Positions 1 to 64,000 of a stretch of DNA of 64,000 nt are shown one piece after another. The first letter of the stretch is position 1. Each line of letters starts with the position of its first letter. A program made the translations under genes and the position numbers. Source of the stretch: an uncultured Veillonellaceae bacterium. Its GTDB lineage: Bacteria; Bacillota; Negativicutes; Veillonellales; Negativicoccaceae. The notes beneath the pieces are model-generated. The model was not told the DNA's origin and made no database searches. It saw only the letters and a program-made list of their open reading frames with translations. The stretch lies in assembly GCA_945876385.1 (NCBI GenBank), contig CAMCNU010000006.1, positions 1-64,000 of the forward strand, in the 5' to 3' direction.

Positions 1-3000
1 TGCCTTGGCAGCTGCAGTCGCGGTATCCGCTTTGGTGTCAGCTGCCTTGGCGGCTGCGGCAGCATTTTTCGCTTTATTATCTACCGTTTTGAGCTGGTCT
101 TCGGTCGCGGCTCTGCCCGATGCGATATTGTCCGCATCCCATGTTGTATTGGCCAGGCCGGTGACCCCTTCGCTACCTTTCGCCCCGCCGACGGTGACCG
201 CGCCTGCTTGGAGTGTATCGCCCAGGCTGACCTTGTAGTCGTTACCGTCCTTGGTGACCGTGATGCCTTTTGCTGCATCTCCGCTGACCGTGGTTTTGTT
301 GGCATCTACGTATTGTTTCACCGTATCACCGGTAACGAACGCCGTATTTGCATCGCCGTCAATCGTGCCGGCTTTCACCGCGACAGTGTATTCCTTGCCG
401 CCGTTAGCCCCTGTCTTTTCGGTAACGGAAATGTTTTCCCCCGCGACCACGGTCGTATGCTTCGCCGCTTCGGCAAGCGCGTTTTGTGCTTTGGTATCAG
501 CTGCCTTAGCGGCTTCTGCGGCTTGACCCGCTTTCGCATCAGCTGCTTTGGCTGCTTCCGTCGCCTTGTCCGCTTTCGCATCAGCTGCCTTGGCTGCTTC
601 TACAGCTTGACCCGCTTTGGTGTCGGCCGCTTTGGCGGTTTCCGTGGCTTGCCCCGCTTTCGCATCGGCTGCTTTGGCATCTTCCGCGGCTTGCCCCGCT
701 TTGGTATCGGCTGCTTTAGCGGCTTCCGCGGATTTATCCGCTTTGGCATCGGCCACCTTGGCAGCTGCCGTCGCCTTGTCCGCTTTGGTGTCGGCTGCCT
801 TGGCTGCTTCCGCCGCCTTGTCCGCTTTGGTATCAGCTGCCTTAGCGGCTTCCGTCGCCTTGTCCGCTTTCGCATCGGCCGCCTTGGCTGCTTCCGCAGC
901 GTCTTTCGCTTTGCTATCTACCGCTTTGAGCTGGTCTTCGGTCGCGGCTCTGCCCGATGTGATGTTGTCCGCATCCCATGTTGTATTCGCGATCCCGGTG
1001 ACCGCTGCACTGCCTTTCGCCCCGCCGACGGTGACCGCCCCCGCGTGGAGCGTATCGCCCAGGCTGACCTTATAGTCGTTACCGTCTTTGGTGACCGTGA
1101 TGCCTTTTGCTTCATCTCCGCTGACTGTGATTTTGTTGGCGTCCACGTACGTTTTCACGGTATCGCCGCTGACGGCCTTGTGATCCGTATCGCCGCCGAT
1201 GGTCCCGTCCGCTGCCGTATCACCCGCCGCCAATCCGCTCAAATCCACTTCGTAATTCTTCCCCGCATCATTTTGCGTGAATGTCAGCTTCTTTGTCGCC
1301 GCATCGTAGCGGCCTCCGGTAGTGTACGTGTCGGTATCTTTCGTCGCTACCGTAAATGTCGTCGCCTCTTCGTCATCATCATTGCTCGTCAATGTCACGG
1401 TAGTGGTGTTGTCGTCATTGGCCGTGCTTTTCAGCATATAGGTCGTATTGGTATCGGCAGGCAACTCCACCGATCCGGCCGAGTTGCTCTCCCCGTCGCG
1501 TAAAATCACCCTATCCGGCTTGCCGTGTTTTCCTTTTACCTTGCTCAAGCGATACGTATTTTGCGGAATACGGACAATCCCTTCTACCTTTTCCCCTTTT
1601 TTGTTTTCGACCGACAAAATAAGTTTCCCGTCGCTCAATTTGAGACCGCCGAAGCCGTCCTTCAGCGAATATCCATCCAATTGATTCACTACATGCTCGT
1701 ACGCCGTTTTCAGCTGCGCCACATTGACGACATCCGTATCGTTAAAGCCGGCGGCCACCCCGGTAATCTGTCGCGTCAAGCCGGTGTCGGCATTGCCCAC
1801 AGATACGGCCGCGCCCGTCGCCTGCCATGCATTTACAAAATCGTTGGCCGCCGATTCATAGCGGGCTTTCCTGTCGCGAATACTGAAAAGCTCATCTCTC
1901 GCCCTGCGGATATCCTCACTGATACCGGCGGTCGATGTCCCTTCCGCCATCGATTCCCGTTCGCGTAACAAGTCGTTCAACTTCGTGATTTGCGCCCGTT
2001 CGCGCTCTTCCACCTGCACCAACAGTGATTTTTGCCCGCGGTACGCATCGGCGCTTTTCCCTTTCAGGATATCCGCCTCCGTGATGGCTGTACCGGTACG
2101 GAAATCATACCCGTAGACCCCCTTGTCTACGAGCGCTTTGGAGTCCGCCCCCAAGGCAACGCCGCTTTCCACCTTGGCCGCGGCATGCACCCCGATGGCG
2201 ACAGCGTCGGCCTTTTCCGCAGTAGCGAGTGCCCCGACGGCAATCGATTTATCTTCGCGCGTGTTGGCCAGATTCCCCAATGCGACCGACAGATTGCCCT
2301 GTGTTTTGGACAGTGCCCCCAGGGCGACCGATTGGCGACCGTCGGCTATCGCGCCGGCTCCCGCGACCGTGTTGATGTAGCCTTTGGACACGGCTTCATC
2401 GCCGATGACGGTCGACCAGGCGTAGGCATTTGCGCGTCCCAAATGCATCAATATTTCGTCCGCGACCTGCCCCCTTTCCATCCCCTCCTTGACAATTCCG
2501 GCCAGTTCGATCCGCTCATAGTCCCTCTTTGCCCCCGCCATAGAACGATTACCGATGACGACGGAATGCTCCGCCTTTTCTTTCACAAGCGAATCATTGC
2601 CGAGCACAATCACGTGTTGGCTGGACGCCTCCGACGTGTTGCCGATCACCGTAGAATTGGCGGCATTTGTCAGCCGTGCCAAATACCCCAGCGCAATGCC
2701 GTTCTCGGAGTGATGTATCTTGACCGACGCCCCCACCGCCAACGCATTCGCACTGTCGGCAACGATGCCGGAGCTGCCGATGGTAAAAGAATCATCGGAA
2801 TCGGCCACCAGGTGATTAGCGCCGAAAAGCAGTGCACGAGACGAGCCAACGGCTCTGGACGACCGACCGAAGAGAAGCGCCCCTTTGGATATATTTTGGC
2901 CGCTCTCGTCGGAGTCATAAAGCCATGACCCGATCAGCGTATTCCCTTCCCCGCGCGTTTGGGAATGATAACCGATGACCGTGCCGCGCTGACCGTACGC

Positions 3001-3144
3001 GACGGAATACTCACCGATAGCCACTCCGCCGATTCCTTCCACCTTACCGCCGCCCAGCTCCAGCGCCGCTTGACCGACGGTTAGTATCGATGAAGACAGC
3101 AATGATGCCGTCACCATGGTCATTACAAACCTTTTCCTTGCCAT
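1..3144 (-). CDS. Trimeric autotransporter adhesin (YadA-like), 3' end cut by window edge
   Basis: The reading frame starts at an ATG preceded by AAGGAGGG and stays open for 1048 codons to the window edge, so the stop and the membrane anchor are not seen. Residues 1-26 form a signal peptide. Residues about 27-390 carry YadA-head repeats of the 'SVAIG/AIGxxA' kind. A helical insert (about 395-440) precedes a neck with VNVAQLK near residue 476. After that come stalk modules: a beta-rich part (SGDxAKGITVTKDGNDYKVS) followed by an Ala/Lys coiled coil made of ten 14-residue units (AAKAADxKAxxAxE, about residues 744-885). The beta part plus coil then begins again 837 bp further on. Proteins of this family are outer-membrane adhesins with a surface-exposed stalk and a C-terminal barrel. 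It is transcribed alone from the promoter at 3193-3221. A homologous gene lies at 8587-13404. Confidence 0.9.
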   Translation of the reverse strand, partial: MARKRFVMTMVTASLLSSSILTVGQAALELGGGKVEGIGGVAIGEYSVAYGQRGTVIGYHSQTRGEGNTLIGSWLYDSDESGQNISKGALLFGRSSRAVGSSRALLFGANHLVADSDDSFTIGSSGIVADSANALAVGASVKIHHSENGIALGYLARLTNAANSTVIGNTSEASSQHVIVLGNDSLVKEKAEHSVVIGNRSMAGAKRDYERIELAGIVKEGMERGQVADEILMHLGRANAYAWSTVIGDEAVSKGYINTVAGAGAIADGRQSVALGALSKTQGNLSVALGNLANTREDKSIAVGALATAEKADAVAIGVHAAAKVESGVALGADSKALVDKGVYGYDFRTGTAITEADILKGKSADAYRGQKSLLVQVEERERAQITKLNDLLRERESMAEGTSTAGISEDIRRARDELFSIRDRKARYESAANDFVNAWQATGAAVSVGNADTGLTRQITGVAAGFNDTDVVNVAQLKTAYEHVVNQLDGYSLKDGFGGLKLSDGKLILSVENKKGEKVEGIVRIPQNTYRLSKVKGKHGKPDRVILRDGESNSAGSVELPADTNTTYMLKSTANDDNTTTVTLTSNDDDEEATTFTVATKDTDTYTTGGRYDAATKKLTFTQNDAGKNYEVDLSGLAAGDTAADGTIGGDTDHKAVSGDTVKTYVDANKITVSGDEAKGITVTKDGNDYKVSLGDTLHAGAVTVGGAKGSAAVTGIANTTWDADNITSGRAATEDQLKAVDSKAKDAAEAAKAADAKADKATEAAKAADTKADKAAEAAKAADTKADKATAAAKVADAKADKSAEAAKAADTKAGQAAEDAKAADAKAGQATETAKAADTKAGQAVEAAKAADAKADKATEAAKAADAKAGQAAEAAKAADTKAQNALAEAAKHTTVVAGENISVTEKTGANGGKEYTVAVKAGTIDGDANTAFVTGDTVKQYVDANKTTVSGDAAKGITVTKDGNDYKVSLGDTLQAGAVTVGGAKGSEGVTGLANTTWDADNIASGRAATEDQLKTVDNKAKNAAAAAKAADTKADTATAAAKA
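480..911 (-). repeat. Ten tandem 42-bp coding repeats (coiled-coil stalk)
   Basis: The repeats encode ten consecutive 14-residue Ala/Lys-rich units of the truncated autotransporter. Units differ mainly at two places (ADK versus AGQ, and T versus A before KA). A second block starts at the window edge (1-80), one 837-bp module further along the gene. Such blocks commonly vary in copy number by slippage or recombination. Confidence 0.85.
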
Positions 3145-3192
3145 GCTATTCCCTCCTTGCAGATTTTCAAGCGCTGATTGAATTTCCTATCA

Positions 3193-3221
3193 ATATTACC
3201 AACTCTTTCCATGTGTGTCAA
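3193..3221 (-). promoter_or_regulatory. Sigma-70 type promoter of the first autotransporter
   Basis: On the minus strand TTGACA (3221-3216), a 17-bp spacer and TAATAT (3198-3193). The predicted start of transcription lies about 43 nt before the ATG at 3144. Confidence 0.75.
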
Positions 3222-3542
3222 CTTAATTAAATATTAGTTATAGTAAAACAGATTATAGCAAAATATCGTCAGAGTTATACATTATGGCACCATTTTATAA
3301 GTCTTTTTGGCTGTATTTATTTTTTATACTTGTGTGTTCATTTTATATTGCGCTCATCTTTAGGGAACCACCTGCCAACACGACTCTCATTATTGATGAT
3401 TCACTGATGCGCATCACGACAAGCTGTTTAGTATCGATGGACATTATTGCTGAATAACACAATGGCATCTGTCAGTTTCGTAATGCCGGTCGTTTTTATC
3501 ATGCGTTAACCAAAGCCGCTTTCCAATCCATGTAAAATAAAT
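3222..3542. other. AT-rich non-coding stretch
   Basis: Between the autotransporter promoter and the terminator of the rlmD operon. It is AT-rich, with stops in all frames. I see no gene, RNA or strong repeat in it. Confidence 0.6.
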
Positions 3543-3569
3543 CCCGAGGACGCGGTTTCGTCCTCGGGA
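3543..3569 (-). terminator. Terminator of the pfkA-rlmD operon
   Basis: A 9-bp GC-rich stem (CCCGAGGAC / GTCCTCGGG) with an 8-nt loop, followed on the minus strand by ATTTATTTT. It lies 75 nt past the stop of the methyltransferase gene. Confidence 0.7.
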
Positions 3570-3644
3570 AAATAATGTTGTTTGAATTTTATTCGGCAGG
3601 CACCGGCGATTGCTTTATTTCGCTCCATCTACCGCCGATACGCA

Positions 3645-5018
3645 TCAAGCTTCACTCCTCTCCAGTCTCACCACGCATTCCACATGCGCGGTGTGGGGGA
3701 ACATGTCGACGGGTTGCACGGTGCGGACGGTGTAGCCGTCCGCGGTGAGTCGGGCGAGGTCGCGCGCCAAGGTGGCGGGGTTGCAGGAGACGTAGACGAT
3801 GCGGCGCGGGGCGGCGGTCGCTATCGCCTGCAATACGTCGGGCGTCGCGCCGGCGCGCGCGGGGTCGAGGATGACGACATCGGGGCGGATACCGTCGCGT
3901 ACCAGCCGCGGCATTTCGCAGGTCGCATCGCCCGCGATAAAGGTCGCATTCGTCATGCCGTTGTGGGCGGCGTTCGCCGTCGCATCACGCACGGCGGGTG
4001 CGACGACTTCGATACCGATGACGCGTCCCGCGTGTCGCGCCGCCAGCAGTGAGATGGTCCCCGTGCCGCAGTACAGGTCGATGACGGTGTCCGTCTTGCG
4101 CAATCCTGCCGCGTCGAGCGCGATGCGATAGAGCGCCTCGGTCTGGGTCGGATTGACCTGGTAAAACGAGACCGGCGAGAGTAGAAATTCGAGCCCCATG
4201 AGTTCCGCCCGCAAGTGACGTTCGCCCCACAGGTGATGGGTCGTCGGCCCGAGGATGACATTCGTCGGACGCGGCTGGATATTGTGCCAGAGCGAGGTCA
4301 TCGCGGGGAGAGATTCGCGCAACAGGCGCATCCAGTCGTCCGCCCGGGGCAGGTCTTCCGTCGCGGTCACCAGCGTCACCATGAGGCCGCCCGCTGCCGA
4401 GCGGGCGACGACGTGGCGCAAGACGCCCTCCCGCGTGCGTTCGTCATAGGGCGCGGTGCCCGTGACCCGTACCGCCTGCCGCACCGCGCTGAACAGCGCA
4501 TTCGTCGCCGTATCTTGCAAGGGGCAGGCATCCATATCGATAATCCGATGCGATCCGCGCGCAAAAAATCCCACCAGCGGACGTTCACTCGTGCCGCCGA
4601 CCGGCAGTTGGATTTTGTTGCGATAGCGGTAGGGATTTGCCATGCCGATGACGGGGGCGACCTCGGCCGCTATCCCGCCAATCCGCTGTAACAGTTCCGC
4701 GACGCGGCGGCGTTTCCATTCGAGCTGCGCCGGGTAGTCCCACAGCAGCAGGGGATAGACGCCGCAATCGGCATGGCAGTCCGCAGGCGGTGCCACCCGC
4801 GAGGCGGACGGCGCGATGATTTCCGTCAGCGCACCGACCGCATACTTCTTTTTCACCGTCGTCGCCAATACCCGCACCGTCTCCTCGGGAAACGCCCCCG
4901 GTACGAATACCGTCATGCCGTTCGCACGGCCGACGCCTTCGCCGCCGCTGCCGATGTCATGCACGCGGACGGTATATGTGTGCCCCGCCGTCAGCGGGGA
5001 ATGTCTTGTTTCTGCCAT
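3645..5018 (-). CDS. rlmD: RNA m5U methyltransferase, RlmD/TrmA (RumA) family
   Basis: SAM-dependent C5-methylation of a uridine in 23S rRNA is the family role. The protein (457 residues) has an N-terminal TRAM domain (about 8-60), the SAM motif DLYCGTGT, the DPARAGA motif and the catalytic-cysteine motif VSCNPATLARD near the C-terminus. The iron-sulfur cluster segment after TRAM reads DCHADC, that is C-x3-C, instead of the usual C-x5-C-x2-C, so at least one cluster cysteine is missing. This resembles Gram-positive RlmCD enzymes more than E. coli RumA. Its ATG overlaps the pfkA stop by one base (TAATG), so translation is probably coupled. Which rRNA position it modifies cannot be read from the sequence. 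Confidence 0.88.
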   Translation of the reverse strand: MAETRHSPLTAGHTYTVRVHDIGSGGEGVGRANGMTVFVPGAFPEETVRVLATTVKKKYAVGALTEIIAPSASRVAPPADCHADCGVYPLLLWDYPAQLEWKRRRVAELLQRIGGIAAEVAPVIGMANPYRYRNKIQLPVGGTSERPLVGFFARGSHRIIDMDACPLQDTATNALFSAVRQAVRVTGTAPYDERTREGVLRHVVARSAAGGLMVTLVTATEDLPRADDWMRLLRESLPAMTSLWHNIQPRPTNVILGPTTHHLWGERHLRAELMGLEFLLSPVSFYQVNPTQTEALYRIALDAAGLRKTDTVIDLYCGTGTISLLAARHAGRVIGIEVVAPAVRDATANAAHNGMTNATFIAGDATCEMPRLVRDGIRPDVVILDPARAGATPDVLQAIATAAPRRIVYVSCNPATLARDLARLTADGYTVRTVQPVDMFPHTAHVECVVRLERSEA

Positions 5019-5980
5019 TACATACTCAATTCATCAATCAATTGATACAACTGCATATCCAGTCCGCGCTTGGTGTCGCCGATATCGGCATACGGCACCG
5101 CGACGATACGATTGTCCCGCATGGCAATCAGATGTCCCGCCCCCGGTTCCGCCGCGATATCGACCGCGAGGTCCCCCATTCGGCTCGCCGTGGTGACGTC
5201 GTACGCGCTCGGTGCGCCGCCGCGCTGGATGTAGCCGAGCACGGTGATGCTCGGCTCGTAATCGGTCACGGCGTGCAGGCGTTCGGCGAGTTCGTACCCG
5301 CTCATGACCCCTTCCGCCACGATGATGATACCGTGCTTTTTGCCGTCATAACGGCAACGGCGCAATTTGGCGGTCAAATCGTCCATATGAAAGGTAAGCT
5401 CCGGCACGAGTACGAATTCCGCCCCGCACGCCGCTGCCGTCGAAAGCGCGATGTGCCCGCTGTGTCGTCCCATCACCTCGACGATGGCGATACGCTCATG
5501 CGAGTACGCCGTATCGCGAATCATATTGACCGCCTGCAGCGCCGTATTGACCGCCGAATCAAAGCCGATGGTATAGTCCGTCCCCGCCATGTCGTTGTCG
5601 ATGGTACCGGGTATCGTCACCGTCGGCAATCCCGCTTCCGCCAGCGCCCGTGCGCCCGCCATCGAGCCGTCGCCGCCGATGACAATCAACCTGTCGACCC
5701 CGATGCGCTCAAGAAAGGCCAGCGCCTGCCGCTGTCCCTCGACGGTCGCGAATGCTTCACAACGCGCCGTACGCAGCATGGTGCCGCCCCGATGAATAAT
5801 TCCCCCGACACTGCGGCGAAACAGCGGCCGAAACTCTTCTTCGAGCAGTCCCGCAAAACCGCGCGCAATCCCGACGACATTCCAATCCCGATAGATTGCC
5901 GCCCGCACGACACTGCGTAGCGCCGCATTCATCCCCGGCGCGTCACCGCCGCTTGTGAGTACCGCCAGTTTGGTGGCCAT
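5018..5980 (-). CDS. pfkA: ATP-dependent 6-phosphofructokinase
   Basis: Phosphorylates fructose 6-phosphate to fructose 1,6-bisphosphate, the committed glycolytic step. The 320-residue product has exactly the length of E. coli PfkA. Visible motifs are TSGGDAPGMNAA at the N-terminus, GGDGSMAGA, the catalytic GTIDNDMAGTD and MGRHSGHIA. The start at 5980 (MATKLAV) has AGGAGA nine bases upstream. An upstream in-frame ATG at 6076 falls inside the preceding gene and lacks support. The gene overlaps the shikimate-kinase-like gene by 38 bp and the methyltransferase gene by 1 bp, forming a three-gene operon. Confidence 0.96.
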   Translation of the reverse strand: MATKLAVLTSGGDAPGMNAALRSVVRAAIYRDWNVVGIARGFAGLLEEEFRPLFRRSVGGIIHRGGTMLRTARCEAFATVEGQRQALAFLERIGVDRLIVIGGDGSMAGARALAEAGLPTVTIPGTIDNDMAGTDYTIGFDSAVNTALQAVNMIRDTAYSHERIAIVEVMGRHSGHIALSTAAACGAEFVLVPELTFHMDDLTAKLRRCRYDGKKHGIIIVAEGVMSGYELAERLHAVTDYEPSITVLGYIQRGGAPSAYDVTTASRMGDLAVDIAAEPGAGHLIAMRDNRIVAVPYADIGDTKRGLDMQLYQLIDELSM

Positions 5981-6575
5981 GTTGTTTGTCTCCTTTGTTG
6001 GCATAGCGGCGCGCCTGTGTCGGTTCCCCAAAGCGCAGGCCGCGTTTTTTGATATAGTAGCGGATATCGCGTACAATCCGCTGCGGCGAACGAAACGTCG
6101 TCGTCAATACACGGTCGACGGCATGATGGCACGCCCGCCACCGGCGATTCATCTGCCGCACGCAGGTCTCGATGTCGTCATAGTCCATCGTCGGCCGTTT
6201 GCCGACCTGGCGACCGACTCGTTCCACCAGCCGAAAATCCGCCGCCGTGAATAAAAACACCGTCCCGAATTCCCTAAGCCCGGCCAATACGTCATGGCGC
6301 AACACGAAATTGCCGCCGACCGATATGACCGTCCGCGGGCAGTGACGGACGCGCTCGATGACCGCGTACTCGAGCGCCGCCAGTCCCTCTGTCCCGACCC
6401 GCTCGGCAATCTCGGCCATCCGCTCGCCCTCCTGCTTCTCCAACACGCGATCCGTGTCGACAAAACGCCACCCCAGTTCGCGTGCCAGTGTATACCCGAC
6501 GCGGCTTTTCCCTGTCCCCATCGGGCCGACCAGTACGATATTGCGTTTTCGTCCGCGCTGTCTGTGAGTAGTCAT
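5943..6575 (-). CDS. Shikimate-kinase-like P-loop protein with altered substrate site
   Basis: The fold is that of AroK/AroL: Walker A GPMGTGKS (about residues 18-25), the DTD motif (FVDTDRVLE) and a following helix pattern ending LEYAVIE. Two shikimate-contact positions deviate. The family GGG motif reads SVGGNFVL, and the segment usually written FRxxE reads LAALE, which removes the conserved arginine. The product is about 210 residues, longer than the usual 170, with a basic C-terminal tail running into pfkA. The second of two adjacent ATGs (6575) is better spaced from AAAGGGG. No other aromatic-pathway gene is nearby. It may be a divergent shikimate kinase or a kinase with another substrate. 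Confidence 0.7.
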   Translation of the reverse strand: MTTHRQRGRKRNIVLVGPMGTGKSRVGYTLARELGWRFVDTDRVLEKQEGERMAEIAERVGTEGLAALEYAVIERVRHCPRTVISVGGNFVLRHDVLAGLREFGTVFLFTAADFRLVERVGRQVGKRPTMDYDDIETCVRQMNRRWRACHHAVDRVLTTTFRSPQRIVRDIRYYIKKRGLRFGEPTQARRYANKGDKQHGHQTGGTHKRR

Positions 6576-6606
6576 CATATTCCCCTTTACAACGCTCTTT
6601 TTTATT

Positions 6607-6615
6607 ATTATATCA
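6607..6615 (-). promoter_or_regulatory. Extended -10 promoter of the kinase-pfkA-rlmD operon
   Basis: TGATATAAT on the minus strand (TG-n-TATAAT) lies 32 nt before the first gene. No good -35 is seen, as expected for extended -10 promoters. Confidence 0.55.
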
Positions 6616-6661
6616 TGACCGCATCGCCGCGGGGATTTTACCGGCGCGTCGCCCGCCGCAC

Positions 6662-6690
6662 AAAAAAAAGCTCACCCGCAGGTGAGCTTT
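6662..6690 (-). terminator. Terminator of potE
   Basis: A 10-bp stem (AAAGCTCACC / GGTGAGCTTT) with a TGCG loop, followed by a run of T on the minus strand, 19 nt past the potE stop. Confidence 0.9.
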
Positions 6691-6708
6691 GTCGGTTGCA
6701 TATTTCTC

Positions 6709-8052
6709 TCACACTTTCCGTTTTCTGGCATCGACTGCTTCATTCCACGCAATCGCTTCATCCAAATCAAATCGCTCCGAAACGAATCCGTACAGCGACC
6801 AACCGAAGAAGGTCACCAGCGCGCCGTAAGTCATCGCCTCCGTACCGGAGGAATACAATGCATAAAAACTGTACAGCGCACCGATCCACGCGATGCGCGT
6901 CGTGCGTTTGCGATAACTCTTGGCCGCTTTTTGAATCACCACGATTGAGCCCATCGAGAGCAAGTACGGCACGACATTCGTCACGACGGCCAAGTTGACC
7001 AGCATCTCAAACTGATCGTACAGCGAATCACTGACCGTCAAGAGCGACAACGCCGACTGTACGCAGACGATGACCGCCATCCCGACAATCGGTGTCTGGT
7101 ACGTCGTCACCCAACTGAAAAACCGCGGGAAGTAGCCTTCCTCCGCCGACGCGCGAAAAACGTGTCCGATGGTAAATTGCCAGCTGAGCAGTGACCCGAA
7201 GCAGGAGATGACCATCATCCCCATGACGATGCGACCGACCGTATCATTGAACATCGTGGCAAATGCCAACCCGAACGGCGCATCCGACTGCGCCAGCTCC
7301 GCATTCGGGACGATTCCCGCGATGACATTCGTCGATAATATATAAATCACCGCCGCGCCCAGCGTCCCCCACAACACGGCCTTGGGTACGTTACGCTCGG
7401 GGTCTTCGACCGCATCGCTGTTGACGCAGGCCGATTCCAATCCCAAAAACGCCCAGAGCGTCATCGCAATCGACTGGCTGACCCCGTCGAAAAACGACAG
7501 ATTATGCGGATTCCACGCCGCGATATACATCTGCGGATCAAACCACATCCACCCGAACAGAAAGAGCGCTCCCACGGGAATCAGCGCGCCGCAGGCCATC
7601 ACGGAGAAAAACCGGCCGGTGTACTTGGCGCCGCCGAAGTTGAGCACGGTCGCCGCCCACAACGTCGCGACCGTCGCGAGCCACACCTCATACGACCCCA
7701 GCTGAATCTCCAAAAACTCCTGCGCATAGCCGACGGCGGAAATCGCAATCGCGACATTGGCAATGAGCAGCGACACGCCGTAAGCGTAGTTGGCCATAAA
7801 ACTGCCCGCCTTACCGAACGAGTACTGCGCATAACCCCCCATCCCGCCGCGCCGACGGGTAAACATCCCGCACTTGGCAAACGCATACGCCAAACACATC
7901 GAGCCGACCGCCGTGACCAGCCAGCTCAATACGGAAATCGTCCCGACCTGTGCCAACTTGGTCGGAAGCATCACAATCCCCGAGCCCATCATGCTGACCG
8001 TCGTCAAGACAGTCAGTTGCAAGACACTCATTTTATCTTTTCCTGCGCTCAT
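6709..8052 (-). CDS. potE: Putrescine-ornithine antiporter
   Basis: An inner-membrane APC-family carrier exchanging putrescine and ornithine. The 447 residues follow E. coli PotE closely over the full length, for example MMGSGIVMLPTKLAQVG, KCGMFTRRRGGMGGYAQY, WAFLGLESACVNSDAVE, STNVIAGIVPN and LYSFYALYSSG. Twelve hydrophobic segments are evident. In enterobacteria potE partners speF (ornithine decarboxylase), but no decarboxylase gene is adjacent here. The start (MSAGKDKM) has AAAGGAT upstream. The gene stands alone between a strong terminator and a consensus promoter about 260 nt upstream, leaving a long leader that may carry regulation. Confidence 0.93.
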   Translation of the reverse strand: MSAGKDKMSVLQLTVLTTVSMMGSGIVMLPTKLAQVGTISVLSWLVTAVGSMCLAYAFAKCGMFTRRRGGMGGYAQYSFGKAGSFMANYAYGVSLLIANVAIAISAVGYAQEFLEIQLGSYEVWLATVATLWAATVLNFGGAKYTGRFFSVMACGALIPVGALFLFGWMWFDPQMYIAAWNPHNLSFFDGVSQSIAMTLWAFLGLESACVNSDAVEDPERNVPKAVLWGTLGAAVIYILSTNVIAGIVPNAELAQSDAPFGLAFATMFNDTVGRIVMGMMVISCFGSLLSWQFTIGHVFRASAEEGYFPRFFSWVTTYQTPIVGMAVIVCVQSALSLLTVSDSLYDQFEMLVNLAVVTNVVPYLLSMGSIVVIQKAAKSYRKRTTRIAWIGALYSFYALYSSGTEAMTYGALVTFFGWSLYGFVSERFDLDEAIAWNEAVDARKRKV

Positions 8053-8079
8053 GATTCATCCTTTCCCCGTCCTGCTTCA

Positions 8080-8163
8080 TTACTGTCGGGCGGTATCCTC
8101 TCCTGTCCATACATCACCGAACGTCTCGACCCCTTGCGGTGTCGATTCGATTTCCCACGTCAC
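8080..8163 (-). CDS. Possible 27-residue leader ORF upstream of potE
   Basis: A GTG-initiated frame (MTWEIESTPQGVETFG...) ends in TAA 28 nt before the potE ATG, inside its 250-nt leader. AAGG lies about nine bases before the GTG. The composition is protein-like and acidic. There is no homology I recognise, and it does not resemble the speFL ornithine sensor of E. coli. It may be a leader peptide, a remnant or chance. Confidence 0.25.
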   Translation of the reverse strand: MTWEIESTPQGVETFGDVWTGEDTARQ

Positions 8164-8309
8164 CGTATCCGGCCTTGCCGACTGAATACGACATTATAAA
8201 AAGCGACCCACTGTCACTCCGAGACCGACAGATGTTCGCCGTATTCATTCCCGTTTATCCGTGAAAAACACGCATAAAATCGAATTATCACAGATTATAG
8301 ACCATAGCT

Positions 8310-8339
8310 ATTATAAAAAAGTTGCCAACCCCTTGTCAA
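8310..8339 (-). promoter_or_regulatory. Consensus sigma-70 promoter reading toward potE
   Basis: On the minus strand a perfect TTGACA (8339-8334), an 18-bp spacer and a perfect TATAAT (8315-8310). It predicts a leader of about 250 nt before potE. Between it and the adhesin stop at 8587 I see only a possible terminator. Confidence 0.75.
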
Positions 8340-8519
8340 TAGCCGCCATATCTTTTTTATTCTCTTGTTTCCCCCTGTTTCCGAGCGATTGCAAGCATTA
8401 TCTGCCCGTACAATAAAAATATCGACAAAAATTTTACCTCTTTTCCGATTTTTCCCCGACTCGGATGCCTCTTTCCACTGCATGCGTAGGGGTACCCTAT
8501 TGGTAAAGAAAATACTATC

Positions 8520-8563
8520 GGGGCAAAGGGAAATGGATGTACTTCCTGTTCCCCCTTACCCCG
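8520..8563 (-). terminator. Possible terminator of the large autotransporter
   Basis: An imperfect long stem (CGGGGTAAGGG.. / ..CCCTTTGCCCCG) followed by ATAGTATTTTCTTT on the minus strand, 24 nt past the stop at 8587. The T-run is broken. Confidence 0.45.
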
Positions 8564-8586
8564 ACGTATGACCGAACCCTATGTCC

Positions 8587-11500
8587 TTATTTAGCCAAAA
8601 GCTGCGCCACTTGGGCTTTCAATTCTTCCAATTCCTTCTTCATGTCTTGATTTTCCGCTTCCATCTTTTGGCTCTTTTCCAGGATGGCTTCATTTTGCGC
8701 TTTCAGTGCTTTGATTTCCTTTGCCATATCCGCCTTGGACGCAATCACGCCGTCTTTTTCACCCGATCCCACTTTGAGGGAAATGCCCACATTCACCATG
8801 TTATCTCCCCCGCCGATGGAGCCGCCTACGGTGAAGAGGGTGTATTCATTGGGGCGATAGTACGCGCCGAGCGAGGCGGCATGGGCCCCGCGATAGTGGC
8901 CGTATCCCACCGCCATATCCCATTTGTTGTCGGGATCGTAGTCCAAGGGATGGAGTGCCGCGAGTGCGGCTGCGCCGGCACCCACTTCATTCAGCCGGCC
9001 GTTCCATTCGCTGCCCAGACTCATGAGCTGTCTCATGTTCACTGCATCGGTAGGCGCTTTGCCGTCCGCCACGCCGGAAATCGCACGATTTCCGGCATGA
9101 ATCCCTGTGTCATCTATCGCCACATCACCCACGGAAAGGGCTTTCGTTTCCACTTTGGCGAGACCGGTCAGGGTATCTTGCAACGCAACCGTGTATTTCT
9201 TGCTGCCGTCGGCATTATCCGCAGGCGTTATCGTCACATTCGCGCCGGCTTCTACGGTCGTATGTTTCTTTGCTTCCACGATGACCGCATCTACTTTATC
9301 TGCCAGTGCACCGAGCTGGCCGAAATTAACGGCATCGGTCTTTTTCTTCCCGTCCGCCACATTCGAGATAACTTGACTTCCGGCATCCACACCGGTGGTG
9401 GTCAGTTTCGGGCCGTTTTGTAAGGCAATCCCGTCTTTATTCATGGTGAGCGTGTCTCCCACCGCGATGGTTTCCTTGCCTTCGGTGCCGTCAATGGAGA
9501 CGGCGCCCACTTTCACCTTGTCTTCCAAGCTGACTTTGTACGTATTTCCCGCCTTGGAAACGGTGAGACCTTTTTCTTCGTCCCCTTCCACGGTAGTCTT
9601 ATTGGCTTCAATGGCTTTATGTACCGTATCTCCAGTAACAAGCCCCTTGTTGCCCGTTTCGACTTTGCCGTTGCCCAATTTGCCCCGCCATGCGTTCACA
9701 TTCTCTTCGGTCAAATTGGTCGCTCCTGCCAAATCATCAAGAGCGGCTTTTACCGTGCCGCCGGTGACGATACCGGTATTTCCGTCCGTCACAGTTCCAT
9801 CTGTTTTTACGGCTACGGTGTATTTTTTGCTTCCATCTGCATTATCTGTAGGTGTCACAGTGACATGATTTCCTGCTTCGACAGTCACTTTATTTCCTGC
9901 CAGCTGCCCATCTACATATTGTTTAATCTTCGCTCCCGTCACGCCTTTAGTGGTATTTGCATCAGAAATGTCTCCACTGAGGCTATCTTTGATGGCATTG
10001 TAGACCGTCCCGCCGGTAACGATTCCGGTGTCACTTTCTTCCACTTTGCCGATAGTCGCCACATTCACTTTGTACGTGGTCACGCCGTTTTCTTCTAGAG
10101 TTTCCACCGTGGTATTCGTACCGGCTCCTACTTTTACCGCTTGTTTCGCAAGAGTCTTGATTTCCGTCTTGCCGGCTTCCGTGATATTGCTAAGACTATT
10201 ATTCGCTTTGTCCTTAATCGCATGGTAGACCGTATCGCCGGTAACCAAGCCTTTATCATCCTTCGCTACGGTACCGGTTCCTAATTTCTCCGCCCACTTG
10301 TCCGCATTAATGTTCGTGGCATCGGTTTTTGCATAGCCGCTCAAATCGGCTTTGTTTACTTTGTCTTTGATGGCATTGTAGACTGTCCCGCCCGTGACGA
10401 TGCCCGTATTTCCGTCTGTAACTTCTCCATCGGTCGCCACATTCACTTTGTACGTGGTCACGCCGTTTTCTTCTACAGTTTCCACCGTGGTATTCGTGCC
10501 GTTTCCTACTTTTACCGCTTGTTTCGCAAGAGTCTTGATTTCCGTCTTGCCGGATTCCGTCAAATTGCTAAGACTATTATTCGCTTTGTCTTTGATAGCG
10601 TTGTATACCGTTCCGCCCGTGACGATTCCGGTATCATTTTCTTTCACTTTGCCATCTGTTTTGACCGACAGGGTATACCCTACCTTCTTGTCGCCTTGCA
10701 TCTTATCGGCTACAGTGATGTGTCCGTCAGTGCCTGCTTCGATGGTCGTTCCTTTGACGGTGTAGGTTTTTCCGTCATCACTTGTCGTTACCGTCGCATA
10801 GTCTCCCGCTTTCACCGTCACTTTGCTGCCCGTGATTTGACCGTTTACGTATTGTTTCACCGTTTCCCCGGTGACGAGGTTGTCGTCTTTCGCGCCACCG
10901 ATCGTACCGTCTTTGGAAATATCCACGGTATAGGTAGTGCCGTTGGCATCCGCCGTTCCTGCCTTGACTGTCACCTGGCTCCCGTCAGCTGCCTTGACTG
11001 TGGTTGTATTCGCATCGATAGCTTTCTTGATTTTATCCCCGGTCACGCCTTTGGTGGTATTGGATGCAGAAACCTCTCCGCTAAGGCTTTCTTGCAACGC
11101 GTTGTAGACGGTTCCGCCCGTAACCAGGTTTTTATCATCATTCACTACATTGCCGATGCCTAATTTTGTTGCCCATGTTCCCGGTATTGTAATATTTGAT
11201 CCATCGATCCGGGCATAGCCGGCTAACGCCGTTTTGTCGGCTTTATTACCCAAATCTTCAGCAACCGCTGCTTTGATGGCGTCATTGGATACATTCACCT
11301 TGTAGGTCTTGGCTTTTCCTTCTGTTCCTTCTTCCACCGTGGTGTTTGTCCCGTTAACAACTTTGACGCTTTCTTTAGCCAAATCACGTACCACGGTTTT
11401 ACCGGTTTCGTCAAGATTACCAAGATTTTTATGGGCCTTGTTATCCAGTTTCCCTTCTATTTCCGTTTTGATGTTGTTCACCGTGGCGGTGTCTGCTTTC

Positions 11501-13404
11501 CCCTTAATCGCGTCGTATACCGTTCCGCCCGTGACGATGCCGCTACTATCTTTGTCCACAGTGCCATCGGCATTGACCGTGACGGTATACGCTTTCCCGC
11601 CGGCGGTATTGGCCGTTTCACTGACGGTCACATTCGTTCCGCCTGCCACGGTGGTGTGCTTCTTCGCTTCCGCTTTGGCTTCATCGGCTTTATCATCTAC
11701 CGCTTTCAGCTGATTTTCCGTGGCCGCTCTTCCACTGGTGATTTGGTCTTTGTTCCAAGTGGTATTGGTAAGACCGGTAATACCGACGGCTCCTGTCGTT
11801 CCGTCAATGGTTACCGCTCCTATCGTCACTTTATCTGCCAAGCTGACGGTGTATTTATTTCCGGCAGCCGTCACGGTGACGCCTTTCGCGGTATCGCCTT
11901 CTACCGTCACTTTGCGGGCGGTGATTTGATTGTCTACATAGGTTTTCACTGTTGTCCCGGTGACGAGATTTCCGTCTTTCGCTCCGCCGATCGTACCGTC
12001 TTTGGAAATATCGAGGGTATAGATAATGCCGGCCGCCGTAGCGTCTCCTTTTTCCAAGGTGAGTTGACTATTTGGAGCCAGTTGCACACCTACTTTCGCG
12101 GCTTTGAGCTGGGCGACGTTCACCGCGTCGGTGTCAGCGGTCCCGGCGGCAAGGCCGGTGAGTTGACGCGTTTTCTCCGCGCCTTTGCCGATAGCCACCG
12201 AGGCCAGGGTAGATGTCCAGGCGTTACCGGAAAGAGTGGACGCAGCATCTTCTCCCGCGTTATAGCCGACGACCCCTTTGTCTACGGTCGCCTCGGAGTC
12301 TTTGCCCAAGGCCACACCGTTCTCTACTTTCGCTTTCGCATAGAGACCCGCCGCGACAGAACCCTTCCCGGTTGCATGAGCCGAAGAGCCCAGCGCCAGC
12401 GCCGATTCTGCGGTGGCTTGCGTACTGCCGCCGAACGCCGTGGAATATTTCCCCGTCGCTTGCGCGCCTTTACCTACGGCGGTAGCCTCAGTAATGCCGT
12501 TCCCGCCGGCATAGGTATTCGTACCGATAGCGATATTATCGCGATTGCCTTCCGTTTTGGCGGAAAGTCCCATGACCACGGCTCCCACAGAATTAGCCAC
12601 GGTGCCTTGCCCGATAGCCACACTGGCCGTCCCGGCTATCTGTTCTACCACCGCACCGTTCCCGATAGCGACGCCATTCCAATTCTTTGCTTTTGCACCG
12701 TTACCGATAGCCACGCCCAATTTGGATGCTTCCGCGCTTTTCCCCAATGCTACCGCCGAGGTACCCGTGGTTTTTGACTCTTCCCCGATGACCACACCGT
12801 GCGCGCCGCTTTCCACTTTGTAACCAATCCCGATAGCCCTATTATGGTCGGCAGTGATGTTGTTTCCGATGGCCACATTAAATGTATCGCCACCCGTACC
12901 GTTCACCGTTAAATTATTGCCGATAGAAACACTGCGCTGACCATTGTTTACATTATCAGAACCGATAGAAATCACATGACCTTTATCGACAGTAGTGTTG
13001 TATCCCAAAACCACATTGTTTGTCTGCCAAGCTCTCTTTATTCCGGGCTTTACATTATTTGAAGTCCCTAAATTAAGTCCCTGACCGATGGCCACTGACT
13101 GGTTCGTCCAAACTCTGATTTGCCGCCCGATGGCATAGCTATGCACGCCGAAAAGATCCCCCGGTTGCCCGGATGGCGCACCGATTTCCACCCCTTCCCC
13201 CACGGCAATCCCTTGGTCGGCATACACTTTTACATTTTTACCGATACCGATGCCGTTATCATTTTGCACCACCGCGGAATCATCGGGGGAAATTTTCGTT
13301 CCTTCCGCCATGGCAGACGCGCTCCCCAGAAGGGCCAACCCCACCAAGGCGGCGAGAGATTTCTTCCAGGCAATATTTCTTTTTTTGATTGTACGCAATG
13401 TCAT
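8587..13404 (-). CDS. Trimeric autotransporter adhesin (YadA-like), complete, 1605 residues
   Basis: An outer-membrane trimeric adhesin. Order of parts: extended basic signal sequence (1-34, ending SASAMA), YadA-like left-handed-helix head with many 'VAIGxxA' repeats (about 35-420), neck TDAVNVAQLKAAK (about 425), a long stalk of repeated beta and coiled-coil modules, a second neck DAVNMRQLMSL, and a YadA anchor barrel (LHPLDYDPDNKWDMAVGYGH to VNVGISLKVGSG, about 1470-1550). Unusually, about 50 further residues of charged coiled coil (KEIKALKAQNEAILEK...) follow the barrel, and the protein ends in AQLLAK. The stalk includes a 378-bp near-identical direct repeat. The start has GGAAGGAT upstream. 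It is monocistronic from the promoter at 13527-13556. Confidence 0.95.
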   Translation of the reverse strand: MTLRTIKKRNIAWKKSLAALVGLALLGSASAMAEGTKISPDDSAVVQNDNGIGIGKNVKVYADQGIAVGEGVEIGAPSGQPGDLFGVHSYAIGRQIRVWTNQSVAIGQGLNLGTSNNVKPGIKRAWQTNNVVLGYNTTVDKGHVISIGSDNVNNGQRSVSIGNNLTVNGTGGDTFNVAIGNNITADHNRAIGIGYKVESGAHGVVIGEESKTTGTSAVALGKSAEASKLGVAIGNGAKAKNWNGVAIGNGAVVEQIAGTASVAIGQGTVANSVGAVVMGLSAKTEGNRDNIAIGTNTYAGGNGITEATAVGKGAQATGKYSTAFGGSTQATAESALALGSSAHATGKGSVAAGLYAKAKVENGVALGKDSEATVDKGVVGYNAGEDAASTLSGNAWTSTLASVAIGKGAEKTRQLTGLAAGTADTDAVNVAQLKAAKVGVQLAPNSQLTLEKGDATAAGIIYTLDISKDGTIGGAKDGNLVTGTTVKTYVDNQITARKVTVEGDTAKGVTVTAAGNKYTVSLADKVTIGAVTIDGTTGAVGITGLTNTTWNKDQITSGRAATENQLKAVDDKADEAKAEAKKHTTVAGGTNVTVSETANTAGGKAYTVTVNADGTVDKDSSGIVTGGTVYDAIKGKADTATVNNIKTEIEGKLDNKAHKNLGNLDETGKTVVRDLAKESVKVVNGTNTTVEEGTEGKAKTYKVNVSNDAIKAAVAEDLGNKADKTALAGYARIDGSNITIPGTWATKLGIGNVVNDDKNLVTGGTVYNALQESLSGEVSASNTTKGVTGDKIKKAIDANTTTVKAADGSQVTVKAGTADANGTTYTVDISKDGTIGGAKDDNLVTGETVKQYVNGQITGSKVTVKAGDYATVTTSDDGKTYTVKGTTIEAGTDGHITVADKMQGDKKVGYTLSVKTDGKVKENDTGIVTGGTVYNAIKDKANNSLSNLTESGKTEIKTLAKQAVKVGNGTNTTVETVEENGVTTYKVNVATDGEVTDGNTGIVTGGTVYNAIKDKVNKADLSGYAKTDATNINADKWAEKLGTGTVAKDDKGLVTGDTVYHAIKDKANNSLSNITEAGKTEIKTLAKQAVKVGAGTNTTVETLEENGVTTYKVNVATIGKVEESDTGIVTGGTVYNAIKDSLSGDISDANTTKGVTGAKIKQYVDGQLAGNKVTVEAGNHVTVTPTDNADGSKKYTVAVKTDGTVTDGNTGIVTGGTVKAALDDLAGATNLTEENVNAWRGKLGNGKVETGNKGLVTGDTVHKAIEANKTTVEGDEEKGLTVSKAGNTYKVSLEDKVKVGAVSIDGTEGKETIAVGDTLTMNKDGIALQNGPKLTTTGVDAGSQVISNVADGKKKTDAVNFGQLGALADKVDAVIVEAKKHTTVEAGANVTITPADNADGSKKYTVALQDTLTGLAKVETKALSVGDVAIDDTGIHAGNRAISGVADGKAPTDAVNMRQLMSLGSEWNGRLNEVGAGAAALAALHPLDYDPDNKWDMAVGYGHYRGAHAASLGAYYRPNEYTLFTVGGSIGGGDNMVNVGISLKVGSGEKDGVIASKADMAKEIKALKAQNEAILEKSQKMEAENQDMKKELEELKAQVAQLLAK
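10056..10590 (-). repeat. 378-bp direct repeat in the autotransporter stalk
   Basis: About 155 bp from 10056 recur nearly unchanged from 10434 (offset 378 bp = 126 residues). Both encode TYKVNVAT / NGTNTTVET / KTEIKTLAKQAVKVG / KDKANNSLSN stalk units. This points to recent tandem duplication of a stalk module. Confidence 0.8.
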
Positions 13405-13526
13405 CTCATCCTTCCTTTTAAAAAATATATTTCCCGTGTTTTTTTAGGATTTTCCTGTAATACCTTTTATGTCTTATAGCTTTGTATTACTTGTTTTTTC
13501 CCCATTTACTCTAAATTTCGGATTTG

Positions 13527-13556
13527 ATAATACAACAACCTGCCGAAAAATGTCAA
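13527..13556 (-). promoter_or_regulatory. Sigma-70 promoter of the large autotransporter
   Basis: TTGACA (13556-13551), 18-bp spacer, TATTAT (13532-13527) on the minus strand, about 115 nt before the ATG at 13404. Confidence 0.75.
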
Positions 13557-13899
13557 TCCCTTTAAAATTCGCATGAATGATATTCTTTTCTGTCAAAATA
13601 CTGTGATACTTTGGAGAAGCAGGAGGCGAACACATTATCAGAGAAAAAGTCCTGCACATATTCGCAAAGGCGTTGGTCGTATTTCATTTCTTCGGATACA
13701 CGATGCCTAGAGAAGTGCGCCTTTCGCTACCCGGATGCTGCTTACTTTCATTGTGCCTGCGTACTTCTCTTTTCTTTTCCGTTTCTGTCCCATCTGCCTT
13801 CGCACGTTGCGTATAGCTCCGTGCCCGTCCCGAAAGAGGCGAAGTACTTGTTGGCGTTCTTTCCGTATGCTTGTTTCGCTTGCCGTATGTATCCATAAA
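13557..13899. other. Non-coding stretch upstream of the adhesin promoter
   Basis: Open frames of 60-95 codons exist on both strands, but none has a good ribosome binding site or a recognisable product. I see no RNA gene here. Confidence 0.5.
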
Positions 13900-13940
13900 A
13901 AGACCTCCCGTTTCTTGTTGTCCAAGAAACGGGAGGTCTT
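13900..13940 (-). terminator. Terminator of lysS
   Basis: A perfect 17-bp stem (AAGACCTCCCGTTTCTT and its complement) with a 7-nt loop, followed on the minus strand by TTTTATGG. It starts 22 nt past the lysS stop. Confidence 0.92.
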
Positions 13941-13961
13941 TCACCCCGCAGGGTGTTATGC

Positions 13962-15494
13962 TTATGCGTCTGTATCTGTATCTGTCGTGTCGTCGGAGGA
14001 CGCGTGCTGTTCCGGCTTGAGGAGCGGGAACAAAATCACGTCGCGAATCGACGATGTATCTGTCAGGAACATAATCATACGGTCAAGACCGATGCCCAGT
14101 CCAGCAGTCGGCGGCAAGCCGTACTCAAGTGCGCGGACGTAGTCGTAGTCCATCTGATGCGCTTCGTCGTCGCCCTGTTCGTATTCCTTGACTTGCTGTT
14201 CAAATCGTTGATACTGATCAATCGGGTCATTCAACTCGGAGAAACCGTTGGCCAGTTCGCGGCCGAAGATAAAGGCTTCAAAACGGTCGGTAATCATCGG
14301 ATTGTCGCGATTTTGTTTCGCCAGCGGCGAGATTTCCAGCGGATGCCCGAAGATAAATGTCGGCTGAATCAGCTTTTCTTCCGCAACTTCTTCGAAGCAG
14401 GCATTGAGCAATTTGCCGATGCCGTCGTGTTCACCGTATTCCACGCCGAGGCGGTCGGCAATGGCGCGCGCTTCCTCGACGGTCGTGACCTTGTCGAAAT
14501 CTTCCCCCGAATACTTCTTCACCGCTTCCGGCATCGTCATGCGGTTCCACGGCGGGGTCAGGTCGATTTCCTGTCCCTGATAGGTAATCTTCATCGTCCC
14601 CAGCACCTGCCGGGCACAATACGAGACGATTTCTTCCGTCTGCCGGATGACATCTTCAAAATTACCGTATGCCTGGTAGGTTTCCAGCATGGTGAATTCC
14701 GGATTGTGGCGGGTATCGATGCCTTCATTGCGGAAGTTGTGGTTGAGGTCGAAAACCTTTTCAAAACCGCCGACCACGAGGCGTTTCAGGTACAATTCCG
14801 GCGAGATACGCAGGTACACATCCATATCGAGCGCATTGTGATGCGTGATAAAGGGCCGCGCCGCGGCGCCGCCGTACAGGTTTTGCAAAATCGGCGTTTC
14901 CACTTCCATAAAGCCGTGGTCGGCGAGCCACTCACGCACGCAGGCGATAATCGCCGAACGTTTGCGGAAGGTGGCCCGCACGTCCTGATTCATAATGAGG
15001 TCGACATAGCGTTGGCGATAGCGGGCATCCGTATCGGTCAGCCCCTGCATTTTGTTCGGCAGCGGACGGAGCGCCTTGGAGAGCATCGTCAGCTGCGCGA
15101 CGCGGACACTGATTTCGCCTTTGTGCGTCTTGAAAACGCTGCCCGCCACCCCGATGATGTCGCCGATATCGAGCAGTTGAAACAGCGCAAATTCCGTCTC
15201 GGTCACTTCGTCACGCCGCAGATAAATCTGGATATCGCCTTCGCCGTCGCGAAGCGTCAGGAACGCCGTCTTGCCGTGGTCGCGAATGGCCATGATACGG
15301 CCGGCGATGCGGACGTCCTTGCCGTCCAATTCATCAAAATGTGCGACAATGTCGGTAGTATGATGATCCCGTTCAAACTTGTCGCCGAACGGGTAAATTC
15401 CCAATTCTTCAATTTTTTGCAATTTTTCACGTCGGATTTGCATCTGTTCCGTTTCGTGCTCACGGATGGATGCATCCGTTTCGATTTGCGCCAT
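13962..15494 (-). CDS. lysS: Lysyl-tRNA synthetase, class II
   Basis: Charges tRNA-Lys with lysine. The 510-residue product has the N-terminal OB-fold anticodon-binding domain (about 50-160, VRIAGRIMAIRDHGKTAF), class II motif 1, motif 2 (FRNEGIDTRHNPEFTMLE) and motif 3 (GLGIGLDRMIM near the C-terminus). A short acidic tail (DDTTDTDTDA) ends the protein. The start at 15494 (MAQIETDAS) is chosen because AGGAGG stands eight bases upstream. The longer frame up to 15602 would begin upstream of the predicted promoter. A tRNA-Lys gene lies elsewhere in the window at 46690. Confidence 0.96.
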   Translation of the reverse strand: MAQIETDASIREHETEQMQIRREKLQKIEELGIYPFGDKFERDHHTTDIVAHFDELDGKDVRIAGRIMAIRDHGKTAFLTLRDGEGDIQIYLRRDEVTETEFALFQLLDIGDIIGVAGSVFKTHKGEISVRVAQLTMLSKALRPLPNKMQGLTDTDARYRQRYVDLIMNQDVRATFRKRSAIIACVREWLADHGFMEVETPILQNLYGGAAARPFITHHNALDMDVYLRISPELYLKRLVVGGFEKVFDLNHNFRNEGIDTRHNPEFTMLETYQAYGNFEDVIRQTEEIVSYCARQVLGTMKITYQGQEIDLTPPWNRMTMPEAVKKYSGEDFDKVTTVEEARAIADRLGVEYGEHDGIGKLLNACFEEVAEEKLIQPTFIFGHPLEISPLAKQNRDNPMITDRFEAFIFGRELANGFSELNDPIDQYQRFEQQVKEYEQGDDEAHQMDYDYVRALEYGLPPTAGLGIGLDRMIMFLTDTSSIRDVILFPLLKPEQHASSDDTTDTDTDA

Positions 15495-15561
15495 ATCGCT
15501 TCCTCCTTCATCCTGCCGCCGACTGTTCGCAGCGGCCATTACGGCTATCCGTATTTTATTT

Positions 15562-15590
15562 ATTATAGCAAAGTCCCGCGGCGGCGGCAA
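15562..15590 (-). promoter_or_regulatory. Promoter of lysS
   Basis: TTGCCG (15590-15585), 17-bp spacer and TATAAT (15567-15562), the -10 being extended by TGC. It lies 68 nt before the start codon. Confidence 0.6.
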
Positions 15591-15603
15591 CCGTGCCGCC
15601 ATG

Positions 15604-15628
15604 CAAAACGCCCGCGCGAGGCGGGCGT
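15604..15628 (-). terminator. Terminator of greA
   Basis: Stem ACGCCCGC / GCGGGCGT with a 5-nt loop, then TTTT on the minus strand, 9 nt past the greA stop. Confidence 0.8.
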
Positions 15629-15636
15629 CGGGCAGA

Positions 15637-16341
15637 TTATTTTTTCGTACGTTTGACCGGTTTGTTTTGGATGTCCGTAATCGTGTAGCGCAGTTCCTGT
15701 TCCGGCGCCTGCACGATGACCGTATCCCCCTTCTTGTGATGCATCAATGCTTTGCCGACCGGTGATTCGTCGGAGATTTTATCCGCAAAGGGATCGGACT
15801 CCGCCGAGCCGACAATCGTATAGGTAATCGTTTCTTTTGTCACGGCGTCTTCCAGCGTGACCACCGACCCCAGGCCGACGTTTTTGCCTTTCGGGGCTTC
15901 GATGATTTTCGCGGTGCGGATTTTTTCTTCCAATTCCGCGATTTCGCCTTCGACAAATGCCTGCTGGTTTTTCGCATCTTCATACTCGGAGTTTTCGCTC
16001 AAGTCCCCGAGGGCAATCGCTTCTTTCAAACGCTCCGCGACCTGCAGACGGGTCACCGACTTGAGTTCGTCGAGTTTTTCGCGCATCTCCTGCAAAAAGG
16101 CTTCACTGACCTGCGTGCTTTTTTCGACTTTTTTCAGACCTTCCGCCGCATCGGCCGGTTTCGCGGCGGATGCGCCCGTTGCCGCCGGTGTCGGTTGTTT
16201 CGGCGTCGGCTTCTTTTCTGCTGTTTTCTTCGTCGCCGGCTTTTTCGCCGGTGCCTTCTTGGCGGCCGACTTCTTGGCCGGTGCGGGTGCGGCGACAGTG
16301 TCTTGTGCGACGACGGTGGTTTCGGTATCTTTCGTTATCAT
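15637..16341 (-). CDS. greA: Transcription elongation factor GreA with Lys/Ala/Pro-rich N-terminal tail
   Basis: Gre factors reach through the RNA polymerase secondary channel and stimulate cleavage of backtracked transcripts. Residues about 80-234 form a normal GreA: a coiled coil carrying the acidic tip motif (GDLSENSEYEDAK) and a C-terminal FKBP-like domain (VGSVVTLED..., ISDESPVGKALMHHKKGDTV). Residues about 15-75 are an added low-complexity tail of KKAPAKKPATKKTAEKKP type, like histone H1 tails, which ordinary GreA (about 158 residues) lacks. The start at 16341 has AAAGGAG ten bases upstream, so the tail is within the translated frame. It appears monocistronic. Confidence 0.92.
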   Translation of the reverse strand: MITKDTETTVVAQDTVAAPAPAKKSAAKKAPAKKPATKKTAEKKPTPKQPTPAATGASAAKPADAAEGLKKVEKSTQVSEAFLQEMREKLDELKSVTRLQVAERLKEAIALGDLSENSEYEDAKNQQAFVEGEIAELEEKIRTAKIIEAPKGKNVGLGSVVTLEDAVTKETITYTIVGSAESDPFADKISDESPVGKALMHHKKGDTVIVQAPEQELRYTITDIQNKPVKRTKK

Positions 16342-16393
16342 CCAATCGGACTCCTTTATATAAATAGCTCTCGTAAAAATCGACATTATATGA

Positions 16394-16402
16394 ATTATAT
16401 CA
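16394..16402 (-). promoter_or_regulatory. Possible extended -10 promoter of greA
   Basis: TGATATAAT on the minus strand, about 53 nt upstream of the greA start. A second TATAAT lies at 16385-16390. No -35 is apparent. Confidence 0.4.
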
Positions 16403-16405
16403 CAC

Positions 16406-17428
16406 TCATTCCCGTACGTCTATGCACGAACCTGCAACCGCATCATCTGTCAGCGACTCACGATACGCGCCGAGGACATCCTCCCAGGCGGCGGCGGTCA
16501 CGAGCGGCATGAGCGTGCGCCGCACGCCCGTCGCCCCGTACAGACCGCGCAGATAACCGACGACATGCGTACGCATCTCCCGCACGGCGACCGCTTCGCC
16601 CTTGTCCTGTGCCAGAAGGTGCAAATGCCGCAAGCACATGCTAATCCGCTCCTGTGCCGTCACAGGCGCCGGTGCGACACCGTCGCGCAGGTAGCCGACG
16701 ATCTCGCGGAATACGAAAGGATTGCCCTGTGCGGCCCGCCCGACGGCAATCCCCGCACATCCGCTCTCGCGCAAACGGCGCGCGGCGGTCGGCCCGTCGG
16801 CGATATCGCCGTTGCCCCAGACGGAAATGCGGACAGCCGCCGCCACCGCGGCAATCGCATCCCAATCCGCCGTGCCGCGATACAGTTGCTCGCGCGTCCG
16901 GCCGTGCACAGTCAGCGCCGCCGCGCCCGCATCTTCCAGCAATTGTGCCATGTACACCGCGTTGCGCGACGCATCGTCCCAGCCGAGACGAATTTTGGCG
17001 GTAATCGGTACCCTCGTCGCCGCCGTCATCGCACGCACGATAGCCGCCGCCCGCGCGGGCGTCCTGAGCAGTGCCGAGCCTTCGCCGTTCTTGACGACCT
17101 TTTGCACGGGGCAGCCCATATTGATATCGATGACATCCGCACCGGCCGCCGCCGTCATTTGTGCCGCCTCCGCCATAATGGACGGCTCGCTGCCGAACAG
17201 CTGCACCGCCACGGGATGTTCGTCGGGTGACGGGCGCAGCATGGCCAGCGTTTTGTCATTATGATAGACGAGCCCCTTGGCGCTAATCATTTCCGTGCAA
17301 ACAAAACCGACGCCCTGCTCTTTGGCAAGGCGTCGATACGTCCGGTCACTGACTCCCGCCATCGGGGCCAATGCGACCTGATTCGCCAGCGTCACATCTC
17401 CGATATGCGTCTCAGCGATTAAGTTCAT
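16406..17428 (-). CDS. dusB: tRNA-dihydrouridine synthase, DusB type
   Basis: An FMN enzyme reducing uridines in the tRNA D-loop. The 340-residue product shows the FMN-binding N-terminus ([19 protein letters not shown]), the DUS signature with catalytic Cys ([14 protein letters not shown]), the basic HGRTREQ motif and the flavin-phosphate site ([10 protein letters not shown] ... [15 protein letters not shown]). Its start overlaps the 3' end of coaX by 17 bp, so the two are co-transcribed. A dusB neighbour of coaX and birA is a recurrent Firmicute arrangement. Confidence 0.95.
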
Positions 17429-18179
17429 AAATCCGTGCCAATCCTTCCAATGTCAACATCGGTACGACTTCGTCGATGGTCACCGAGCTTTCCGAAATCA
17501 GCCCCGCCAAGCCGCCGGTCGCAATGACCTTTGCCTGCGTGCCGATTTCTTCGTGCAAACGTTTGACGATGCCGTCCACTTGCCCGACAAATCCGTAGTA
17601 CACGCCGGACTGCATACTGCTGATGGTGTTTTTGCACAGTACCGAGGGCGTTTTGCGCAGCTCGATACGCGGCAATTTCGCCGCCCGCTGGAACAACGCT
17701 TCCATCGAAATCCCGATGCCCGGTGCAATCGCGCCGCCCAAGTAATCCCCGTCTTCGGAAATGACGCAAAACGTCGTCGCCGTCCCGAAATCGATGACAA
17801 TCACCGGCCCGCCGAACCGCTGGTACGCCGCCACCGCATTGACAATGCGGTCCGCTCCGACTTCGCGCGGGTTTTCATACTTGATATTGATACCGGTCTT
17901 CGTCCCCGGTCCGACAAACATCGCTTCCACCCCGAAATAGCGCCGCGCCATGCGCGCCAAAGTCGGATTGAGCGGCGGTACGACCGACGACACGATAATC
18001 GCTTCGACGTCGGTGATATCCATGCCTTCCAAACGGAACAAATCGCTCAAAATCACGCCGTATTCGTCCGTCGTGCGCAGGCGATCGGTCGAAATCCGCC
18101 AATGCTCCGTCAATTGCTTATTTTGCCGATATGTCCCCAATACGATATTGGTATTTCCTACATCCACTACTAACAGCAT
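17412..18179 (-). CDS. coaX: Type III pantothenate kinase
   Basis: First step of coenzyme A synthesis: ATP-dependent phosphorylation of pantothenate. The 255-residue protein belongs to the ASKHA fold, with [10 protein letters not shown] at the N-terminus (phosphate 1), [13 protein letters not shown], the DFGTATTF motif (phosphate 2 with the catalytic aspartate region) and [11 protein letters not shown] (adenosine). Its length is standard. It lies 19 nt downstream of birA and overlaps dusB, forming birA-coaX-dusB. Type III kinases are not feedback-inhibited by CoA in known examples. Confidence 0.96.
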
Positions 18180-18198
18180 ATACCCTCACTCGTTTTCT

Positions 18199-19176
18199 TT
18201 ATTCACGTGTCCGGTTACGAATCGACACATCTCCCGCCATGACACGTTGTGTACCCTGCGGCGTATCCACCAGTAAACAGCCGTCGGCATCGATATCGCG
18301 TGCCGTGCCGCTGTATGTTTCATTCGGCATGATGACATTGACTTCGCGCCCCAAAGTGACCGAATACGCCCGCCATTCGTCCAAAATCCGCGCGAAACCG
18401 TCACGTTGCGCTTCCGCATACAGCGCTTCGAGCTCGACCAGCACCGCCGCCAGTAACTCCTTGCGCACAACGCGAACGCCTTCCATCATAAACGAAGTCG
18501 CTTTCCCGCGCAACTCCTCCGGCAAATCGACCGGCGCCACGTCCGTATTGATGCCGATCCCCATCACGATATAATGGATTTCCTCCATCGTAGCGTCCAT
18601 TTCCGTCAGGATGCCGACCAGCTTGCGCTCATGCACCAAAATATCGTTCGGCCACTTGATGCCGGCCTCGGTGAGCCCCATCTTGCGAAAGGCGCGAATC
18701 AATGCGACCGCCGCCAGCAGCGTACACTTCGAGGCATCCTGCGGGGCAAACGTCGGCCGCCAAATCACGGAAAACCAAATCCCCTTGCCATACGGTGAAA
18801 ACCAGCCGCGCTGGACGCGCCCGCGGCCGCCGGTCTGCTCTTCCGCGACCACGATGGTCCCGTCCGGTGCCCCTTTGCGAGCCGCCTCCTTGGCGACGGA
18901 ATTCGTCGACGTCATCGCTTCATCATAGATGATGTGGCGTCCCAGCAGCTCGGTCGTCAGTACACTGTTGAGCTCCAGCTCCGTGAGCAGGTTCGGCGCA
19001 TGAATCAACCGATACCCCTTGCGCGTACTCGATTCGAAAATATAGCCGCGTTCTTTCAATACCTTGATATGCTTCCAAATCGCCGTCCGCGATACATGCA
19101 AGTCATCCGATATCTGTTGGCCGGAAACAAATTCCTTGCCCGCATCACGAAAATACTTCAGAATTTTGTTTCTCAC
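18199..19176 (-). CDS. birA: Bifunctional biotin ligase / biotin operon repressor
   Basis: Attaches biotin to carboxylase carrier proteins and, with its N-terminal winged helix, can repress biotin genes. The DNA-binding domain (about 1-60, SGQQISDDLHVSRTAIWKHIK) is followed by the catalytic domain with the biotin-adenylate loop GGRGRVQRGWFSP and KWPNDILV, and a C-terminal SH3-like domain. I choose the GTG at 19176, preceded by AAAGGAGG at eight bases, over the ATG at 19212. That ATG lacks a ribosome binding site and lies only about 11 nt from the predicted transcription start. The product is 325 residues. No biotin-biosynthesis gene is in the window. Confidence 0.93.
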   Translation of the reverse strand: MRNKILKYFRDAGKEFVSGQQISDDLHVSRTAIWKHIKVLKERGYIFESSTRKGYRLIHAPNLLTELELNSVLTTELLGRHIIYDEAMTSTNSVAKEAARKGAPDGTIVVAEEQTGGRGRVQRGWFSPYGKGIWFSVIWRPTFAPQDASKCTLLAAVALIRAFRKMGLTEAGIKWPNDILVHERKLVGILTEMDATMEEIHYIVMGIGINTDVAPVDLPEELRGKATSFMMEGVRVVRKELLAAVLVELEALYAEAQRDGFARILDEWRAYSVTLGREVNVIMPNETYSGTARDIDADGCLLVDTPQGTQRVMAGDVSIRNRTRE

Positions 19177-19229
19177 TCCGTCCGCCTCCTTTGCCGAATG
19201 CGTTCCTTTCATGAAATTTATTCAGTCCA

Positions 19230-19258
19230 ATTATACCGACAGGTTTACAATCTGTCAA
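19230..19258 (-). promoter_or_regulatory. Perfect consensus promoter of birA-coaX-dusB
   Basis: TTGACA (19258-19253), exactly 17 bp, TATAAT (19235-19230) on the minus strand. The inferred transcription start is near 19223. Confidence 0.85.
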
Positions 19259-19276
19259 GCATCGGTCAATATGCAA

Positions 19277-19306
19277 ACACACCCGCTACTCTCGTAGCGG
19301 GTGTGT
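19277..19306 (-). terminator. Terminator of ftsH
   Basis: A 13-bp stem (ACACACCCGCTAC and complement) with loop GAGA on the minus strand, 18 nt past the ftsH stop. The following tract is T-poor (TTGCATATTG), so efficiency is uncertain. Confidence 0.6.
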
Positions 19307-19323
19307 CGTATGCAACTGCCGTA

Positions 19324-21165
19324 TCAGGATTCGCTGTCGGCGCCGTCGTCCGTCACCCCTTCCGGCACGGTCAATTGCCGATACCGGAACAGGTTCCGTA
19401 CTTGTTTGGCGTCGATGGTTTCCACTTCCAGCAGTGCCTGCGCCATCGCATGCAGGACGTCGATATTTTCTTCGAGAATCCGAATCGTGTCGGCATAGGC
19501 TTCCTTGGCCAACCGTTCCATTTCTTCGTCAATCGCCGTCGCGACGTTTTCACCGTAATTGCGTTCCGAGCCGAGTTGCTTGCCGAGGAAAATCTGTTCC
19601 TGATGTTCCCCGAACGTAATCGGACCGAGACGCTGATTCATCCCCCAGCGCATAATCATATTGCGCAAAATCTGGCTGACACGTTCCAAGTCGTTGGACG
19701 CGCCGCTGGAAATTTCATTGAATGCGACCTGCTCGGCGCAACGACCGCCCATCAGGACGCGAATTTCCGCCATCATGTGCGAATAGGTAATGTATGCGCG
19801 CTCTTCTTCCGGCAACATCATGGTATAGCCGCCCGCCTGACCGCGCGGAATAATCGTCACCTTGTGCACCTTGTCCGCATCGGGCAAGACTTCCGCGACG
19901 ATGGCATGCCCCGCTTCATGATACGCCGTAATCCGCCGCTCTTTTTCGCTGACGACGTGGCTGCGGCGTTCCGGCCCGTAGGCCACTTTTTCGCTGGCTT
20001 CTTCGAGTTCGGCCATGCCGATTTTTTTCTTGTTTTGACGCGCCGCCAACAGCGCCGCCTCATTGAGCAGGTTGGCCAAGTCCGCGCCCGTAAAGCCCGG
20101 TGTCTTCTTCGCAATAATCCGCAGGTCGATATCGTCTTCCAACGGTTTGTTGCGCGCGTGTACCTTCAAAATCGCTTCCCGTCCGCGCAAGTCCGGACGA
20201 CCGACGACAACCTGCCGGTCAAAGCGTCCCGGACGAAGAAGCGCCGGGTCGAGTATATCCGGACGGTTTGTCGCGGCCAAGGTGATAATCCCTTCGTTCG
20301 CGCCGAACCCGTCCATCTCGACGAGCAACTGATTCAGCGTCTGTTCCCGTTCGTCATGACCGCCGCCCAAGCCGGAACCGCGCTGGCGCCCGACGGCATC
20401 AATTTCATCGATAAAGACGATACAAGGGGCGTTTTTCTTCGCCTGCGCAAACAAGTCCCGCACACGCGATGCCCCGACACCGACAAACATTTCCACAAAG
20501 TCCGAGCCGCTGATACTGAAGAACGGCACGCCCGCTTCCCCGGCGACTGCTTTCGCCAGCAGGGTTTTGCCCGTCCCCGGAGGGCCGTACAGCAAAATCC
20601 CTTTCGGAATCCGCGCCCCGATGGCGTTGTATTTCTCCGGATACCGCAAGAAGTCCACGACTTCCGCCAGCTCCTGTTTCGCTTCTTCTTCTCCGGCGAC
20701 ATCGGCAAAGGTGACATTGACCTTGCCCTCTTCATGCATTTTGGCGCGGGACTTGCCGAAATTCATGACCCGGCCGCCGCCGCCCTGCGTTTGGTTCATG
20801 ATGAAGAACCAGACTCCGATTAACAGTAAAATCGGGAGCAGGCTGGTCAGCATGCTCATCCACCACGACGGCTGTTCCGGCGGCTTGGCCTGAATGGTCA
20901 CGCCGTTGTCCCGCAATGCCGGCAACAACTGCAAATCATTGTCCGGCGCATACGTGCTGAACTCGGTGCCGTTCTTCAATTTCCCCGTGATGGAGTTTTT
21001 CGTCATAATGACGTAATCTACATTGTGTTCCTGCACTTGTGTCAGGAAATTGGAATAGGTCAGATCCGCTTTTTTCTCCGGTGTTTCGATGAAGTTGCTC
21101 ACGACCGAAACTCCGATGATAATAATTAGAACCCACAGGCTGACGCTTCGTATAAATCGATTCAA
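19324..21165 (-). CDS. ftsH: Membrane AAA+ zinc protease FtsH
   Basis: An ATP-dependent protease degrading membrane and short-lived regulatory proteins. Two N-terminal membrane segments ([29 protein letters not shown]) flank a periplasmic domain. The AAA+ module has Walker A GPPGTGKT, Walker B IVFIDEID and the SRH ([18 protein letters not shown]). The zinc site is HEAGH with a downstream acidic ligand. I place the start at the TTG at 21165 (MNRFIRSVS), since AAAGGGG stands eight bases upstream. The ATG at 21189 has no ribosome binding site. The product is about 613 residues. It lies downstream of tilS-hpt with its own promoter, a common Firmicute order. Confidence 0.95.
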
Positions 21166-21220
21166 TCTCGTACCCCTTTCCGGATGCATTTGGCGTACAA
21201 CAATCGTACGCTGTTAATCT

Positions 21221-21249
21221 ATCTTACCATACCGTTTTTTTTTTGACAA
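21221..21249 (-). promoter_or_regulatory. Promoter of ftsH
   Basis: TTGTCA (21249-21244), 17-bp spacer containing a ten-A run, TAAGAT (21226-21221) extended by TGG. It lies in the 60-bp gap after hpt. Confidence 0.6.
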
Positions 21250-21252
21250 CGA

Positions 21253-21792
21253 TTATGATTGATAGCATTCCGGCTTGAGTACACCGACAAACGGCCAGTG
21301 GCGATCGTGTTCATTAAAATCGAGACCGTAGCCGACCACAAATTCGTCCGGTACTTCAAACCCGACATAACGGACAGCGACATCCACCTTGCGCCGTTCC
21401 GGTTTACTCAAGAGCGTAGCGATTTCGACCGAGGCCGCGCCCCGATGCGCCAGCAGGCGTTGCAAATGGTACAGCGTCGATCCCGTATCGACAATATCTT
21501 CCACAATCAGGACATCACGTCCGCGGATATCGACCGCCAAATCTTTCAGCAAGGTGATGGTCCCGTCGGACGAGGTCTTGTTGCCGTAGCTGGACACACT
21601 GATGAAGTCAATCGTGAGCGGCATGCGGATTTGGCGCATCAAATCGGCCATAAACACGACCGAGCCTTTCAAAATCCCGACCAGCACCAAATCTTTCCCC
21701 GCATAGTCGCGGGTGATGTCCGCCCCCAGCTCCGCGACACGCGTACGGATTTCGTCTTCCGTCACCAATACCTTTTCAATCCGTTCCTTCAT
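21253..21792 (-). CDS. hpt: Hypoxanthine phosphoribosyltransferase
   Basis: Purine salvage: converts hypoxanthine or guanine plus PRPP to IMP or GMP. The 179-residue protein has the flexible-loop region (SSYGNKTSSDG), the PRPP signature VLIVEDIVDTGSTL and the C-terminal base site (VGYGLDFNEHDR). The start at 21792 (MKERIEKVL) has GGAGGATG upstream. The upstream open frame belongs to tilS, which it overlaps by 17 bp. The pair tilS-hpt upstream of ftsH is conserved in Firmicutes. Confidence 0.96.
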   Translation of the reverse strand: MKERIEKVLVTEDEIRTRVAELGADITRDYAGKDLVLVGILKGSVVFMADLMRQIRMPLTIDFISVSSYGNKTSSDGTITLLKDLAVDIRGRDVLIVEDIVDTGSTLYHLQRLLAHRGAASVEIATLLSKPERRKVDVAVRYVGFEVPDEFVVGYGLDFNEHDRHWPFVGVLKPECYQS

Positions 21793-23143
21793 CTTGCATC
21801 CTCCTTCGATCTCCGATTGCCCAATACGGCCCCGGTTCGTCCGGCACCGACACCCCTTGCCAGTACCCGAACGCACAGTAGATTCGGCGGTCATCCGCCA
21901 ACAGGATAATGCCGTCGCGTTCGCCGCGCGGCACTTTATGATTAATCAACCAGTCTTTCCATTTTTGCGTGCCGACCCGCGGCAAGACAATCCGGTCTCC
22001 CGGGCGACGTGTCCGCAGACACAGGCGGCCGCACACTGCGGCGACGGGGATATTGATAGCACCGTCGGGCTCGTCGCTGCGACGCACGCGGACGCGCACC
22101 GGTCCCAATACCAGTGTATCCGTTTCCCCCGCCGCGGCCGAAGCGATGTCACACCGCGGCGCTACGGGTTGCCGGCGCGCCGTCAGGCGATGCGCCTCCA
22201 CCTCCCAATACAGACCGCGTGCCGCATAACGTGCGCCCGTGCGCCCCTCCCGCCAGAGCGTCACAATCGTTTCCGTCTGGCGGGCGTCGGGAGTCGCCTG
22301 CACGCAATCGGTATAGACCCGCCGCACGACATGCCGGCACAGCGCCGTGTGCCACACCGCCGGACGCGGCAGACTCACGCCCGCCGCCGTCACCGTCGCA
22401 TGCTCGCGCCACCACGAGTCCGTCAGCGTATCCGCCCAGTCGGTTTCCTCACGCATAATGGCCGCCAAGCGGCACAGCCCCGCACGCAAGTTGGGATTGT
22501 ATTGCGCCAAGTAGGGCAATACGTCATGCCGCAGCGCGTTGCGCAAGTAGGCCGTATCCGTATTCGTTTCATCCGTACACGGCAGGTACGGACAGTACGC
22601 GGCCAAGTAGGCGTCAATCTCCGCGCGTGTCACCCCCAAGAGCGGGCGCACAATCCGCCCCGACCGCGGCAACATCCCCCGCAGACCGCGCGGCCCCGTC
22701 CCGCGCAACAAATGGTGCAGGACCGTCTCCGCCTGGTCGTCGGCATGATGGGCGACCGCGATATATGCGTAGCCTTCCGCCTCGGCGACCGCCGTCAGCG
22801 CCCGATAGCGCAAGACACGCGCCGCCGTTTCCGTCGATTCGCCCGTTTCTTTTCTCCGCTTAGGGACGTCGACATGGCGAATATAGACAGGCACTCCCTG
22901 CTCACGCCCGATTCGCTCGACGTACGCCGCCTCCGCATCCGCCGCCGCCCGCAGGTGATGATGGACATAGACCACCCCCGCCTGCACCTGTCCGCGGCGC
23001 ATCTCAGCGATGAGCCACCCAAGCAGCGCCAGCGAATCCGGGCCGCCGCTGCAGGCCGCCAGTATCCGCGCACCGGTCGGCCACAAACGCTCGCGTGCGA
23101 CCGTCGCCGCGACCTTCTTCTCAAACGCCGTCGGGTCGTCCAT
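21776..23143 (-). CDS. tilS: tRNA(Ile)-lysidine synthetase
   Basis: Modifies C34 of the tRNA-Ile CAU anticodon to lysidine so that AUA is read as isoleucine. The N-terminal PP-loop ATPase domain carries SGGPDSLALL (about 32-41), HHHLR and HHADDQAETVLHHLLRGTG. Central and C-terminal TilS substrate-binding regions follow, with RRPGDRIVLP, KWKDWLINHKVPRGERD and the terminal GYWQG. The start at 23143 (MDDPTAF) has GGGAG upstream. The ATG at 23179 lies deeper in ppx without a ribosome binding site. It overlaps ppx by 23 bp and hpt by 17 bp. Confidence 0.93.
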   Translation of the reverse strand: MDDPTAFEKKVAATVARERLWPTGARILAACSGGPDSLALLGWLIAEMRRGQVQAGVVYVHHHLRAAADAEAAYVERIGREQGVPVYIRHVDVPKRRKETGESTETAARVLRYRALTAVAEAEGYAYIAVAHHADDQAETVLHHLLRGTGPRGLRGMLPRSGRIVRPLLGVTRAEIDAYLAAYCPYLPCTDETNTDTAYLRNALRHDVLPYLAQYNPNLRAGLCRLAAIMREETDWADTLTDSWWREHATVTAAGVSLPRPAVWHTALCRHVVRRVYTDCVQATPDARQTETIVTLWREGRTGARYAARGLYWEVEAHRLTARRQPVAPRCDIASAAAGETDTLVLGPVRVRVRRSDEPDGAINIPVAAVCGRLCLRTRRPGDRIVLPRVGTQKWKDWLINHKVPRGERDGIILLADDRRIYCAFGYWQGVSVPDEPGPYWAIGDRRRMQDEGTD

Positions 23144-24026
23144 ACGTCTCCCACCAGACGCCTTCCAACAAGTCTTCATCGCTGACCGCCAGCTCCGGCA
23201 GAGCGAAATATTCCATCAGGCTTTCGGCAATCACGACACCGGCCACGATGATATCCGCCCGCTCCGGCTGCAGTCCCGGCAATTCCCGCCGCTGTTCATA
23301 GGACAACAGCGCCAACCGATGCAGCAATTCCTGTACCGTTTCATACGACAGACGGTAGCCCTGCACCTTCGCCGCATCGTACGGCTCCAGCTCCTGCACG
23401 ATGGCCGCCATGGACGTCACCGTACCGCCGACCCCGATCCAACGGCTGATGCCCTGCACCTCGTCGGACTTCTCCGCCAGCACGGCAAAGCAGTGCTTTT
23501 TGAGCTCACCGATACCGCGGGCGGTCATCATATCAAAATCGCGACTGCCCCGCACCGCGCCGAGCGGCATGCTGACCGCCACGCCGAGCTCGCCGCTGAA
23601 GCCGACCGCGATTTCCGTACTGCCGCCGCCGATATCGACGACGCCCGTCATCGTCGGACTGCCCTGCGCCGCCCCCAAGTAGCTGTAGCGCGCTTCTTCT
23701 TCACCGTCGATAATGCGCACCGGCGCGCCGATGAGTTCCCCCAGCTCGACGGCAAACTCCGCTCCGTCGGCTGCCTCGCGCAAGGCATTTGTCCCGACTG
23801 CCGTCACCGTGACCGCGCCGCAGTCCTTGGCGACGGCGACCAGCTCCGCCACGCCCTCGCAGGTCCGCAAACGAGCCGCTTCGCCCAGACGCTCGCCCCG
23901 TTTCAATCCGTCCCCCAGGCGCGTCGTCCGGATGGTTTTGCAAATCGTTTGCCGGCCCTGTGCGGACGCCTCCGCCACCAACAGCCGCGTCGAATTCGTA
24001 CCGATATCTAAAACGGCTTGTCTCAT
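23121..24026 (-). CDS. Ppx/GppA-family exopolyphosphatase or pppGpp phosphatase
   Basis: An ASKHA-fold phosphohydrolase of 301 residues. It shows phosphate 1 DIGTNSTRLLV at the N-terminus, AVGTNALREAADG, the EEEARYSYLGA catalytic glutamate region, phosphate 2 DIGGGSTEIAVG and GVGGTVTSMAA. It lacks the C-terminal HD-like extension of long Ppx enzymes, so it is the short form. Whether polyphosphate or pppGpp is the substrate cannot be decided. Its ribosome binding site (AGGAGGAG) directly follows the T-run of the terminator of the upstream S1-domain gene, so expression may depend on read-through. Confidence 0.88.
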   Translation of the reverse strand: MRQAVLDIGTNSTRLLVAEASAQGRQTICKTIRTTRLGDGLKRGERLGEAARLRTCEGVAELVAVAKDCGAVTVTAVGTNALREAADGAEFAVELGELIGAPVRIIDGEEEARYSYLGAAQGSPTMTGVVDIGGGSTEIAVGFSGELGVAVSMPLGAVRGSRDFDMMTARGIGELKKHCFAVLAEKSDEVQGISRWIGVGGTVTSMAAIVQELEPYDAAKVQGYRLSYETVQELLHRLALLSYEQRRELPGLQPERADIIVAGVVIAESLMEYFALPELAVSDEDLLEGVWWETYGRPDGV

Positions 24027-24040
24027 ACTCTCCTCCTAAT

Positions 24041-24065
24041 AAAAAAGCATCCCCGCGGGATGCTT
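24041..24065 (-). terminator. Terminator between the S1-domain gene and ppx
   Basis: A 9-bp stem AAGCATCCC / GGGATGCTT with loop GCG, followed by TTTTTTATT on the minus strand. It ends 15 nt before the ppx start codon. Confidence 0.85.
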
Positions 24066-24072
24066 CCTCCAA

Positions 24073-24519
24073 TCAATCGGAACGACGCGCCCCTCGTCCG
24101 CCACGTTTGGATTCCGTATTACGTTTCAAATCACTGAGCCGTTCGTCGCTGTCCTTGAGAAAACGACTGAGCTTGTCTTCAAACGACATGGCTCCCATCG
24201 GTTTGCGGCGCGGCGGGCGATTGCTCATTCCCGATGTATGCTGCTCATGTTCGTTTCGCCGAAAATTCGGTCGGGAATCCGGGCGTTCCTGTGCTTGTTT
24301 CATGGACAACCCGATTTTCCCCTTGTCGTCCATCGACATCACCTTGACGCGCACCTTGTCCCCCACCTTGACGTAATCGGACACCTCATTGACATACTCA
24401 TGGGCCACTTCGGACACATGTACCAAACCGACTTTTTTATCCGCGAGCTCGACAAACGCCCCGAACTTGGCGACCCCGGTTACGACACCTTCTACAACTG
24501 CCCCTACTTCTACGCTCAT
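24073..24519 (-). CDS. S1 RNA-binding domain protein (general stress protein 13 / YugI type)
   Basis: Residues 1-75 form a single S1 OB-fold (VGAVVEGVVTGVAKFGAFVEL ... GDKVRVKVMSMDDKGKIGLSMK). The remaining residues are a basic, Arg/Asn-rich disordered tail ending RGGRGARRSD. Proteins of this type bind RNA or ribosomes, and some regulate translation. It sits between divIC and ppx, a position where Firmicute genomes often carry a single-S1 gene. The product is 148 residues. The exact role is not evident from sequence. Confidence 0.85.
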   Translation of the reverse strand: MSVEVGAVVEGVVTGVAKFGAFVELADKKVGLVHVSEVAHEYVNEVSDYVKVGDKVRVKVMSMDDKGKIGLSMKQAQERPDSRPNFRRNEHEQHTSGMSNRPPRRKPMGAMSFEDKLSRFLKDSDERLSDLKRNTESKRGGRGARRSD

Positions 24520-24587
24520 GCGAAACGAACATCCTCCTTAAAATAATGTACCTTAATTATACGAAAATATGCGCCTCTATGCAACTT

Positions 24588-24905
24588 TTAGCGGACATAC
24601 GGCACTTCATCTTCCTTCACCAACCCCAACTGCTCGCGCGCTTCCTTTTCAATCTGCTGCGGATCCTGATAGCGCGCTTCTTCTTCCTTGAGCAGCTGCT
24701 GCTCATGTAGCAGCTGTTGCTCCTGCGCGCGCGCCCGCTCCAGCTCCTGCCACGCCTGCCAATAATCGTAACCCAGAAACGCCAGACGCCCTACGACTAT
24801 CACCAGCAAAATATACGCCACCTTCCAACCCCAGTGTGACGATGTAGCGGCATGCGAACGCGGACGGCGCCGCGACGGACGCTGCGGCGGCAATGAAGAA
24901 TTCAT
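24588..24905 (-). CDS. divIC: Septum formation initiator family protein (DivIC/FtsB)
   Basis: A small bitopic division protein expected to pair with DivIB/FtsQ and FtsL. The 105 residues contain a short basic cytoplasmic N-terminus (RPSRRRPRSH), one transmembrane helix (VAYILLVIVVGRLAFLG, about 29-45) and a periplasmic coiled coil rich in Glu/Gln (ELERARAQEQQLLHEQQLL), then the family ending REQLGLVKEDEVPY. The start has AAAGGAG upstream. It lies upstream of the S1-domain gene, as in other Firmicutes. Confidence 0.9.
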   Translation of the reverse strand: MNSSLPPQRPSRRRPRSHAATSSHWGWKVAYILLVIVVGRLAFLGYDYWQAWQELERARAQEQQLLHEQQLLKEEEARYQDPQQIEKEAREQLGLVKEDEVPYVR

Positions 24906-24983
24906 AGGCGACTCCTTTCCCGTAATGTATGTTCATTTTACCACAATTGCACGAGCGGTAGGCGATTTCCGTCAGTTTCCATA

Positions 24984-25014
24984 AAAAAATCACTCTCCGC
25001 AGAGAGTGATTTTT
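24984..25014 (-). terminator. Terminator of the rplJL operon
   Basis: Stem AAAAATCACTCTC with its complement around a 4-nt loop, followed by T residues on the minus strand, 15 nt past the rplL stop. Confidence 0.9.
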
Positions 25015-25028
25015 CCTATCGTCTTGCC

Positions 25029-25397
25029 TTATTTCAATTCGATGGTCGCGCCCGCTTCTTCAAGCTGTGCTTTGAGTGCATCGGCATCCGCTTTGGCAAC
25101 GCCTTCTTTGACTGCCGCCGGAGCACCGTCAACCAACGCTTTGGCTTCTTTCAAGCCCAGGCCGGTCGCTTCGCGAACGACTTTGATGACATTGATTTTG
25201 CTGGCGCCGACATCTTTCAAGATGACGTCAAATTCGGTTTTTTCTTCCGCTGCGCCGCCCGCTGCCGGAGCCGCCGCCGCAACCGCTACCGGAGCCGCTG
25301 CCGAAACACCGAATTTTTCTTCCATTGCTTTTACGAGTTCGGACAATTCGAGTACCGACATCTCTTCAATTGCTTGCATAATTTCTTCTTTAGTCAT
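25029..25397 (-). CDS. rplL: Ribosomal protein bL12 (L7/L12)
   Basis: The flexible stalk protein of the 50S subunit that recruits translation GTPases. The 122 residues show the dimerising N-terminus ([18 protein letters not shown]), the Ala-rich hinge ([14 protein letters not shown]) and the conserved C-terminal domain ([20 protein letters not shown] ... [12 protein letters not shown]). The start at 25397 has AGGAGGG upstream; eight extra codons in the open frame are ignored. It is last in the rplK-rplA-rplJ-rplL series. Confidence 0.98.
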
Positions 25398-25432
25398 GAT
25401 AATTTCCCTCCTACAGGTCAATACTTATGCGC

Positions 25433-25963
25433 TCATGCGCTTTCTTTTTGTTTGCGAATCGCTTCCAATACATATACCAGGTTCAAGACGTTGCCGTTCA
25501 GGCAGCGGACAAAACCGGTAATCGGGGCTTGCATACTGCCCACCACTTTGGCGAGCAGGACATCCCGGCTCGGCAGGTCGGCCAATTCTTTGACCGCATC
25601 CAGTCCGACCATTTGCCCGTCGAGCAAGCCGGCTTTCATCGTAATGGCAGTGCTCTTCGATTCATCCAAGAACTCTTTCAACGCTTTTGCCGGAGCAACC
25701 GCGTCCGTATCCGATACCGCCAATGCGTTCGGGCCGTGCAATTCGTCGGCAAAATTGTCCAAACCGAGTTCACGGGCCGCAATCGCCGTCAACGTATTTT
25801 TGATGACGTGGTAGCGGACATTGTGTGCCAAGAACTTCCGACGCAATTCCGTCGCCGCCGCGACCGTCAGACCGCTGTACTCAACGAGCACTGCGCCTTT
25901 GGCGGATTCGAGTTCCGCTTTCATATCCGCGACAATCTGTTCTTTTTCCACGCGTGTGGCCAT
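25433..25963 (-). CDS. rplJ: Ribosomal protein uL10
   Basis: Anchors L7/L12 dimers to 23S rRNA. The 176-residue protein shows the rRNA-binding N-terminal domain (KGAVLVEYSGLTVAAATELR, VRYHVIKNTLTAIAA) and the C-terminal helix that binds L12 dimers (NGNVLNLVYVLEAIRKQK). The start at 25963 (MATRVEKEQ) has AGGAGGTG upstream. It is preceded by an L10 leader with an attenuator, so autogenous control by L10(L12)4 is likely. Confidence 0.98.
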   Translation of the reverse strand: MATRVEKEQIVADMKAELESAKGAVLVEYSGLTVAAATELRRKFLAHNVRYHVIKNTLTAIAARELGLDNFADELHGPNALAVSDTDAVAPAKALKEFLDESKSTAITMKAGLLDGQMVGLDAVKELADLPSRDVLLAKVVGSMQAPITGFVRCLNGNVLNLVYVLEAIRKQKESA

Positions 25964-26124
25964 GTAAACACCTCCTTTGTCATGAGTTGTATTTAGCACA
26001 TTAGCCGTAAAAAACGACCTCGTAATACGAGGTCGCGTACCGATCCTGATCGGTACTCAGCCTCGGGTGGCGGGCCATGCCCATTACAGATACCACCGGT
26101 CTTAAGCTAAGTGTAAATAGTAAA
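25964..26124 (-). promoter_or_regulatory. Ribosomal protein L10 leader with attenuator
   Basis: Between rplA and rplJ. On the minus strand it contains the kinked L10-binding signature (AAGACCGGTGG ... CCCGAGG, 26110-26050), a stem (GAGTACCGATC / GATCGGTAC) and a perfect terminator hairpin CGACCTCGTA / TACGAGGTCG followed by TTTTTT (26035-26009). The known mechanism in Firmicutes is L10-L12 binding that promotes termination before rplJL. Confidence 0.85.
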
Positions 26125-26829
26125 TTATTCTTTCGGCGCCGCCATTTTGGCTTGGTCCAGACGTACGCCCGGTCCCATCGTCGCACTCAGTGTGACCGTC
26201 TTCATGTACTGCCCTTTGACAGTAGACGGACGCGCTTTGAGAATGCGGTCGAAAATCGCCCGTGCGTTCTCGGCCAGCTGTTCGTCGCCGAAGGACGCCT
26301 TGCCGATGGATACTTGAATATTGCCCGCTTTATCCGCGCGATATTCAATCTTACCGGCTTTGACTTCGCCGATTGCTTTGGCGACATCCATCGTGACCGT
26401 ACCGACTTTCGGGTTCGGCATCAAGCCTTTCGGGCCCAATACTTTACCGAGTCGGCCGACGATGGCCATCATATCCGGTGTCGCAATGACGACATCGAAA
26501 TCAAACCAGCCGCCTTGGATTTTCGGGAGCAATTCTTCCCCGCCGACATAATCGGCACCGGCCTGCTCCGCTTCATCCACTTTGGCACCTTTGGCAAAGA
26601 CGAGGACTTTCTTCGTTTTGCCGGTACCGTGCGGCAATACCATCGCACCGCGAATCTGCTGATCCGCATACTTCGGATCGATATTCAGGTTGAATACCAT
26701 GTCTACCGATTCATCAAAATTTGCCGTCGCTGTTTTCTTTACCAGCGCCACCGCTTCGTCCAGCGTATACTTTTGGTCACGATCGACGAGCGCGGAGGCG
26801 GCGGCATATTTCTTGCTCATTTTTGCCAT
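26125..26829 (-). CDS. rplA: Ribosomal protein uL1
   Basis: The L1-stalk protein of the large subunit, involved in release of deacylated tRNA. Full length (234 residues), with [19 protein letters not shown] at the N-terminus, the [14 protein letters not shown] segment, the signature [22 protein letters not shown] and [19 protein letters not shown]. It has the normal Firmicute position after rplK. L1 can repress its own operon by binding the mRNA upstream of rplK. Confidence 0.98.
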
Positions 26830-26861
26830 AATTCCTCCTCGAGAGAAACTCTCTTCTTCGC

Positions 26862-27287
26862 TTATTCTTTAATCGTAATCCCCATGCTGCGAGCGGTGCC
26901 TTTGACCATTTCCATCGCGGCTTCCACCGTGTTGGCGTTCAGGTCGGGCATCTTCGTTTCCGCAATTTCACGGACCTGCTGTTCCGTGACGCTGCCGACT
27001 TTGTTTTTGTTCGGCTCACCGGACGCTTTTTCCAGGCCGGCCGCTTTTTTGAGCAGTACGGCCGCCGGCGGCGTCTTGGTAATAAAGGTAAAGGAACGGT
27101 CGTCATAGACGGTAATTTCTACCGGGATAATCAGACCCGTCTGCTGTGCCGTGCGGGCATTGAAATCCTGGACAAATGCCATGATGTTAATCCCTGCCTG
27201 ACCGAGAGCCGGTCCGACCGGCGGTGCCGGTGTGGCTTTCCCCGCTTCGACTTGCAGTTTTACCATTTTTGCTACTTTTTTTGCCAT
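26862..27287 (-). CDS. rplK: Ribosomal protein uL11
   Basis: Component of the GTPase-associated centre. It has 141 residues, with the N-terminal domain [30 protein letters not shown] and the rRNA-binding C-terminal domain ending [11 protein letters not shown]. An AAGGAGGTG ribosome binding site precedes the ATG. It follows nusG by 79 bp and precedes rplA by 32 bp. Confidence 0.98.
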
Positions 27288-27366
27288 GTCTTACACCTCC
27301 TTACGTGGTAAGATGTGGTGCCTGCGGACTGTTACGTCCTCCCACCCGCACTCCGTACGGAGCACG
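27288..27366 (-). promoter_or_regulatory. Possible L1-responsive leader before rplK
   Basis: The 79-nt gap between nusG and rplK holds a GCTCCGTACGGAGTGC hairpin and a GTGGGAGGACGTAACAG ... CACCACAT element just before the ribosome binding site. A similar GTGGGAGG/ACCAC element precedes rplK in other Firmicutes and resembles the rRNA site of L1. This is inference from pattern only. Confidence 0.4.
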
Positions 27367-27927
27367 TCATTTAGAGTATATTTCAGGTGCGGCCTCAAAT
27401 TGAGACGCATCCAACTCTGTCGGTGTTGCCGTTCCGAATACGTCGAGCAGTACGCGGATGGTGCCTTTTTCCGGAAAAATCTCCGACACATTGGCCAACT
27501 GATCCGTGAATGCCCCCTGGGTAATCCGAATGCGATCGCCCACATTGACAGTCAATTTCGGAACCGGTGCGCCCGCATGATCCTGCGCATGCAGAATGCG
27601 GTCGACTTCTTCATCGCTGAGCGGCGTCGGCTTGGTCGTCGTCCCGACGAATCCGGTCACGCCGGGCGTGTTGCGCACGACGTACCAGCTGCGGTCGTTG
27701 ACTTCCATTTCCACCAGTACATATCCCGGGAACACCTTCCGCTGCACAACGCGCTTGTTGCCGTCTTTGATATCGACTTCGTCATGCATCGGAACCAAAA
27801 TCTGCCGGATGGTGTCCGTCATGCCGAGCGATTGGACTTTCAATTCCAGATTGGTTTTGACCTTGTTTTCATACCCCGAATAGGTATGAATGACGTACCA
27901 CTTAATCTTATTGCTGTCGGCTGTCAT
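27367..27927 (-). CDS. nusG: Transcription termination/antitermination factor NusG
   Basis: Binds RNA polymerase clamp and Rho or ribosome. The 186-residue protein has the NGN domain (KWYVIHTYSGYENKVKTNLE ... VFPGYVLVEMEVNDRSWYVVRNTPGVTGFVG) and a C-terminal KOW domain (VGDRIRITQGAFTDQLANVSEI). It is encoded 12 bp downstream of secE, in the standard order. GGGAGGGCAGG precedes the ATG. Confidence 0.98.
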   Translation of the reverse strand: MTADSNKIKWYVIHTYSGYENKVKTNLELKVQSLGMTDTIRQILVPMHDEVDIKDGNKRVVQRKVFPGYVLVEMEVNDRSWYVVRNTPGVTGFVGTTTKPTPLSDEEVDRILHAQDHAGAPVPKLTVNVGDRIRITQGAFTDQLANVSEIFPEKGTIRVLLDVFGTATPTELDASQFEAAPEIYSK

Positions 27928-27939
27928 CCTGCCCTCCCG

Positions 27940-28155
27940 TCAGACTAACTTGGAAAACAGTTTGAAGATTTCCATAAATACGAAATCCACCGCCATGATG
28001 ATAAAGGAAATGAAGATCACTGTAATAAATACGATAATCGTATAGCGTACCAATTCCTGTTTGGTCGGCCATTGGACCTTTTTCATTTCCTGCTTGACGC
28101 CGCGAAAGAAAGAAGTGATGCCGCCTTTTTGCACTGTCGTGTTTTGACTCGCCAT
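27940..28155 (-). CDS. secE: Preprotein translocase subunit SecE
   Basis: The small essential subunit of the SecYEG channel. The 71-residue single-span form has an amphipathic helix (FFRGVKQEMKKVQWPTKQELVRYT) and one transmembrane helix (IIVFITVIFISFIIMAVDFVF). GGAGG precedes the start. It follows rpmG by 43 bp. Many Firmicutes have a tRNA-Trp between rpmG and secE; here that gap is too short for one, and a tRNA-Trp lies at 46928 instead. Confidence 0.97.
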   Translation of the reverse strand: MASQNTTVQKGGITSFFRGVKQEMKKVQWPTKQELVRYTIIVFITVIFISFIIMAVDFVFMEIFKLFSKLV

Positions 28156-28198
28156 CGTATCCTCCGTTTACTTCATTCCGTCAACTTACATGAAAAAC

Positions 28199-28348
28199 TT
28201 ATTTGGTTTCTCGATGCAATGTGTGTCGTTTACAGAACTTGCAATACTTGTTCATTTCCAGACGTTCGGAATTGTTTTTCTTATTCTTGTTCGTCTGGTA
28301 ATTGCGCTGCTTGCACTCCGTGCACGCAAGTGTTACCGCATCGCGCAT
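28199..28348 (-). CDS. rpmG: Ribosomal protein bL33
   Basis: A 49-residue zinc-ribbon form of L33: [19 protein letters not shown] at the N-terminus and [16 protein letters not shown] at the C-terminus, giving the pairs CTEC and CKFC. It is first in the rpmG-secE-nusG-rplK series. The start at 28348 follows GAGGTGTGAACT. The gene is short, so it is easily missed. Confidence 0.96.
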
Positions 28349-28404
28349 AGTTCACACCTCGCTCATTCTAAAATCGGGGACAGTCCCCGCACCTATACCA
28401 ATTT

Positions 28405-28434
28405 ACTGTACCATATTCCCCCGTACACTGTCAA
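28405..28434 (-). promoter_or_regulatory. Promoter of the rpmG-secE-nusG operon
   Basis: TTGACA (28434-28429), 18-bp spacer, TACAGT (28410-28405) on the minus strand, about 50 nt before the rpmG start. Confidence 0.5.
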
Positions 28435-28456
28435 TTGCACCGCGTACGGGCGGGCA

Positions 28457-28807
28457 TTACGCCTTGGTCGCGACTTCAACCAACTTGGTAAACGCCGCCG
28501 GATCTTGGATCGCCAAGTCCGAGAGCATTTTGCGGTTGATTTCGACGCCCGCCTTGTTCAGGCCGGCAATCAAGCGACTGTAGGTCGTGCCGTTTTGACG
28601 CGCTGCCGCATTGATACGGGCAATCCACAATTTGCGGAAATCGCGTTTTTTCTGGCGACGGTCACGATGCGCATAGGCCAGCGAATGCATGACTGATTCG
28701 TTGGCTTTTTTGAACTGGCGATGACGCGCGCCGCGATATCCTTTGGCAAGTTTTAAGATTTTTTTATGGCGTTTCCGTGCGGTGACGCCGACTTTGACTC
28801 TGGCCAT
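28457..28807 (-). CDS. rplT: Ribosomal protein bL20
   Basis: An early-binding 50S assembly protein and, in known Firmicutes, the repressor of its own infC-rpmI-rplT operon. It has 116 residues, starting [19 protein letters not shown], with [19 protein letters not shown] and [28 protein letters not shown] precedes the ATG. It is last in infC-rpmI-rplT. Confidence 0.98.
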
Positions 28808-28822
28808 GTTTCTTCCTCCTCA

Positions 28823-29020
28823 TTAAGCGTGCGGTAACAACCGCGAAATGCGTTTATGATCAGATTTGCTGACCAGTGTGGCTTTCCGCAAATTACGTTT
28901 CCGTTTATGTGTTTTCTTTTCCAAGATATGGCTCTTGTATGCTTTGCTGCGTTTGAATTCGCCGGAGCCCGTTTTCTTGAAACGTTTGGCGGCGGCGCGA
29001 CGAGTTTTAATCTTCGGCAT
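28823..29020 (-). CDS. rpmI: Ribosomal protein bL35
   Basis: Small basic 50S protein, 65 residues ([18 protein letters not shown] ... [14 protein letters not shown]). AGGAGG precedes the ATG. It is encoded 11 bp downstream of infC and 15 bp upstream of rplT. Confidence 0.98.
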
Positions 29021-29031
29021 GATAAGCCTCC

Positions 29032-29547
29032 TTATTTGTCTACTTTCGGTACCAACATCATTGTCATGTTGCGACCTTCCAATTTCGGCCCTTTTTCCTG
29101 CGAGGCGACATCTTCCATCTCACGGGCAAACCGTACCAGCAGTTTTTCTCCCAATTCCGGATGACTGAGCTCGCGCCCGCGGAACATAATCGTCACTTTG
29201 ACTTTGCTGTCGTCCGCGATAAAGCGGCGGGCATTTTTCATCTTCACATAGAAGTCGTGGTCTTCGATATTCGGACGCAACTTGACCTCTTTGAGCGTGA
29301 CGACCTTTTGGTTTTTCCGTTGTTCTTTTTCCCGCTTTTGCTGCTCATAGCGGTACTTGCCATAGTTCATCAACTTGCAAACCGGCGGGCGGGCTTGCGG
29401 CGCAATCTCGACCAAGTCCAGCTGCGCATCCGCCGCTTTCTGCATCGCATCACGCGTACTGACGATTCCCAACTGTTCGCCGTCCTCACTGATCAGACGC
29501 ACTTCGCGGACGCGGATTTGCTCGTTGATGCGGGCTTCTTTACTAAT
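29032..29547 (-). CDS. infC: Translation initiation factor IF-3, probable AUU start
   Basis: Controls start-codon fidelity on the 30S subunit. The product (about 171 residues) has the IF3 N-domain ([15 protein letters not shown]), the linker ([17 protein letters not shown]) and the C-domain ([24 protein letters not shown] ... [16 protein letters not shown]). I place the start at ATT 29547: the ribosome binding site GGGAGG lies eight bases upstream. The in-frame GTG at 29556 is fused to that same site and could not be used efficiently. An AUU start is the classical autoregulatory feature of infC, because IF3 discriminates against it. A leader with an attenuator precedes the gene. Confidence 0.93.
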
Positions 29548-29696
29548 ATCATTCACCTCCCGATATCTATCGTGTGAATCAAGTCAATTAAAAACGGATG
29601 ACATACGTCACCCGTTGATTCCGATGCTGTGACCTTAGTAACGACCGTAGTGTTGTGTAAGGTGAGAAGCGGATGACTCCTGCTTGATTCGATTAC
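29548..29696 (-). promoter_or_regulatory. infC operon leader with attenuator (L20-leader type)
   Basis: A 5' leader of about 150 nt contains a terminator hairpin AACGGGTGAC / GTCATCCGTT followed by TTTTTAATT on the minus strand (29616-29585). Upstream sequences could form alternative pairings. In Firmicutes L20 controls such leaders by premature termination; the ligand here is inferred from operon content. Confidence 0.65.
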
Positions 29697-29702
29697 TCAG
29701 CC

Positions 29703-29731
29703 AGTATACCGCATTTGCGGTCGGCTGTCAA
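29703..29731 (-). promoter_or_regulatory. Promoter of infC-rpmI-rplT
   Basis: TTGACA (29731-29726), 17-bp spacer, TATACT (29708-29703) on the minus strand, directly after the aminotransferase stop. Confidence 0.8.
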
Positions 29732-30976
29732 CTATTGTTCGACTTCCGCCAACGCGGCGGCCAATTTCCCCGCGATGCCGCGGATTTTTTCTTTCGGTAC
29801 GGCGCAGACCGCAATCCGCACGCCGGCTTGCAACGGCACGAGGAAAATCCGATCCGCATGCAAGCGTTCGCAGACGGCTTTGGCATGCGGAGTCGGCACG
29901 CTGATGAAAAACCCCGCCCGATACGGCAAGACCCGCAGTCCGACGGCCGCGGCCTCTTCCATAAACAACGCCGCGCGTTCGCGAATCATCGCAAAGTACT
30001 GCGCCTGCTCCCGGCGAAACGACGCCAGCAAGTCGGCATCTTCGCTGATATTGACCAACAGCTGCATCGGCGCGCGGCTGATATTGGACCACGTCGCCCG
30101 ACTGGTGAACTGGTTGATATCGCGAAATTCCTGAATGACGTCCGCCGACGAACTGATGCCGATCATCGCGCCCGTGCGTTGACCGTACATCGTAAAGCCC
30201 TTGGACATGCTGTACGCAACCACGACCAACAACCGTTCCGGCAAGTTGGAGAAGTGGCGGAAGAACTGCCGCGCTTCATCGCCTTCGCCCGCAAAATCGA
30301 GGTAGGCCGCATCGACGACCAGCGTGACGCGTTTGGCGGGATCTGCCGCCACCTCGGTCAGCACGGCCAAGACACGATCCCAGTCGTCATCCGTCAGGCT
30401 GTACCCCGTCGGGTTGTGCGCCGGGGTATTCAGTACCACCGTCACCTGGCGCTGGGCATCTGCGAGCGCATGCACCGCACGCGCAAAATCCGCATGATGA
30501 AACGTCAATTCGTCCGTAAACAGCGTAAACGTCGCCAGCCGGCGTTGGTTGTCCTCGCAGAGCGTACGATACGCCCCCCAGAACCAGTCGCCCGTCAAGA
30601 CGGCGTCGCCCGGCTCCGTATAGTTGTGAATGACGTGGTGAATCACGCCCGTGCCGCCCGCCGTCGCCACGGCGGCGAGTTGTGCCTGCGGCCGATACGC
30701 TCCGAAACAACAATCACAGACACGTTCCAAAAACGCCGGCAATCCCGAAATCGGCGCATAGGCGATGATATCCTGCATCGACAAGTCGCGGTAGACCCGT
30801 TCGACCGTCGGCAGGCAGACCAGCGTCTCCTCTTCATCCAAAATCGCCCCGATAGTCGCATTGGTGACCGCCGCCGCGCCGTACTCTTTCACGGCCGCCT
30901 GGGCGGCGGCACTCGCACCGAAAATGACATCGTCGGACTTTTTACCGAATGCCTGCGGTGCTGCCATACTCGTCAT
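29732..30976 (-). CDS. Class I/II PLP-dependent aminotransferase (aromatic/aspartate type)
   Basis: A fold-type I aminotransferase of 414 residues. Visible are an N-terminal substrate segment (PISGLPAFLE), the PLP-contact region (TAGGTGVIHHVI, DWFWGAYRTL), NTPAHNPTGYSLTDDDW, VDAAYLDFAG and the PLP-lysine motif SMSKGFTMYGQRTGAM. A C-terminal Arg site lies in GVRIAVCAVPKEKI. The pattern fits aspartate/aromatic aminotransferases; the amino acid used is not clear. The ATG at 31009 overlaps the predicted -10 box and cannot be in the transcript, so the next ATG at 30976 (MTSMAAPQ) is used. It is monocistronic. Confidence 0.88.
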   Translation of the reverse strand: MTSMAAPQAFGKKSDDVIFGASAAAQAAVKEYGAAAVTNATIGAILDEEETLVCLPTVERVYRDLSMQDIIAYAPISGLPAFLERVCDCCFGAYRPQAQLAAVATAGGTGVIHHVIHNYTEPGDAVLTGDWFWGAYRTLCEDNQRRLATFTLFTDELTFHHADFARAVHALADAQRQVTVVLNTPAHNPTGYSLTDDDWDRVLAVLTEVAADPAKRVTLVVDAAYLDFAGEGDEARQFFRHFSNLPERLLVVVAYSMSKGFTMYGQRTGAMIGISSSADVIQEFRDINQFTSRATWSNISRAPMQLLVNISEDADLLASFRREQAQYFAMIRERAALFMEEAAAVGLRVLPYRAGFFISVPTPHAKAVCERLHADRIFLVPLQAGVRIAVCAVPKEKIRGIAGKLAAALAEVEQ

Positions 30977-31007
30977 ATTGCTCGCCTCTTTTCCCGATAT
31001 TTTCTTC

Positions 31008-31016
31008 ATTATACCA
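31008..31016 (-). promoter_or_regulatory. Extended -10 promoter of the aminotransferase
   Basis: TGGTATAAT on the minus strand. It overlaps the first in-frame ATG at 31009, which argues for initiation at 30976. Confidence 0.6.
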
Positions 31017-31054
31017 TAAGTTGACCGCGGCGACCCGTACGCGCTTCTGTATAC

Positions 31055-31080
31055 AAAAAAGAGCCCGCGGGCTCTTTTTT
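31055..31080 (-). terminator. Terminator of phoR, probably bidirectional
   Basis: A perfect palindrome AAAAAAGAGCCCG / CGGGCTCTTTTTT overlapping the phoR stop codon region, with A and T runs on both sides. Confidence 0.9.
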
Positions 31081-32803
31081 ATCCTTCCGTCAAAACGGCG
31101 GGCGACTGCACCGGCAGCGTAATATGCATCGTCGTGCCGGTATTGGCCGTGCTTGTCAGGACAATCGTCCCGTCATGCTGGCGCACGATATGCTTGACAA
31201 TCGCCAGCCCCAATCCCGATCCTTCCACTTCTTTCGAACGGGCGACATCCGCCCGATAAAACCGCTGGAACACCTGTTCCTGCTGTTCCTTGCTGATGCC
31301 GATGCCGCTGTCGCGGACGATGAAATCGACCGCATCGGGGCGACTTTCAATGCGCACCTCGACATAGCCGTCGGGGCGATTGTACTTGACCGCGTTGTCG
31401 AGCAGGTTCAGTACCATCTCATACAATAACTGCGGGTCGCCCCACAAGTAGCCCTCGCCGCCCTGCAGGCGGAAAGTCAGCCGCTTTTCCTCGATACTGC
31501 GTTCCAGCAGCTCGCGCGCCTGCTCCGTCAAGAGCCGGAGCGATACCCGTTTGCGATGCTCGCGGGCGGGGTCTTCCTCAATCCGCGACAGCCGCATCAC
31601 CGTCCGAATGAGTTCGAGCAGACGATCGGACTCCGTCAGCATCCGCTGGGCGAAATTTTTCACTTCGGCATCGCCCTTGTACATCCCGTTGTACAAGAGC
31701 TCCGCAAATCCGTGAATCGCCGTCAGCGGCGTGTTGAGTTCATGCGACACATTGGCCGTGAACTCGCGGCGTTGCTGCTCCGCCGTGTACGCCGTCGTCG
31801 TGTCGCGCAGGACAATCAGCCGATTCGGCCGTCCCTGGGCGTCGCGCGTCGAACGTACAATCAAGCGATACACCCGCCCGTCGCGTTCGAGCAGGCGCGT
31901 CGTATCTTCCTCCGGCGTCGCCGTCAGCAAGGCCGCCCGCCAGTCCGTATCGGAGAGCAACTCCTCCAGCGGTCGCCCGCGATCGGCCGCCGCAATATCA
32001 AACATCATCTCCGCCGCGCAGTTGTATTCGACCAGACACAAATGCTCATCGAGCAACAATACCCCTTCGCTCAGGGCGTTCATCATCGTCCGTGTCGTGT
32101 TGCGTTCCTCCCGGAGCGCCTCCACCGAACGGGCGATATGCTCCTGCTGATCGCGAATCCGCCCGATGATCGGGTCGATTTCCGGTACGCCCATCACCAG
32201 CGGTGCGGGCTTGCCCTCGACAATCGCCGCCATCGAGCGTTCCGCATCCCGCAGCGGCGTCAGCACATACGTCGTCAAGCGGCGCGACAGCCAGACGCAC
32301 CCGCCGATGACCAGGAGCAACGACACCGCCAGCCCCGGGATGGCCTGTGCCATCAGCCGCCAGATTCCCGCGCGGTCGATGGCGCCGCGCAAAATCGAGC
32401 CGTCATCCAACTGACGCGCATAATAAAACGACACCCGCTGCAACGTCTCCGACGTCCGCTGTCCGACACCTTCCCCGCGGTCGATAGCCGTGCGGACCTC
32501 TTCGCGACTGCGATGATTCTCCATCCATTCCGAATGATACGACGACTCATACAGCACGCGTCCGTCGGCGGCAATCCAGGTCAGACGGACATCGCCGTCG
32601 AGACTCGCCGCCGCCTCGCGCAGGTACGACTCCGGATCCGCCGCCTCGTGCAGACCTTCGCCGACGACATTGACCAGATGATGCAGGTACTGCTCCGCAT
32701 CGTCGCGCACGCCGGCGTAGTAAAACCACATGACCACCGTGACCGCGAGTATCGTCGCCAACAGACTGATACCGATCAGCGACGCGCGGATACTCCGTTT
32801 CAT
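31079..32803 (-). CDS. phoR: Phosphate-regulon sensor histidine kinase
   Basis: Membrane sensor kinase of 574 residues. Two transmembrane helices (LIGISLLATILAVTVVMWFYYAG; LAVSLLLVIGGCVWL) flank a periplasmic domain of about 130 residues. A HAMP-like segment and a PAS domain (NALSEGVLLLDEHLCLVEYN) follow, then the HisKA box with the phosphorylated histidine (ANVSHELNTPLTAIHGFAE), N box (LLDNAVKYN), G1 (DSGIGIS) and G2 (GSGLGLAIVKHIV). Its start overlaps the phoB stop by ATGA. The name rests on the domain order and on the adjacent pst genes. A periplasmic domain of this size suits PhoR of Gram-positive type. Confidence 0.9.
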   Translation of the reverse strand: MKRSIRASLIGISLLATILAVTVVMWFYYAGVRDDAEQYLHHLVNVVGEGLHEAADPESYLREAAASLDGDVRLTWIAADGRVLYESSYHSEWMENHRSREEVRTAIDRGEGVGQRTSETLQRVSFYYARQLDDGSILRGAIDRAGIWRLMAQAIPGLAVSLLLVIGGCVWLSRRLTTYVLTPLRDAERSMAAIVEGKPAPLVMGVPEIDPIIGRIRDQQEHIARSVEALREERNTTRTMMNALSEGVLLLDEHLCLVEYNCAAEMMFDIAAADRGRPLEELLSDTDWRAALLTATPEEDTTRLLERDGRVYRLIVRSTRDAQGRPNRLIVLRDTTTAYTAEQQRREFTANVSHELNTPLTAIHGFAELLYNGMYKGDAEVKNFAQRMLTESDRLLELIRTVMRLSRIEEDPAREHRKRVSLRLLTEQARELLERSIEEKRLTFRLQGGEGYLWGDPQLLYEMVLNLLDNAVKYNRPDGYVEVRIESRPDAVDFIVRDSGIGISKEQQEQVFQRFYRADVARSKEVEGSGLGLAIVKHIVRQHDGTIVLTSTANTGTTMHITLPVQSPAVLTEG

Positions 32804-33483
32804 ACCGCTTCACCCAACTTGTAGCCGACGCCGCGCACCGTATGAATATATTTGCCCGCGTCGCCGAGTTTTTGCCGCAGACTCATGATATGCATATCCA
32901 CCGTCCGACTTTCGACAAAATACGTCACGTCCCAGACCCGCTCCATGATTTGCTCGCGCGACAAGACGATATCCACATTGAGCAACAAGTACGTCAACAG
33001 GTCAAACTCCTTCGCCGTCAAGCGTACCGACTCGCCGGCCACCGTCACCCGATGCCGCCGCCGATCCAGCTCGATCGTCGCATACCGGTAAATCTCGTCG
33101 CCCTCTTCGCGCCGTCGACCGCGCCGCAACGCCGCCCGCACCCGCGCAATCATCTCCATAATCCCGAACGGCTTGCAGATATAATCATCCGCTCCCAGGT
33201 CCAGTCCCGTGATGACATCGTATTCCGCGCTTTTGGCCGTCACCAGAATGATGCGCACCTCGTCATACTCGCGCCGCCCGCGCAAACGTTTCAAAATCGA
33301 CAAGCCGTCTTCCCCGGGCAGCATGACATCGAGCAAGATTACCTCCGGCACCCGCTTTTCCAATGCCGCCGTGAGCTCTTCCCCCGCCGAAAGACCGACC
33401 ACTTCAAACTGTTGGCTCTCCAGCGCGTATATCATCAACTCGCGAATATTGACATCATCTTCCACACAATATACCAACGTCAT
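32800..33483 (-). CDS. phoB: Phosphate-regulon response regulator (OmpR family)
   Basis: A 227-residue receiver plus winged-helix regulator. The receiver has the acidic pair (EDD near residue 8), the phosphorylated Asp in LLDVMLPGEDG, and the switch Lys (VTAKSAEYD). The C-terminal DNA-binding domain (VRLTAKEFDLLTYLLLN ... REQIMERVWDVTYFVESRTVDMHIMSLRQKLG) is of the PhoB/PhoP type. It lies 106 bp downstream of pstB and overlaps phoR. Its expected target is the Pho-box-like promoter before pstS. Confidence 0.92.
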   Translation of the reverse strand: MTLVYCVEDDVNIRELMIYALESQQFEVVGLSAGEELTAALEKRVPEVILLDVMLPGEDGLSILKRLRGRREYDEVRIILVTAKSAEYDVITGLDLGADDYICKPFGIMEMIARVRAALRRGRRREEGDEIYRYATIELDRRRHRVTVAGESVRLTAKEFDLLTYLLLNVDIVLSREQIMERVWDVTYFVESRTVDMHIMSLRQKLGDAGKYIHTVRGVGYKLGEAV

Positions 33484-33589
33484 TGCCGCACACTCCGTTC
33501 ATCGTGCGCGTCGGCGTGCCACCTGAAGTGTCATCGCCGCACCGCCGCACGCTTTTGTCTTATTATACCGAACTTTACGCCGTCTTTCA

Positions 33590-34345
33590 TCACCCGAATC
33601 GCCCCGTGACATAATCATGCGTCCGTTGCTCTTTGGGGGAATGAAAAATCACCTCCGTCCGGTCCTTCTCGATGACTTCGCCCATCAGGAAAAACGCCGT
33701 GTAATCCGAACACCGGGCCGCCTGTTGCATATTGTGCGTCACCAGTACGATCGTATACTGCGTCTTGAGCGTCGCCACCAACTCCTCAATCTTGCGCGTG
33801 GAAATCGGATCGAGCGCACTGGTCGGCTCGTCCATCAAAATCACTTTCGGCTCGACCGCAATCGCCCGCGCGATACAGACCCGCTGCTGCTGCCCGCCGG
33901 ACAGCGAGAGCGCGTTTTCGTGCAAGCGGTCATGCACCTCTTCCCACAAAAACGACTGCTTCAAACTGCGCTCCACCCGTTCATCGAGTATCCGCTTGTC
34001 GCGAATCCCCATCGACTTCAGCGCAAAGGTAATATTGTCATAAATACTCATCGGAAACGGGTTCGGCTTTTGGAAGACCATCCCGACCTCACGGCGCAAT
34101 TGATTGACATCTTCCACCGCGAAAATATCCTGCCCCCGATACAGCACCTCGCCCGTCGTGCGGCACGACTCAATCAGATCGTTCATCCGATTGAGCGTGC
34201 GCAAAAACGTCGACTTGCCGCAGCCGGAAGGCCCGATGAGCGCCGTAATCGCATGGGATTCGATATCCATATTCACATCGAACAGCGCCTGCTTATCGCC
34301 GTAAAACAAATTCAGCCCGCGCACCTGAAATGTCGTCTCGCTCAT
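33590..34345 (-). CDS. pstB: Phosphate ABC transporter ATP-binding protein
   Basis: ATPase of the high-affinity phosphate importer. The 251-residue protein shows Walker [10 protein letters not shown], the Q-loop ([18 protein letters not shown]), the ABC signature LSGGQQQR, Walker [14 protein letters not shown] and the switch H ([15 protein letters not shown]). The start at 34345 ([10 protein letters not shown]) has GGAG upstream and lies one base past the pstA stop. The usual next gene, phoU, is absent; phoB follows. Confidence 0.97.
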
Positions 34346-34346
34346 C

Positions 34347-35180
34347 CTATTTTCTCCATTTCCTGACAATATACGCCGATGCTTCATTCATCAGCAGCAC
34401 CGTCAATATCAATACCACGCCCGTCGCATATGCCTTGTCCGTGTGCAGGCCTTCCCCCGACAGCGCATACATATGCACCGCCATCGTGCGCCCCGACGCC
34501 AGCAGATGATTCGGTATCTCGGCTACCGTACCGATGGTGTACATCAGCGCTACCGTCTCGCCGACGATGCGGCCGATGGCCAGTATAATCCCGGCAATGA
34601 CACCGCGCATCGCGACCGGCAGGATGATTTTCATGATGGTATCCTTCTTGCCGACACCCAGCCCGTAGCTGCCCTCGCGCAAATTCTGCGGCACGGTGAG
34701 CAACGCCTCTTCCGTCGTCTTGACGACCAGCGGCAAGACCAGAATCGTCATCGTCAGTATCCCCGCCGCCAGCGAGTAGCCGAGCCGGCAAAAGGTCACG
34801 AAGAACAAAAACCCGAATAACCCGTACACAATCGACGGTATCGCGGCCAACGTTTCATTGGCGATACGCACCAGCTTGACCTCCGCCGACGAGCGCCGCG
34901 CATACTCCGTCATGTACAGCGCCGTACCGATACCGAGCGGTATCGCCAGCGCCAGCGTACCGGCGACCAGGTAGACCGTCGTGACCAGCGAAGGGAACAA
35001 CGACATATTCGTCGTATTGTAACGAAACGCAAACAAATCCGCCGTGACATACGGGATGCCGTTCCACAGGACATGCACGATCAGGTATAGCAAGACCCCC
35101 AGCGTCAATACGATGCCCGCATGCACGACCGCCTGCACCGTCCACTCAAACCAGCCCTTCGGCTCCGCTTTGCTTCTCAT
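34347..35180 (-). CDS. pstA: Phosphate ABC transporter permease PstA
   Basis: Inner-membrane permease of about 277 residues with six hydrophobic segments and the EAA loop typical of the family ([41 protein letters not shown]). The start at 35180 (MRSKAEP) overlaps the pstC stop as ATGA and has AAGG just upstream; the ATG at 35192 is an alternative. It pairs with PstC to form the channel. Confidence 0.95.
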
Positions 35181-36082
35181 ACCTTCACCCATTTTTCACG
35201 CAAGTACAGAAAGACCGTATTCAGGCACAATATCATCATAAACAAAATCGCACCCGAAGCGATTAACGAGTCGCGGTGCAAATCCGCCGCGTACCCCATC
35301 TCCAGTACAATATTGGCGGTCAAGGTCCGTGTTCCTTCCCAAATCGAAGACGGAATCACGGCCTGATTGCCCGCCACCATGACCACCGCCATCGTTTCAC
35401 CGATGGCGCGTCCGATACCCAACACCAGCGCCGCCAGGACACCGCTCGACGCCGCCGGCACAATGACGCCGACCATCGTCTTTTCATGCGTCAGTCCCAA
35501 GGCGCGCCCCGCTTCATAGTACCGCTGCGGCACCGCGGAAAACGCCGTCTCGCTGACGGAAATCACCGTCGGCAAAATCATAATCGCCAGCAACAACGCC
35601 GCCGTGAACAGACTGCTCCCCGTACCGCTGCCGTACTCACGCACCCACGGCACGAGCACGACCATCCCGAAGAAACCGTACACAATCGACGGTATCCCCG
35701 CCAAGAGCAACACCAGCGAGTTGAGCGTCCGGCGAAACTTCGGCGGACAGAACCCCGCCAAGTAGACCGCCGCCGCCAAGGCCACCGGTGCGCCCATCAG
35801 CATGGCGCCCGCCGTCACCAGCACACTGCCGACAATCATCGGGAAGATACCGTATTGCGGCGGCACATCGCCCGGCTTCCAGGTCTCGCCGAGCAAAAAG
35901 TCCTGCCAGCCGATGGTCCAAATCGGCGGTATCCCCTTGGCAAAAATAAAGAGTGCAATCAGGCCGACGCTCAAAATCGCAATCGCCGCCATCGAACGCA
36001 CCCACCACGCCATCCAGCGCTCTCCCCGCAAGCGGGATTTCGCCGCCCGATCGGGCGGCGTTTCCCATGACGCGGTCGTCAT
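35177..36082 (-). CDS. pstC: Phosphate ABC transporter permease PstC
   Basis: Permease partner of PstA, about 301 residues, with six membrane segments and the EAA-type loop (FSAVPQRYYEAGRALGLTHEKTMVGVIVPAASSGVLAA). The family start region FLLGETWKPGDVPPQYGIFPMIVGS is present. The ATG at 36082 overlaps the pstS stop as TAATG. The ATG at 36100 with a GGAG ten bases upstream, inside pstS, is an alternative start. Confidence 0.95.
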   Translation of the reverse strand: MTTASWETPPDRAAKSRLRGERWMAWWVRSMAAIAILSVGLIALFIFAKGIPPIWTIGWQDFLLGETWKPGDVPPQYGIFPMIVGSVLVTAGAMLMGAPVALAAAVYLAGFCPPKFRRTLNSLVLLLAGIPSIVYGFFGMVVLVPWVREYGSGTGSSLFTAALLLAIMILPTVISVSETAFSAVPQRYYEAGRALGLTHEKTMVGVIVPAASSGVLAALVLGIGRAIGETMAVVMVAGNQAVIPSSIWEGTRTLTANIVLEMGYAADLHRDSLIASGAILFMMILCLNTVFLYLREKWVKV

Positions 36083-36981
36083 TATTTCGCTTCGTTCCAT
36101 TTCTTGAGGGCTCCGATATAGAAGTCACGCACCGTGTCCGCTTTCATATTCGTCAGCGGGTTCTTCAAGTTCACGATGACGGCCAGTCCGTCCCGTGCGA
36201 TGACATCCGCACTGACTTTATCCTTTTCACTGTCTTTCAAATCACGCGACGCCATACCGAGGTCGGCCGTACCGTTCATCGCCGCCTGAATCCCTGTCGT
36301 CGAGTCGCTCTGCTGGACTTCGATCTTCAGCGACGGATTGTGCTTGTTGTACGCTTCCGCGAGTTTTTCCATCACCGGCGTGACCGACGAGGACCCCGCG
36401 ACGACCAGCTTGCCCGACGCATTCATCGGCTGATAGTCCGCCGCATTGCTGTCAACCGCGATATAGCCGTTGTCGGCGACGATTTTCTGGCCTTCCTTGC
36501 TGTGGATGAAGCGCAGGAAATCTTCACTTTCCGGCGAGATGGCTTGCGCCTTGCTCGTCACGACATGGAACGGACGTGCCAATTTGTACGATCCGTCGGC
36601 GATGTTTTCCGCGGTCGCTTTCGCGCCGTCGATATCGAGTGCTTTGACCGTATCGTTGAGCGAACCGAGCGAGATATATCCCAAGGCATATTCGTCATTG
36701 GCGACCTGTGTCATCATGACATTCGTGCTGTTGGTAATCTGTGCCTGTGCAATGGTGCGGTCGACTTTCTTGCCGTTTTCCTTGACTTCGATGCCGAGCA
36801 ATTCGACAAACGCACCGCGCGTGCCCGAGCCGTCTTCACGGGAGATGACATGCACCTCTTTACTCAAATCGAACGCGTCCTGCTTCGCACCGGTGCTGCC
36901 GCTGTCGCCGCCGCACCCCGCCAGTGCCATCACCCCTGCCAATGCCAATGTAAGTCCGCCGTACCGTACTGCCTGTTTCAT
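36082..36981 (-). CDS. pstS: Phosphate-binding lipoprotein PstS, circularly permuted
   Basis: A periplasmic phosphate receptor of 299 residues with a lipoprotein signal (LALAGVMALAGC). The order of PstS elements is rotated. The mature protein begins with what is usually the middle, VHVISREDGSGTRGAFVE, and runs through the usual C-terminus (EGQKIVADNGYIAV). It then continues into the usual N-terminus, VVAGSSSVTPVMEKLAEAYN, NGTADLGMASRDLK and IVNLKNPLTN, and ends at IGALKKWNEAK, where the ordinary protein would enter the GSGTR motif. All phosphate-contact loops appear to be kept. AAAGGAGGA precedes the ATG. Confidence 0.93.
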   Translation of the reverse strand: MKQAVRYGGLTLALAGVMALAGCGGDSGSTGAKQDAFDLSKEVHVISREDGSGTRGAFVELLGIEVKENGKKVDRTIAQAQITNSTNVMMTQVANDEYALGYISLGSLNDTVKALDIDGAKATAENIADGSYKLARPFHVVTSKAQAISPESEDFLRFIHSKEGQKIVADNGYIAVDSNAADYQPMNASGKLVVAGSSSVTPVMEKLAEAYNKHNPSLKIEVQQSDSTTGIQAAMNGTADLGMASRDLKDSEKDKVSADVIARDGLAVIVNLKNPLTNMKADTVRDFYIGALKKWNEAK

Positions 36982-37027
36982 GATAAGTCCTCCTTTACCC
37001 TCTCTTGATGAGAAACTGATTGACCTG

Positions 37028-37075
37028 TCTATACTCTACTCGGCGGCAGTCAAATCCCTACCCCCTTTGTGTCAA
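37028..37075 (-). promoter_or_regulatory. Pho-box-like promoter of pstSCAB
   Basis: Two copies of TTGAC[A/T] start 22 bp apart (37075-37070 and 37053-37048), that is two 11-bp steps, as expected for a PhoB dimer site. TATAGA follows at 37033-37028 without a well-spaced -35, the usual build of an activator-dependent promoter. Confidence 0.5.
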
Positions 37076-37086
37076 GTTTATGTAAA

Positions 37087-37117
37087 AAAAGATGACACAC
37101 CGCTCAGTGTGTCATCT
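37087..37117 (-). terminator. Terminator of uvrBAC
   Basis: An 11-bp stem AGATGACACAC / GTGTGTCATCT with a 6-nt loop and a TTTTTTT tract on the minus strand. The last uvrC codons and the stop lie within the 5' arm. Confidence 0.9.
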
Positions 37118-38942
37118 GCTGTTTCTCGTCCGCCGACGCATGTAAAAAAGTATAGACCGCCTCGGCCGCACGGCGGTTCATCCCCGCGACCGCCGCCAGC
37201 TCCCCGACCGTCGCCCCCCGCATCGCGTCCATATTGGGGAACGCCTCCCACAGCGCATTGCGCCGTTTCGGGCCGATGCCGTCGATGTGGTCGAGGACCG
37301 AATGAAAATTGCGCTTGCTGCGCCATTTGCGATGATAGGTAATTCCGAACCGGTGTGCCTCATCGCGGACGATCTGGAGCAGTTGCAAAGCAGGTGAGCG
37401 CCGATCGAGCACAATGGGATTCGGACTGTCCTCCGTGTAAATCTCCTCGATGCGCTCCGCCAGCGCAACTACGGGGACCTGTACCCCGCACTCGCGAATC
37501 ACGGGCAGCGCCGCATGCAACTGCCCCTTGCCGCCGTCGATGACGATCAGGTCGGGCATGCCCCAATCGTGACCGTGCCCGTAGCGGCGTTCCATGATTT
37601 CCCGCATCGACGCGAAATCGTCCGGCTTGCCCTGCACCGTCTTGAGTTTGAATTTGCGATATTCTTTCGGCGTCGGCTTGCCGTCTGTCAGCACCGTCAT
37701 CGCCGCCACCGTTTCCGCGCCTTGCATGTGACTGATATCGAAGCACTCGATGCGCGTCGGTACGTCCGCCAACTCCAAGAGCTCGGTCAGCTCCGTCAGC
37801 GCGCCCTCTTCTTTTTCCCGCCGATGCTCCCACTGCAGCCACTTGTCCGCCAAAAACTTGGCGGCGTTTTCCTGCGCCATCTCCTTGAGCGACCGGCGAT
37901 ACCCGCGCTCCGGCACTTGCAGGCGCACCTGCGAGCCGTTTTTCGCACTCAGCCACTCGCCGAGCAGCGCCGCATCCGTCGCCGCCTGCGGCAGGATAAT
38001 CTCCTTGGCCGCCCGCACGCCGTCCGCCCCGTAATAATGTTTGATAAATCCCGCCAGCACGTCGGCATCGCTCTCGCCCGCCGACCCGCTCAACGTAAAA
38101 TTCTCCTTGCCGATCATCTTGCCTTCCCGCACGAGCAAGACCACCGCCGCCACCTGCTGTTCCCGTCGCGCCAGTCCGATGACGTCCAAGTACCCGTCGG
38201 GCGCGACGATGTTTTGGCGTTGGGTGATACTCTTGAGCGCGCGCAAGCGATCGCGCCAACGCGCCGCCTGCTCAAACTCCAGCGCCTCGGCCGCCGCGTC
38301 CATGCGCGCCGTCCAGTCCGCCGCCAGCGTATTGTCCTTGCCCTCCAGCACCGCGACAATCTCGTCCACCCGGCGGCGATATTCCGCCTGCTCGACGATG
38401 CCCATGCACGGCGCTTCACAGCGTTGCAGATGGTACTGCAGACACGGCCGCGTGACCTTCATACTGCGGCAGGTGCGGAGCGGATAGAGCCGATGCAGCT
38501 CCTTAATCACCAGCGACAACTCCCCCACCTGCGAAAACGGGCCGAGATACTTCGCACCGTCATGCACGAGCCGCCGCGTCATAAAAATCCGCGGATAGTC
38601 TTCCTGCACGGTGATTTTTAAATAGGGATACGTCTTGTCGTCGCGGAGCAGGATGTTGTACTTCGGATGATACTCCTTGATGAGATTCGACTCCAAAATC
38701 AAGGCTTCCATCTCCGTCTTGGTCAGGATGATATCCACATCGACCGCGTGATTCATCATCGCGCGGACCTTCGGTCCCTGATTCGCCTCGTCGCGGACAT
38801 ACGAGCGCACCCGATTGCGCAGGTTGACCGCTTTGCCGACATAGATGACCCGCCCGAACCGGTCTTTCCACTGGTAGACTCCCGGCGTCGTCGGCAACGC
38901 CTTGAGCTTCGTCGCCAGCGCGTCACTGATTTCCCGCATCAA
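37104..38942 (-). CDS. uvrC: Excinuclease ABC subunit C
   Basis: Makes both incisions in nucleotide excision repair. The 612-residue protein has the GIY-YIG domain ([25 protein letters not shown]), a UVR motif ([22 protein letters not shown]) that contacts UvrB, the RNase-H-like endonuclease ([32 protein letters not shown]) and a C-terminal helix-hairpin-helix pair ([32 protein letters not shown]). It overlaps uvrA by ATGA. Confidence 0.97.
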
Positions 38943-41782
38943 TCCTCCCGTTGCATCAACTCGCGCGTACGGGCGAGGACGGGCTGCAAGTACCGCCCCG
39001 TGTACGAGGCCGCGACCTTGACGACCTCCTCCGGCGTACCTTGCGCGACGATACGGCCGCCGCCCGCGCCGCCTTCCGGCCCGAGGTCGATGAGATAATC
39101 CGCCGTCTTGATGACATCGAGATTGTGCTCGATGACGACCACCGTATCGCCTTCATCGACCAGCCGCTGCAATACCTCGAGCAACTTGTGAATATCCGCG
39201 GCATGCAAGCCCGTCGTCGGCTCATCCAGCAGGTACAGCGTCTTGCCCGTGCTGCGTTTCGCCAGCTCCGTCGCCAGCTTTACCCGCTGTGCTTCACCGC
39301 CCGACAGCGTCGTCGACGGTTGCCCCAGCCGGATATACCCCAGCCCCACATCCTGCAAGGTCTGCAACTTGCGGACGATACTCGGATGCTCCGCGAAAAA
39401 GTCCACCGCCTCATCGACCGTCATATCCAGTACATCGGCGATATTCTTGCCCCGGTACTTCACTTCCAGCGTTTCCCGATTGTAGCGCGCACCGTGGCAG
39501 ACCTCGCACGGGACGTAGACATCCGGCAGGAAATGCATCTCGATTTTGATGATGCCGTCGCCCTTGCACGCCTCACAGCGGCCGCCCGTCACGTTGAAAC
39601 TGAACCGCCGCGGTTTGTAGCCGCGCAGCTTCGCCTCCGGCGTCTGGCTGTACCATTCGCGAATCGGCGTAAATACGCCCGTGTATGTCGCCGGATTGGA
39701 ACGCGGCGTCCGTCCGATGGGTTGCTGATTGATATCGATGATTTTATCGACATGCTCCGTCCCTTCGATGGCGCCGTGTTCGCCCGCCCGATGATAGCTC
39801 CGATACAATTCGTTCGCCAGACTCTTGTACAATATTTCGTTGACCAGCGTACTTTTGCCCGAACCGGACACGCCCGTCACGACCGTCAAGACCCCGAGCG
39901 GAAAGCGCACCGTCAGATGCTGCAAGTTGTGCGCATGCGCATCGCGCACCGTCAGCGCGTGGCCGTTGCCCTTGCGCCGCTCCGCCGGTATCGGGATATA
40001 CCGCTCGCCCGACAGGTACTTGCCCGTCATCGACTCCGGTGCCGCCATCAAGTCCGCGACCGATCCCTGCGCCACCACCCGGCCGCCGTACTCGCCCGCG
40101 CCCGGGCCGATATCCACCAGGTAATCCGCCGCCCGCATCGTATCCTCGTCATGCTCGACGACAATCAGCGTATTGCCCAAATCCCGCAGGCCCTTGAGCG
40201 TCGCCAGCAAGCGGTCATTGTCCCGCTGGTGCAAGCCGATGGACGGCTCGTCCAGAATATACAGCACCCCGACCAGTCCCGAACCGATTTGCGTCGCCAG
40301 TCGAATCCGCTGTGCCTCGCCGCCCGACAGCGTCCCCGCCGAACGCGACAGCGTCAGATAGCCCAGCCCCACATCCACCAAAAAGCCGATGCGCGCGCTG
40401 AGTTCCTTCTTGATTTGGGCGGCGATGAGTTCTTCCTTCTCCGTCCACGTCAGCCCGTCCATAAACGTGCGGATTTCTCCGATGGAAAGCTCCGTCAACT
40501 CGTAAATCGACAGCCCGCCGACCTTGAACGCCAGCACCTCCGGCTTGAGGCGCGCGCCGCGGCATTCGGGGCAGGGTGTCTCCGTCATGTACGTCTCGAG
40601 TTCTTCGCGCTGGCTGTTGGAATACGCCTCGCGGTACCGCCGCCGCACCATCGGCAAGACCCCTTCCAACGGCCGCCGATACTCCTTGACTTCGCCGCGC
40701 AGATTTTCATACGTAAAGGTAAACAGCCGCTCCGTCCCGTGCTGCAATTCGTCCCGCGCTTCCGGCGGGAGATCCGCATACGTCGCATCGACCGTCAAGC
40801 CGTACGACGCCAAAAACGGCACCAACTGCGCCATAAACCACGAATTCGGATTGCTTGACAACGCCCGCACCGCCCCGTCGCGAAACGACACGCGGTCATC
40901 CGGCACAATCAGCGAAAAATCCGGATCCAGACTGGCGCCCAGACCTGTACAGACCGGGCACGCGCCGAACGGATTGTTGAACGAAAACAGCCGCGGCTCC
41001 GGCGCCGGCAGCGAAATCCCGCAGGTCGGGCAGGCAAAATGCCGACTGAACACATGCTGCGCGCCGTCCACCTCCTGCACCAGCACGACCCCCTCGCCGA
41101 CCGCCAGTGCCGTTTCCAGCGAGTCCGCCAGCCGTTGGGCGATGCCGTCCCGCACGACCAGCCGGTCGATGACTACCTCGATGGCGTGCTTTTTATTTTT
41201 CTCCAGCTCGATGTCCTCATCGAGCAGGCGTACTTCGCCGTCGACCCGTACCCGTGCAAAACCCTCCTTGCGCAAGCGCTCCAGCACCCGCCGATGCTCG
41301 CCCTTCTTCGCCCGCACCACCGGCGCGAGCAATAAGAACTTCGTCCGTTCCGGCAACGCCAAAATCGCATCCGTGATTTGATCCACCGTCTGCTGCGAAA
41401 TCGGCTCGCCGCACTGCGGGCACACCGGCCGACCTACCCGCGCATACAACAGCCGCAAATAATCGTAAATCTCCGTCACCGTGCCGACCGTCGAGCGCGG
41501 ATTGCGGCTCGTCGTCTTCTGGTCAATTGAAATCGCCGGCGACAGCCCTTCGATATTGTCCACCTCCGGCTTGTCCATCTGCCCCAAAAACTGCCGCGCA
41601 TACGCCGACAGCGACTCGACATAGCGCCGTTGGCCTTCCGCATAAATCGTGTCGAACGCCAGCGATGACTTGCCGCTGCCCGACAACCCCGTAAATACGA
41701 TAAATGTATCCCGCGGCAAGCGTACATCCACATTTTGCAGATTGTGTTGCCGCGCTCCTTTGATGACCAATTCGTCCTTCAT
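38939..41782 (-). CDS. uvrA: Excinuclease ABC subunit A
   Basis: DNA-damage recognition ATPase, 947 residues. Two ABC modules: Walker [14 protein letters not shown] (about 31) and [13 protein letters not shown] (about 640), with signatures [13 protein letters not shown] and [13 protein letters not shown]. Zinc fingers include CPQCGEPI / CPECRGAR type pairs and CEACKGDG ... [25 protein letters not shown] and [17 protein letters not shown] are standard family segments. It lies between uvrB (15 bp) and uvrC (overlap). Confidence 0.98.
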
Positions 41783-41797
41783 ACTGCTCCTTTTCCG

Positions 41798-43876
41798 TTA
41801 CCGATGCCGGCGGGATTTTTGCTTCATCGCCTGAAACTTCGCATCCGCCTGCGACCCGAAGCGATCCGCCCATTCCTGCCGCAATGTACCGAGCACATCA
41901 CGCCAATGCGCCGCCTGCTCAAACTCGAGCGCCTTGGCGGCGGCGCGCATATCCCGCTCCGTCTGGATGATCTGCGCATGCAGCGCCGCATCCGTCGCCC
42001 GGCTCATCTGCCGATCGTAATCGCCCCGCCAATCACTGTCCTCCACCTTCGTGAGCTCGATGAGATCCTTGACCTCCTTGCGAATCGTCTGCGGTACGAT
42101 ACCGTGCTCCTTGTTGTACGCCTCCTGTATCGTCCGCCGCCGCTGCGTCTCATCCAACGCCCGCGCCATCGAGTCCGTCACCCGATCCGCATACAGGATG
42201 ACATGGCCGTTCGCATTGCGCGCCGCCCGACCGATAGTCTGTATCAGACTCGTATCCGACCGCAAAAAGCCTTCCTTGTCCGCGTCCAGTATCGCCACCA
42301 GCGACACCTCCGGCATATCCAGCCCCTCGCGGAGCAAGTTGATTCCGACCAATACGTCAAATACCCCCGCCCGCAAATCGCGAATGATTTCCGCCCGTTC
42401 GATGGTGACCACATCGCTGTGCAGGTAGCGCACTTTGACCTTCATTTCCTTCAAAAAATCCGTCAAGTCCTCCGCCATCTTCTTCGTCAGCGTCGTAATC
42501 ATGACCCGCTCGTCCGCCGCCACACGCTTGCGGATTTCTCCGAGCAGGTCGTCCATCTGCCCGTGAATCGGCCGTACTTCCACCGACGGATCGAGCAACC
42601 CCGTCGGCCGGATAATCTGCTCGGCCATATTCGTCTGCACCGAGAGCTCATACTCCGCCGGCGTCGCCGAAATATAAATCACCTGATTGATGCGCTCCAC
42701 AAACTCGTCAAACGTCAGCGGGCGGTTGTCCGCCGCCGACGGCAAGCGAAATCCGTACTCGATGAGCGACTCCTTGCGGGACCGGTCGCCCGCATACATC
42801 GCCCGCAACTGCGGCAACGTCACATGCGACTCATCCACCATGATGAGAAAATCATCCGGAAAATAATCGAGCAGCGTGTACGGCGCATCGCCTGCCGCAC
42901 GCCCCGACAAATGCCGCGAATAGTTTTCAATCCCCGAGCAATACCCGATCTCCCGAATCATCTCCAAATCGTAGCGCGTCCGCTGCTCCAGCCGCTGTGC
43001 CTCGAGCAAGCGGTCGCGTGCCTTCAGCTCCGCCAGCCGCGCGTCGAGCTCCGCCTCAATCGACGCCAGCGCCCGCTCCATCTTCGGCCCCGTCGTCACA
43101 TAGTGGCTCGCCGGATAAATCGCCGCATGCGTCCGCTCCGTCACGAGATGCCCCGTCAAGGCATCCACCTCGACAATCCGGTCAATCTCATCCCCGAACA
43201 ACTCCACCCGCACGACATGATCCGTCTCGCCCACGGGATAAATCTCAATCACATCGCCGCGCACGCGAAACGTCCCGCGGATGAGATTCATATCGTTGCG
43301 CGTATATTGGATGGACACCAGCTTGCGCAAAATCTCCTCGCGCGGCTTTTCCTGCCCGCGGCGAATCGACAGCACCATCTCGCTGTAATCCTCCGGGTCG
43401 CCCAACCCGTAAATACACGACACCGACGCCACGATAATCACATCCCGCCGCTCAAACAGGCTCATCGTCGCCGAGTGGCGCAACTTGTCAATCTCGTCGT
43501 TAATCGACGCATCCTTCTCGATATAGGTATCCGTCCGCGCGATATACGACTCCGGCTGATAATAATCATAATAACTCACGAAGTACGCGACCTCGTTGTC
43601 CGGGAAAAACGTCTTAAACTCGCTGGCCAACTGTGCCGCGAGCGTCTTGTTCGGCGCAATCACCAGCGTCGGCCGCTGAGTCGCCTCGATGACCTTCGCC
43701 ATCGTATACGTCTTGCCCGTGCCCGTCGCCCCGAGCAACACCTGCGCCCAGTGCCCGTCCTCGATGCCCTGCGCCAGCTTGGCAATCGCCTGCGGCTGGT
43801 CACCGCTCGGCGCATACGGCGCGTCCACCCGAAACGGGACCGCCGGCTGTTCATATGTCCGTTTCACTGCTTTCAT
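41798..43876 (-). CDS. uvrB: Excinuclease ABC subunit B
   Basis: Helicase-like damage verifier, 692 residues. Walker A GATGTGKT (near 46), the beta-hairpin region ([21 protein letters not shown]), DESH box (MVDESHVT), helicase motifs V and VI ([38 protein letters not shown]) and a C-terminal UVR motif ([20 protein letters not shown]). First gene of the uvrB-uvrA-uvrC unit. I see no GAAC-N4-GTTC type LexA box in the 80 bp upstream. Confidence 0.98.
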
Positions 43877-43920
43877 CCGCTCACCCTGTTATTCACACAC
43901 ACATTATCATTCTCTATACG

Positions 43921-43929
43921 ATTATATCA
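43921..43929 (-). promoter_or_regulatory. Extended -10 promoter of uvrBAC
   Basis: TGATATAAT on the minus strand, 45 nt upstream of the uvrB start, in an AT-rich stretch. No clear -35. Confidence 0.5.
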
Positions 43930-43967
43930 TATCTATCTTTTTCTATATAATAATTCCCCTACGACAA

Positions 43968-43996
43968 ACACCCCGATTCGCTCGGAATCGAGGTGT
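43968..43996 (-). terminator. Possible terminator of the nitroreductase operon
   Basis: A 12-bp stem with one mismatch (ACACCTCGATTC / GAATCGGGGTGT), 26 nt past the nitroreductase stop. The following sequence is only weakly T-rich. Confidence 0.55.
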
Positions 43997-44021
43997 CAAG
44001 TCCCTGCCCGTGCAAGGCGTA

Positions 44022-44540
44022 TTATGCATCCGGCCAATTCGTGCCGATTTCCGATACCTCCCGCGGCAGGAGCGCTGTCGCCGCGTGACCGACCGCCGCC
44101 GCGGCAATCGGAACCGTCCCCGCAGGCAATGCCAAGCGCCCGATATAGTCCGCTTGCGCACCGAGCAGGCGCACCGCTCCGCAGATGAATACCGAGCCCA
44201 GCCCTTCCGCCGTCGCCGCCAGCAGCATATGATCGACGATACACGCCGCATCCGCCGCCCGCATCTCCGGCTCAATCTCCGCCGCCCCCGCCACGACAAA
44301 GAGCAGCGGCGCCCCGTAAAAGGGGTCGGTATCCTTTACCTTGGCGCAAAACTCCGCCCGCCACGCATCGATAGTATCCGCCTCCGTCACGACCGCAATC
44401 GTGTACGACGCATTGCGATGCATCGAAATCGGCGCCATCCGTCCCGCCCGCACGATACGGCCGATGGCGTCACGCGCCGGCATCTCGGCGGTAAACTCGC
44501 GCGTCGATTGGCGCAAGGCGACCACATCCGCCCACCTCAT
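44022..44540 (-). CDS. Small nitroreductase-family flavoprotein
   Basis: FMN-dependent NAD(P)H oxidoreductase fold, 172 residues. The N-terminus WADVVALRQSTREFT carries the FMN-phosphate arginines (R-x3-R). The centre has DAACIVDHMLLAATAEGLGSVFICG, the usual dimer and FMN segment. The electron acceptor cannot be told. The ATG overlaps the stop of the upstream ArsC/Spx-like gene, so the two thiol/redox genes form an operon. Confidence 0.88.
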   Translation of the reverse strand: MRWADVVALRQSTREFTAEMPARDAIGRIVRAGRMAPISMHRNASYTIAVVTEADTIDAWRAEFCAKVKDTDPFYGAPLLFVVAGAAEIEPEMRAADAACIVDHMLLAATAEGLGSVFICGAVRLLGAQADYIGRLALPAGTVPIAAAAVGHAATALLPREVSEIGTNWPDA

Positions 44541-44908
44541 GACGTCGCCCCCTCACCGAGCAGCGCCTCTGTCCACTCGCCTTCGCGAAATCCCGTCAGC
44601 ACACGCCCGTCATCGAGCACCAGTATCGGCCGCTTCACCAGCATCCCGTCCGACGAGAGCAGCTCCGCCAGCTCCTCGGTCGACATCGATGCCCGTTTCT
44701 CCGCCAAGCCCATCGCCCGATACGCCCGGCCGCTCGTATTCATGAACTTCGTCCACTCCAGACCGCTCCGCGCGACCCACTCACAGAGCTCGCGTGCCGT
44801 CGGCGGCTCATTGACGATATCCCGCTCCTGATACGACAGATGATGCTCGTCGAGCCACGCCTTTGCCTTGCGGCACGTCCCGCACCGCGGGTAATGAATG
44901 AACAGCAT
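44537..44908 (-). CDS. ArsC/Spx-family thioredoxin-fold protein
   Basis: 123 residues. The N-terminus MLFIHYPRCGTCRKAKAWLDEH carries a CxxC redox motif near residue 9, and KRPILVLDDGRVLTGFREGEW is the family's cis-proline and C-terminal region. This matches the ArsC/Spx/YffB superfamily. The segment FMNTSGRAYRAMGL is close to unassigned Spx/MgsR-like relatives of Firmicutes. Whether it is a reductase or a regulator is open. The start at 44908 has GGGAGGGG upstream; the longer open frame to 44968 lacks a ribosome binding site. Confidence 0.82.
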   Translation of the reverse strand: MLFIHYPRCGTCRKAKAWLDEHHLSYQERDIVNEPPTARELCEWVARSGLEWTKFMNTSGRAYRAMGLAEKRASMSTEELAELLSSDGMLVKRPILVLDDGRVLTGFREGEWTEALLGEGATS

Positions 44909-44994
44909 AGTATCCCCTCCCGTTGCCTCAATGAACACAGTTTCTCTTTTCCTTATTCCCGTGGGCAAAATGGGGAATGCTCCCCGCCCTCTCC

Positions 44995-45010
44995 GTGTTC
45001 ATTATAGCAC
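44995..45010 (-). promoter_or_regulatory. Extended -10 promoter of the ArsC-like/nitroreductase operon
   Basis: GTGCTATAATGAACAC on the minus strand (TG-n-TATAAT). The same 16 bases occur on the plus strand at 45985-46000 before the DsbA-like gene. Confidence 0.6.
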
Positions 45011-45051
45011 ACCCCCGCGTACTCGCCGCCACGCTTCGCGGTCTTCTGTCG

Positions 45052-45153
45052 TCACCGGCGGGTCTTGCGTCCGCCGGCGCTCGCCCATGCGGGCGACTGC
45101 TGCATCAGCTCCTCGATTGACGGCTCGCTCCCGTACCGGCCGGACACCGGCAC
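45052..45153 (-). CDS. Possible small protein, 33 residues
   Basis: GTG-initiated frame with AAGGG six bases upstream, product beginning MPVSGRYGSEPSIEELMQQ and ending GGRKTRR. The composition looks like protein, but I recognise no family. It lies between the toxin-antitoxin terminator and the ArsC-like promoter, with no promoter of its own seen. Confidence 0.3.
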   Translation of the reverse strand: MPVSGRYGSEPSIEELMQQSPAWASAGGRKTRR

Positions 45154-45177
45154 CGAGTTCCCTTTTTCACCTCATAC

Positions 45178-45201
45178 AAAAAGCACCCGTACAGGTGCTT
45201 T
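45178..45201 (-). terminator. Terminator of the toxin-antitoxin operon
   Basis: Stem AAAGCACC / GGTGCTTT with a 6-nt loop, followed by TTTT on the minus strand, just past the toxin stop at 45207. Confidence 0.85.
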
Positions 45202-45206
45202 CGCGA

Positions 45207-45479
45207 TTACAGATTTTTATATACATCACCACGACTGTCAATGACAGCTACCACAATCAACATATCATTGTCATCGACCTTAAAAATCGCCCGATACTTT
45301 CCGATGCGCAAACGGAACAGCCCGTCCCGGCCCCGTATCGAGACCACATCGTACCAATGCACCGCTTGCCGATCATCTGCTATCTCGTCAAATGCCTTCA
45401 TAAAACGGAGACCGACAGGCTTGTGCTTGGTCATAAATTTACGTGCCGCTTTGGTGTACCTAACCGCGTAGCAACTCAT
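45207..45479 (-). CDS. RelE/ParE-family toxin
   Basis: 90 residues, starting MSCYAVRYTKAARKFMTKH and containing GLRFMKAFDEIADD, RGRDGLFRLRIGKYRAIFKVDDNDMLIVVAVIDSRGDVYKNL. The RLRIGKYRAIF and VIDSRGDVY blocks are typical of RelE-type mRNA interferases (R-x-R/G-x-Y-R core and C-terminal Arg/Tyr). The longer open frame to 45515 lies inside the antitoxin gene. Overlap of 20 bp with the antitoxin indicates one transcript. Confidence 0.88.
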   Translation of the reverse strand: MSCYAVRYTKAARKFMTKHKPVGLRFMKAFDEIADDRQAVHWYDVVSIRGRDGLFRLRIGKYRAIFKVDDNDMLIVVAVIDSRGDVYKNL

Positions 45480-45738
45480 CGACCGACCAAGCCTCACCTT
45501 CGTCCGACCAATCAATCGTATCGCACAAATGTGTCAACTCTTCCAACTCTTGCGCATCGGCCACAGGCACATTCGCCAGCAAATACGTCCGCAAATCCGC
45601 CTGTTCCCGCCGCCGTATCCCTTCCAGGGTATATGTGCTCATCGTTTCCGATACTGACTTTCCTGTTCGTTTGGCATGCTGCATAATCAATTGATACGTC
45701 TTGTCATCCATACTGATATTACGCCGTATCGTCGCCAT
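45460..45738 (-). CDS. Antitoxin of the RelE-type module
   Basis: 92 residues. The N-terminus ATIRRNISMDDKTYQLIMQHAKRTGKSVSETM looks like a ribbon-helix-helix DNA-binding domain. The acidic C-terminus (QELEELTHLCDTIDWSDEGEAWSVDELL) would wrap the toxin. The start at 45738 has GGGGGAG upstream. The palindrome TGTGTACACA at 45762-45771 beside the -10 box is a likely operator. Confidence 0.85.
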   Translation of the reverse strand: MATIRRNISMDDKTYQLIMQHAKRTGKSVSETMSTYTLEGIRRREQADLRTYLLANVPVADAQELEELTHLCDTIDWSDEGEAWSVDELLRG

Positions 45739-45761
45739 CTTGCTCCCCCCTTGCCGCATCT

Positions 45762-45800
45762 TGTGTACACATGATACACGATGTCCCGACCTTTTGTCAA
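45762..45800 (-). promoter_or_regulatory. Promoter and operator of the toxin-antitoxin pair
   Basis: TTGACA (45800-45795), 18-bp spacer, TATCAT (45776-45771) on the minus strand. The perfect palindrome TGTGTACACA (45762-45771) touches the -10 box, as expected for autorepression. Confidence 0.7.
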
Positions 45801-45984
45801 AAGAATAGCCGGATTCTTGTCTCACCGGCCCGCTGTGTCGCTTGGGCGACGCAGAAAGTGACGACCGCAGCAAGCCGGATTCCCTCCGGCGACACGTCCC
45901 TCTACCGGCGTGCTTCGCTTTTTATTTCTTCTGTCAGCGATAGCGGCACCTGACGATACCGCCTCCCTCTTGCGCCGCCGTTTC

Positions 45985-46000
45985 GTGCTATAATGAACAC
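45985..46000 (+). promoter_or_regulatory. Extended -10 promoter of the DsbA-like gene
   Basis: GTGCTATAATGAACAC, with TG-n-TATAAT, 36 nt before the ATG at 46036. It is identical to the promoter core at 44995-45010. Confidence 0.65.
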
Positions 46001-46035
46001 AATCACAAGCGACATCTCGCGGAAAGGATACTGCT

Positions 46036-46602
46036 ATGCGCAACATTCGCGTTTACTTTGACTTCGTCTGCCCCTACTGCTACACCGCGTGGGCACACTT
46101 CGGACAACTGCGTCGGGACGGTATCGCCCTCGACATCGACTGGTACGGCTGGGAGATTCACCCCGACTGGCGTGACCGCCCCGCCCGCCGCGCCTTCTTC
46201 ACCCCCGCCCAAGAAGAAGAATTCGCCGCCCTCGGCAAACCCTCCGGCGTCAATGCGACCGACCTGCGCTATACCGCCTCCTCGTACGACGCGCTGCGCC
46301 TGCTCTGCGCCGCCCGCGAACAAGACCTCTCCGACGAATGGGTCGCCCGCGTCTTCAAAGGCGCCTACCGCGAACAGCAACCCATGAACGACCCCGACGT
46401 CTTGCGCGCCTGGGCGGACGTCATCGGCCTCGTCGGTGCGGACGACATCCTCACTACTGCGAAGTACGCCGACGTCATCGCCGCCCACGACGCGCATTGC
46501 ATGGACATCGCCCTCGAATACGTCCCCACCGTCGAAGAAGACGGCCGCATCCTGCTGAGCGGCGTCCTCACCTACCAAGACCTCTACCGCGCCCTCATCT
46601 GA
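46036..46602 (+). CDS. DsbA-family (FrnE-like) oxidoreductase
   Basis: 188 residues without a signal peptide, hence cytoplasmic. The thioredoxin-fold N-terminus VYFDFVCPYCYTAW carries the CPYC motif, and a helical insertion with WYGWEIHPDW (the FrnE hallmark) follows. The C-terminal cis-proline segment is YVPTVEEDGRILLSG. FrnE relatives are DsbA-like proteins of uncertain substrate, some linked to oxidative stress. AAAGGATA precedes the start. It is the only protein-coding gene of the window on the plus strand. Confidence 0.88.
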   Translation: MRNIRVYFDFVCPYCYTAWAHFGQLRRDGIALDIDWYGWEIHPDWRDRPARRAFFTPAQEEEFAALGKPSGVNATDLRYTASSYDALRLLCAAREQDLSDEWVARVFKGAYREQQPMNDPDVLRAWADVIGLVGADDILTTAKYADVIAAHDAHCMDIALEYVPTVEEDGRILLSGVLTYQDLYRALI

Positions 46603-46638
46603 CATGCACGCGGGCGAAATCTTCTTCGCCCGCATGTC
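46601..46638 (+). terminator. Possible terminator of the DsbA-like gene
   Basis: Stem GACAT..GCGGGCGAA / TTCGCCCGC.ATGTC starting at the stop codon, followed by AAATTAAGACTTT. The T-run is weak. Confidence 0.55.
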
Positions 46639-46648
46639 AAATTAAGAC

Positions 46649-46677
46649 TTTACAAATCCGCGCACAAATGCTACAAT
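46649..46677 (+). promoter_or_regulatory. Promoter of tRNA-Lys
   Basis: TTTACA, 17-bp spacer, TACAAT, 12 nt before the first base of the mature tRNA. Confidence 0.75.
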
Positions 46678-46689
46678 AAATACCGTTAT

Positions 46690-46765
46690 GGACCATTAGC
46701 TCAGCTGGCAGAGCACCTGACTCTTAATCAGGGTGTCCAGGGTTCGATCCCCTGATGGTCCACCA
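46690..46765 (+). tRNA. tRNA-Lys (anticodon CTT)
   Basis: A 76-nt cloverleaf including the encoded CCA. Acceptor GGACCAT pairs with ATGGTCC, the D-arm is GCTC..GAGC, the anticodon loop CTCTTAA has CTT at 46723-46725, and the T-arm is CAGGG TTCGATC CCCTG. It has its own promoter and a terminator directly behind. Phage genes start just beyond its 3' end, so this end is a plausible attachment site; the second copy would lie outside the window. Confidence 0.97.
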
Positions 46766-46773
46766 CCCTTTTT

Positions 46774-46806
46774 ACCCTACAGTCCGTCCAACTGTAGGGT
46801 TTTTAC
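46774..46806 (+). terminator. Terminator of tRNA-Lys
   Basis: A perfect 10-bp stem ACCCTACAGT / ACTGTAGGGT with a 7-nt loop, then TTTTAC and more T, eight bases after the CCA end. Confidence 0.9.
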
Positions 46807-46883
46807 TTTTTAAGCCTGTCATTACAGTGTTTCTCGCTCTAGCAGTTACCCGTGGGGGAAAAAAGGGGGAAAATTATTTCAAA

Positions 46884-46914
46884 TAAAAAAAGGAGCGGAC
46901 AAAATGCCTGCTCC
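46884..46914 (-). terminator. Terminator of tRNA-Trp and of the phage late transcript
   Basis: On the minus strand GGAGCAGG ... CCGCTCC with one bulge, followed by TTTTTTTATTT. It lies 14 nt past the 3' end of tRNA-Trp. Confidence 0.75.
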
Positions 46915-46927
46915 GTTATGTTCAAAA

Positions 46928-47003
46928 TGGCACGGGCGGTAGGATTCGAACCTACACCTAACGGTTTTGGAGACCGTCGCTCTGCCAATTAAGCTACACC
47001 CGC
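46928..47003 (-). tRNA. tRNA-Trp (anticodon CCA)
   Basis: A 76-nt cloverleaf with encoded CCA (46930-46928). Acceptor GCGGGTG / CGCCCGT, anticodon stem ACGGT / ACCGT, loop CTCCAAA with CCA at 46970-46968, T-arm GTAGG TTCGAAT CCTAC. Bases 11 and 24 are the normal C-G pair, so this is not the UGA-suppressing Hirsh form. It lies 45 nt past the last phage lysis gene on the same strand. It may be the host's only tRNA-Trp or a phage-borne copy; this cannot be decided from the window. Confidence 0.95.
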
Positions 47004-47047
47004 ACGTATCATGACATCAATGTGTCATGACTTGTTTTCTTTTTAAC

Positions 47048-47491
47048 TCACTTAACGACCGCCGCTATTGTCGCGGCGATCGCCAATACTTCCCATATCG
47101 TCTTTTTGCGTTCCAACTTCCGCCGCTCGCGCTCCGCCAGTCGCTCGGACTTCTTCCATGAGTTCTCGGTTTCTTGCAGTAATCGCTCGGATGTCTGCAA
47201 CGATTCTTCTTGCTTCTTCGTGAGTTCCTGCAACTCGGTCAACTGCTCCGATAGCCGTTCCTGTTCTTTCTTCGATTCGAGCAAGGCCGTCTGTGCTGTC
47301 GATAAGTCCGCGCCGGAGATCGTCATTAATTTTTCTAACTCTGACGTTTTCTGCTCCAAGGTTTTTAAGTCCGTCTGCCACTGCATCATCTGCGCTTCGG
47401 TCATGACGTACGCCGCTGAACAAGTAGACGGCACAAGCAAAAACAACGACACCGACAAGAGAAAAAGTAATGATTTTATCCGTTTTACCAA
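47048..47491 (-). CDS. Candidate unimolecular spanin (phage lysis, outer-membrane step)
   Basis: 147 residues from a TTG start with AAGGGG ten bases upstream. Parts: a signal sequence (KRIKSLLFLLSVSLFLLVPSTC) with a cysteine at residue 24, a coiled-coil region (about 35-128, rich in Lys/Glu/Gln/Leu), and a C-terminal hydrophobic helix (IWEVLAIAATIAAVV) at the very end. An N-terminal secretion/lipid signal joined by a coiled coil to a C-terminal membrane anchor is the build of u-spanins such as T1 gp11. These fuse inner and outer membranes at the end of lysis. The lipobox is imperfect (PSTC), so plain signal cleavage is an alternative. The gene follows holin and amidase, as spanins do. No family match can be proven by eye. 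Confidence 0.6.
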   Translation of the reverse strand: MVKRIKSLLFLLSVSLFLLVPSTCSAAYVMTEAQMMQWQTDLKTLEQKTSELEKLMTISGADLSTAQTALLESKKEQERLSEQLTELQELTKKQEESLQTSERLLQETENSWKKSERLAERERRKLERKKTIWEVLAIAATIAAVVK

Positions 47492-47501
47492 TCGTTCTCA
47501 C
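47052..47501 (-). CDS. Overlapping frame, alternative i-spanin-like ORF
   Basis: A 149-codon frame, GTG start, overlaps the preceding gene almost entirely and begins 10 nt upstream of it. The product has an N-terminal hydrophobic helix (IITFSLVGVVVFACAVYLFSG) and a helical remainder, like lambda Rz, with the other frame lying in the +1 register as Rz1 does. Against it: the GTG directly abuts the only ribosome binding site, and same-strand shadow frames of this length are common in this window. Confidence 0.2.
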   Translation of the reverse strand: MRTIGKTDKIITFSLVGVVVFACAVYLFSGVRHDRSADDAVADGLKNLGAENVRVRKINDDLRRGLIDSTDGLARIEERTGTAIGAVDRVAGTHEEARRIVADIRAITARNRELMEEVRATGGARAAEVGTQKDDMGSIGDRRDNSGGR

Positions 47502-47645
47502 CCCTTTTATAGTGTGTGCAATTTATTCACATACCGCATATAGAAAACAAGTTGAAATTTCCATATGTCAGATTTTACCGCCTTTATGAAATAAGGGATC
47601 TCTTTATTTCATGTTTTAGCGATTTTGTGACATAAGCAATTATTC

Positions 47646-47679
47646 TAACTTCGTGAAAATGCTACTTTTTACGAAGTTA
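47646..47679. repeat. lox/rox-like 34-bp inverted repeat
   Basis: Arms TAACTTCGT and ACGAAGTTA are perfect 9-bp inverted copies. They extend to 13 of 14 matching bases (TAACTTCGTGAAAA versus TAACTTCGTAAAAA) around the 6-bp centre TGCTAC. The nine arm bases equal positions 2-10 of the loxP arm, but the arms stand two bases farther apart than in loxP. Confidence 0.6.
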
Positions 47680-47684
47680 ACTAG

Positions 47685-47739
47685 TAGCTTTCAAGTAGCT
47701 TTCGAGTAGCTTTCAAGTAGCTTTCAAGTAAGCTTTCAG
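47685..47739. repeat. Five tandem 11-bp repeats (iteron-like)
   Basis: TAGCTTTCAAG occurs at 47685, 47707 and 47718, TAGCTTTCGAG at 47696, and a variant TAAGCTTTCAG at 47729. The 11-bp period is about one helical turn, so a protein could bind one face. It begins 5 bp after the lox-like repeat. Confidence 0.85.
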
Positions 47740-47986
47740 ATATTTCCATTTTGGAAACATCTGCCGTCACTACCTATGAAAAAACCGCTATTTTTTCCTA
47801 GCAAGACACATCACCTATGAAAAAATACACGATTTTCCCTACATCGTACTTTATCGCTCTCTCGCTCAAAAACGTCAATAAAATACGCCCCATTTTCATC
47901 ATAAAATAATTTTTATGACAACTTTATCGCAAATAATATTTGCCCGTCATTTTGTTCCGTTTTCCGTTCGTTTCAGCACAATATCC

Positions 47987-48523
47987 CTATTTCTGCTGAT
48001 TTTTATACCAATTCGCCTTGCCGCGGATAATTTCACCGCCAGACCAGCGAGGCGCGCCCTCTTTCAGCACCAATAAATCCCACCGCTCGCAAGTGCTATC
48101 TGGCCCGTATGCCACATGCGGCCATCTTCCGTCTTTATTGTCGGCCGCCTCCGCATGTGTCATTACGTGTTGAATGTCAATCGGTAATTCAAGTTCTTTA
48201 CATAGTACCGCCGTCACTTGTGCAAGCACTTCAATCTGCTTATCTGTTGGCGGATATTGCCCTAAGTCGTTTTCACCGATCGCGCCCATAGCACACTCCA
48301 GCGCGATTGCAACGCTCCCCGTGTTGCGCATATACGTTGCGGATCGCCGATCGGTTAAATACGTTACTGCGGAACGAATTTCCCCGTCGCCGTTAATAGA
48401 TAAGTGGTAATCATCAAAAAATTGATTATAGCGTCCTGCCGTCCAATGGTGGTAAATAGCGTCAATTTGTCCGCGCGCCGCTTGCGCCAGCCATTTGACC
48501 TGTTCTAATGTTAGCGTGTTCAT
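47987..48523 (-). CDS. Phage endolysin, N-acetylmuramoyl-L-alanine amidase (Amidase_2)
   Basis: 178 residues without a signal peptide. The zinc-amidase fold shows the first ligand region IYHHWTAGRY (about 23-32), the second ligand HVMTHAEAAD, and the C-terminal ligand region YGPDSTCERWDLL. It would cut the amide bond between muramic acid and the peptide after the holin opens the inner membrane. It lies 4 bp after the holin. The catalytic domain makes up the whole protein; no separate cell-wall-binding domain is seen. Confidence 0.88.
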   Translation of the reverse strand: MNTLTLEQVKWLAQAARGQIDAIYHHWTAGRYNQFFDDYHLSINGDGEIRSAVTYLTDRRSATYMRNTGSVAIALECAMGAIGENDLGQYPPTDKQIEVLAQVTAVLCKELELPIDIQHVMTHAEAADNKDGRWPHVAYGPDSTCERWDLLVLKEGAPRWSGGEIIRGKANWYKNQQK

Positions 48524-48527
48524 ATTT

Positions 48528-49178
48528 TCACCTCTTTAATTTATTGAATATATTAGTATTCAGTAATTCAACCAATTTATCCATATGACTATTTCCCGCA
48601 TCGCGTAAGTTTTCAGCAATAGAGATCGCCTCGTGATAGCAGAAATAGCCAAGTACGAAAGTCAGAACGGTAAGCGGTAGCGGAATGTTCATAGCGTGAA
48701 AAATTTTATCCAGCTTGACCGCTGTAACCACGCCGATACCAAACAATACAAATTTGCTAACAAAACCGCCAAGCATTAAGCGGCTAGTCAATTCGCCAGC
48801 ATTGAAAGCTAACACGATCGCGCCGACTTTATCCATCGTTGTGATCTGCTCTTGTGTCATACCGTGCGCCAATAAATGTTGATTACCGCGCGCCAGCCAT
48901 TTTGTAACAATATCCATTGTGATTACCCAAAAATACGCCGTTGCGATTGTTCCGTACACGCCCGTTAGTTGCGCATATAAACTGTCAAGGATAGTTGCCG
49001 CTGTGACGGCTACTGTCGTTTTTGTTTCCCAATTATGCGCAAGTGCGGACGCCGCTCGCGCTAAATATTCGCATGCGTCGATAGCGTCAAGTGCCGCTAC
49101 CGCCAACAAGCCATAAAACCATCGATGTGGAGTTGTAGTGTATTTTTTAATCTTATCTCGTAAACTCATTTCATCCAT
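48528..49178 (-). CDS. Phage holin (holin-4/toxin-secretion family)
   Basis: 216 residues. After a long, partly hydrophobic N-terminal part (about 20-80) come the family core YFWVITMDIVTKWLARGN and KVGAIVLAFNAGELTSRLML, then hydrophobic segments FVSKFVLFGIGVVTAVKL and LPLTVLTFVLGYFCYHEA. The end is charged. At least four membrane segments are likely. It is larger than most holins of this family (about 130-150 residues), owing to the N-terminal extension. GGGGTG precedes the start. Confidence 0.75.
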   Translation of the reverse strand: MDEMSLRDKIKKYTTTPHRWFYGLLAVAALDAIDACEYLARAASALAHNWETKTTVAVTAATILDSLYAQLTGVYGTIATAYFWVITMDIVTKWLARGNQHLLAHGMTQEQITTMDKVGAIVLAFNAGELTSRLMLGGFVSKFVLFGIGVVTAVKLDKIFHAMNIPLPLTVLTFVLGYFCYHEAISIAENLRDAGNSHMDKLVELLNTNIFNKLKR

Positions 49179-49190
49179 AATTCACCCCAT

Positions 49191-49213
49191 TAAAAAAGCA
49201 CCGTGAAAGGTGC
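49191..49213 (-). terminator. Terminator between tail genes and lysis cassette
   Basis: Stem GCACC / GGTGC with a 6-nt loop, followed by TTTTTT on the minus strand. The short stem suggests partial read-through into the holin gene. Confidence 0.65.
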
Positions 49214-49235
49214 ATAAATTTGATCCCGCCGCTCG

Positions 49236-49703
49236 TTAGTCGTGCAAATAGGTAACAGTAACATAAAACTCACCTAAGAATTGGCGTGGAATTTGAGTTG
49301 AGTAAATAATACTACTACCGTTTTTCGATACACCAAGGTATGCTATTCCATTATAGTAGTCTATATTCCCTACCTCAAGAGAGAGTGTATCTCCATACGC
49401 AAGAGTAAATTCCAGATCATTTAACGAATAGACCCCCGAACGCTCAATCGTTATAGAGCCACCAGGAGCCATCTTTCGCACCCATGTATACGGCTTAGGC
49501 TTGTTAACTTCTTTCTGCACATATAACTTGCGTCCGTTCTTCACCACGTACATATGCGTACTAACGCCTGTATCAAGTTTTGCATAATGTGTTGTGCCGT
49601 TCTTCATTACCACGAGCCTATCGTTTCCCGCAAGTGATCTATCCGTTGTCAGTTCCGCATATTCCATACTGCCGTTTGGTCGTTTGATTGTAATTCGTGC
49701 CAT
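49236..49703 (-). CDS. Phage protein of unknown function, downstream of tail fibre
   Basis: 155 residues, mostly beta-strand in character: RITIKRPNGSMEYAELTTD, a short repeated pattern LVVMKNGTTHYAKL / YVVKNGRKLYVQK, and a C-terminal part rich in Tyr and Gly. It could be a small receptor-binding or fibre-associated protein, judged only from its position behind the fibre gene. GGGGGTGG precedes the ATG. Its start shares one base with the preceding stop (TAATG). Confidence 0.7.
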   Translation of the reverse strand: MARITIKRPNGSMEYAELTTDRSLAGNDRLVVMKNGTTHYAKLDTGVSTHMYVVKNGRKLYVQKEVNKPKPYTWVRKMAPGGSITIERSGVYSLNDLEFTLAYGDTLSLEVGNIDYYNGIAYLGVSKNGSSIIYSTQIPRQFLGEFYVTVTYLHD

Positions 49704-49849
49704 TATTCCACCCCCAAAACAACATCGTCAATCGTAATACTGTCCGCTTCAATTAAAATACTTCCGTTCGGCTGTTCTTCTTTTACCGTTCGTGTTTCAA
49801 TCCGTATTTCAGGCTTAATCCCCAATAACCGCATAATAAACTTTTTCAT
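49703..49849 (-). CDS. Small phage protein, 48 residues
   Basis: MKKFIMRLLGIKPEIRIETRT at the N-terminus, then an acidic part ending DSITIDDVVLGVE. GAGGAGAG precedes the ATG at 49849. It is tightly placed between the fibre gene (13 bp) and the next gene (1-bp overlap), which supports it being real. No function is recognised. Confidence 0.6.
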   Translation of the reverse strand: MKKFIMRLLGIKPEIRIETRTVKEEQPNGSILIEADSITIDDVVLGVE

Positions 49850-49862
49850 ATACACTCTCTCC

Positions 49863-52001
49863 TCACTCAACGCCGATCTCTGCACCGTTCGGCAATTTAA
49901 TTCTGTTTGTAGAAGTATAAACGTCGTTTTTAGCTAAATACGCGCCTTTCTGTTGGTATCTTTTATCGCTTTCCGTTTTAGTATAGACGTTAGTACTTAC
50001 CGCATAATCGCCTTTAGGCTGAAATTTCTTGTCAGCTTTCGTTTCCGTGATATACCCGCTAATATCGGCGGCGGTAAGATAACTTCCTTTTGCTTGATAC
50101 CGCCCGTCGCTCTCCGACTTCGTGTATGTCGTTTGTCGGATCGTTTCCGTCGCGGCCTGCGTCACGGCGTCTTGCACGGTCGACAGTTTCCCATCGGCTT
50201 GTTGTTTCGTATATACCGCATCCGCGTCGGCTTTGCCTGCCAGTGCCGTCGCATCGGCTTTCGTTGCCAGCGCGCGTGTCATCTCTTCTTTATCGGCTTT
50301 GCCCAATAGCGCATTTTCCACGGTCGCCCGATCGGCTTTTTTGCCCAACTCTTTCGCCATGGTAGACGCGAAATTCGGATCATCGCCGAGCGCCTTTGCC
50401 AATTCTTCCAGCGTGTCCAGCGCTTCCGGCGCGCCTTTCACGACCGCCGCGGCCGCCGCATCGACGTACGCCGTTGTCGCAAGACCGACCAGCGAAGACT
50501 TACCGGCATAGCGCGTGTCGCTCTCCGCCTTCGTGTACGCGTCAATTTTGTCCGTCTTTTTAAGGTAGCGCGCATCCGCTTTCGTCTGCGTCAGTACGTC
50601 ACCGCCCGCAATGGCCGCGGCCTCATCGGCGTATTTCTTTGCTAAATTCGCCTGTTGTGTCGCTCCCACTTGCGCCGTGTTGGCGGCGCGCGCCTGCTCA
50701 TTTGCGGTTTGCGCATCCGCACTTGCCGCTCTTGCCGACGCGGCGGCTTGCTGCGCGTTATCCTGTACGCCTTGCGCGATCGTATTGACGCGGCTCTCGG
50801 CTTGGAGTACTTCGGCCGCTGCGCGTGATGCGCTTGCGGCGTCTGCGGCGACGTTTTTAGCGGCGGCGCGTGTTGCACTCTCCGCGGCGAATGCCCCCGC
50901 TGCCGCGTTGACCGCTTTCGTCATCGCCTCTTGCGCAAGCCCACTGTCAGCGGCAATCTGATGTGCGGTATCTTTGACGTTCTCCAGCTCCTGCTGCGCG
51001 CTCGTCAGTATTCCCGTGGCGGCCTTGACTTTCGCGTCGTATTCGCTTTTTGCCTGTTCTATTTCCGCGGGTAAATCTTTGTACCGTGCCATCTCTTTCA
51101 CGGCCGATGTGCCCGCGGATACCGCCGCCTCGATCCGCGCCGTCTGCCCTTTGGCATCTTCCAGGCGCGCATTGACTTCTTCGCCCTTTTGCGCCATGAC
51201 CGACACGGCATCCTGCGCGATTTTCTGCAAGTCCGCCCGTGCCGTATCGGTGTCTCGGCGTACTTGATCACCCGCGGCATGAACGTCTTTCAGCACCGAT
51301 TTCGCGTCATTCGACGCGGCCTTGATCTCGCCGACTTGCGCGGCGCCCGCGCTTGTAATTTCTTCCAGTTTGTGCCGCGCCCGTTCGTCCAGTGCCGTTC
51401 GGCCGATTTCCACATGACGATCCAGCTCCTGCCCCGCCTGCGTCTGTTTCTCGCGCCAATTTTTGTATAGCGTCGCGACGTTTTCTTTCAGCCGGCGCAC
51501 ATCGTCCGCGTCTTGCAACGTTTCTCTCCGCGCGGCCAATACCACGCGCTCATGCTCCTGCCAATCGGGCAAGTCCACAACTTCCAGGCGTGTTGCGTCA
51601 GCGTTAAATCGTAAAAAGGCAAACGGCCGTCCGCTTGGGATCAGTCCGCCGAACTCGCCGACAGCCACGCCGACCCCCATCTCTTGAAGGATCATCGTGA
51701 TCTTGTCAAAGGCGCTCTCGATCCGCGCATCGCCGAAGTCCTGTTCTTGTGACCGCGGCGTCTCGCGTACCAGCTTCAACCGCGCCCCTTTACCCAACGG
51801 CGCCCCCGTTGTCGGGTATTCGTAGCGTTTTTCGCCGTCGTGGTACTCGTAATTGCCCGTGATGCGTGTCCATGTCCCGTCCTTTTCAATGTAGCCGACA
51901 ATATCCTTTTTATCCCGATACCGGTACGGAAAAGGGAACGACGTTTGCACGCCGTCCCCGACATAAACAATGCTCGTTTTCGTCTCTTGTATCATCGTCA
52001 T
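49863..52001 (-). CDS. Phage tail fibre, T7 gp17-like N-terminus with coiled-coil shaft
   Basis: 712 residues. The first 120 resemble the T7 tail-fibre attachment domain (TSIVYVGDGVQTSFPFPYRYRD, ITGNYEYHD). A long Ala-rich coiled coil follows (about 150-470), with repeats of the form YTKxESDxRYxxKxxY and AGKADADA in the last 200 residues. The protein ends at IKLPNGAEIGVE. It lacks an obvious C-terminal receptor-binding head, which may be supplied by the small proteins encoded next. Its ATG overlaps the preceding stop as ATGA. Confidence 0.85.
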   Translation of the reverse strand: MTMIQETKTSIVYVGDGVQTSFPFPYRYRDKKDIVGYIEKDGTWTRITGNYEYHDGEKRYEYPTTGAPLGKGARLKLVRETPRSQEQDFGDARIESAFDKITMILQEMGVGVAVGEFGGLIPSGRPFAFLRFNADATRLEVVDLPDWQEHERVVLAARRETLQDADDVRRLKENVATLYKNWREKQTQAGQELDRHVEIGRTALDERARHKLEEITSAGAAQVGEIKAASNDAKSVLKDVHAAGDQVRRDTDTARADLQKIAQDAVSVMAQKGEEVNARLEDAKGQTARIEAAVSAGTSAVKEMARYKDLPAEIEQAKSEYDAKVKAATGILTSAQQELENVKDTAHQIAADSGLAQEAMTKAVNAAAGAFAAESATRAAAKNVAADAASASRAAAEVLQAESRVNTIAQGVQDNAQQAAASARAASADAQTANEQARAANTAQVGATQQANLAKKYADEAAAIAGGDVLTQTKADARYLKKTDKIDAYTKAESDTRYAGKSSLVGLATTAYVDAAAAAVVKGAPEALDTLEELAKALGDDPNFASTMAKELGKKADRATVENALLGKADKEEMTRALATKADATALAGKADADAVYTKQQADGKLSTVQDAVTQAATETIRQTTYTKSESDGRYQAKGSYLTAADISGYITETKADKKFQPKGDYAVSTNVYTKTESDKRYQQKGAYLAKNDVYTSTNRIKLPNGAEIGVE

Positions 52002-53596
52002 TTCCCTTTCTTGACCTTACGATCAAATACCATATTCGCCACCGCTTCTTCCCATGTCGCGTCCGTATCCGTGCAAGCCACGCGTAAAAAGGTAAACACG
52101 GCATCCGTGAGCGTGTCCGAAAAACCGACCATACGATTTCCGATCCGCGCGCCCGCTCGACCCGCGTCGATCCAATCCTTTTTGTCACTGCTCGCCGCCG
52201 ATACAAACTCCGATACGTCGTCAAGCACTCGCAACGCTACCACCTGCCCGCCGCGCGACGGGAAGTAGTCCCCCGTCAGTTGCATGGTAATGCCGTTTAC
52301 CGCGTCGCGCACGATCGGTATACCGCCGACCAGCGTGCCGACGGCGTTTTGTGTGTACTCTTTCATGAATCGATCGAAAAAGTCATCATCATCTCCGCGT
52401 CCCGTCAGCGCGTCAATCGACATTCGCAACAACGTTTCTATCGCCGCCTGCAGGATAATCCATGCGAATACCGTTGAAATCAGCGGGCGAACATCGCCCC
52501 TGTCTTTCAGCGCATATCCCGCTTCAATATGCGCGTTCAGCACCGTGGAGAAAAAGGTATAGAACGGGGTGAAGTACTTCATGATACGGCCTTTTTGCAC
52601 GCGCGCCATACCTTTCGTTTCACCGGATCCCCATACCCGTCGAACGGCTTCGTCCGCGCGGGAGACCGCCTCGGCCTCGATGAGTTCCGGATCCGTTGCG
52701 CCCTGCTCGATGAGTTCGCGTACCGTGTCCTCGTACCGCGCCTGCCACGCGGGAAGAGAGAGCATCAAATCCGTCTTCGTGATCGCGTAGTACCCGAATC
52801 GGTCAATCTGCCTTTTTGCATCGGCAAGCACGCCGACCGGTAGCGTTACGCCCGCGACTGTCGTTTCCTTACCGCCGATCCGCATACCGCGCGCAAGGTC
52901 ACGATCCAAGTTGTCCTCACGCTCGGCCAGGAAGCTCGATTTTCCCTTAATCGTCCGCGCCCATTGCTGCGGGTGCAGATAAAACTTCAACAACGCCCGC
53001 GTGTAACGCGCCGGGCCGATCTCCCACGCCGCCATCGGGAAGTTGCATATGTTCAGCGCCGCCGTAGTCGTCCGATACGCCATTACCGCAAAGACCGAAT
53101 TGCGCCGCAAGGTTTCCGCGTACATCTCCAGTCCTTTCGCCATTTCCGTTTCTTCGCGCCAGCAGTCGCGTACCCATTGACGAAGCGCGCGGTATTGACT
53201 GTTGCCGATAATCTTTTGCAACGATTCCGCCAAATCTCCATGATCCAACAAATGCGCCACATCCAGCACCGCCTCGCGCATGGAGATATGCAAAATTGCC
53301 TCATTCAACGCTCGCGGGATCACGTCAAGCGACAAGAACAACTCACGATTCACCACGGCTTGCCGTTGCTTAGTCGCACCTAACCCCGCACCGAATACCG
53401 CATTGGATGACATTTGTCGTTGCAATTCCTGCGCCACTTCCAAATCGCTCGCGCGCGTGGATAGCTGCGGATCGTAGACAATCGGGTAGTACCCGCCTTC
53501 AAAATAACGACCGCCGATCTCAAACCCCAGCGGCGCGACCTTTTTGATCGGTACGCCGCGCTCGCGTTCGTTGATCTTGCTGCGTTCGTCAAAGTA
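51998..53596 (-). pseudogene. C-terminal part of the giant ejection protein, separated by an in-frame TGA
   Basis: The frame runs on from the giant gene without shift: after ...VWSLLD-TGA it reads YFDERSKINERERGVPIKKV and stays open for another 532 codons. No ATG or GTG with a ribosome binding site exists near its beginning. The first usable start is a TTG at 53443 with no ribosome binding site, and coding-like sequence precedes it. Content: helical, with hydrophobic segments (YFTPFYTFFSTVL, LISTVFAWIILQAAIETLL). It is either a nonsense-interrupted gene end, a read-through product, or a sequencing error. Confidence 0.75.
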
Positions 53597-56500
53597 TCAA
53601 TCCAGCAATGACCATACCATTTCTACGGTATCCCAGTCACGCCGATCAAGAATCTCGGCAAACGCTTCTTGCATATCGCGCTCGCCGACGCCGAACGTGA
53701 AGCACGTTCGCTGCCGGTTCTCTTTTGTTCCCCAATTAAGCGCGGCGCATAGGATTTCCTCTTTCGTGTATCGCGCCCGATCGCCTACGGCATACTTGCG
53801 TTTTGTCCGCATATCCCGCAACTCCGCGGCGCTATATCGGCGAGAGAATATCGCCTGCAAATCGCGCTTACCCTGCGCCGTCATCTGCCGTTTTGTATCA
53901 CTTGCCCGCGAGATCGGCTCGAAGATATACCGATGAAACAAACCCGCCTGATCCGTTCGCCCGTCCAACCGATTAAGGATGATCTCCGGCTTGATCAATT
54001 CTGCCAGCAGACCGCCCCCGGTGTGAACGACCTTATCAAGAAGTGTCCGCTCCTGTTCGATTTTGCGCAAGTCGCGAGTATCACGACCGAATCGATCGTC
54101 CAGCTCGGCGCGTAACTCTTTGGCCGCCTGTTCGATCGCTACCGTGTTACCGCTTGCGTCCTTGATCGTCACTCCTTCCTGCGTTCGCCGTCCGACTCGA
54201 TACACTACCTGCAACACTTCGGCGACATCGGCCCATTCTTCCATTGTCAAGCGTCGCCACATCTTTTCGTCACGGCGCGTGCCGGCGAATAACTGGCGCA
54301 CGACGTCCGGCAAGATCTCTCCCGTTCCTGCGCCAAACTCCGCATCGACATCCAGCAATCGCGCCACCGCCGCCAACTCAAACCCGTCAGACGGCATCGT
54401 GGCGTCCGTATTCGCCAAACCTAACCGATACATCGCATGCTCGATAAAATACCGCGACTGCGTGTCCAGGATCAGTGGCGCGTCTTTGCGCCCGATCCGT
54501 CGTAAATTCTCTTTCAAACGGCGGGTATCCTTCTCGACTTGCTCGCGGGCTGCGACGGCGTGTTTTGCCAAGTACACGTGGTACAGTTGTCGCTGCTTCA
54601 TTTCCGCGGCGGTCGCATAATCGCCTTTAACCGCGGCCTTGCTTGCCAGCGTGCCGTAATAGGATACCTTGTTCTGGTATGTCCGCCATGTATACGCTTC
54701 TCCTACCGTACCGCGTAAGATTGCCTCTTTTGCTTGCGCCTCGATCTGTCGGATCTTGCCTTTTGTGCTGTCGCGTACCAGGCGCAACCCGTTCAACCGT
54801 TCCTGTATGTCTTGCTTTAACTTCGCCCGCGCGTTTTCCAACCCGCTCGTATCCGTGTCCTTGATCTTACGAATACGCCCCGCAAGTTCACGGATAGAGT
54901 CTTTCGCGCCGACTTCATCGGGCACTTCGCTCATCAGGAAGCTCAAAATCTCGTTGATCCGTTCCCGATTCGTAAATCCGTCAGGCAACGGTTTGTCTTT
55001 ATCCTTGACAAATTCGAGCAATTCTTCTACACTGAGTGTAGAAACATCGGAGTGTTTGGTATCGGATGCGTCGGGTAATTGCCCTTCGGCCGATTTGAGC
55101 CAATCTCCGATGTTATTTTCATTTATCGACTGCGTATCATAATAAAAACTACCATCTAGACGTTCTTTTACCACACTTCGAGCAAGTACCCATTTGCCTG
55201 AAAGACGTACTACGCCATACAAAACGCTTACACTACGTACATCTCCTCCGCCTCTTTTATCTTTTTGCTTTTGTACAACAACGCTATTCGCTAAAATCCG
55301 GTCAATCGACCCCAGCAACATTGCGACATCAAGTGTTCCCGTGCTAGCTGTACTAAGTGCGTGATCGATTCCTTTACGGCTAATTTGTATAACGCCTAGT
55401 TCAGGATGTGTTACTCTCTCCGGTACATTACCTTTCAGCCACCTCTTCACCTTCGTCCGATACTCCGCCCAATACGGATTATCCGGTAAGTCCTTCCCGC
55501 GTTTACCGGCATTATACGCCTCATCCCGCGCGTTTTGCGCCGCTACCAACTCGGCCGGCGGCTCGAGCGCCTTTGGCGTCGTTACATGGACGACGTTGAC
55601 ATCAGGTTTTGCCACCAGTTCCGCCATTGTCGGCGACTCGGGGAGTTCTCCGTCATGGAGTTGTCTCGGCAATACCTCGCCGTCAAGCTCTCTAAGCAGC
55701 TCCATATACTTTGTCGCAAGCGTCCGTTTTTTCCGCTCGATCCGCGCCAGTTCTTTTTCGGTATAGAGCGCCTGCGCTTCATCCGACGCCATTCGCTTGA
55801 TCACTCGCTCTTGCAGCGCTTCCGGTGACAATAATTCTTCTTCAAACGCGGCCCGTTGAGCGGCCTCTTCTTTCACCAAGCGCTCGTCAAGACCGCCGCC
55901 CGCTTCGGCCAGCGCGTCTTTGAACGCCGCTTCGTTTTCGTAGTACTTGCTGATGACGTCATAGCCGTACGCGTTATACAACGCTTCCTGCCGATAAATG
56001 GGCAATTGGGAAAGTTCTTCGCGCCGTTTGTTGCGCCAGGACTGTAACATCGATTCAAGGAGCATTTTGCCCTCGTTTTCCGCAAGTTCCGTGATCTCCC
56101 GATGGACTTCTTCAAACAATCCGTCCTTGAGCGCTTCCTTGCTTTTCGCCAGCGCTTCATCCGCCACCACGATTTCATCCAGCGCCCGCTCGGCGGTATA
56201 CGCGTCAATCTGATCCTGTACGGCAAGCATACGCTCCATAACTTGCTGCACGTCTTTCGGCGGGACTTCACCCAACCGGATCAGCGTTTCATAAATGCCT
56301 TTCAGCCACTTTCTGAAACGACGGAATACGTCGCGCAAGTCTTTCGTCGGCGCCTTGCCTTCGCGTACATAGGCCTCAAAGCCGCGGGCAAATTTTTCAT
56401 GCGCATTCGTATTGTCTTTGGCGTCGTCTTTCCAGCCTGTCCACCCCTTGACCGTTTCCCAGTCTTTACGGATCCAGTCCGGGGCGCTTTCGTTTTCCGC

Positions 56501-59500
56501 CAGCATCCGCAAATCTTCCAAAAACACATGCCCCGATTCATGGATAAAGGTAGAGAAGTTCGCCCCGTCACGGAACAGTGTCATCACCCGTTTGCCGTTT
56601 TCGATTGACGTCATGCCGCGTACGATGCGCCGATTCCGTGATTGTGTCGGCGACGCCTTGCCGGTCTTCATCAAGTCCTGATAATACGACAAGGGCTTGA
56701 GCAGGGCGGAAGGATCCACGCCGTAAAAATCGCTCAAAAACTTACCACTCGCGGTACGTTGCCGTTGCGCGAATTGCAGAAAATGTTCGACTAAAACCTT
56801 ACGCGGTAACGACTCGATCTCCGCCAGCGTAATCGCGGGCGTGATCGTAAGTCCCGATTGCGCCGCAATACCGTCCGGGCTTTCCAGATCCGCGTACAAC
56901 TTACCGAACCCGCGTACGATTTCCGCTTTCGTCCAACGACTCAATGCCTTGTATCCGGCAATCCCCGCAACATCCCAACGCACAATGTCGTTTTCCGATT
57001 GGAAGAATGTATCCTCGACCGGTGCATATTGCCCTTCATCCGACGTCAGCCACGCCACGTTCCCGACCGGCACGCGCTTACTGTACACCTTGCCAGATCC
57101 GGCGTAGTCTTTAGCCATCATCCGGCTCGGTGTGACGAATCCGCCGTCCTCAATCGGATGTGAACTGTATACGGTAATCTCTCCCGCGTTTAGTGCGGCC
57201 GCGCCGTCCTCGGGCGTAAAGTCGGGATAAACGTAATTTTCTTCGTCTGCTTGCCCCCGTGCGCCGAACACTTCTTCCGGTGAGCGGATATCCGTGACGG
57301 TGCGCACTCCGACGTGATAGTCGTCCTGCATCGGGTTTGCCGCCAAGATGAGTTCCAGTTGCCGCTGCTTGCGCGATGACGGTACTTCGTCGGCTTGCAG
57401 ATACGGATTGCCGTCCATATCCTTGACACCTTTGAGCAAATCGTGTATAGTAATTTCAGATGCAACAGCAGTTGGCGGCATCATGGTGACGTTAAGGTCA
57501 CTCCTGCCGGACTGCTGTTGCTTCTTTTTTTGTTCCGGGATAACGTCGTACAAAAATAATTCCGCGCCTTTAACCGTAAGCTGGTCGGCCCGCGCCTCCA
57601 CAACTAACCGAATCGGATAAATACCGGTCCCGACACGAACCGCGGCATAATACCGATGATACTGTTTTGCCCTCGGTTTCTTTTCCGCTTTACGATTCGC
57701 CCCGGTCTCAATACGCTTTGCGTGGCGCAAAACATCATACAATATAGCAGCGGTCGCATTTTTAATCTGCTTTCTTTTGCCCCTGAATCTGGCGGGTGAA
57801 AACGCGATGTGCTTCGCTTCTTTTTTACCCATACCGATGCGCGTATCGTCTTTCAGTACGAACACCATGTCGTCAAATCCGCCAAGCAGGCGCGCCAATT
57901 TCGCCTTCAAATCCTTGCGGGTTAATGCTTTGTGCGCCTTTACTTCGGCCGATATGTCGATGATTTCCAGTGTCTCGTTCGGGTCTACGTCGTCGTTGAG
58001 TTGCCAATACGGCTGTGCCGCCTTCTCGTCACCGCCGAATGTATCCGCCGCAAAGATCGGATGCATCTCGAGATAATCTGTCGCGCTGAACTCTTTATGC
58101 CCCATGTCTTGCATAATCTTGGCAAACGTTTCGGCGCGTTTCGCCCACAAAAAGGCGGCCTGCTCCGCCGACTGCGCCGCCTCGCCGCCGACCGAAGTCA
58201 GCACGTCCTGCACCTTGCGATAGACGGCCAGTCCGTCATCCGTCAGCGACGCTTTCAAGGTCAGCATGCCCGTATCTTGTACGCGGTAAATATCATCCCG
58301 CAAACTTTCCAGCGCTTCCAATTGCGCGTATGTTTCTTTGCCCCGTTCGTATAGCGCCATGCCCTCGTCATAGTTGCCCGCGTCGGGCGCCTGCTCAATG
58401 TCCTGCTTTAACTGTTCCAGGGCGATATCATAATATTCCGCCCAGCGGGGCGCGCGACCATGCGCTTGGTAAAAATCACTGTACCATAACTCGTTGGCGG
58501 AAAACCGACGCGAGTAGTGAATATCTCGGCCGTCCCAGCCGACCATCTCGCCGTTGCCGTCATACGGTAGCGCATCCACGCCTTCCCCGTGTTGGCGGCG
58601 CATATTCTCAACGCCGCCGGTAATTTCGTCAAGCGTTGCGATCAAGCCGGTTCGTACCGTTTTGTACCCCTCGCGTAAATTCGTCGGATTGGCGGCCATA
58701 ACAGACCGTACCGCCGCCTTGTCCGTATCGGAAAAGGCGGAAAATTCCGCATTGACCACACTGTCAATAGCCTTTGCCGTACGTTCCATTTCGCGTTGCA
58801 ACTCGGCCGCGTACTTGCTTTCGGCTAACGTTTTGCGCCGTTGCGTGATTTCCGCGGGAAGCATACCGCCTTCCGTCCACGTGGCCGCCGATTCCGTCAA
58901 GTTGCGCTGCTCTTCCGTTAAATCGGCCTGCAGATAAGTCCCTACCGGTATCTCAATGCGCCCTTCCGCGGCAATCGCGGCGTTGAGCGCATCTTTTGTG
59001 ACGGTACCCTGCCGCACTAATTCATTCAGCACGTTACGACCGTTTTCCGTTTCCATCAGCGTTTGCGCATCCGCCCAAAACGCGCCGACCCCTGCATTGT
59101 CCGCCGCCTGTTGGACAGTCTGCCGGTATAACTCGGGATCTTTTTTGTACAACGGATTTGACGCCCGATCCTTGATCAGATCGGACACCATCTGCCGACC
59201 GATCGAATTGGTCGCCGCCTCTTTTTGCATCTGAAATTCCGGCAGCATCATATGCGCTGCTTTATTAACGAATCGAACGTTCGCGCCTGCCCCCATCAGC
59301 AGGGACATCCCCAGCACGGCGGGCGCTGCGTCCCATCCGGCCTGCAAAGAGTTCGCCACCATATCCGCCAGCGGAATCTTCCTTGCGCCGTTCGTGCCTG
59401 TCGCTATTGCGTTCCACACCGCATTGCCGGCCGCTTCCTGCAATACTTCTTCCGTGATTTCCGCGCCCGCGCTCATCGCGCCCGCTTTCAGAAACGTTTT

Positions 59501-60604
59501 CGCCGCGTCTTTGATGTTCGTCTCGGTGGCAATCGCCCGTGCCGCGCGACGGATAATATCGTCCGCCGCCGTCTTGCCCGTGACTTTGCCGACGACGCGC
59601 CGCCCCATCGCCAGCGCCTTTGCGCCGATAATCCCCGTACCGAACTCCAGCGCCGCCTCACTAATCCCGACGGCCTTCGCATAAGTCGCGGCGTCCTGCA
59701 CGCTCATGCGGCCGTACTCGTTACCTTGTCGTGCTTCGATATAAGCAAGGCCGCGCGACATCTCGTTCATCCGATTGGCCTGCCCCATGTTCCAGCCGAG
59801 AAACGCGCCCGACCAAAATCCCGCATGCGCGCCCGGAAGCGCCCCGATACCGCCTACGGCCCCTCCCGCCGCCGCGCCCGCCAGCGCGCCCGTCCCTGCA
59901 CCGACCAGCATCTCTTTCCCCGACCGCGCCGTCATATCGGCCGTCATATAGACCTGACCGGCGGTATCGTGAATAAATGCGTCGTCGCCCGTCTGCGCCC
60001 GCGCATAGGCGGCTAGCTCTCGGATTCTTTCGTCGATTTCCGTCGTGTCCAGCCCCTGCTCCTCGCGCGCCATTTTTTCATCGCCCAGCCCCGACATTTT
60101 CAGCTGCGCGTCCATCTGTCGCACGCCACGCAATGCATTTTCCACGACGCCCATCGTCTCATGGATCGGCGCGTAATTATGCACGCGGATTGCGCGGTCC
60201 GTCGCGGAGATATCGTCCCAGTCACTCCAGACGCGGGCAAATTCGTCGGCGCGCTTGCCCGTTTCCATGACCTCAAACGTACGTTCCCACGCTTCCAGTG
60301 ATTCTTGCCCCGCGGCGCTGACCACATCGACGTCGACGCCCATGCGCGTTGCCAGCTCTTTTGCGCGGCGATTGTAGTCTTCTTTGCTCCACAGATACGA
60401 ACGACCGACCGTTTTCGCGATATCCTCGCCCGCCTTTTCCACCCACGCCTTCGCCCCGTCCCATGTACCGGCGCCTGCTTCCGGTGTCGCCTGCTGCGGC
60501 CGCTTGTCGGCCATAGTGGGCGTCGGGACGGCTTTCGGTAATCCGAACGCCGGATTATCCGCATTTGCTAAAAACTCTTGTTCCCACGCTTTCCAGTTGC
60601 TCAT
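53597..60604 (-). CDS. Giant phage ejection/polyvalent protein, 2335 residues (N-terminal part)
   Basis: It occupies the T7 gp16 position. Features in order: helical N-terminus; a glycine-zipper membrane-active stretch (ALAGAAAGGAVGGIGALPG, about 230-250); a first nuclease-like module with KKEAKHIAFS near 931 and YRYYAAVRVG-type strands; a module with VYSSHPIEDGGFVTPSRMMA; a zincin motif HESGH near 1355 with HEKFARGFEAYVREGKAPT behind it; long helices; and a second nuclease-like module (ISRKGIDHALSTASTGTL near 1745, YGVVRLSGKWVLARSVV, FYYDTQS). These resemble the PBECR-type and zinc-peptidase domains of 'polyvalent' phage proteins that enter the host with DNA. The start has AAGGAGTG. The frame ends in a TGA with the same frame continuing beyond. 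Confidence 0.8.
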   Translation of the reverse strand: MSNWKAWEQEFLANADNPAFGLPKAVPTPTMADKRPQQATPEAGAGTWDGAKAWVEKAGEDIAKTVGRSYLWSKEDYNRRAKELATRMGVDVDVVSAAGQESLEAWERTFEVMETGKRADEFARVWSDWDDISATDRAIRVHNYAPIHETMGVVENALRGVRQMDAQLKMSGLGDEKMAREEQGLDTTEIDERIRELAAYARAQTGDDAFIHDTAGQVYMTADMTARSGKEMLVGAGTGALAGAAAGGAVGGIGALPGAHAGFWSGAFLGWNMGQANRMNEMSRGLAYIEARQGNEYGRMSVQDAATYAKAVGISEAALEFGTGIIGAKALAMGRRVVGKVTGKTAADDIIRRAARAIATETNIKDAAKTFLKAGAMSAGAEITEEVLQEAAGNAVWNAIATGTNGARKIPLADMVANSLQAGWDAAPAVLGMSLLMGAGANVRFVNKAAHMMLPEFQMQKEAATNSIGRQMVSDLIKDRASNPLYKKDPELYRQTVQQAADNAGVGAFWADAQTLMETENGRNVLNELVRQGTVTKDALNAAIAAEGRIEIPVGTYLQADLTEEQRNLTESAATWTEGGMLPAEITQRRKTLAESKYAAELQREMERTAKAIDSVVNAEFSAFSDTDKAAVRSVMAANPTNLREGYKTVRTGLIATLDEITGGVENMRRQHGEGVDALPYDGNGEMVGWDGRDIHYSRRFSANELWYSDFYQAHGRAPRWAEYYDIALEQLKQDIEQAPDAGNYDEGMALYERGKETYAQLEALESLRDDIYRVQDTGMLTLKASLTDDGLAVYRKVQDVLTSVGGEAAQSAEQAAFLWAKRAETFAKIMQDMGHKEFSATDYLEMHPIFAADTFGGDEKAAQPYWQLNDDVDPNETLEIIDISAEVKAHKALTRKDLKAKLARLLGGFDDMVFVLKDDTRIGMGKKEAKHIAFSPARFRGKRKQIKNATAAILYDVLRHAKRIETGANRKAEKKPRAKQYHRYYAAVRVGTGIYPIRLVVEARADQLTVKGAELFLYDVIPEQKKKQQQSGRSDLNVTMMPPTAVASEITIHDLLKGVKDMDGNPYLQADEVPSSRKQRQLELILAANPMQDDYHVGVRTVTDIRSPEEVFGARGQADEENYVYPDFTPEDGAAALNAGEITVYSSHPIEDGGFVTPSRMMAKDYAGSGKVYSKRVPVGNVAWLTSDEGQYAPVEDTFFQSENDIVRWDVAGIAGYKALSRWTKAEIVRGFGKLYADLESPDGIAAQSGLTITPAITLAEIESLPRKVLVEHFLQFAQRQRTASGKFLSDFYGVDPSALLKPLSYYQDLMKTGKASPTQSRNRRIVRGMTSIENGKRVMTLFRDGANFSTFIHESGHVFLEDLRMLAENESAPDWIRKDWETVKGWTGWKDDAKDNTNAHEKFARGFEAYVREGKAPTKDLRDVFRRFRKWLKGIYETLIRLGEVPPKDVQQVMERMLAVQDQIDAYTAERALDEIVVADEALAKSKEALKDGLFEEVHREITELAENEGKMLLESMLQSWRNKRREELSQLPIYRQEALYNAYGYDVISKYYENEAAFKDALAEAGGGLDERLVKEEAAQRAAFEEELLSPEALQERVIKRMASDEAQALYTEKELARIERKKRTLATKYMELLRELDGEVLPRQLHDGELPESPTMAELVAKPDVNVVHVTTPKALEPPAELVAAQNARDEAYNAGKRGKDLPDNPYWAEYRTKVKRWLKGNVPERVTHPELGVIQISRKGIDHALSTASTGTLDVAMLLGSIDRILANSVVVQKQKDKRGGGDVRSVSVLYGVVRLSGKWVLARSVVKERLDGSFYYDTQSINENNIGDWLKSAEGQLPDASDTKHSDVSTLSVEELLEFVKDKDKPLPDGFTNRERINEILSFLMSEVPDEVGAKDSIRELAGRIRKIKDTDTSGLENARAKLKQDIQERLNGLRLVRDSTKGKIRQIEAQAKEAILRGTVGEAYTWRTYQNKVSYYGTLASKAAVKGDYATAAEMKQRQLYHVYLAKHAVAAREQVEKDTRRLKENLRRIGRKDAPLILDTQSRYFIEHAMYRLGLANTDATMPSDGFELAAVARLLDVDAEFGAGTGEILPDVVRQLFAGTRRDEKMWRRLTMEEWADVAEVLQVVYRVGRRTQEGVTIKDASGNTVAIEQAAKELRAELDDRFGRDTRDLRKIEQERTLLDKVVHTGGGLLAELIKPEIILNRLDGRTDQAGLFHRYIFEPISRASDTKRQMTAQGKRDLQAIFSRRYSAAELRDMRTKRKYAVGDRARYTKEEILCAALNWGTKENRQRTCFTFGVGERDMQEAFAEILDRRDWDTVEMVWSLLD

Positions 60605-60607
60605 GTT

Positions 60608-62749
60608 TCACTCCTTAAAAGGCACGTTATTGTGCTGCCCTCGGGCGATTTCATCCAGCCAAAATTCCTCGTTGCTCTGTGCCACATCGACATACCGTCC
60701 GTCGGGTAAGTAATACCGACGATACCCGCCGCCGATATCCACCGCGTCGCTGTAACCGTACCGATACGCCAAATCCGCGCGTGTATGATTACCGACCGTG
60801 TTTTCAACGAGCAGCTCCGCCGCCCGACGAGTGACCCATTCCTGCGGAGGCTCGTTGCCGTTGTTGTTGTTGCGATACGTCACGACTTCTTTCGCCAGCG
60901 CCACCGATACCCCCGGCCACGTTTCTTTGTATTTCGCCAACTCGGATGGACCCATCGACTTGCCCAGCAAACCGAATACCGCTTCCTTTGTCGGACCGTT
61001 TTTGTAAGCGTATTTACCCGTGCCCGCGTTATAGTCATTGATTTCGTTTTGTAGGCTTCGCATCTGCTCAAACGTAGGCTGTAAACCTTGTTTCTGAAAA
61101 ATCCGCGCCAGCTTATCCGCGCCGGTCAGCCACTCGCCATCAGACATTTCATCGATAAACTCTCCCCGCGCAATGCCCTGTTGTATTGCGCCCATGTGCC
61201 ACTGCTGCACCTTTGCGCCCTCAATATCCAGTGACCGTAAGGCGGCGCGGAACGTGTCGCGCAAATCAGGATTGCCCGCCGTCATTTCACGAATCCGTTG
61301 CGCCTGCTCGCGCGGCGGGAGGTCTTCCACGCTTTCCTCAATCGCGCGCTGTTGCGCCTTTAGATTTCCCAACCACTGCCGCTTGCTTTCACTTGCCTTC
61401 GCGGCAAATGCTTTCCACGCCAGCTCGCGCCGTTCGTAACGCTGGCCCTCGGTAAGGCCGCCGCCCATCCGTTTTGTGACGCTGTCCATATACTCTTGCA
61501 CCGACGGATACGCCGTGCCGTCGTCGGATACTTGCGGCGCATTGAGCGCTTCTTGCGACCAGCCCGTCACGGGAGAACCGTGATACCAGCACGCCGCCAT
61601 TTGTGCTGCGTCGCCGCCTGTCAAGTCGTAGTAATGCTCGGCCATCGTGCGCGCGACCTTCTCTTGATTTTCCGGTGTACGCGGCGCGTCGGCGCTTAAC
61701 CCTGCCTGCGGTGCGTACTGCGCCCACGTCTGGTCCGTTATCTGATACGCTCCGCGCGCGGTGATTCCCGACGCCGCGTTGCTCTCGTTGATTGCGTCAT
61801 AGTTTCCGCCGCTTTCCTGTCCCCTAATGGCGCGCAAGAATCGTTCCACCACGTCCGCACGGCTGCCGCCCATAGCGGGAAACAGTGCATTAAACGCCTC
61901 GGCGAATTGCTCTTGCGTCACTTCCCAGGATCGAATCCCCCGCGCCGCAAAATACTCGTCCATCGTGTTGGCGCTGTCGCGGGCCGTCACTACCATCTTC
62001 TTTTCCTTGTTGGCGCTGTCGAACTTCGACAACATGTCCGCATCGACAAGGCCGCTGTCTTTTGCCTCGTCAATCATGGTCGTTACCTTGTCATACTCAC
62101 CCGCCGCCAGCGCCGCCTCGATACCGCGCTTGGCGACGTCCGTATACCCCTTGCGGCGAACGGCCTCCATCCCCGCCGCGTCCGCGTACGGATCCTGTAA
62201 GGCCGCCGCCCTGTCTGCCGCGGCAAATCCCGCCGCAAGAGAACCTGTACCGACCACGCGTTCCAGCGCGGATTCCATGTCGTTACTGATAGTGTCTTTG
62301 AGATACTGCTGCCGCCCCTGTTCTTCCAGCTTGAGAATCTGCGCGTCGTCGCTGACAAGACTTTGCTCGGCGTGCTTACGGTACAGCTCTTCCCCACGCT
62401 TTGTCTGAATCCCCGCGTTGCGATACACGTCCTCGCGGACCTTCTTTTCCAGCTCCGTGTACCGCCCGCGCATGCCTTCCGTGTCCTTGCCGCCTAAGTA
62501 CGCCAAACCGCCCTCACCGTACATCACCTCGTTCATCCGGCGCGTGTACTCGGCGTTCGCGTTCACGACGGCCAGTGCGTCGGCGTCTTCACGGCGTTTT
62601 GTTTCCACGCCCAGCATCACGCCGAACGCCTTACCCAACCCCTGCCACGATTCGCTCTCACCGCCTCGCGTCTCGAGATTGCCCGGCGCTTGCGTGATAC
62701 CGTTGGCCAGATTCTCTCTGACTTCGCGTCTGTAACTCTCCAGCTTCAT
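60608..62749 (-). CDS. Phage internal virion protein with lytic transglycosylase motif
   Basis: 713 residues, largely helical. A lysozyme/SLT-like module sits in the middle: RAIRGQESGGNYDAINESNA with the catalytic Glu near residue 311, then GAYQITDQTWAQYAPQAG and CWYHGSPVTGW. In podoviruses such domains locally open the murein while DNA is ejected. The N- and C-terminal parts resemble T7 gp15/gp16-type core proteins only in general character. GGAGAGAG precedes the ATG. It is encoded 3 bp upstream of the giant gene. Confidence 0.82.
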   Translation of the reverse strand: MKLESYRREVRENLANGITQAPGNLETRGGESESWQGLGKAFGVMLGVETKRREDADALAVVNANAEYTRRMNEVMYGEGGLAYLGGKDTEGMRGRYTELEKKVREDVYRNAGIQTKRGEELYRKHAEQSLVSDDAQILKLEEQGRQQYLKDTISNDMESALERVVGTGSLAAGFAAADRAAALQDPYADAAGMEAVRRKGYTDVAKRGIEAALAAGEYDKVTTMIDEAKDSGLVDADMLSKFDSANKEKKMVVTARDSANTMDEYFAARGIRSWEVTQEQFAEAFNALFPAMGGSRADVVERFLRAIRGQESGGNYDAINESNAASGITARGAYQITDQTWAQYAPQAGLSADAPRTPENQEKVARTMAEHYYDLTGGDAAQMAACWYHGSPVTGWSQEALNAPQVSDDGTAYPSVQEYMDSVTKRMGGGLTEGQRYERRELAWKAFAAKASESKRQWLGNLKAQQRAIEESVEDLPPREQAQRIREMTAGNPDLRDTFRAALRSLDIEGAKVQQWHMGAIQQGIARGEFIDEMSDGEWLTGADKLARIFQKQGLQPTFEQMRSLQNEINDYNAGTGKYAYKNGPTKEAVFGLLGKSMGPSELAKYKETWPGVSVALAKEVVTYRNNNNGNEPPQEWVTRRAAELLVENTVGNHTRADLAYRYGYSDAVDIGGGYRRYYLPDGRYVDVAQSNEEFWLDEIARGQHNNVPFKE

Positions 62750-62765
62750 CGCTCTCTCCTATACG

Positions 62766-62790
62766 AAAAAAGCACTCCGAAGAGTGCTTT
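62766..62790 (-). terminator. Terminator-like hairpin after the gp14-like gene
   Basis: Stem AAAGCACTC / GAGTGCTTT with a TTCG loop, followed by TTTTTT on the minus strand, at the stop codon of the gp14-like gene. It probably trims or tunes the late transcript. Confidence 0.75.
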
Positions 62791-63419
62791 CACCACTTAC
62801 GCCACGGCTTGCTCTGCGCGAACGAACTGCCCGTGCGCCAGCTGCTCGTGAGCCTGTCCGACGCATCCGTAATCGGCTTGGGCATCTTCAGACCGCCCGC
62901 GGCCTTACTTGCTTTCCCGGCCGACGCCAGCCCCGCCTTCATTCCCGCATACTGTGTCGCCGCGCCTAAAATCGTACTGACCATCGCCCGCCGCCCGGCC
63001 GCCTTGGCATTGGCCGCACCCGCTCTCGCCTGCCGCGCCTCTTCACCGTACCCCCAGCCGCGCGTAAATTCGCTGTACGTGTCGTTGCGCTGATTATGCA
63101 ACAGCGCCTGTTTGTCTTGCAAATACCCGCCGTACGATGCGCCCAGTACGTCCATGAGCGAACCGCCCTGCGCAAGACCCGCACTGCCGCCTTCCGCCGC
63201 GTTTTGTCCTGCCGTAAGGCGCATATTGTCTCGAAGCCGTTTCTCTTCCCGGCCGTACTGCTCGGCCATATCTTCCTGCCGCCGCTCACTGATTTTCTGA
63301 TTCGCCAGCGCAGCCTTCTCCTGATCCTGATACATGCGTACCTGCGCCGCCGTTTGTGCCCGTTGGCCAGCGACCTGCATCGCTGTCTGCGCCACTAAAA
63401 ACGCTGCCGGATGACACAT
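62790..63419 (-). CDS. Phage internal virion protein, T7 gp14-like
   Basis: 209 residues. An N-terminal hydrophobic/helical region (AAFLVAQTAMQVAGQRAQTAAQ) is followed by a long charged helix (KISERRQEDMAEQYGREEKRL) and Gly/Ser-rich loops (GGSAGLAQGGSLMDVLGASYGG), the general pattern of gp14-type core proteins that form an outer-membrane channel on ejection. AAGGGGGA precedes the ATG. The position between gp13-like and transglycosylase genes fits. Confidence 0.75.
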   Translation of the reverse strand: MCHPAAFLVAQTAMQVAGQRAQTAAQVRMYQDQEKAALANQKISERRQEDMAEQYGREEKRLRDNMRLTAGQNAAEGGSAGLAQGGSLMDVLGASYGGYLQDKQALLHNQRNDTYSEFTRGWGYGEEARQARAGAANAKAAGRRAMVSTILGAATQYAGMKAGLASAGKASKAAGGLKMPKPITDASDRLTSSWRTGSSFAQSKPWRKW

Positions 63420-63420
63420 G

Positions 63421-63882
63421 CTAATTCCCCCTTAAGATAAATTTGATAAACTCCACACCGCCGACCGTGACGCGTCCGCCCCACTCGGCGCCCAGCCACG
63501 TAAGCCACCGCCGCGACGGCGTGTTGCTCATCGACACGTAATTAACCAGCGGCGCATAGTCCTCAAGCCACCTGTCAATCACGCGGCGGCTCTCTTGCAT
63601 AAAATATCGTTTGTACGGATTATCCCGCCCCAAACACCAAATCCCGTACTCACCGTCCAGCGGCACCAGTCCCAGCCCGTACACCCACACCGGGCGGCCG
63701 CTCTCGTCAAGTACGGCATACGACACGCCGTTTTCATGAAATACCGACTGCACGACCGCCTCGGCGCCCGACAGTCCGAACGCCGTACACTCTTCCAAAT
63801 CGTGCGGGCGCAGCTCGCCCCCCAGCGTCTCCAGCGCCTCACGAGAGAGCGTTCTCGCATCAACCGTTATGAGTGGTGACAT
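63421..63882 (-). CDS. Phage protein, T7 gp13-like (GNAT-like fold)
   Basis: About 153 residues from the ATG at 63882. The segment LEECTAFGLSGAEAVVQSVF, then VYGLGLVPLDGEYGIWCLGRD, YKRYFMQESRRVIDRWLED and a C-terminal VNYVSMSNTPSRRWLTWLGAEW follow the T7 gp13 (internal virion protein A) pattern, which looks like a degenerate acetyltransferase. In T7 gp13 is needed for assembly. The ribosome binding site is weak (GGCGG). It overlaps the upstream tail gene by 23 bp. Confidence 0.72.
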   Translation of the reverse strand: MSPLITVDARTLSREALETLGGELRPHDLEECTAFGLSGAEAVVQSVFHENGVSYAVLDESGRPVWVYGLGLVPLDGEYGIWCLGRDNPYKRYFMQESRRVIDRWLEDYAPLVNYVSMSNTPSRRWLTWLGAEWGGRVTVGGVEFIKFILRGN

Positions 63883-64000
63883 GACCGCCGCCGATAGTAA
63901 ATGACCGAATGATTGCCAACAGGTTAAACGGATACGGCTCGCGCGACGAAATACACACACGGCCGCGCGTGTTAAAGCCCACATCCGTATTGGGCATTGT
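63860..64000 (-). CDS. Tail tubular protein B-like (T7 gp12), C-terminal 46 residues only
   Basis: The frame enters from the right edge and ends at TGA 63860. The visible part has GRVCISSREPYPFNLLAIIR, resembling the C-terminus of podovirus nozzle proteins, where a short strand pair precedes the end. With the gp13- and gp14-like genes downstream, T7 order supports this. The fragment is short, so the assignment is tentative. Confidence 0.5.
   Translation of the reverse strand, partial: TMPNTDVGFNTRGRVCISSREPYPFNLLAIIRSFTIGGGHVTTHNG

What the first reader, a model, noticed from the sequence alone, without database searches (positions are those of the whole stretch)
53597..60604. Giant ejection protein carrying nuclease-like and peptidase-like polyvalent domains
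Seen: HESGH with a following HEKFARGFEAYVREGKAPT block, and two modules with KxxxxH...(R/Y)YxxVR patterns near residues 931 and 1745. Known: polyvalent proteins of phages and conjugative elements combine zincin and PBECR (Barnase-EndoU-ColicinE5/D-RelE-like) domains and enter the host with DNA. Inferred: this T7-gp16-positioned protein both forms the ejection channel and delivers enzymes against host defences or RNAs.
Basis: partly seen in the sequence, partly recalled or inferred. Interest (0 to 1): 0.65.

Follow-up and report, generated by a model that had tools for sequence, protein, structure and literature searches.

The report
Modular phage ejection protein, glutamine-marked junctions
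A giant injected protein of a T7-like prophage carries exchangeable effector modules and a built-in metallopeptidase motif, and a short peptide with a fixed glutamine sits at the module borders here and in dozens of distant phages, which suggests where such proteins cut themselves apart.

Summary
Confirmed: a 2335-aa ORF (53597-60604, -) in gp16 position of a T7-like structural block of a Veillonellaceae prophage. The true gene is longer: an in-frame TGA (53597-53599) cuts off 532 aa (51998-53596) that are one protein in three unbroken relatives.
HESGH and the downstream HExxARGxE block are conserved across distant phages. Neither LPD3 nor the zincin gave a PDB fold match, so activities stay inferred.
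New: residues 866-1330 are an exchange region. Relatives carry LPD3, PBECR5, a divergent ART or undescribed modules there, and the DNA-level swap between window and L002 begins right after one [FYLM]-x-Q peptide (YWQ) and ends at another (YLQA). The peptide precedes the zincin in 45/51 phage proteins (15 expected) and in 11/12 named phages, and precedes several unrelated modules. Proteins without this zincin use another border peptide (FS[ILV]).
Best reading: an injected polyvalent polyprotein whose zincin cuts near the glutamine and frees the modules. Cleavage is inferred; codons vary, so the constraint is on the peptide. The Q/zincin link is not shown to be phylogenetically independent.

The parts
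53597..60604 (-). main ORF, 2335 aa, up to an in-frame TGA
   Evidence: phrog_9880 E=6e-82
51998..53596 (-). C-terminal 532 codons of the same protein, cut off by the TGA at 53597-53599
   Evidence: same frame; phrog_9880 E=3e-46; continuous in L002, L015, L016
58010..60604 (-). N-terminal scaffold, residues 1-865, conserved in all four relatives
   Evidence: alignment
58001..58009 (-). junction peptide YWQ, residues 866-868; left breakpoint of the exchange with L002
   Evidence: DNA identity 0.77 before, 0.40 from here on
57404..58000 (-). cassette 1, residues 869-1067, LPD3 copy a (Pfam match 57584-57919); K928, H932, R999 invariant
   Evidence: replaced by another module in L002 and L036
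57395..57403 (-). junction peptide YLQ, residues 1068-1070; right breakpoint of the exchange
   Evidence: identity 0.44 before, 1.0 over codons 1068-1071
57008..57394 (-). cassette 2, residues 1071-1199: module not in Pfam, phrog_13543-like, also found solo beside a portal gene
56999..57007 (-). junction peptide FFQ, residues 1200-1202
56645..56998 (-). linker/helical stretch, residues 1203-1320, resembles by eye the SKWTK stretch after YFQ in L023
56195..56632 (-). zincin-like metallopeptidase region, residues 1325-1470, HESGH 1355-1359 (56528-56542), HEKFARGFEAYV from 1402
   Evidence: motif conserved in 51 distinct giant phage proteins and in 12 named phages
54935..55537 (-). LPD3 copy b, residues 1690-1890 (Pfam match 1714-1822); absent from L015/L023
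   Evidence: homologous to copy a, hhalign 88%
60608..62749 (-). gp15-position protein with SLT transglycosylase domain
   Evidence: Pfam SLT E=9e-7
62790..63419 (-). T7 gp14-like internal virion protein
   Evidence: phrog_418 E=5e-10
63421..63984 (-). internal virion protein, phrog_308 (weak T7 Gp13 match in Pfam)
   Evidence: phrog_308 E=4e-24
49863..52001 (-). tail fibre gene after the giant gene
   Evidence: Pfam T7 tail fibre N-terminal domain E=4e-4, PHROG tail families

Best explanation
The gene encodes a polyvalent ejection protein of a T7-like temperate phage, built as a polyprotein. A conserved scaffold (residues 1-865 and from about 1325 on) carries exchangeable effector modules, each set off by a short [FYLM]-x-Q peptide. 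Proposed mechanism: the protein is packaged and ejected with gp14/gp15-like partners; its own zincin then cleaves at or next to the glutamine peptides and frees LPD3 (probably RNA-directed) and the other modules in the host. Shown: domain matches, cassette exchange at the peptides, peptide enrichment. Inferred: ejection, cleavage by the zincin, nuclease activity. This prophage copy is interrupted by a TGA, so as sequenced it probably makes no full-length protein.
For: LPD3 twice over cut-off. Same region holds other modules in relatives, PBECR5 and an ART-PolyVal-like one among them. Swap breakpoints at YWQ and YLQA. [FYLM]xQ in 45/51 zincin upstream windows vs 15.4 expected, no other residue comparable; 11/12 named phages. 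[YFL][FY]Q[SAT] 51 vs 14.1 expected in zincin proteins, reversed motif 8 vs 13.3; in proteins with the other border peptide 7 vs 3.6, where FS[ILMV][RKTS] is 28 vs 3.7. Same border type on both sides of the ART. The Q peptide precedes ART, zincin and other shared module families, plus PBECR5 and LPD3. All 38 zincin+ART proteins are Q-type and 0 of 21 non-Q proteins have this zincin. Codons of the peptide vary.
Against: No cleavage was observed. Motif and search windows were chosen after first looks, and one seed pattern of the ART scan contained FQ (removing 4 such recruits leaves 34 Q with zincin, 8 Q without, 21 non-Q without). The ART tree leaves only 1-2 independent contrasts for the Q/zincin link. 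Neither structure model has a PDB match at E<=0.001. N4 vRNAP and P1 DdrB zincins show no such peptide just upstream. In the window itself the zincin has no clean Q site at the usual distance, only YYQ 48 residues before it, and LPD3 copy b has no flanking Q peptide. L036 has few motif sites in its cassette (2, against 8 outside).
Confidence: 0.52

Rival explanations
1. The Q peptides are cut by another protease (phage prohead protease or host protease), and the zincin is an effector against host proteins or a structural part.
For: In P1, DarA is cut by the prohead protease (PMC12810830); the N4 virion polymerase with a zincin is packaged uncut (PMC5512222).
Against: The peptide tracks the presence of this zincin and is not enriched where another border peptide is used, although shared ancestry could explain that.
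Confidence: 0.2
2. The peptide is not a cleavage site but a structural end-cap or spacer, or a shared N-terminal residue of each module, kept by descent.
For: Parts of the set are homologous; the ART tree is unresolved and gives few independent contrasts.
Against: It precedes unrelated modules and sits on both sides of ART; a different peptide replaces it in the same place in zincin-less proteins.
Confidence: 0.2
3. The peptide is a recombination seam: modules are swapped at short shared DNA.
For: Swap endpoints in W versus L002 coincide with it; L038 has two copies of a module with near-identical border segments.
Against: Codons differ between sites; 9-12 bases are short for homologous exchange; Q is kept while its neighbours vary.
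Confidence: 0.08

Closest known systems
Polyvalent proteins of phages and conjugative elements (Iyer et al. 2017, PMC5512222)
   Same: large protein in a virion gene block, LPD3, zincin-type motif, PBECR and ART modules in relatives; domain shuffling, as they describe for Helicobacter prophages; they already proposed processing by the zincin
   Different: sits in the T7 gp16 slot; defined exchange region; a peptide at the module borders, which that paper does not seem to mention ('linker' has 0 hits)
T7 gp16 internal virion (ejection) protein
   Same: gene position after gp14- and gp15-like genes, very large, before the tail fibre gene
   Different: no T7 gp16 profile match; the transglycosylase is in the preceding protein, a swap known for gp15 homologues (PMC8954989)
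Bordetella phage BPP-1 Bbp10 / phrog_9880
   Same: homologous zincin region, same gene order, FYQ peptide before the zincin
   Different: 2052 aa; annotated only as crystallin-motif protein; only its zincin region matched the window protein
Polymorphic toxins with a border motif (CdiA VENN, Rhs DPxxGL; from memory)
   Same: works alike: fixed peptide in front of exchangeable effector modules
   Different: secreted between bacteria, C-terminal toxin only, other motifs; no homology shown

Membership tests
polyvalent protein | two or more domains of the polyvalent set in one polypeptide | tested here: met
   LPD3 twice plus HExxH/E region
polyvalent protein | encoded among virion genes | tested here: met
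   phrog_308, phrog_418, SLT and tail fibre neighbours; further structural-size ORFs upstream to 72898
polyvalent protein | injected with the DNA | not testable with these tools
   inferred from gene position only
LPD3 (PF18798) | profile match over curated cut-off | tested here: met
   60 and 40 bits, cut-off 27
PBECR nuclease | PBECR profile match in the window protein | tested here: not met
   no match at E<=1; PBECR5 only in L016/L036
PBECR nuclease | BECR fold | tested here: inconclusive
   LPD3a model pLDDT 63, no PDB match at E<=0.001
zincin-like metallopeptidase | HExxH helix and a downstream conserved Glu | tested here: met
   conserved in homologues
zincin-like metallopeptidase | zincin fold or Pfam peptidase match | tested here: inconclusive
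   no Pfam match; PDB search of the two-part model without hit
ADP-ribosyltransferase (module at 57008-57394) | profile similarity to ART-PolyVal | tested here: not met
   hhalign probability 0.3%
T7 gp16 | position in the ejection cassette | tested here: met
T7 gp16 | own N-terminal SLT domain | tested here: not met
   SLT is in 60608-62749

The most novel reading that the evidence does not exclude
Many phage polyvalent proteins are self-processing polyproteins: their embedded zincin recognises a [FYLM]-x-Q peptide that marks module borders, so the peptide predicts cleavage sites and module limits; a second class lacking this zincin uses an FS[ILV] border peptide and presumably another protease.
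Probability: 0.45. Interest if true: 0.8.

Novelty: new variant of a known kind. Interest (0 to 1): 0.6.

Why it matters
Self-processing of polyvalent proteins was proposed in 2017 without a site. A border peptide gives exact, testable cleavage positions in isolated phages such as BPP-1, and a rule for cutting giant phage proteins of unknown function into modules for annotation and assay.

Tried and rejected
PBECR for the KxxxH modules: no profile match, no fold match. ART for module 2: hhalign negative. PDB sequence search of module 2, LPD3 and zincin: nothing credible. ncbifam and padloc: nothing. Viral scans with the PBECR5 module and the two LPD3 alignments gave no new relatives. LPD3, PBECR5 and ART searches in about 300 genomes of the phylum gave 4, 0 and 1 genomes with a match. 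TGA recoding: rejected, TGA ends many genes here and the neighbouring tRNA-Trp has anticodon CCA. P1 DdrB and N4 vRNAP as positive controls: no such peptide just before their zincins. L002's cassette 1 as an LPD3 relative: only its C-terminal tail is similar (20%).

Full report
What is there. The 2335-aa ORF is real. It stands in a T7-like block: phrog_308 and phrog_418 internal virion proteins, an SLT protein, then this gene, then a tail fibre gene. The same order is annotated in Pseudomonas phage UFJF_PfDIW6, BPP-1 and the methanogen virus vir555. The host is probably a Veillonellaceae relative: the same-family genome G001 appears to be MAG SUG113, judged by its 41,890-base contig.

The gene is broken. 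The ORF ends at an in-frame TGA; 532 further codons follow in the same frame and match the C-terminal part of phrog_9880. Three relatives are unbroken at 2794, 3068 and 3023 aa and carry sense codons there. TGA is an ordinary stop in this genome. Either a recent nonsense mutation or a sequencing error; intact copies exist elsewhere.

Domains. Both KxxxH modules are LPD3; they are homologous to each other (hhalign 88%), with K, H and R invariant in six copies. LPD3 occurs beside PBECR domains in Helicobacter prophages (PMC5512222), but its function is unknown. My AlphaFold model of copy a was weak (pLDDT 63) and found no PDB match, so the nuclease reading is a guess. The HESGH region is the most widely conserved part. 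Residues 1071-1199 are a module without Pfam entry, modelled with high confidence in its core but unmatched in the PDB search of the two-part model; it also occurs as a small solo gene before a portal-like gene and inside other giant proteins, one of which carries ART-PolyVal.

Exchange region. Aligning four relatives shows conserved ends and a swapped middle. Window: LPD3 plus module 2. L002: another module plus module 2. L015/L023: a SKWTK-type stretch, a weak ART-PolyVal match, and LPD3. L016/L036: the L002-type module plus PBECR5. Between window and L002, DNA identity falls from 0.77 to 0.40 at YWQ and rises from 0.44 to 1.0 at YLQA.

The junction peptide. [FYLM]-x-Q stands at nearly every such border. 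In 82 non-redundant giant phage proteins, 51 have this zincin; 45 of them have the peptide 22-60 residues before HExxH, against 15.4 expected from random windows of the same proteins; no other residue in that position behaves so. Eleven of 12 named phages repeat it (expectation 0.32 each; two of the 12, PfDIW6 and BPP-1, are also in the first set). In zincin proteins [YFL][FY]Q[SAT] occurs 51 times against 14.1 in local shuffles; its mirror image does not stand out. It precedes several module families shared between otherwise different proteins, as well as PBECR5 and LPD3. Proteins lacking this zincin carry FS[ILV] in the same places, on both sides of the ART. All 38 ART proteins with the zincin have the Q border; none of the 21 without the Q border has the zincin.

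Limits. The pattern was found by looking, then measured; windows and classes were set afterwards. Rows are related, and a tree of the ART gives only one or two supported independent contrasts. Correlation with the zincin is thus suggestive, not proof of protease and site. The window's own zincin lacks a clean upstream site.

Reading. The specific nuclease family does not. The added point is the border peptide, which I take, at about even odds, for the processing site of the embedded zincin. The library of papers searched holds open-licence papers only, so earlier mention elsewhere cannot be excluded.

Noticed in passing
L062, L072, L073, L078, L088, L095, L104 and others: Giant ART proteins without this zincin carry FS[ILMV] border peptides on both sides of the ART; 28 sites against 3.7 expected.
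   Followed up: partly
L038:6696-8000: Veillonella montpellierensis: a module in two tandem copies, with near-identical border segments ending in YYQS.
   Followed up: no
L019:9132-14000: Human gut phage MT835482: solo copy of the window's module 2 between a large terminase ORF (910 aa, with an insert that looks intein-like) and a portal-like ORF.
   Followed up: partly
46690-47003: tRNA-Lys and tRNA-Trp genes just beyond the left end of the prophage genes; the genome has a second, 80% identical tRNA-Trp-like stretch on contig C23. Possible attachment site.
   Followed up: partly
8587-13404: 1605-aa YadA-type trimeric autotransporter adhesin of the host.
   Followed up: no
L017 (G001 C19): Stop-riddled fragments similar to the LPD3 regions of the window protein, a probable prophage remnant.
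   Followed up: no
L141:6540-12464: phrog_9880 giant protein with ART and zincin in a T7-like cassette of a methanogen virus (vir555).
   Followed up: partly
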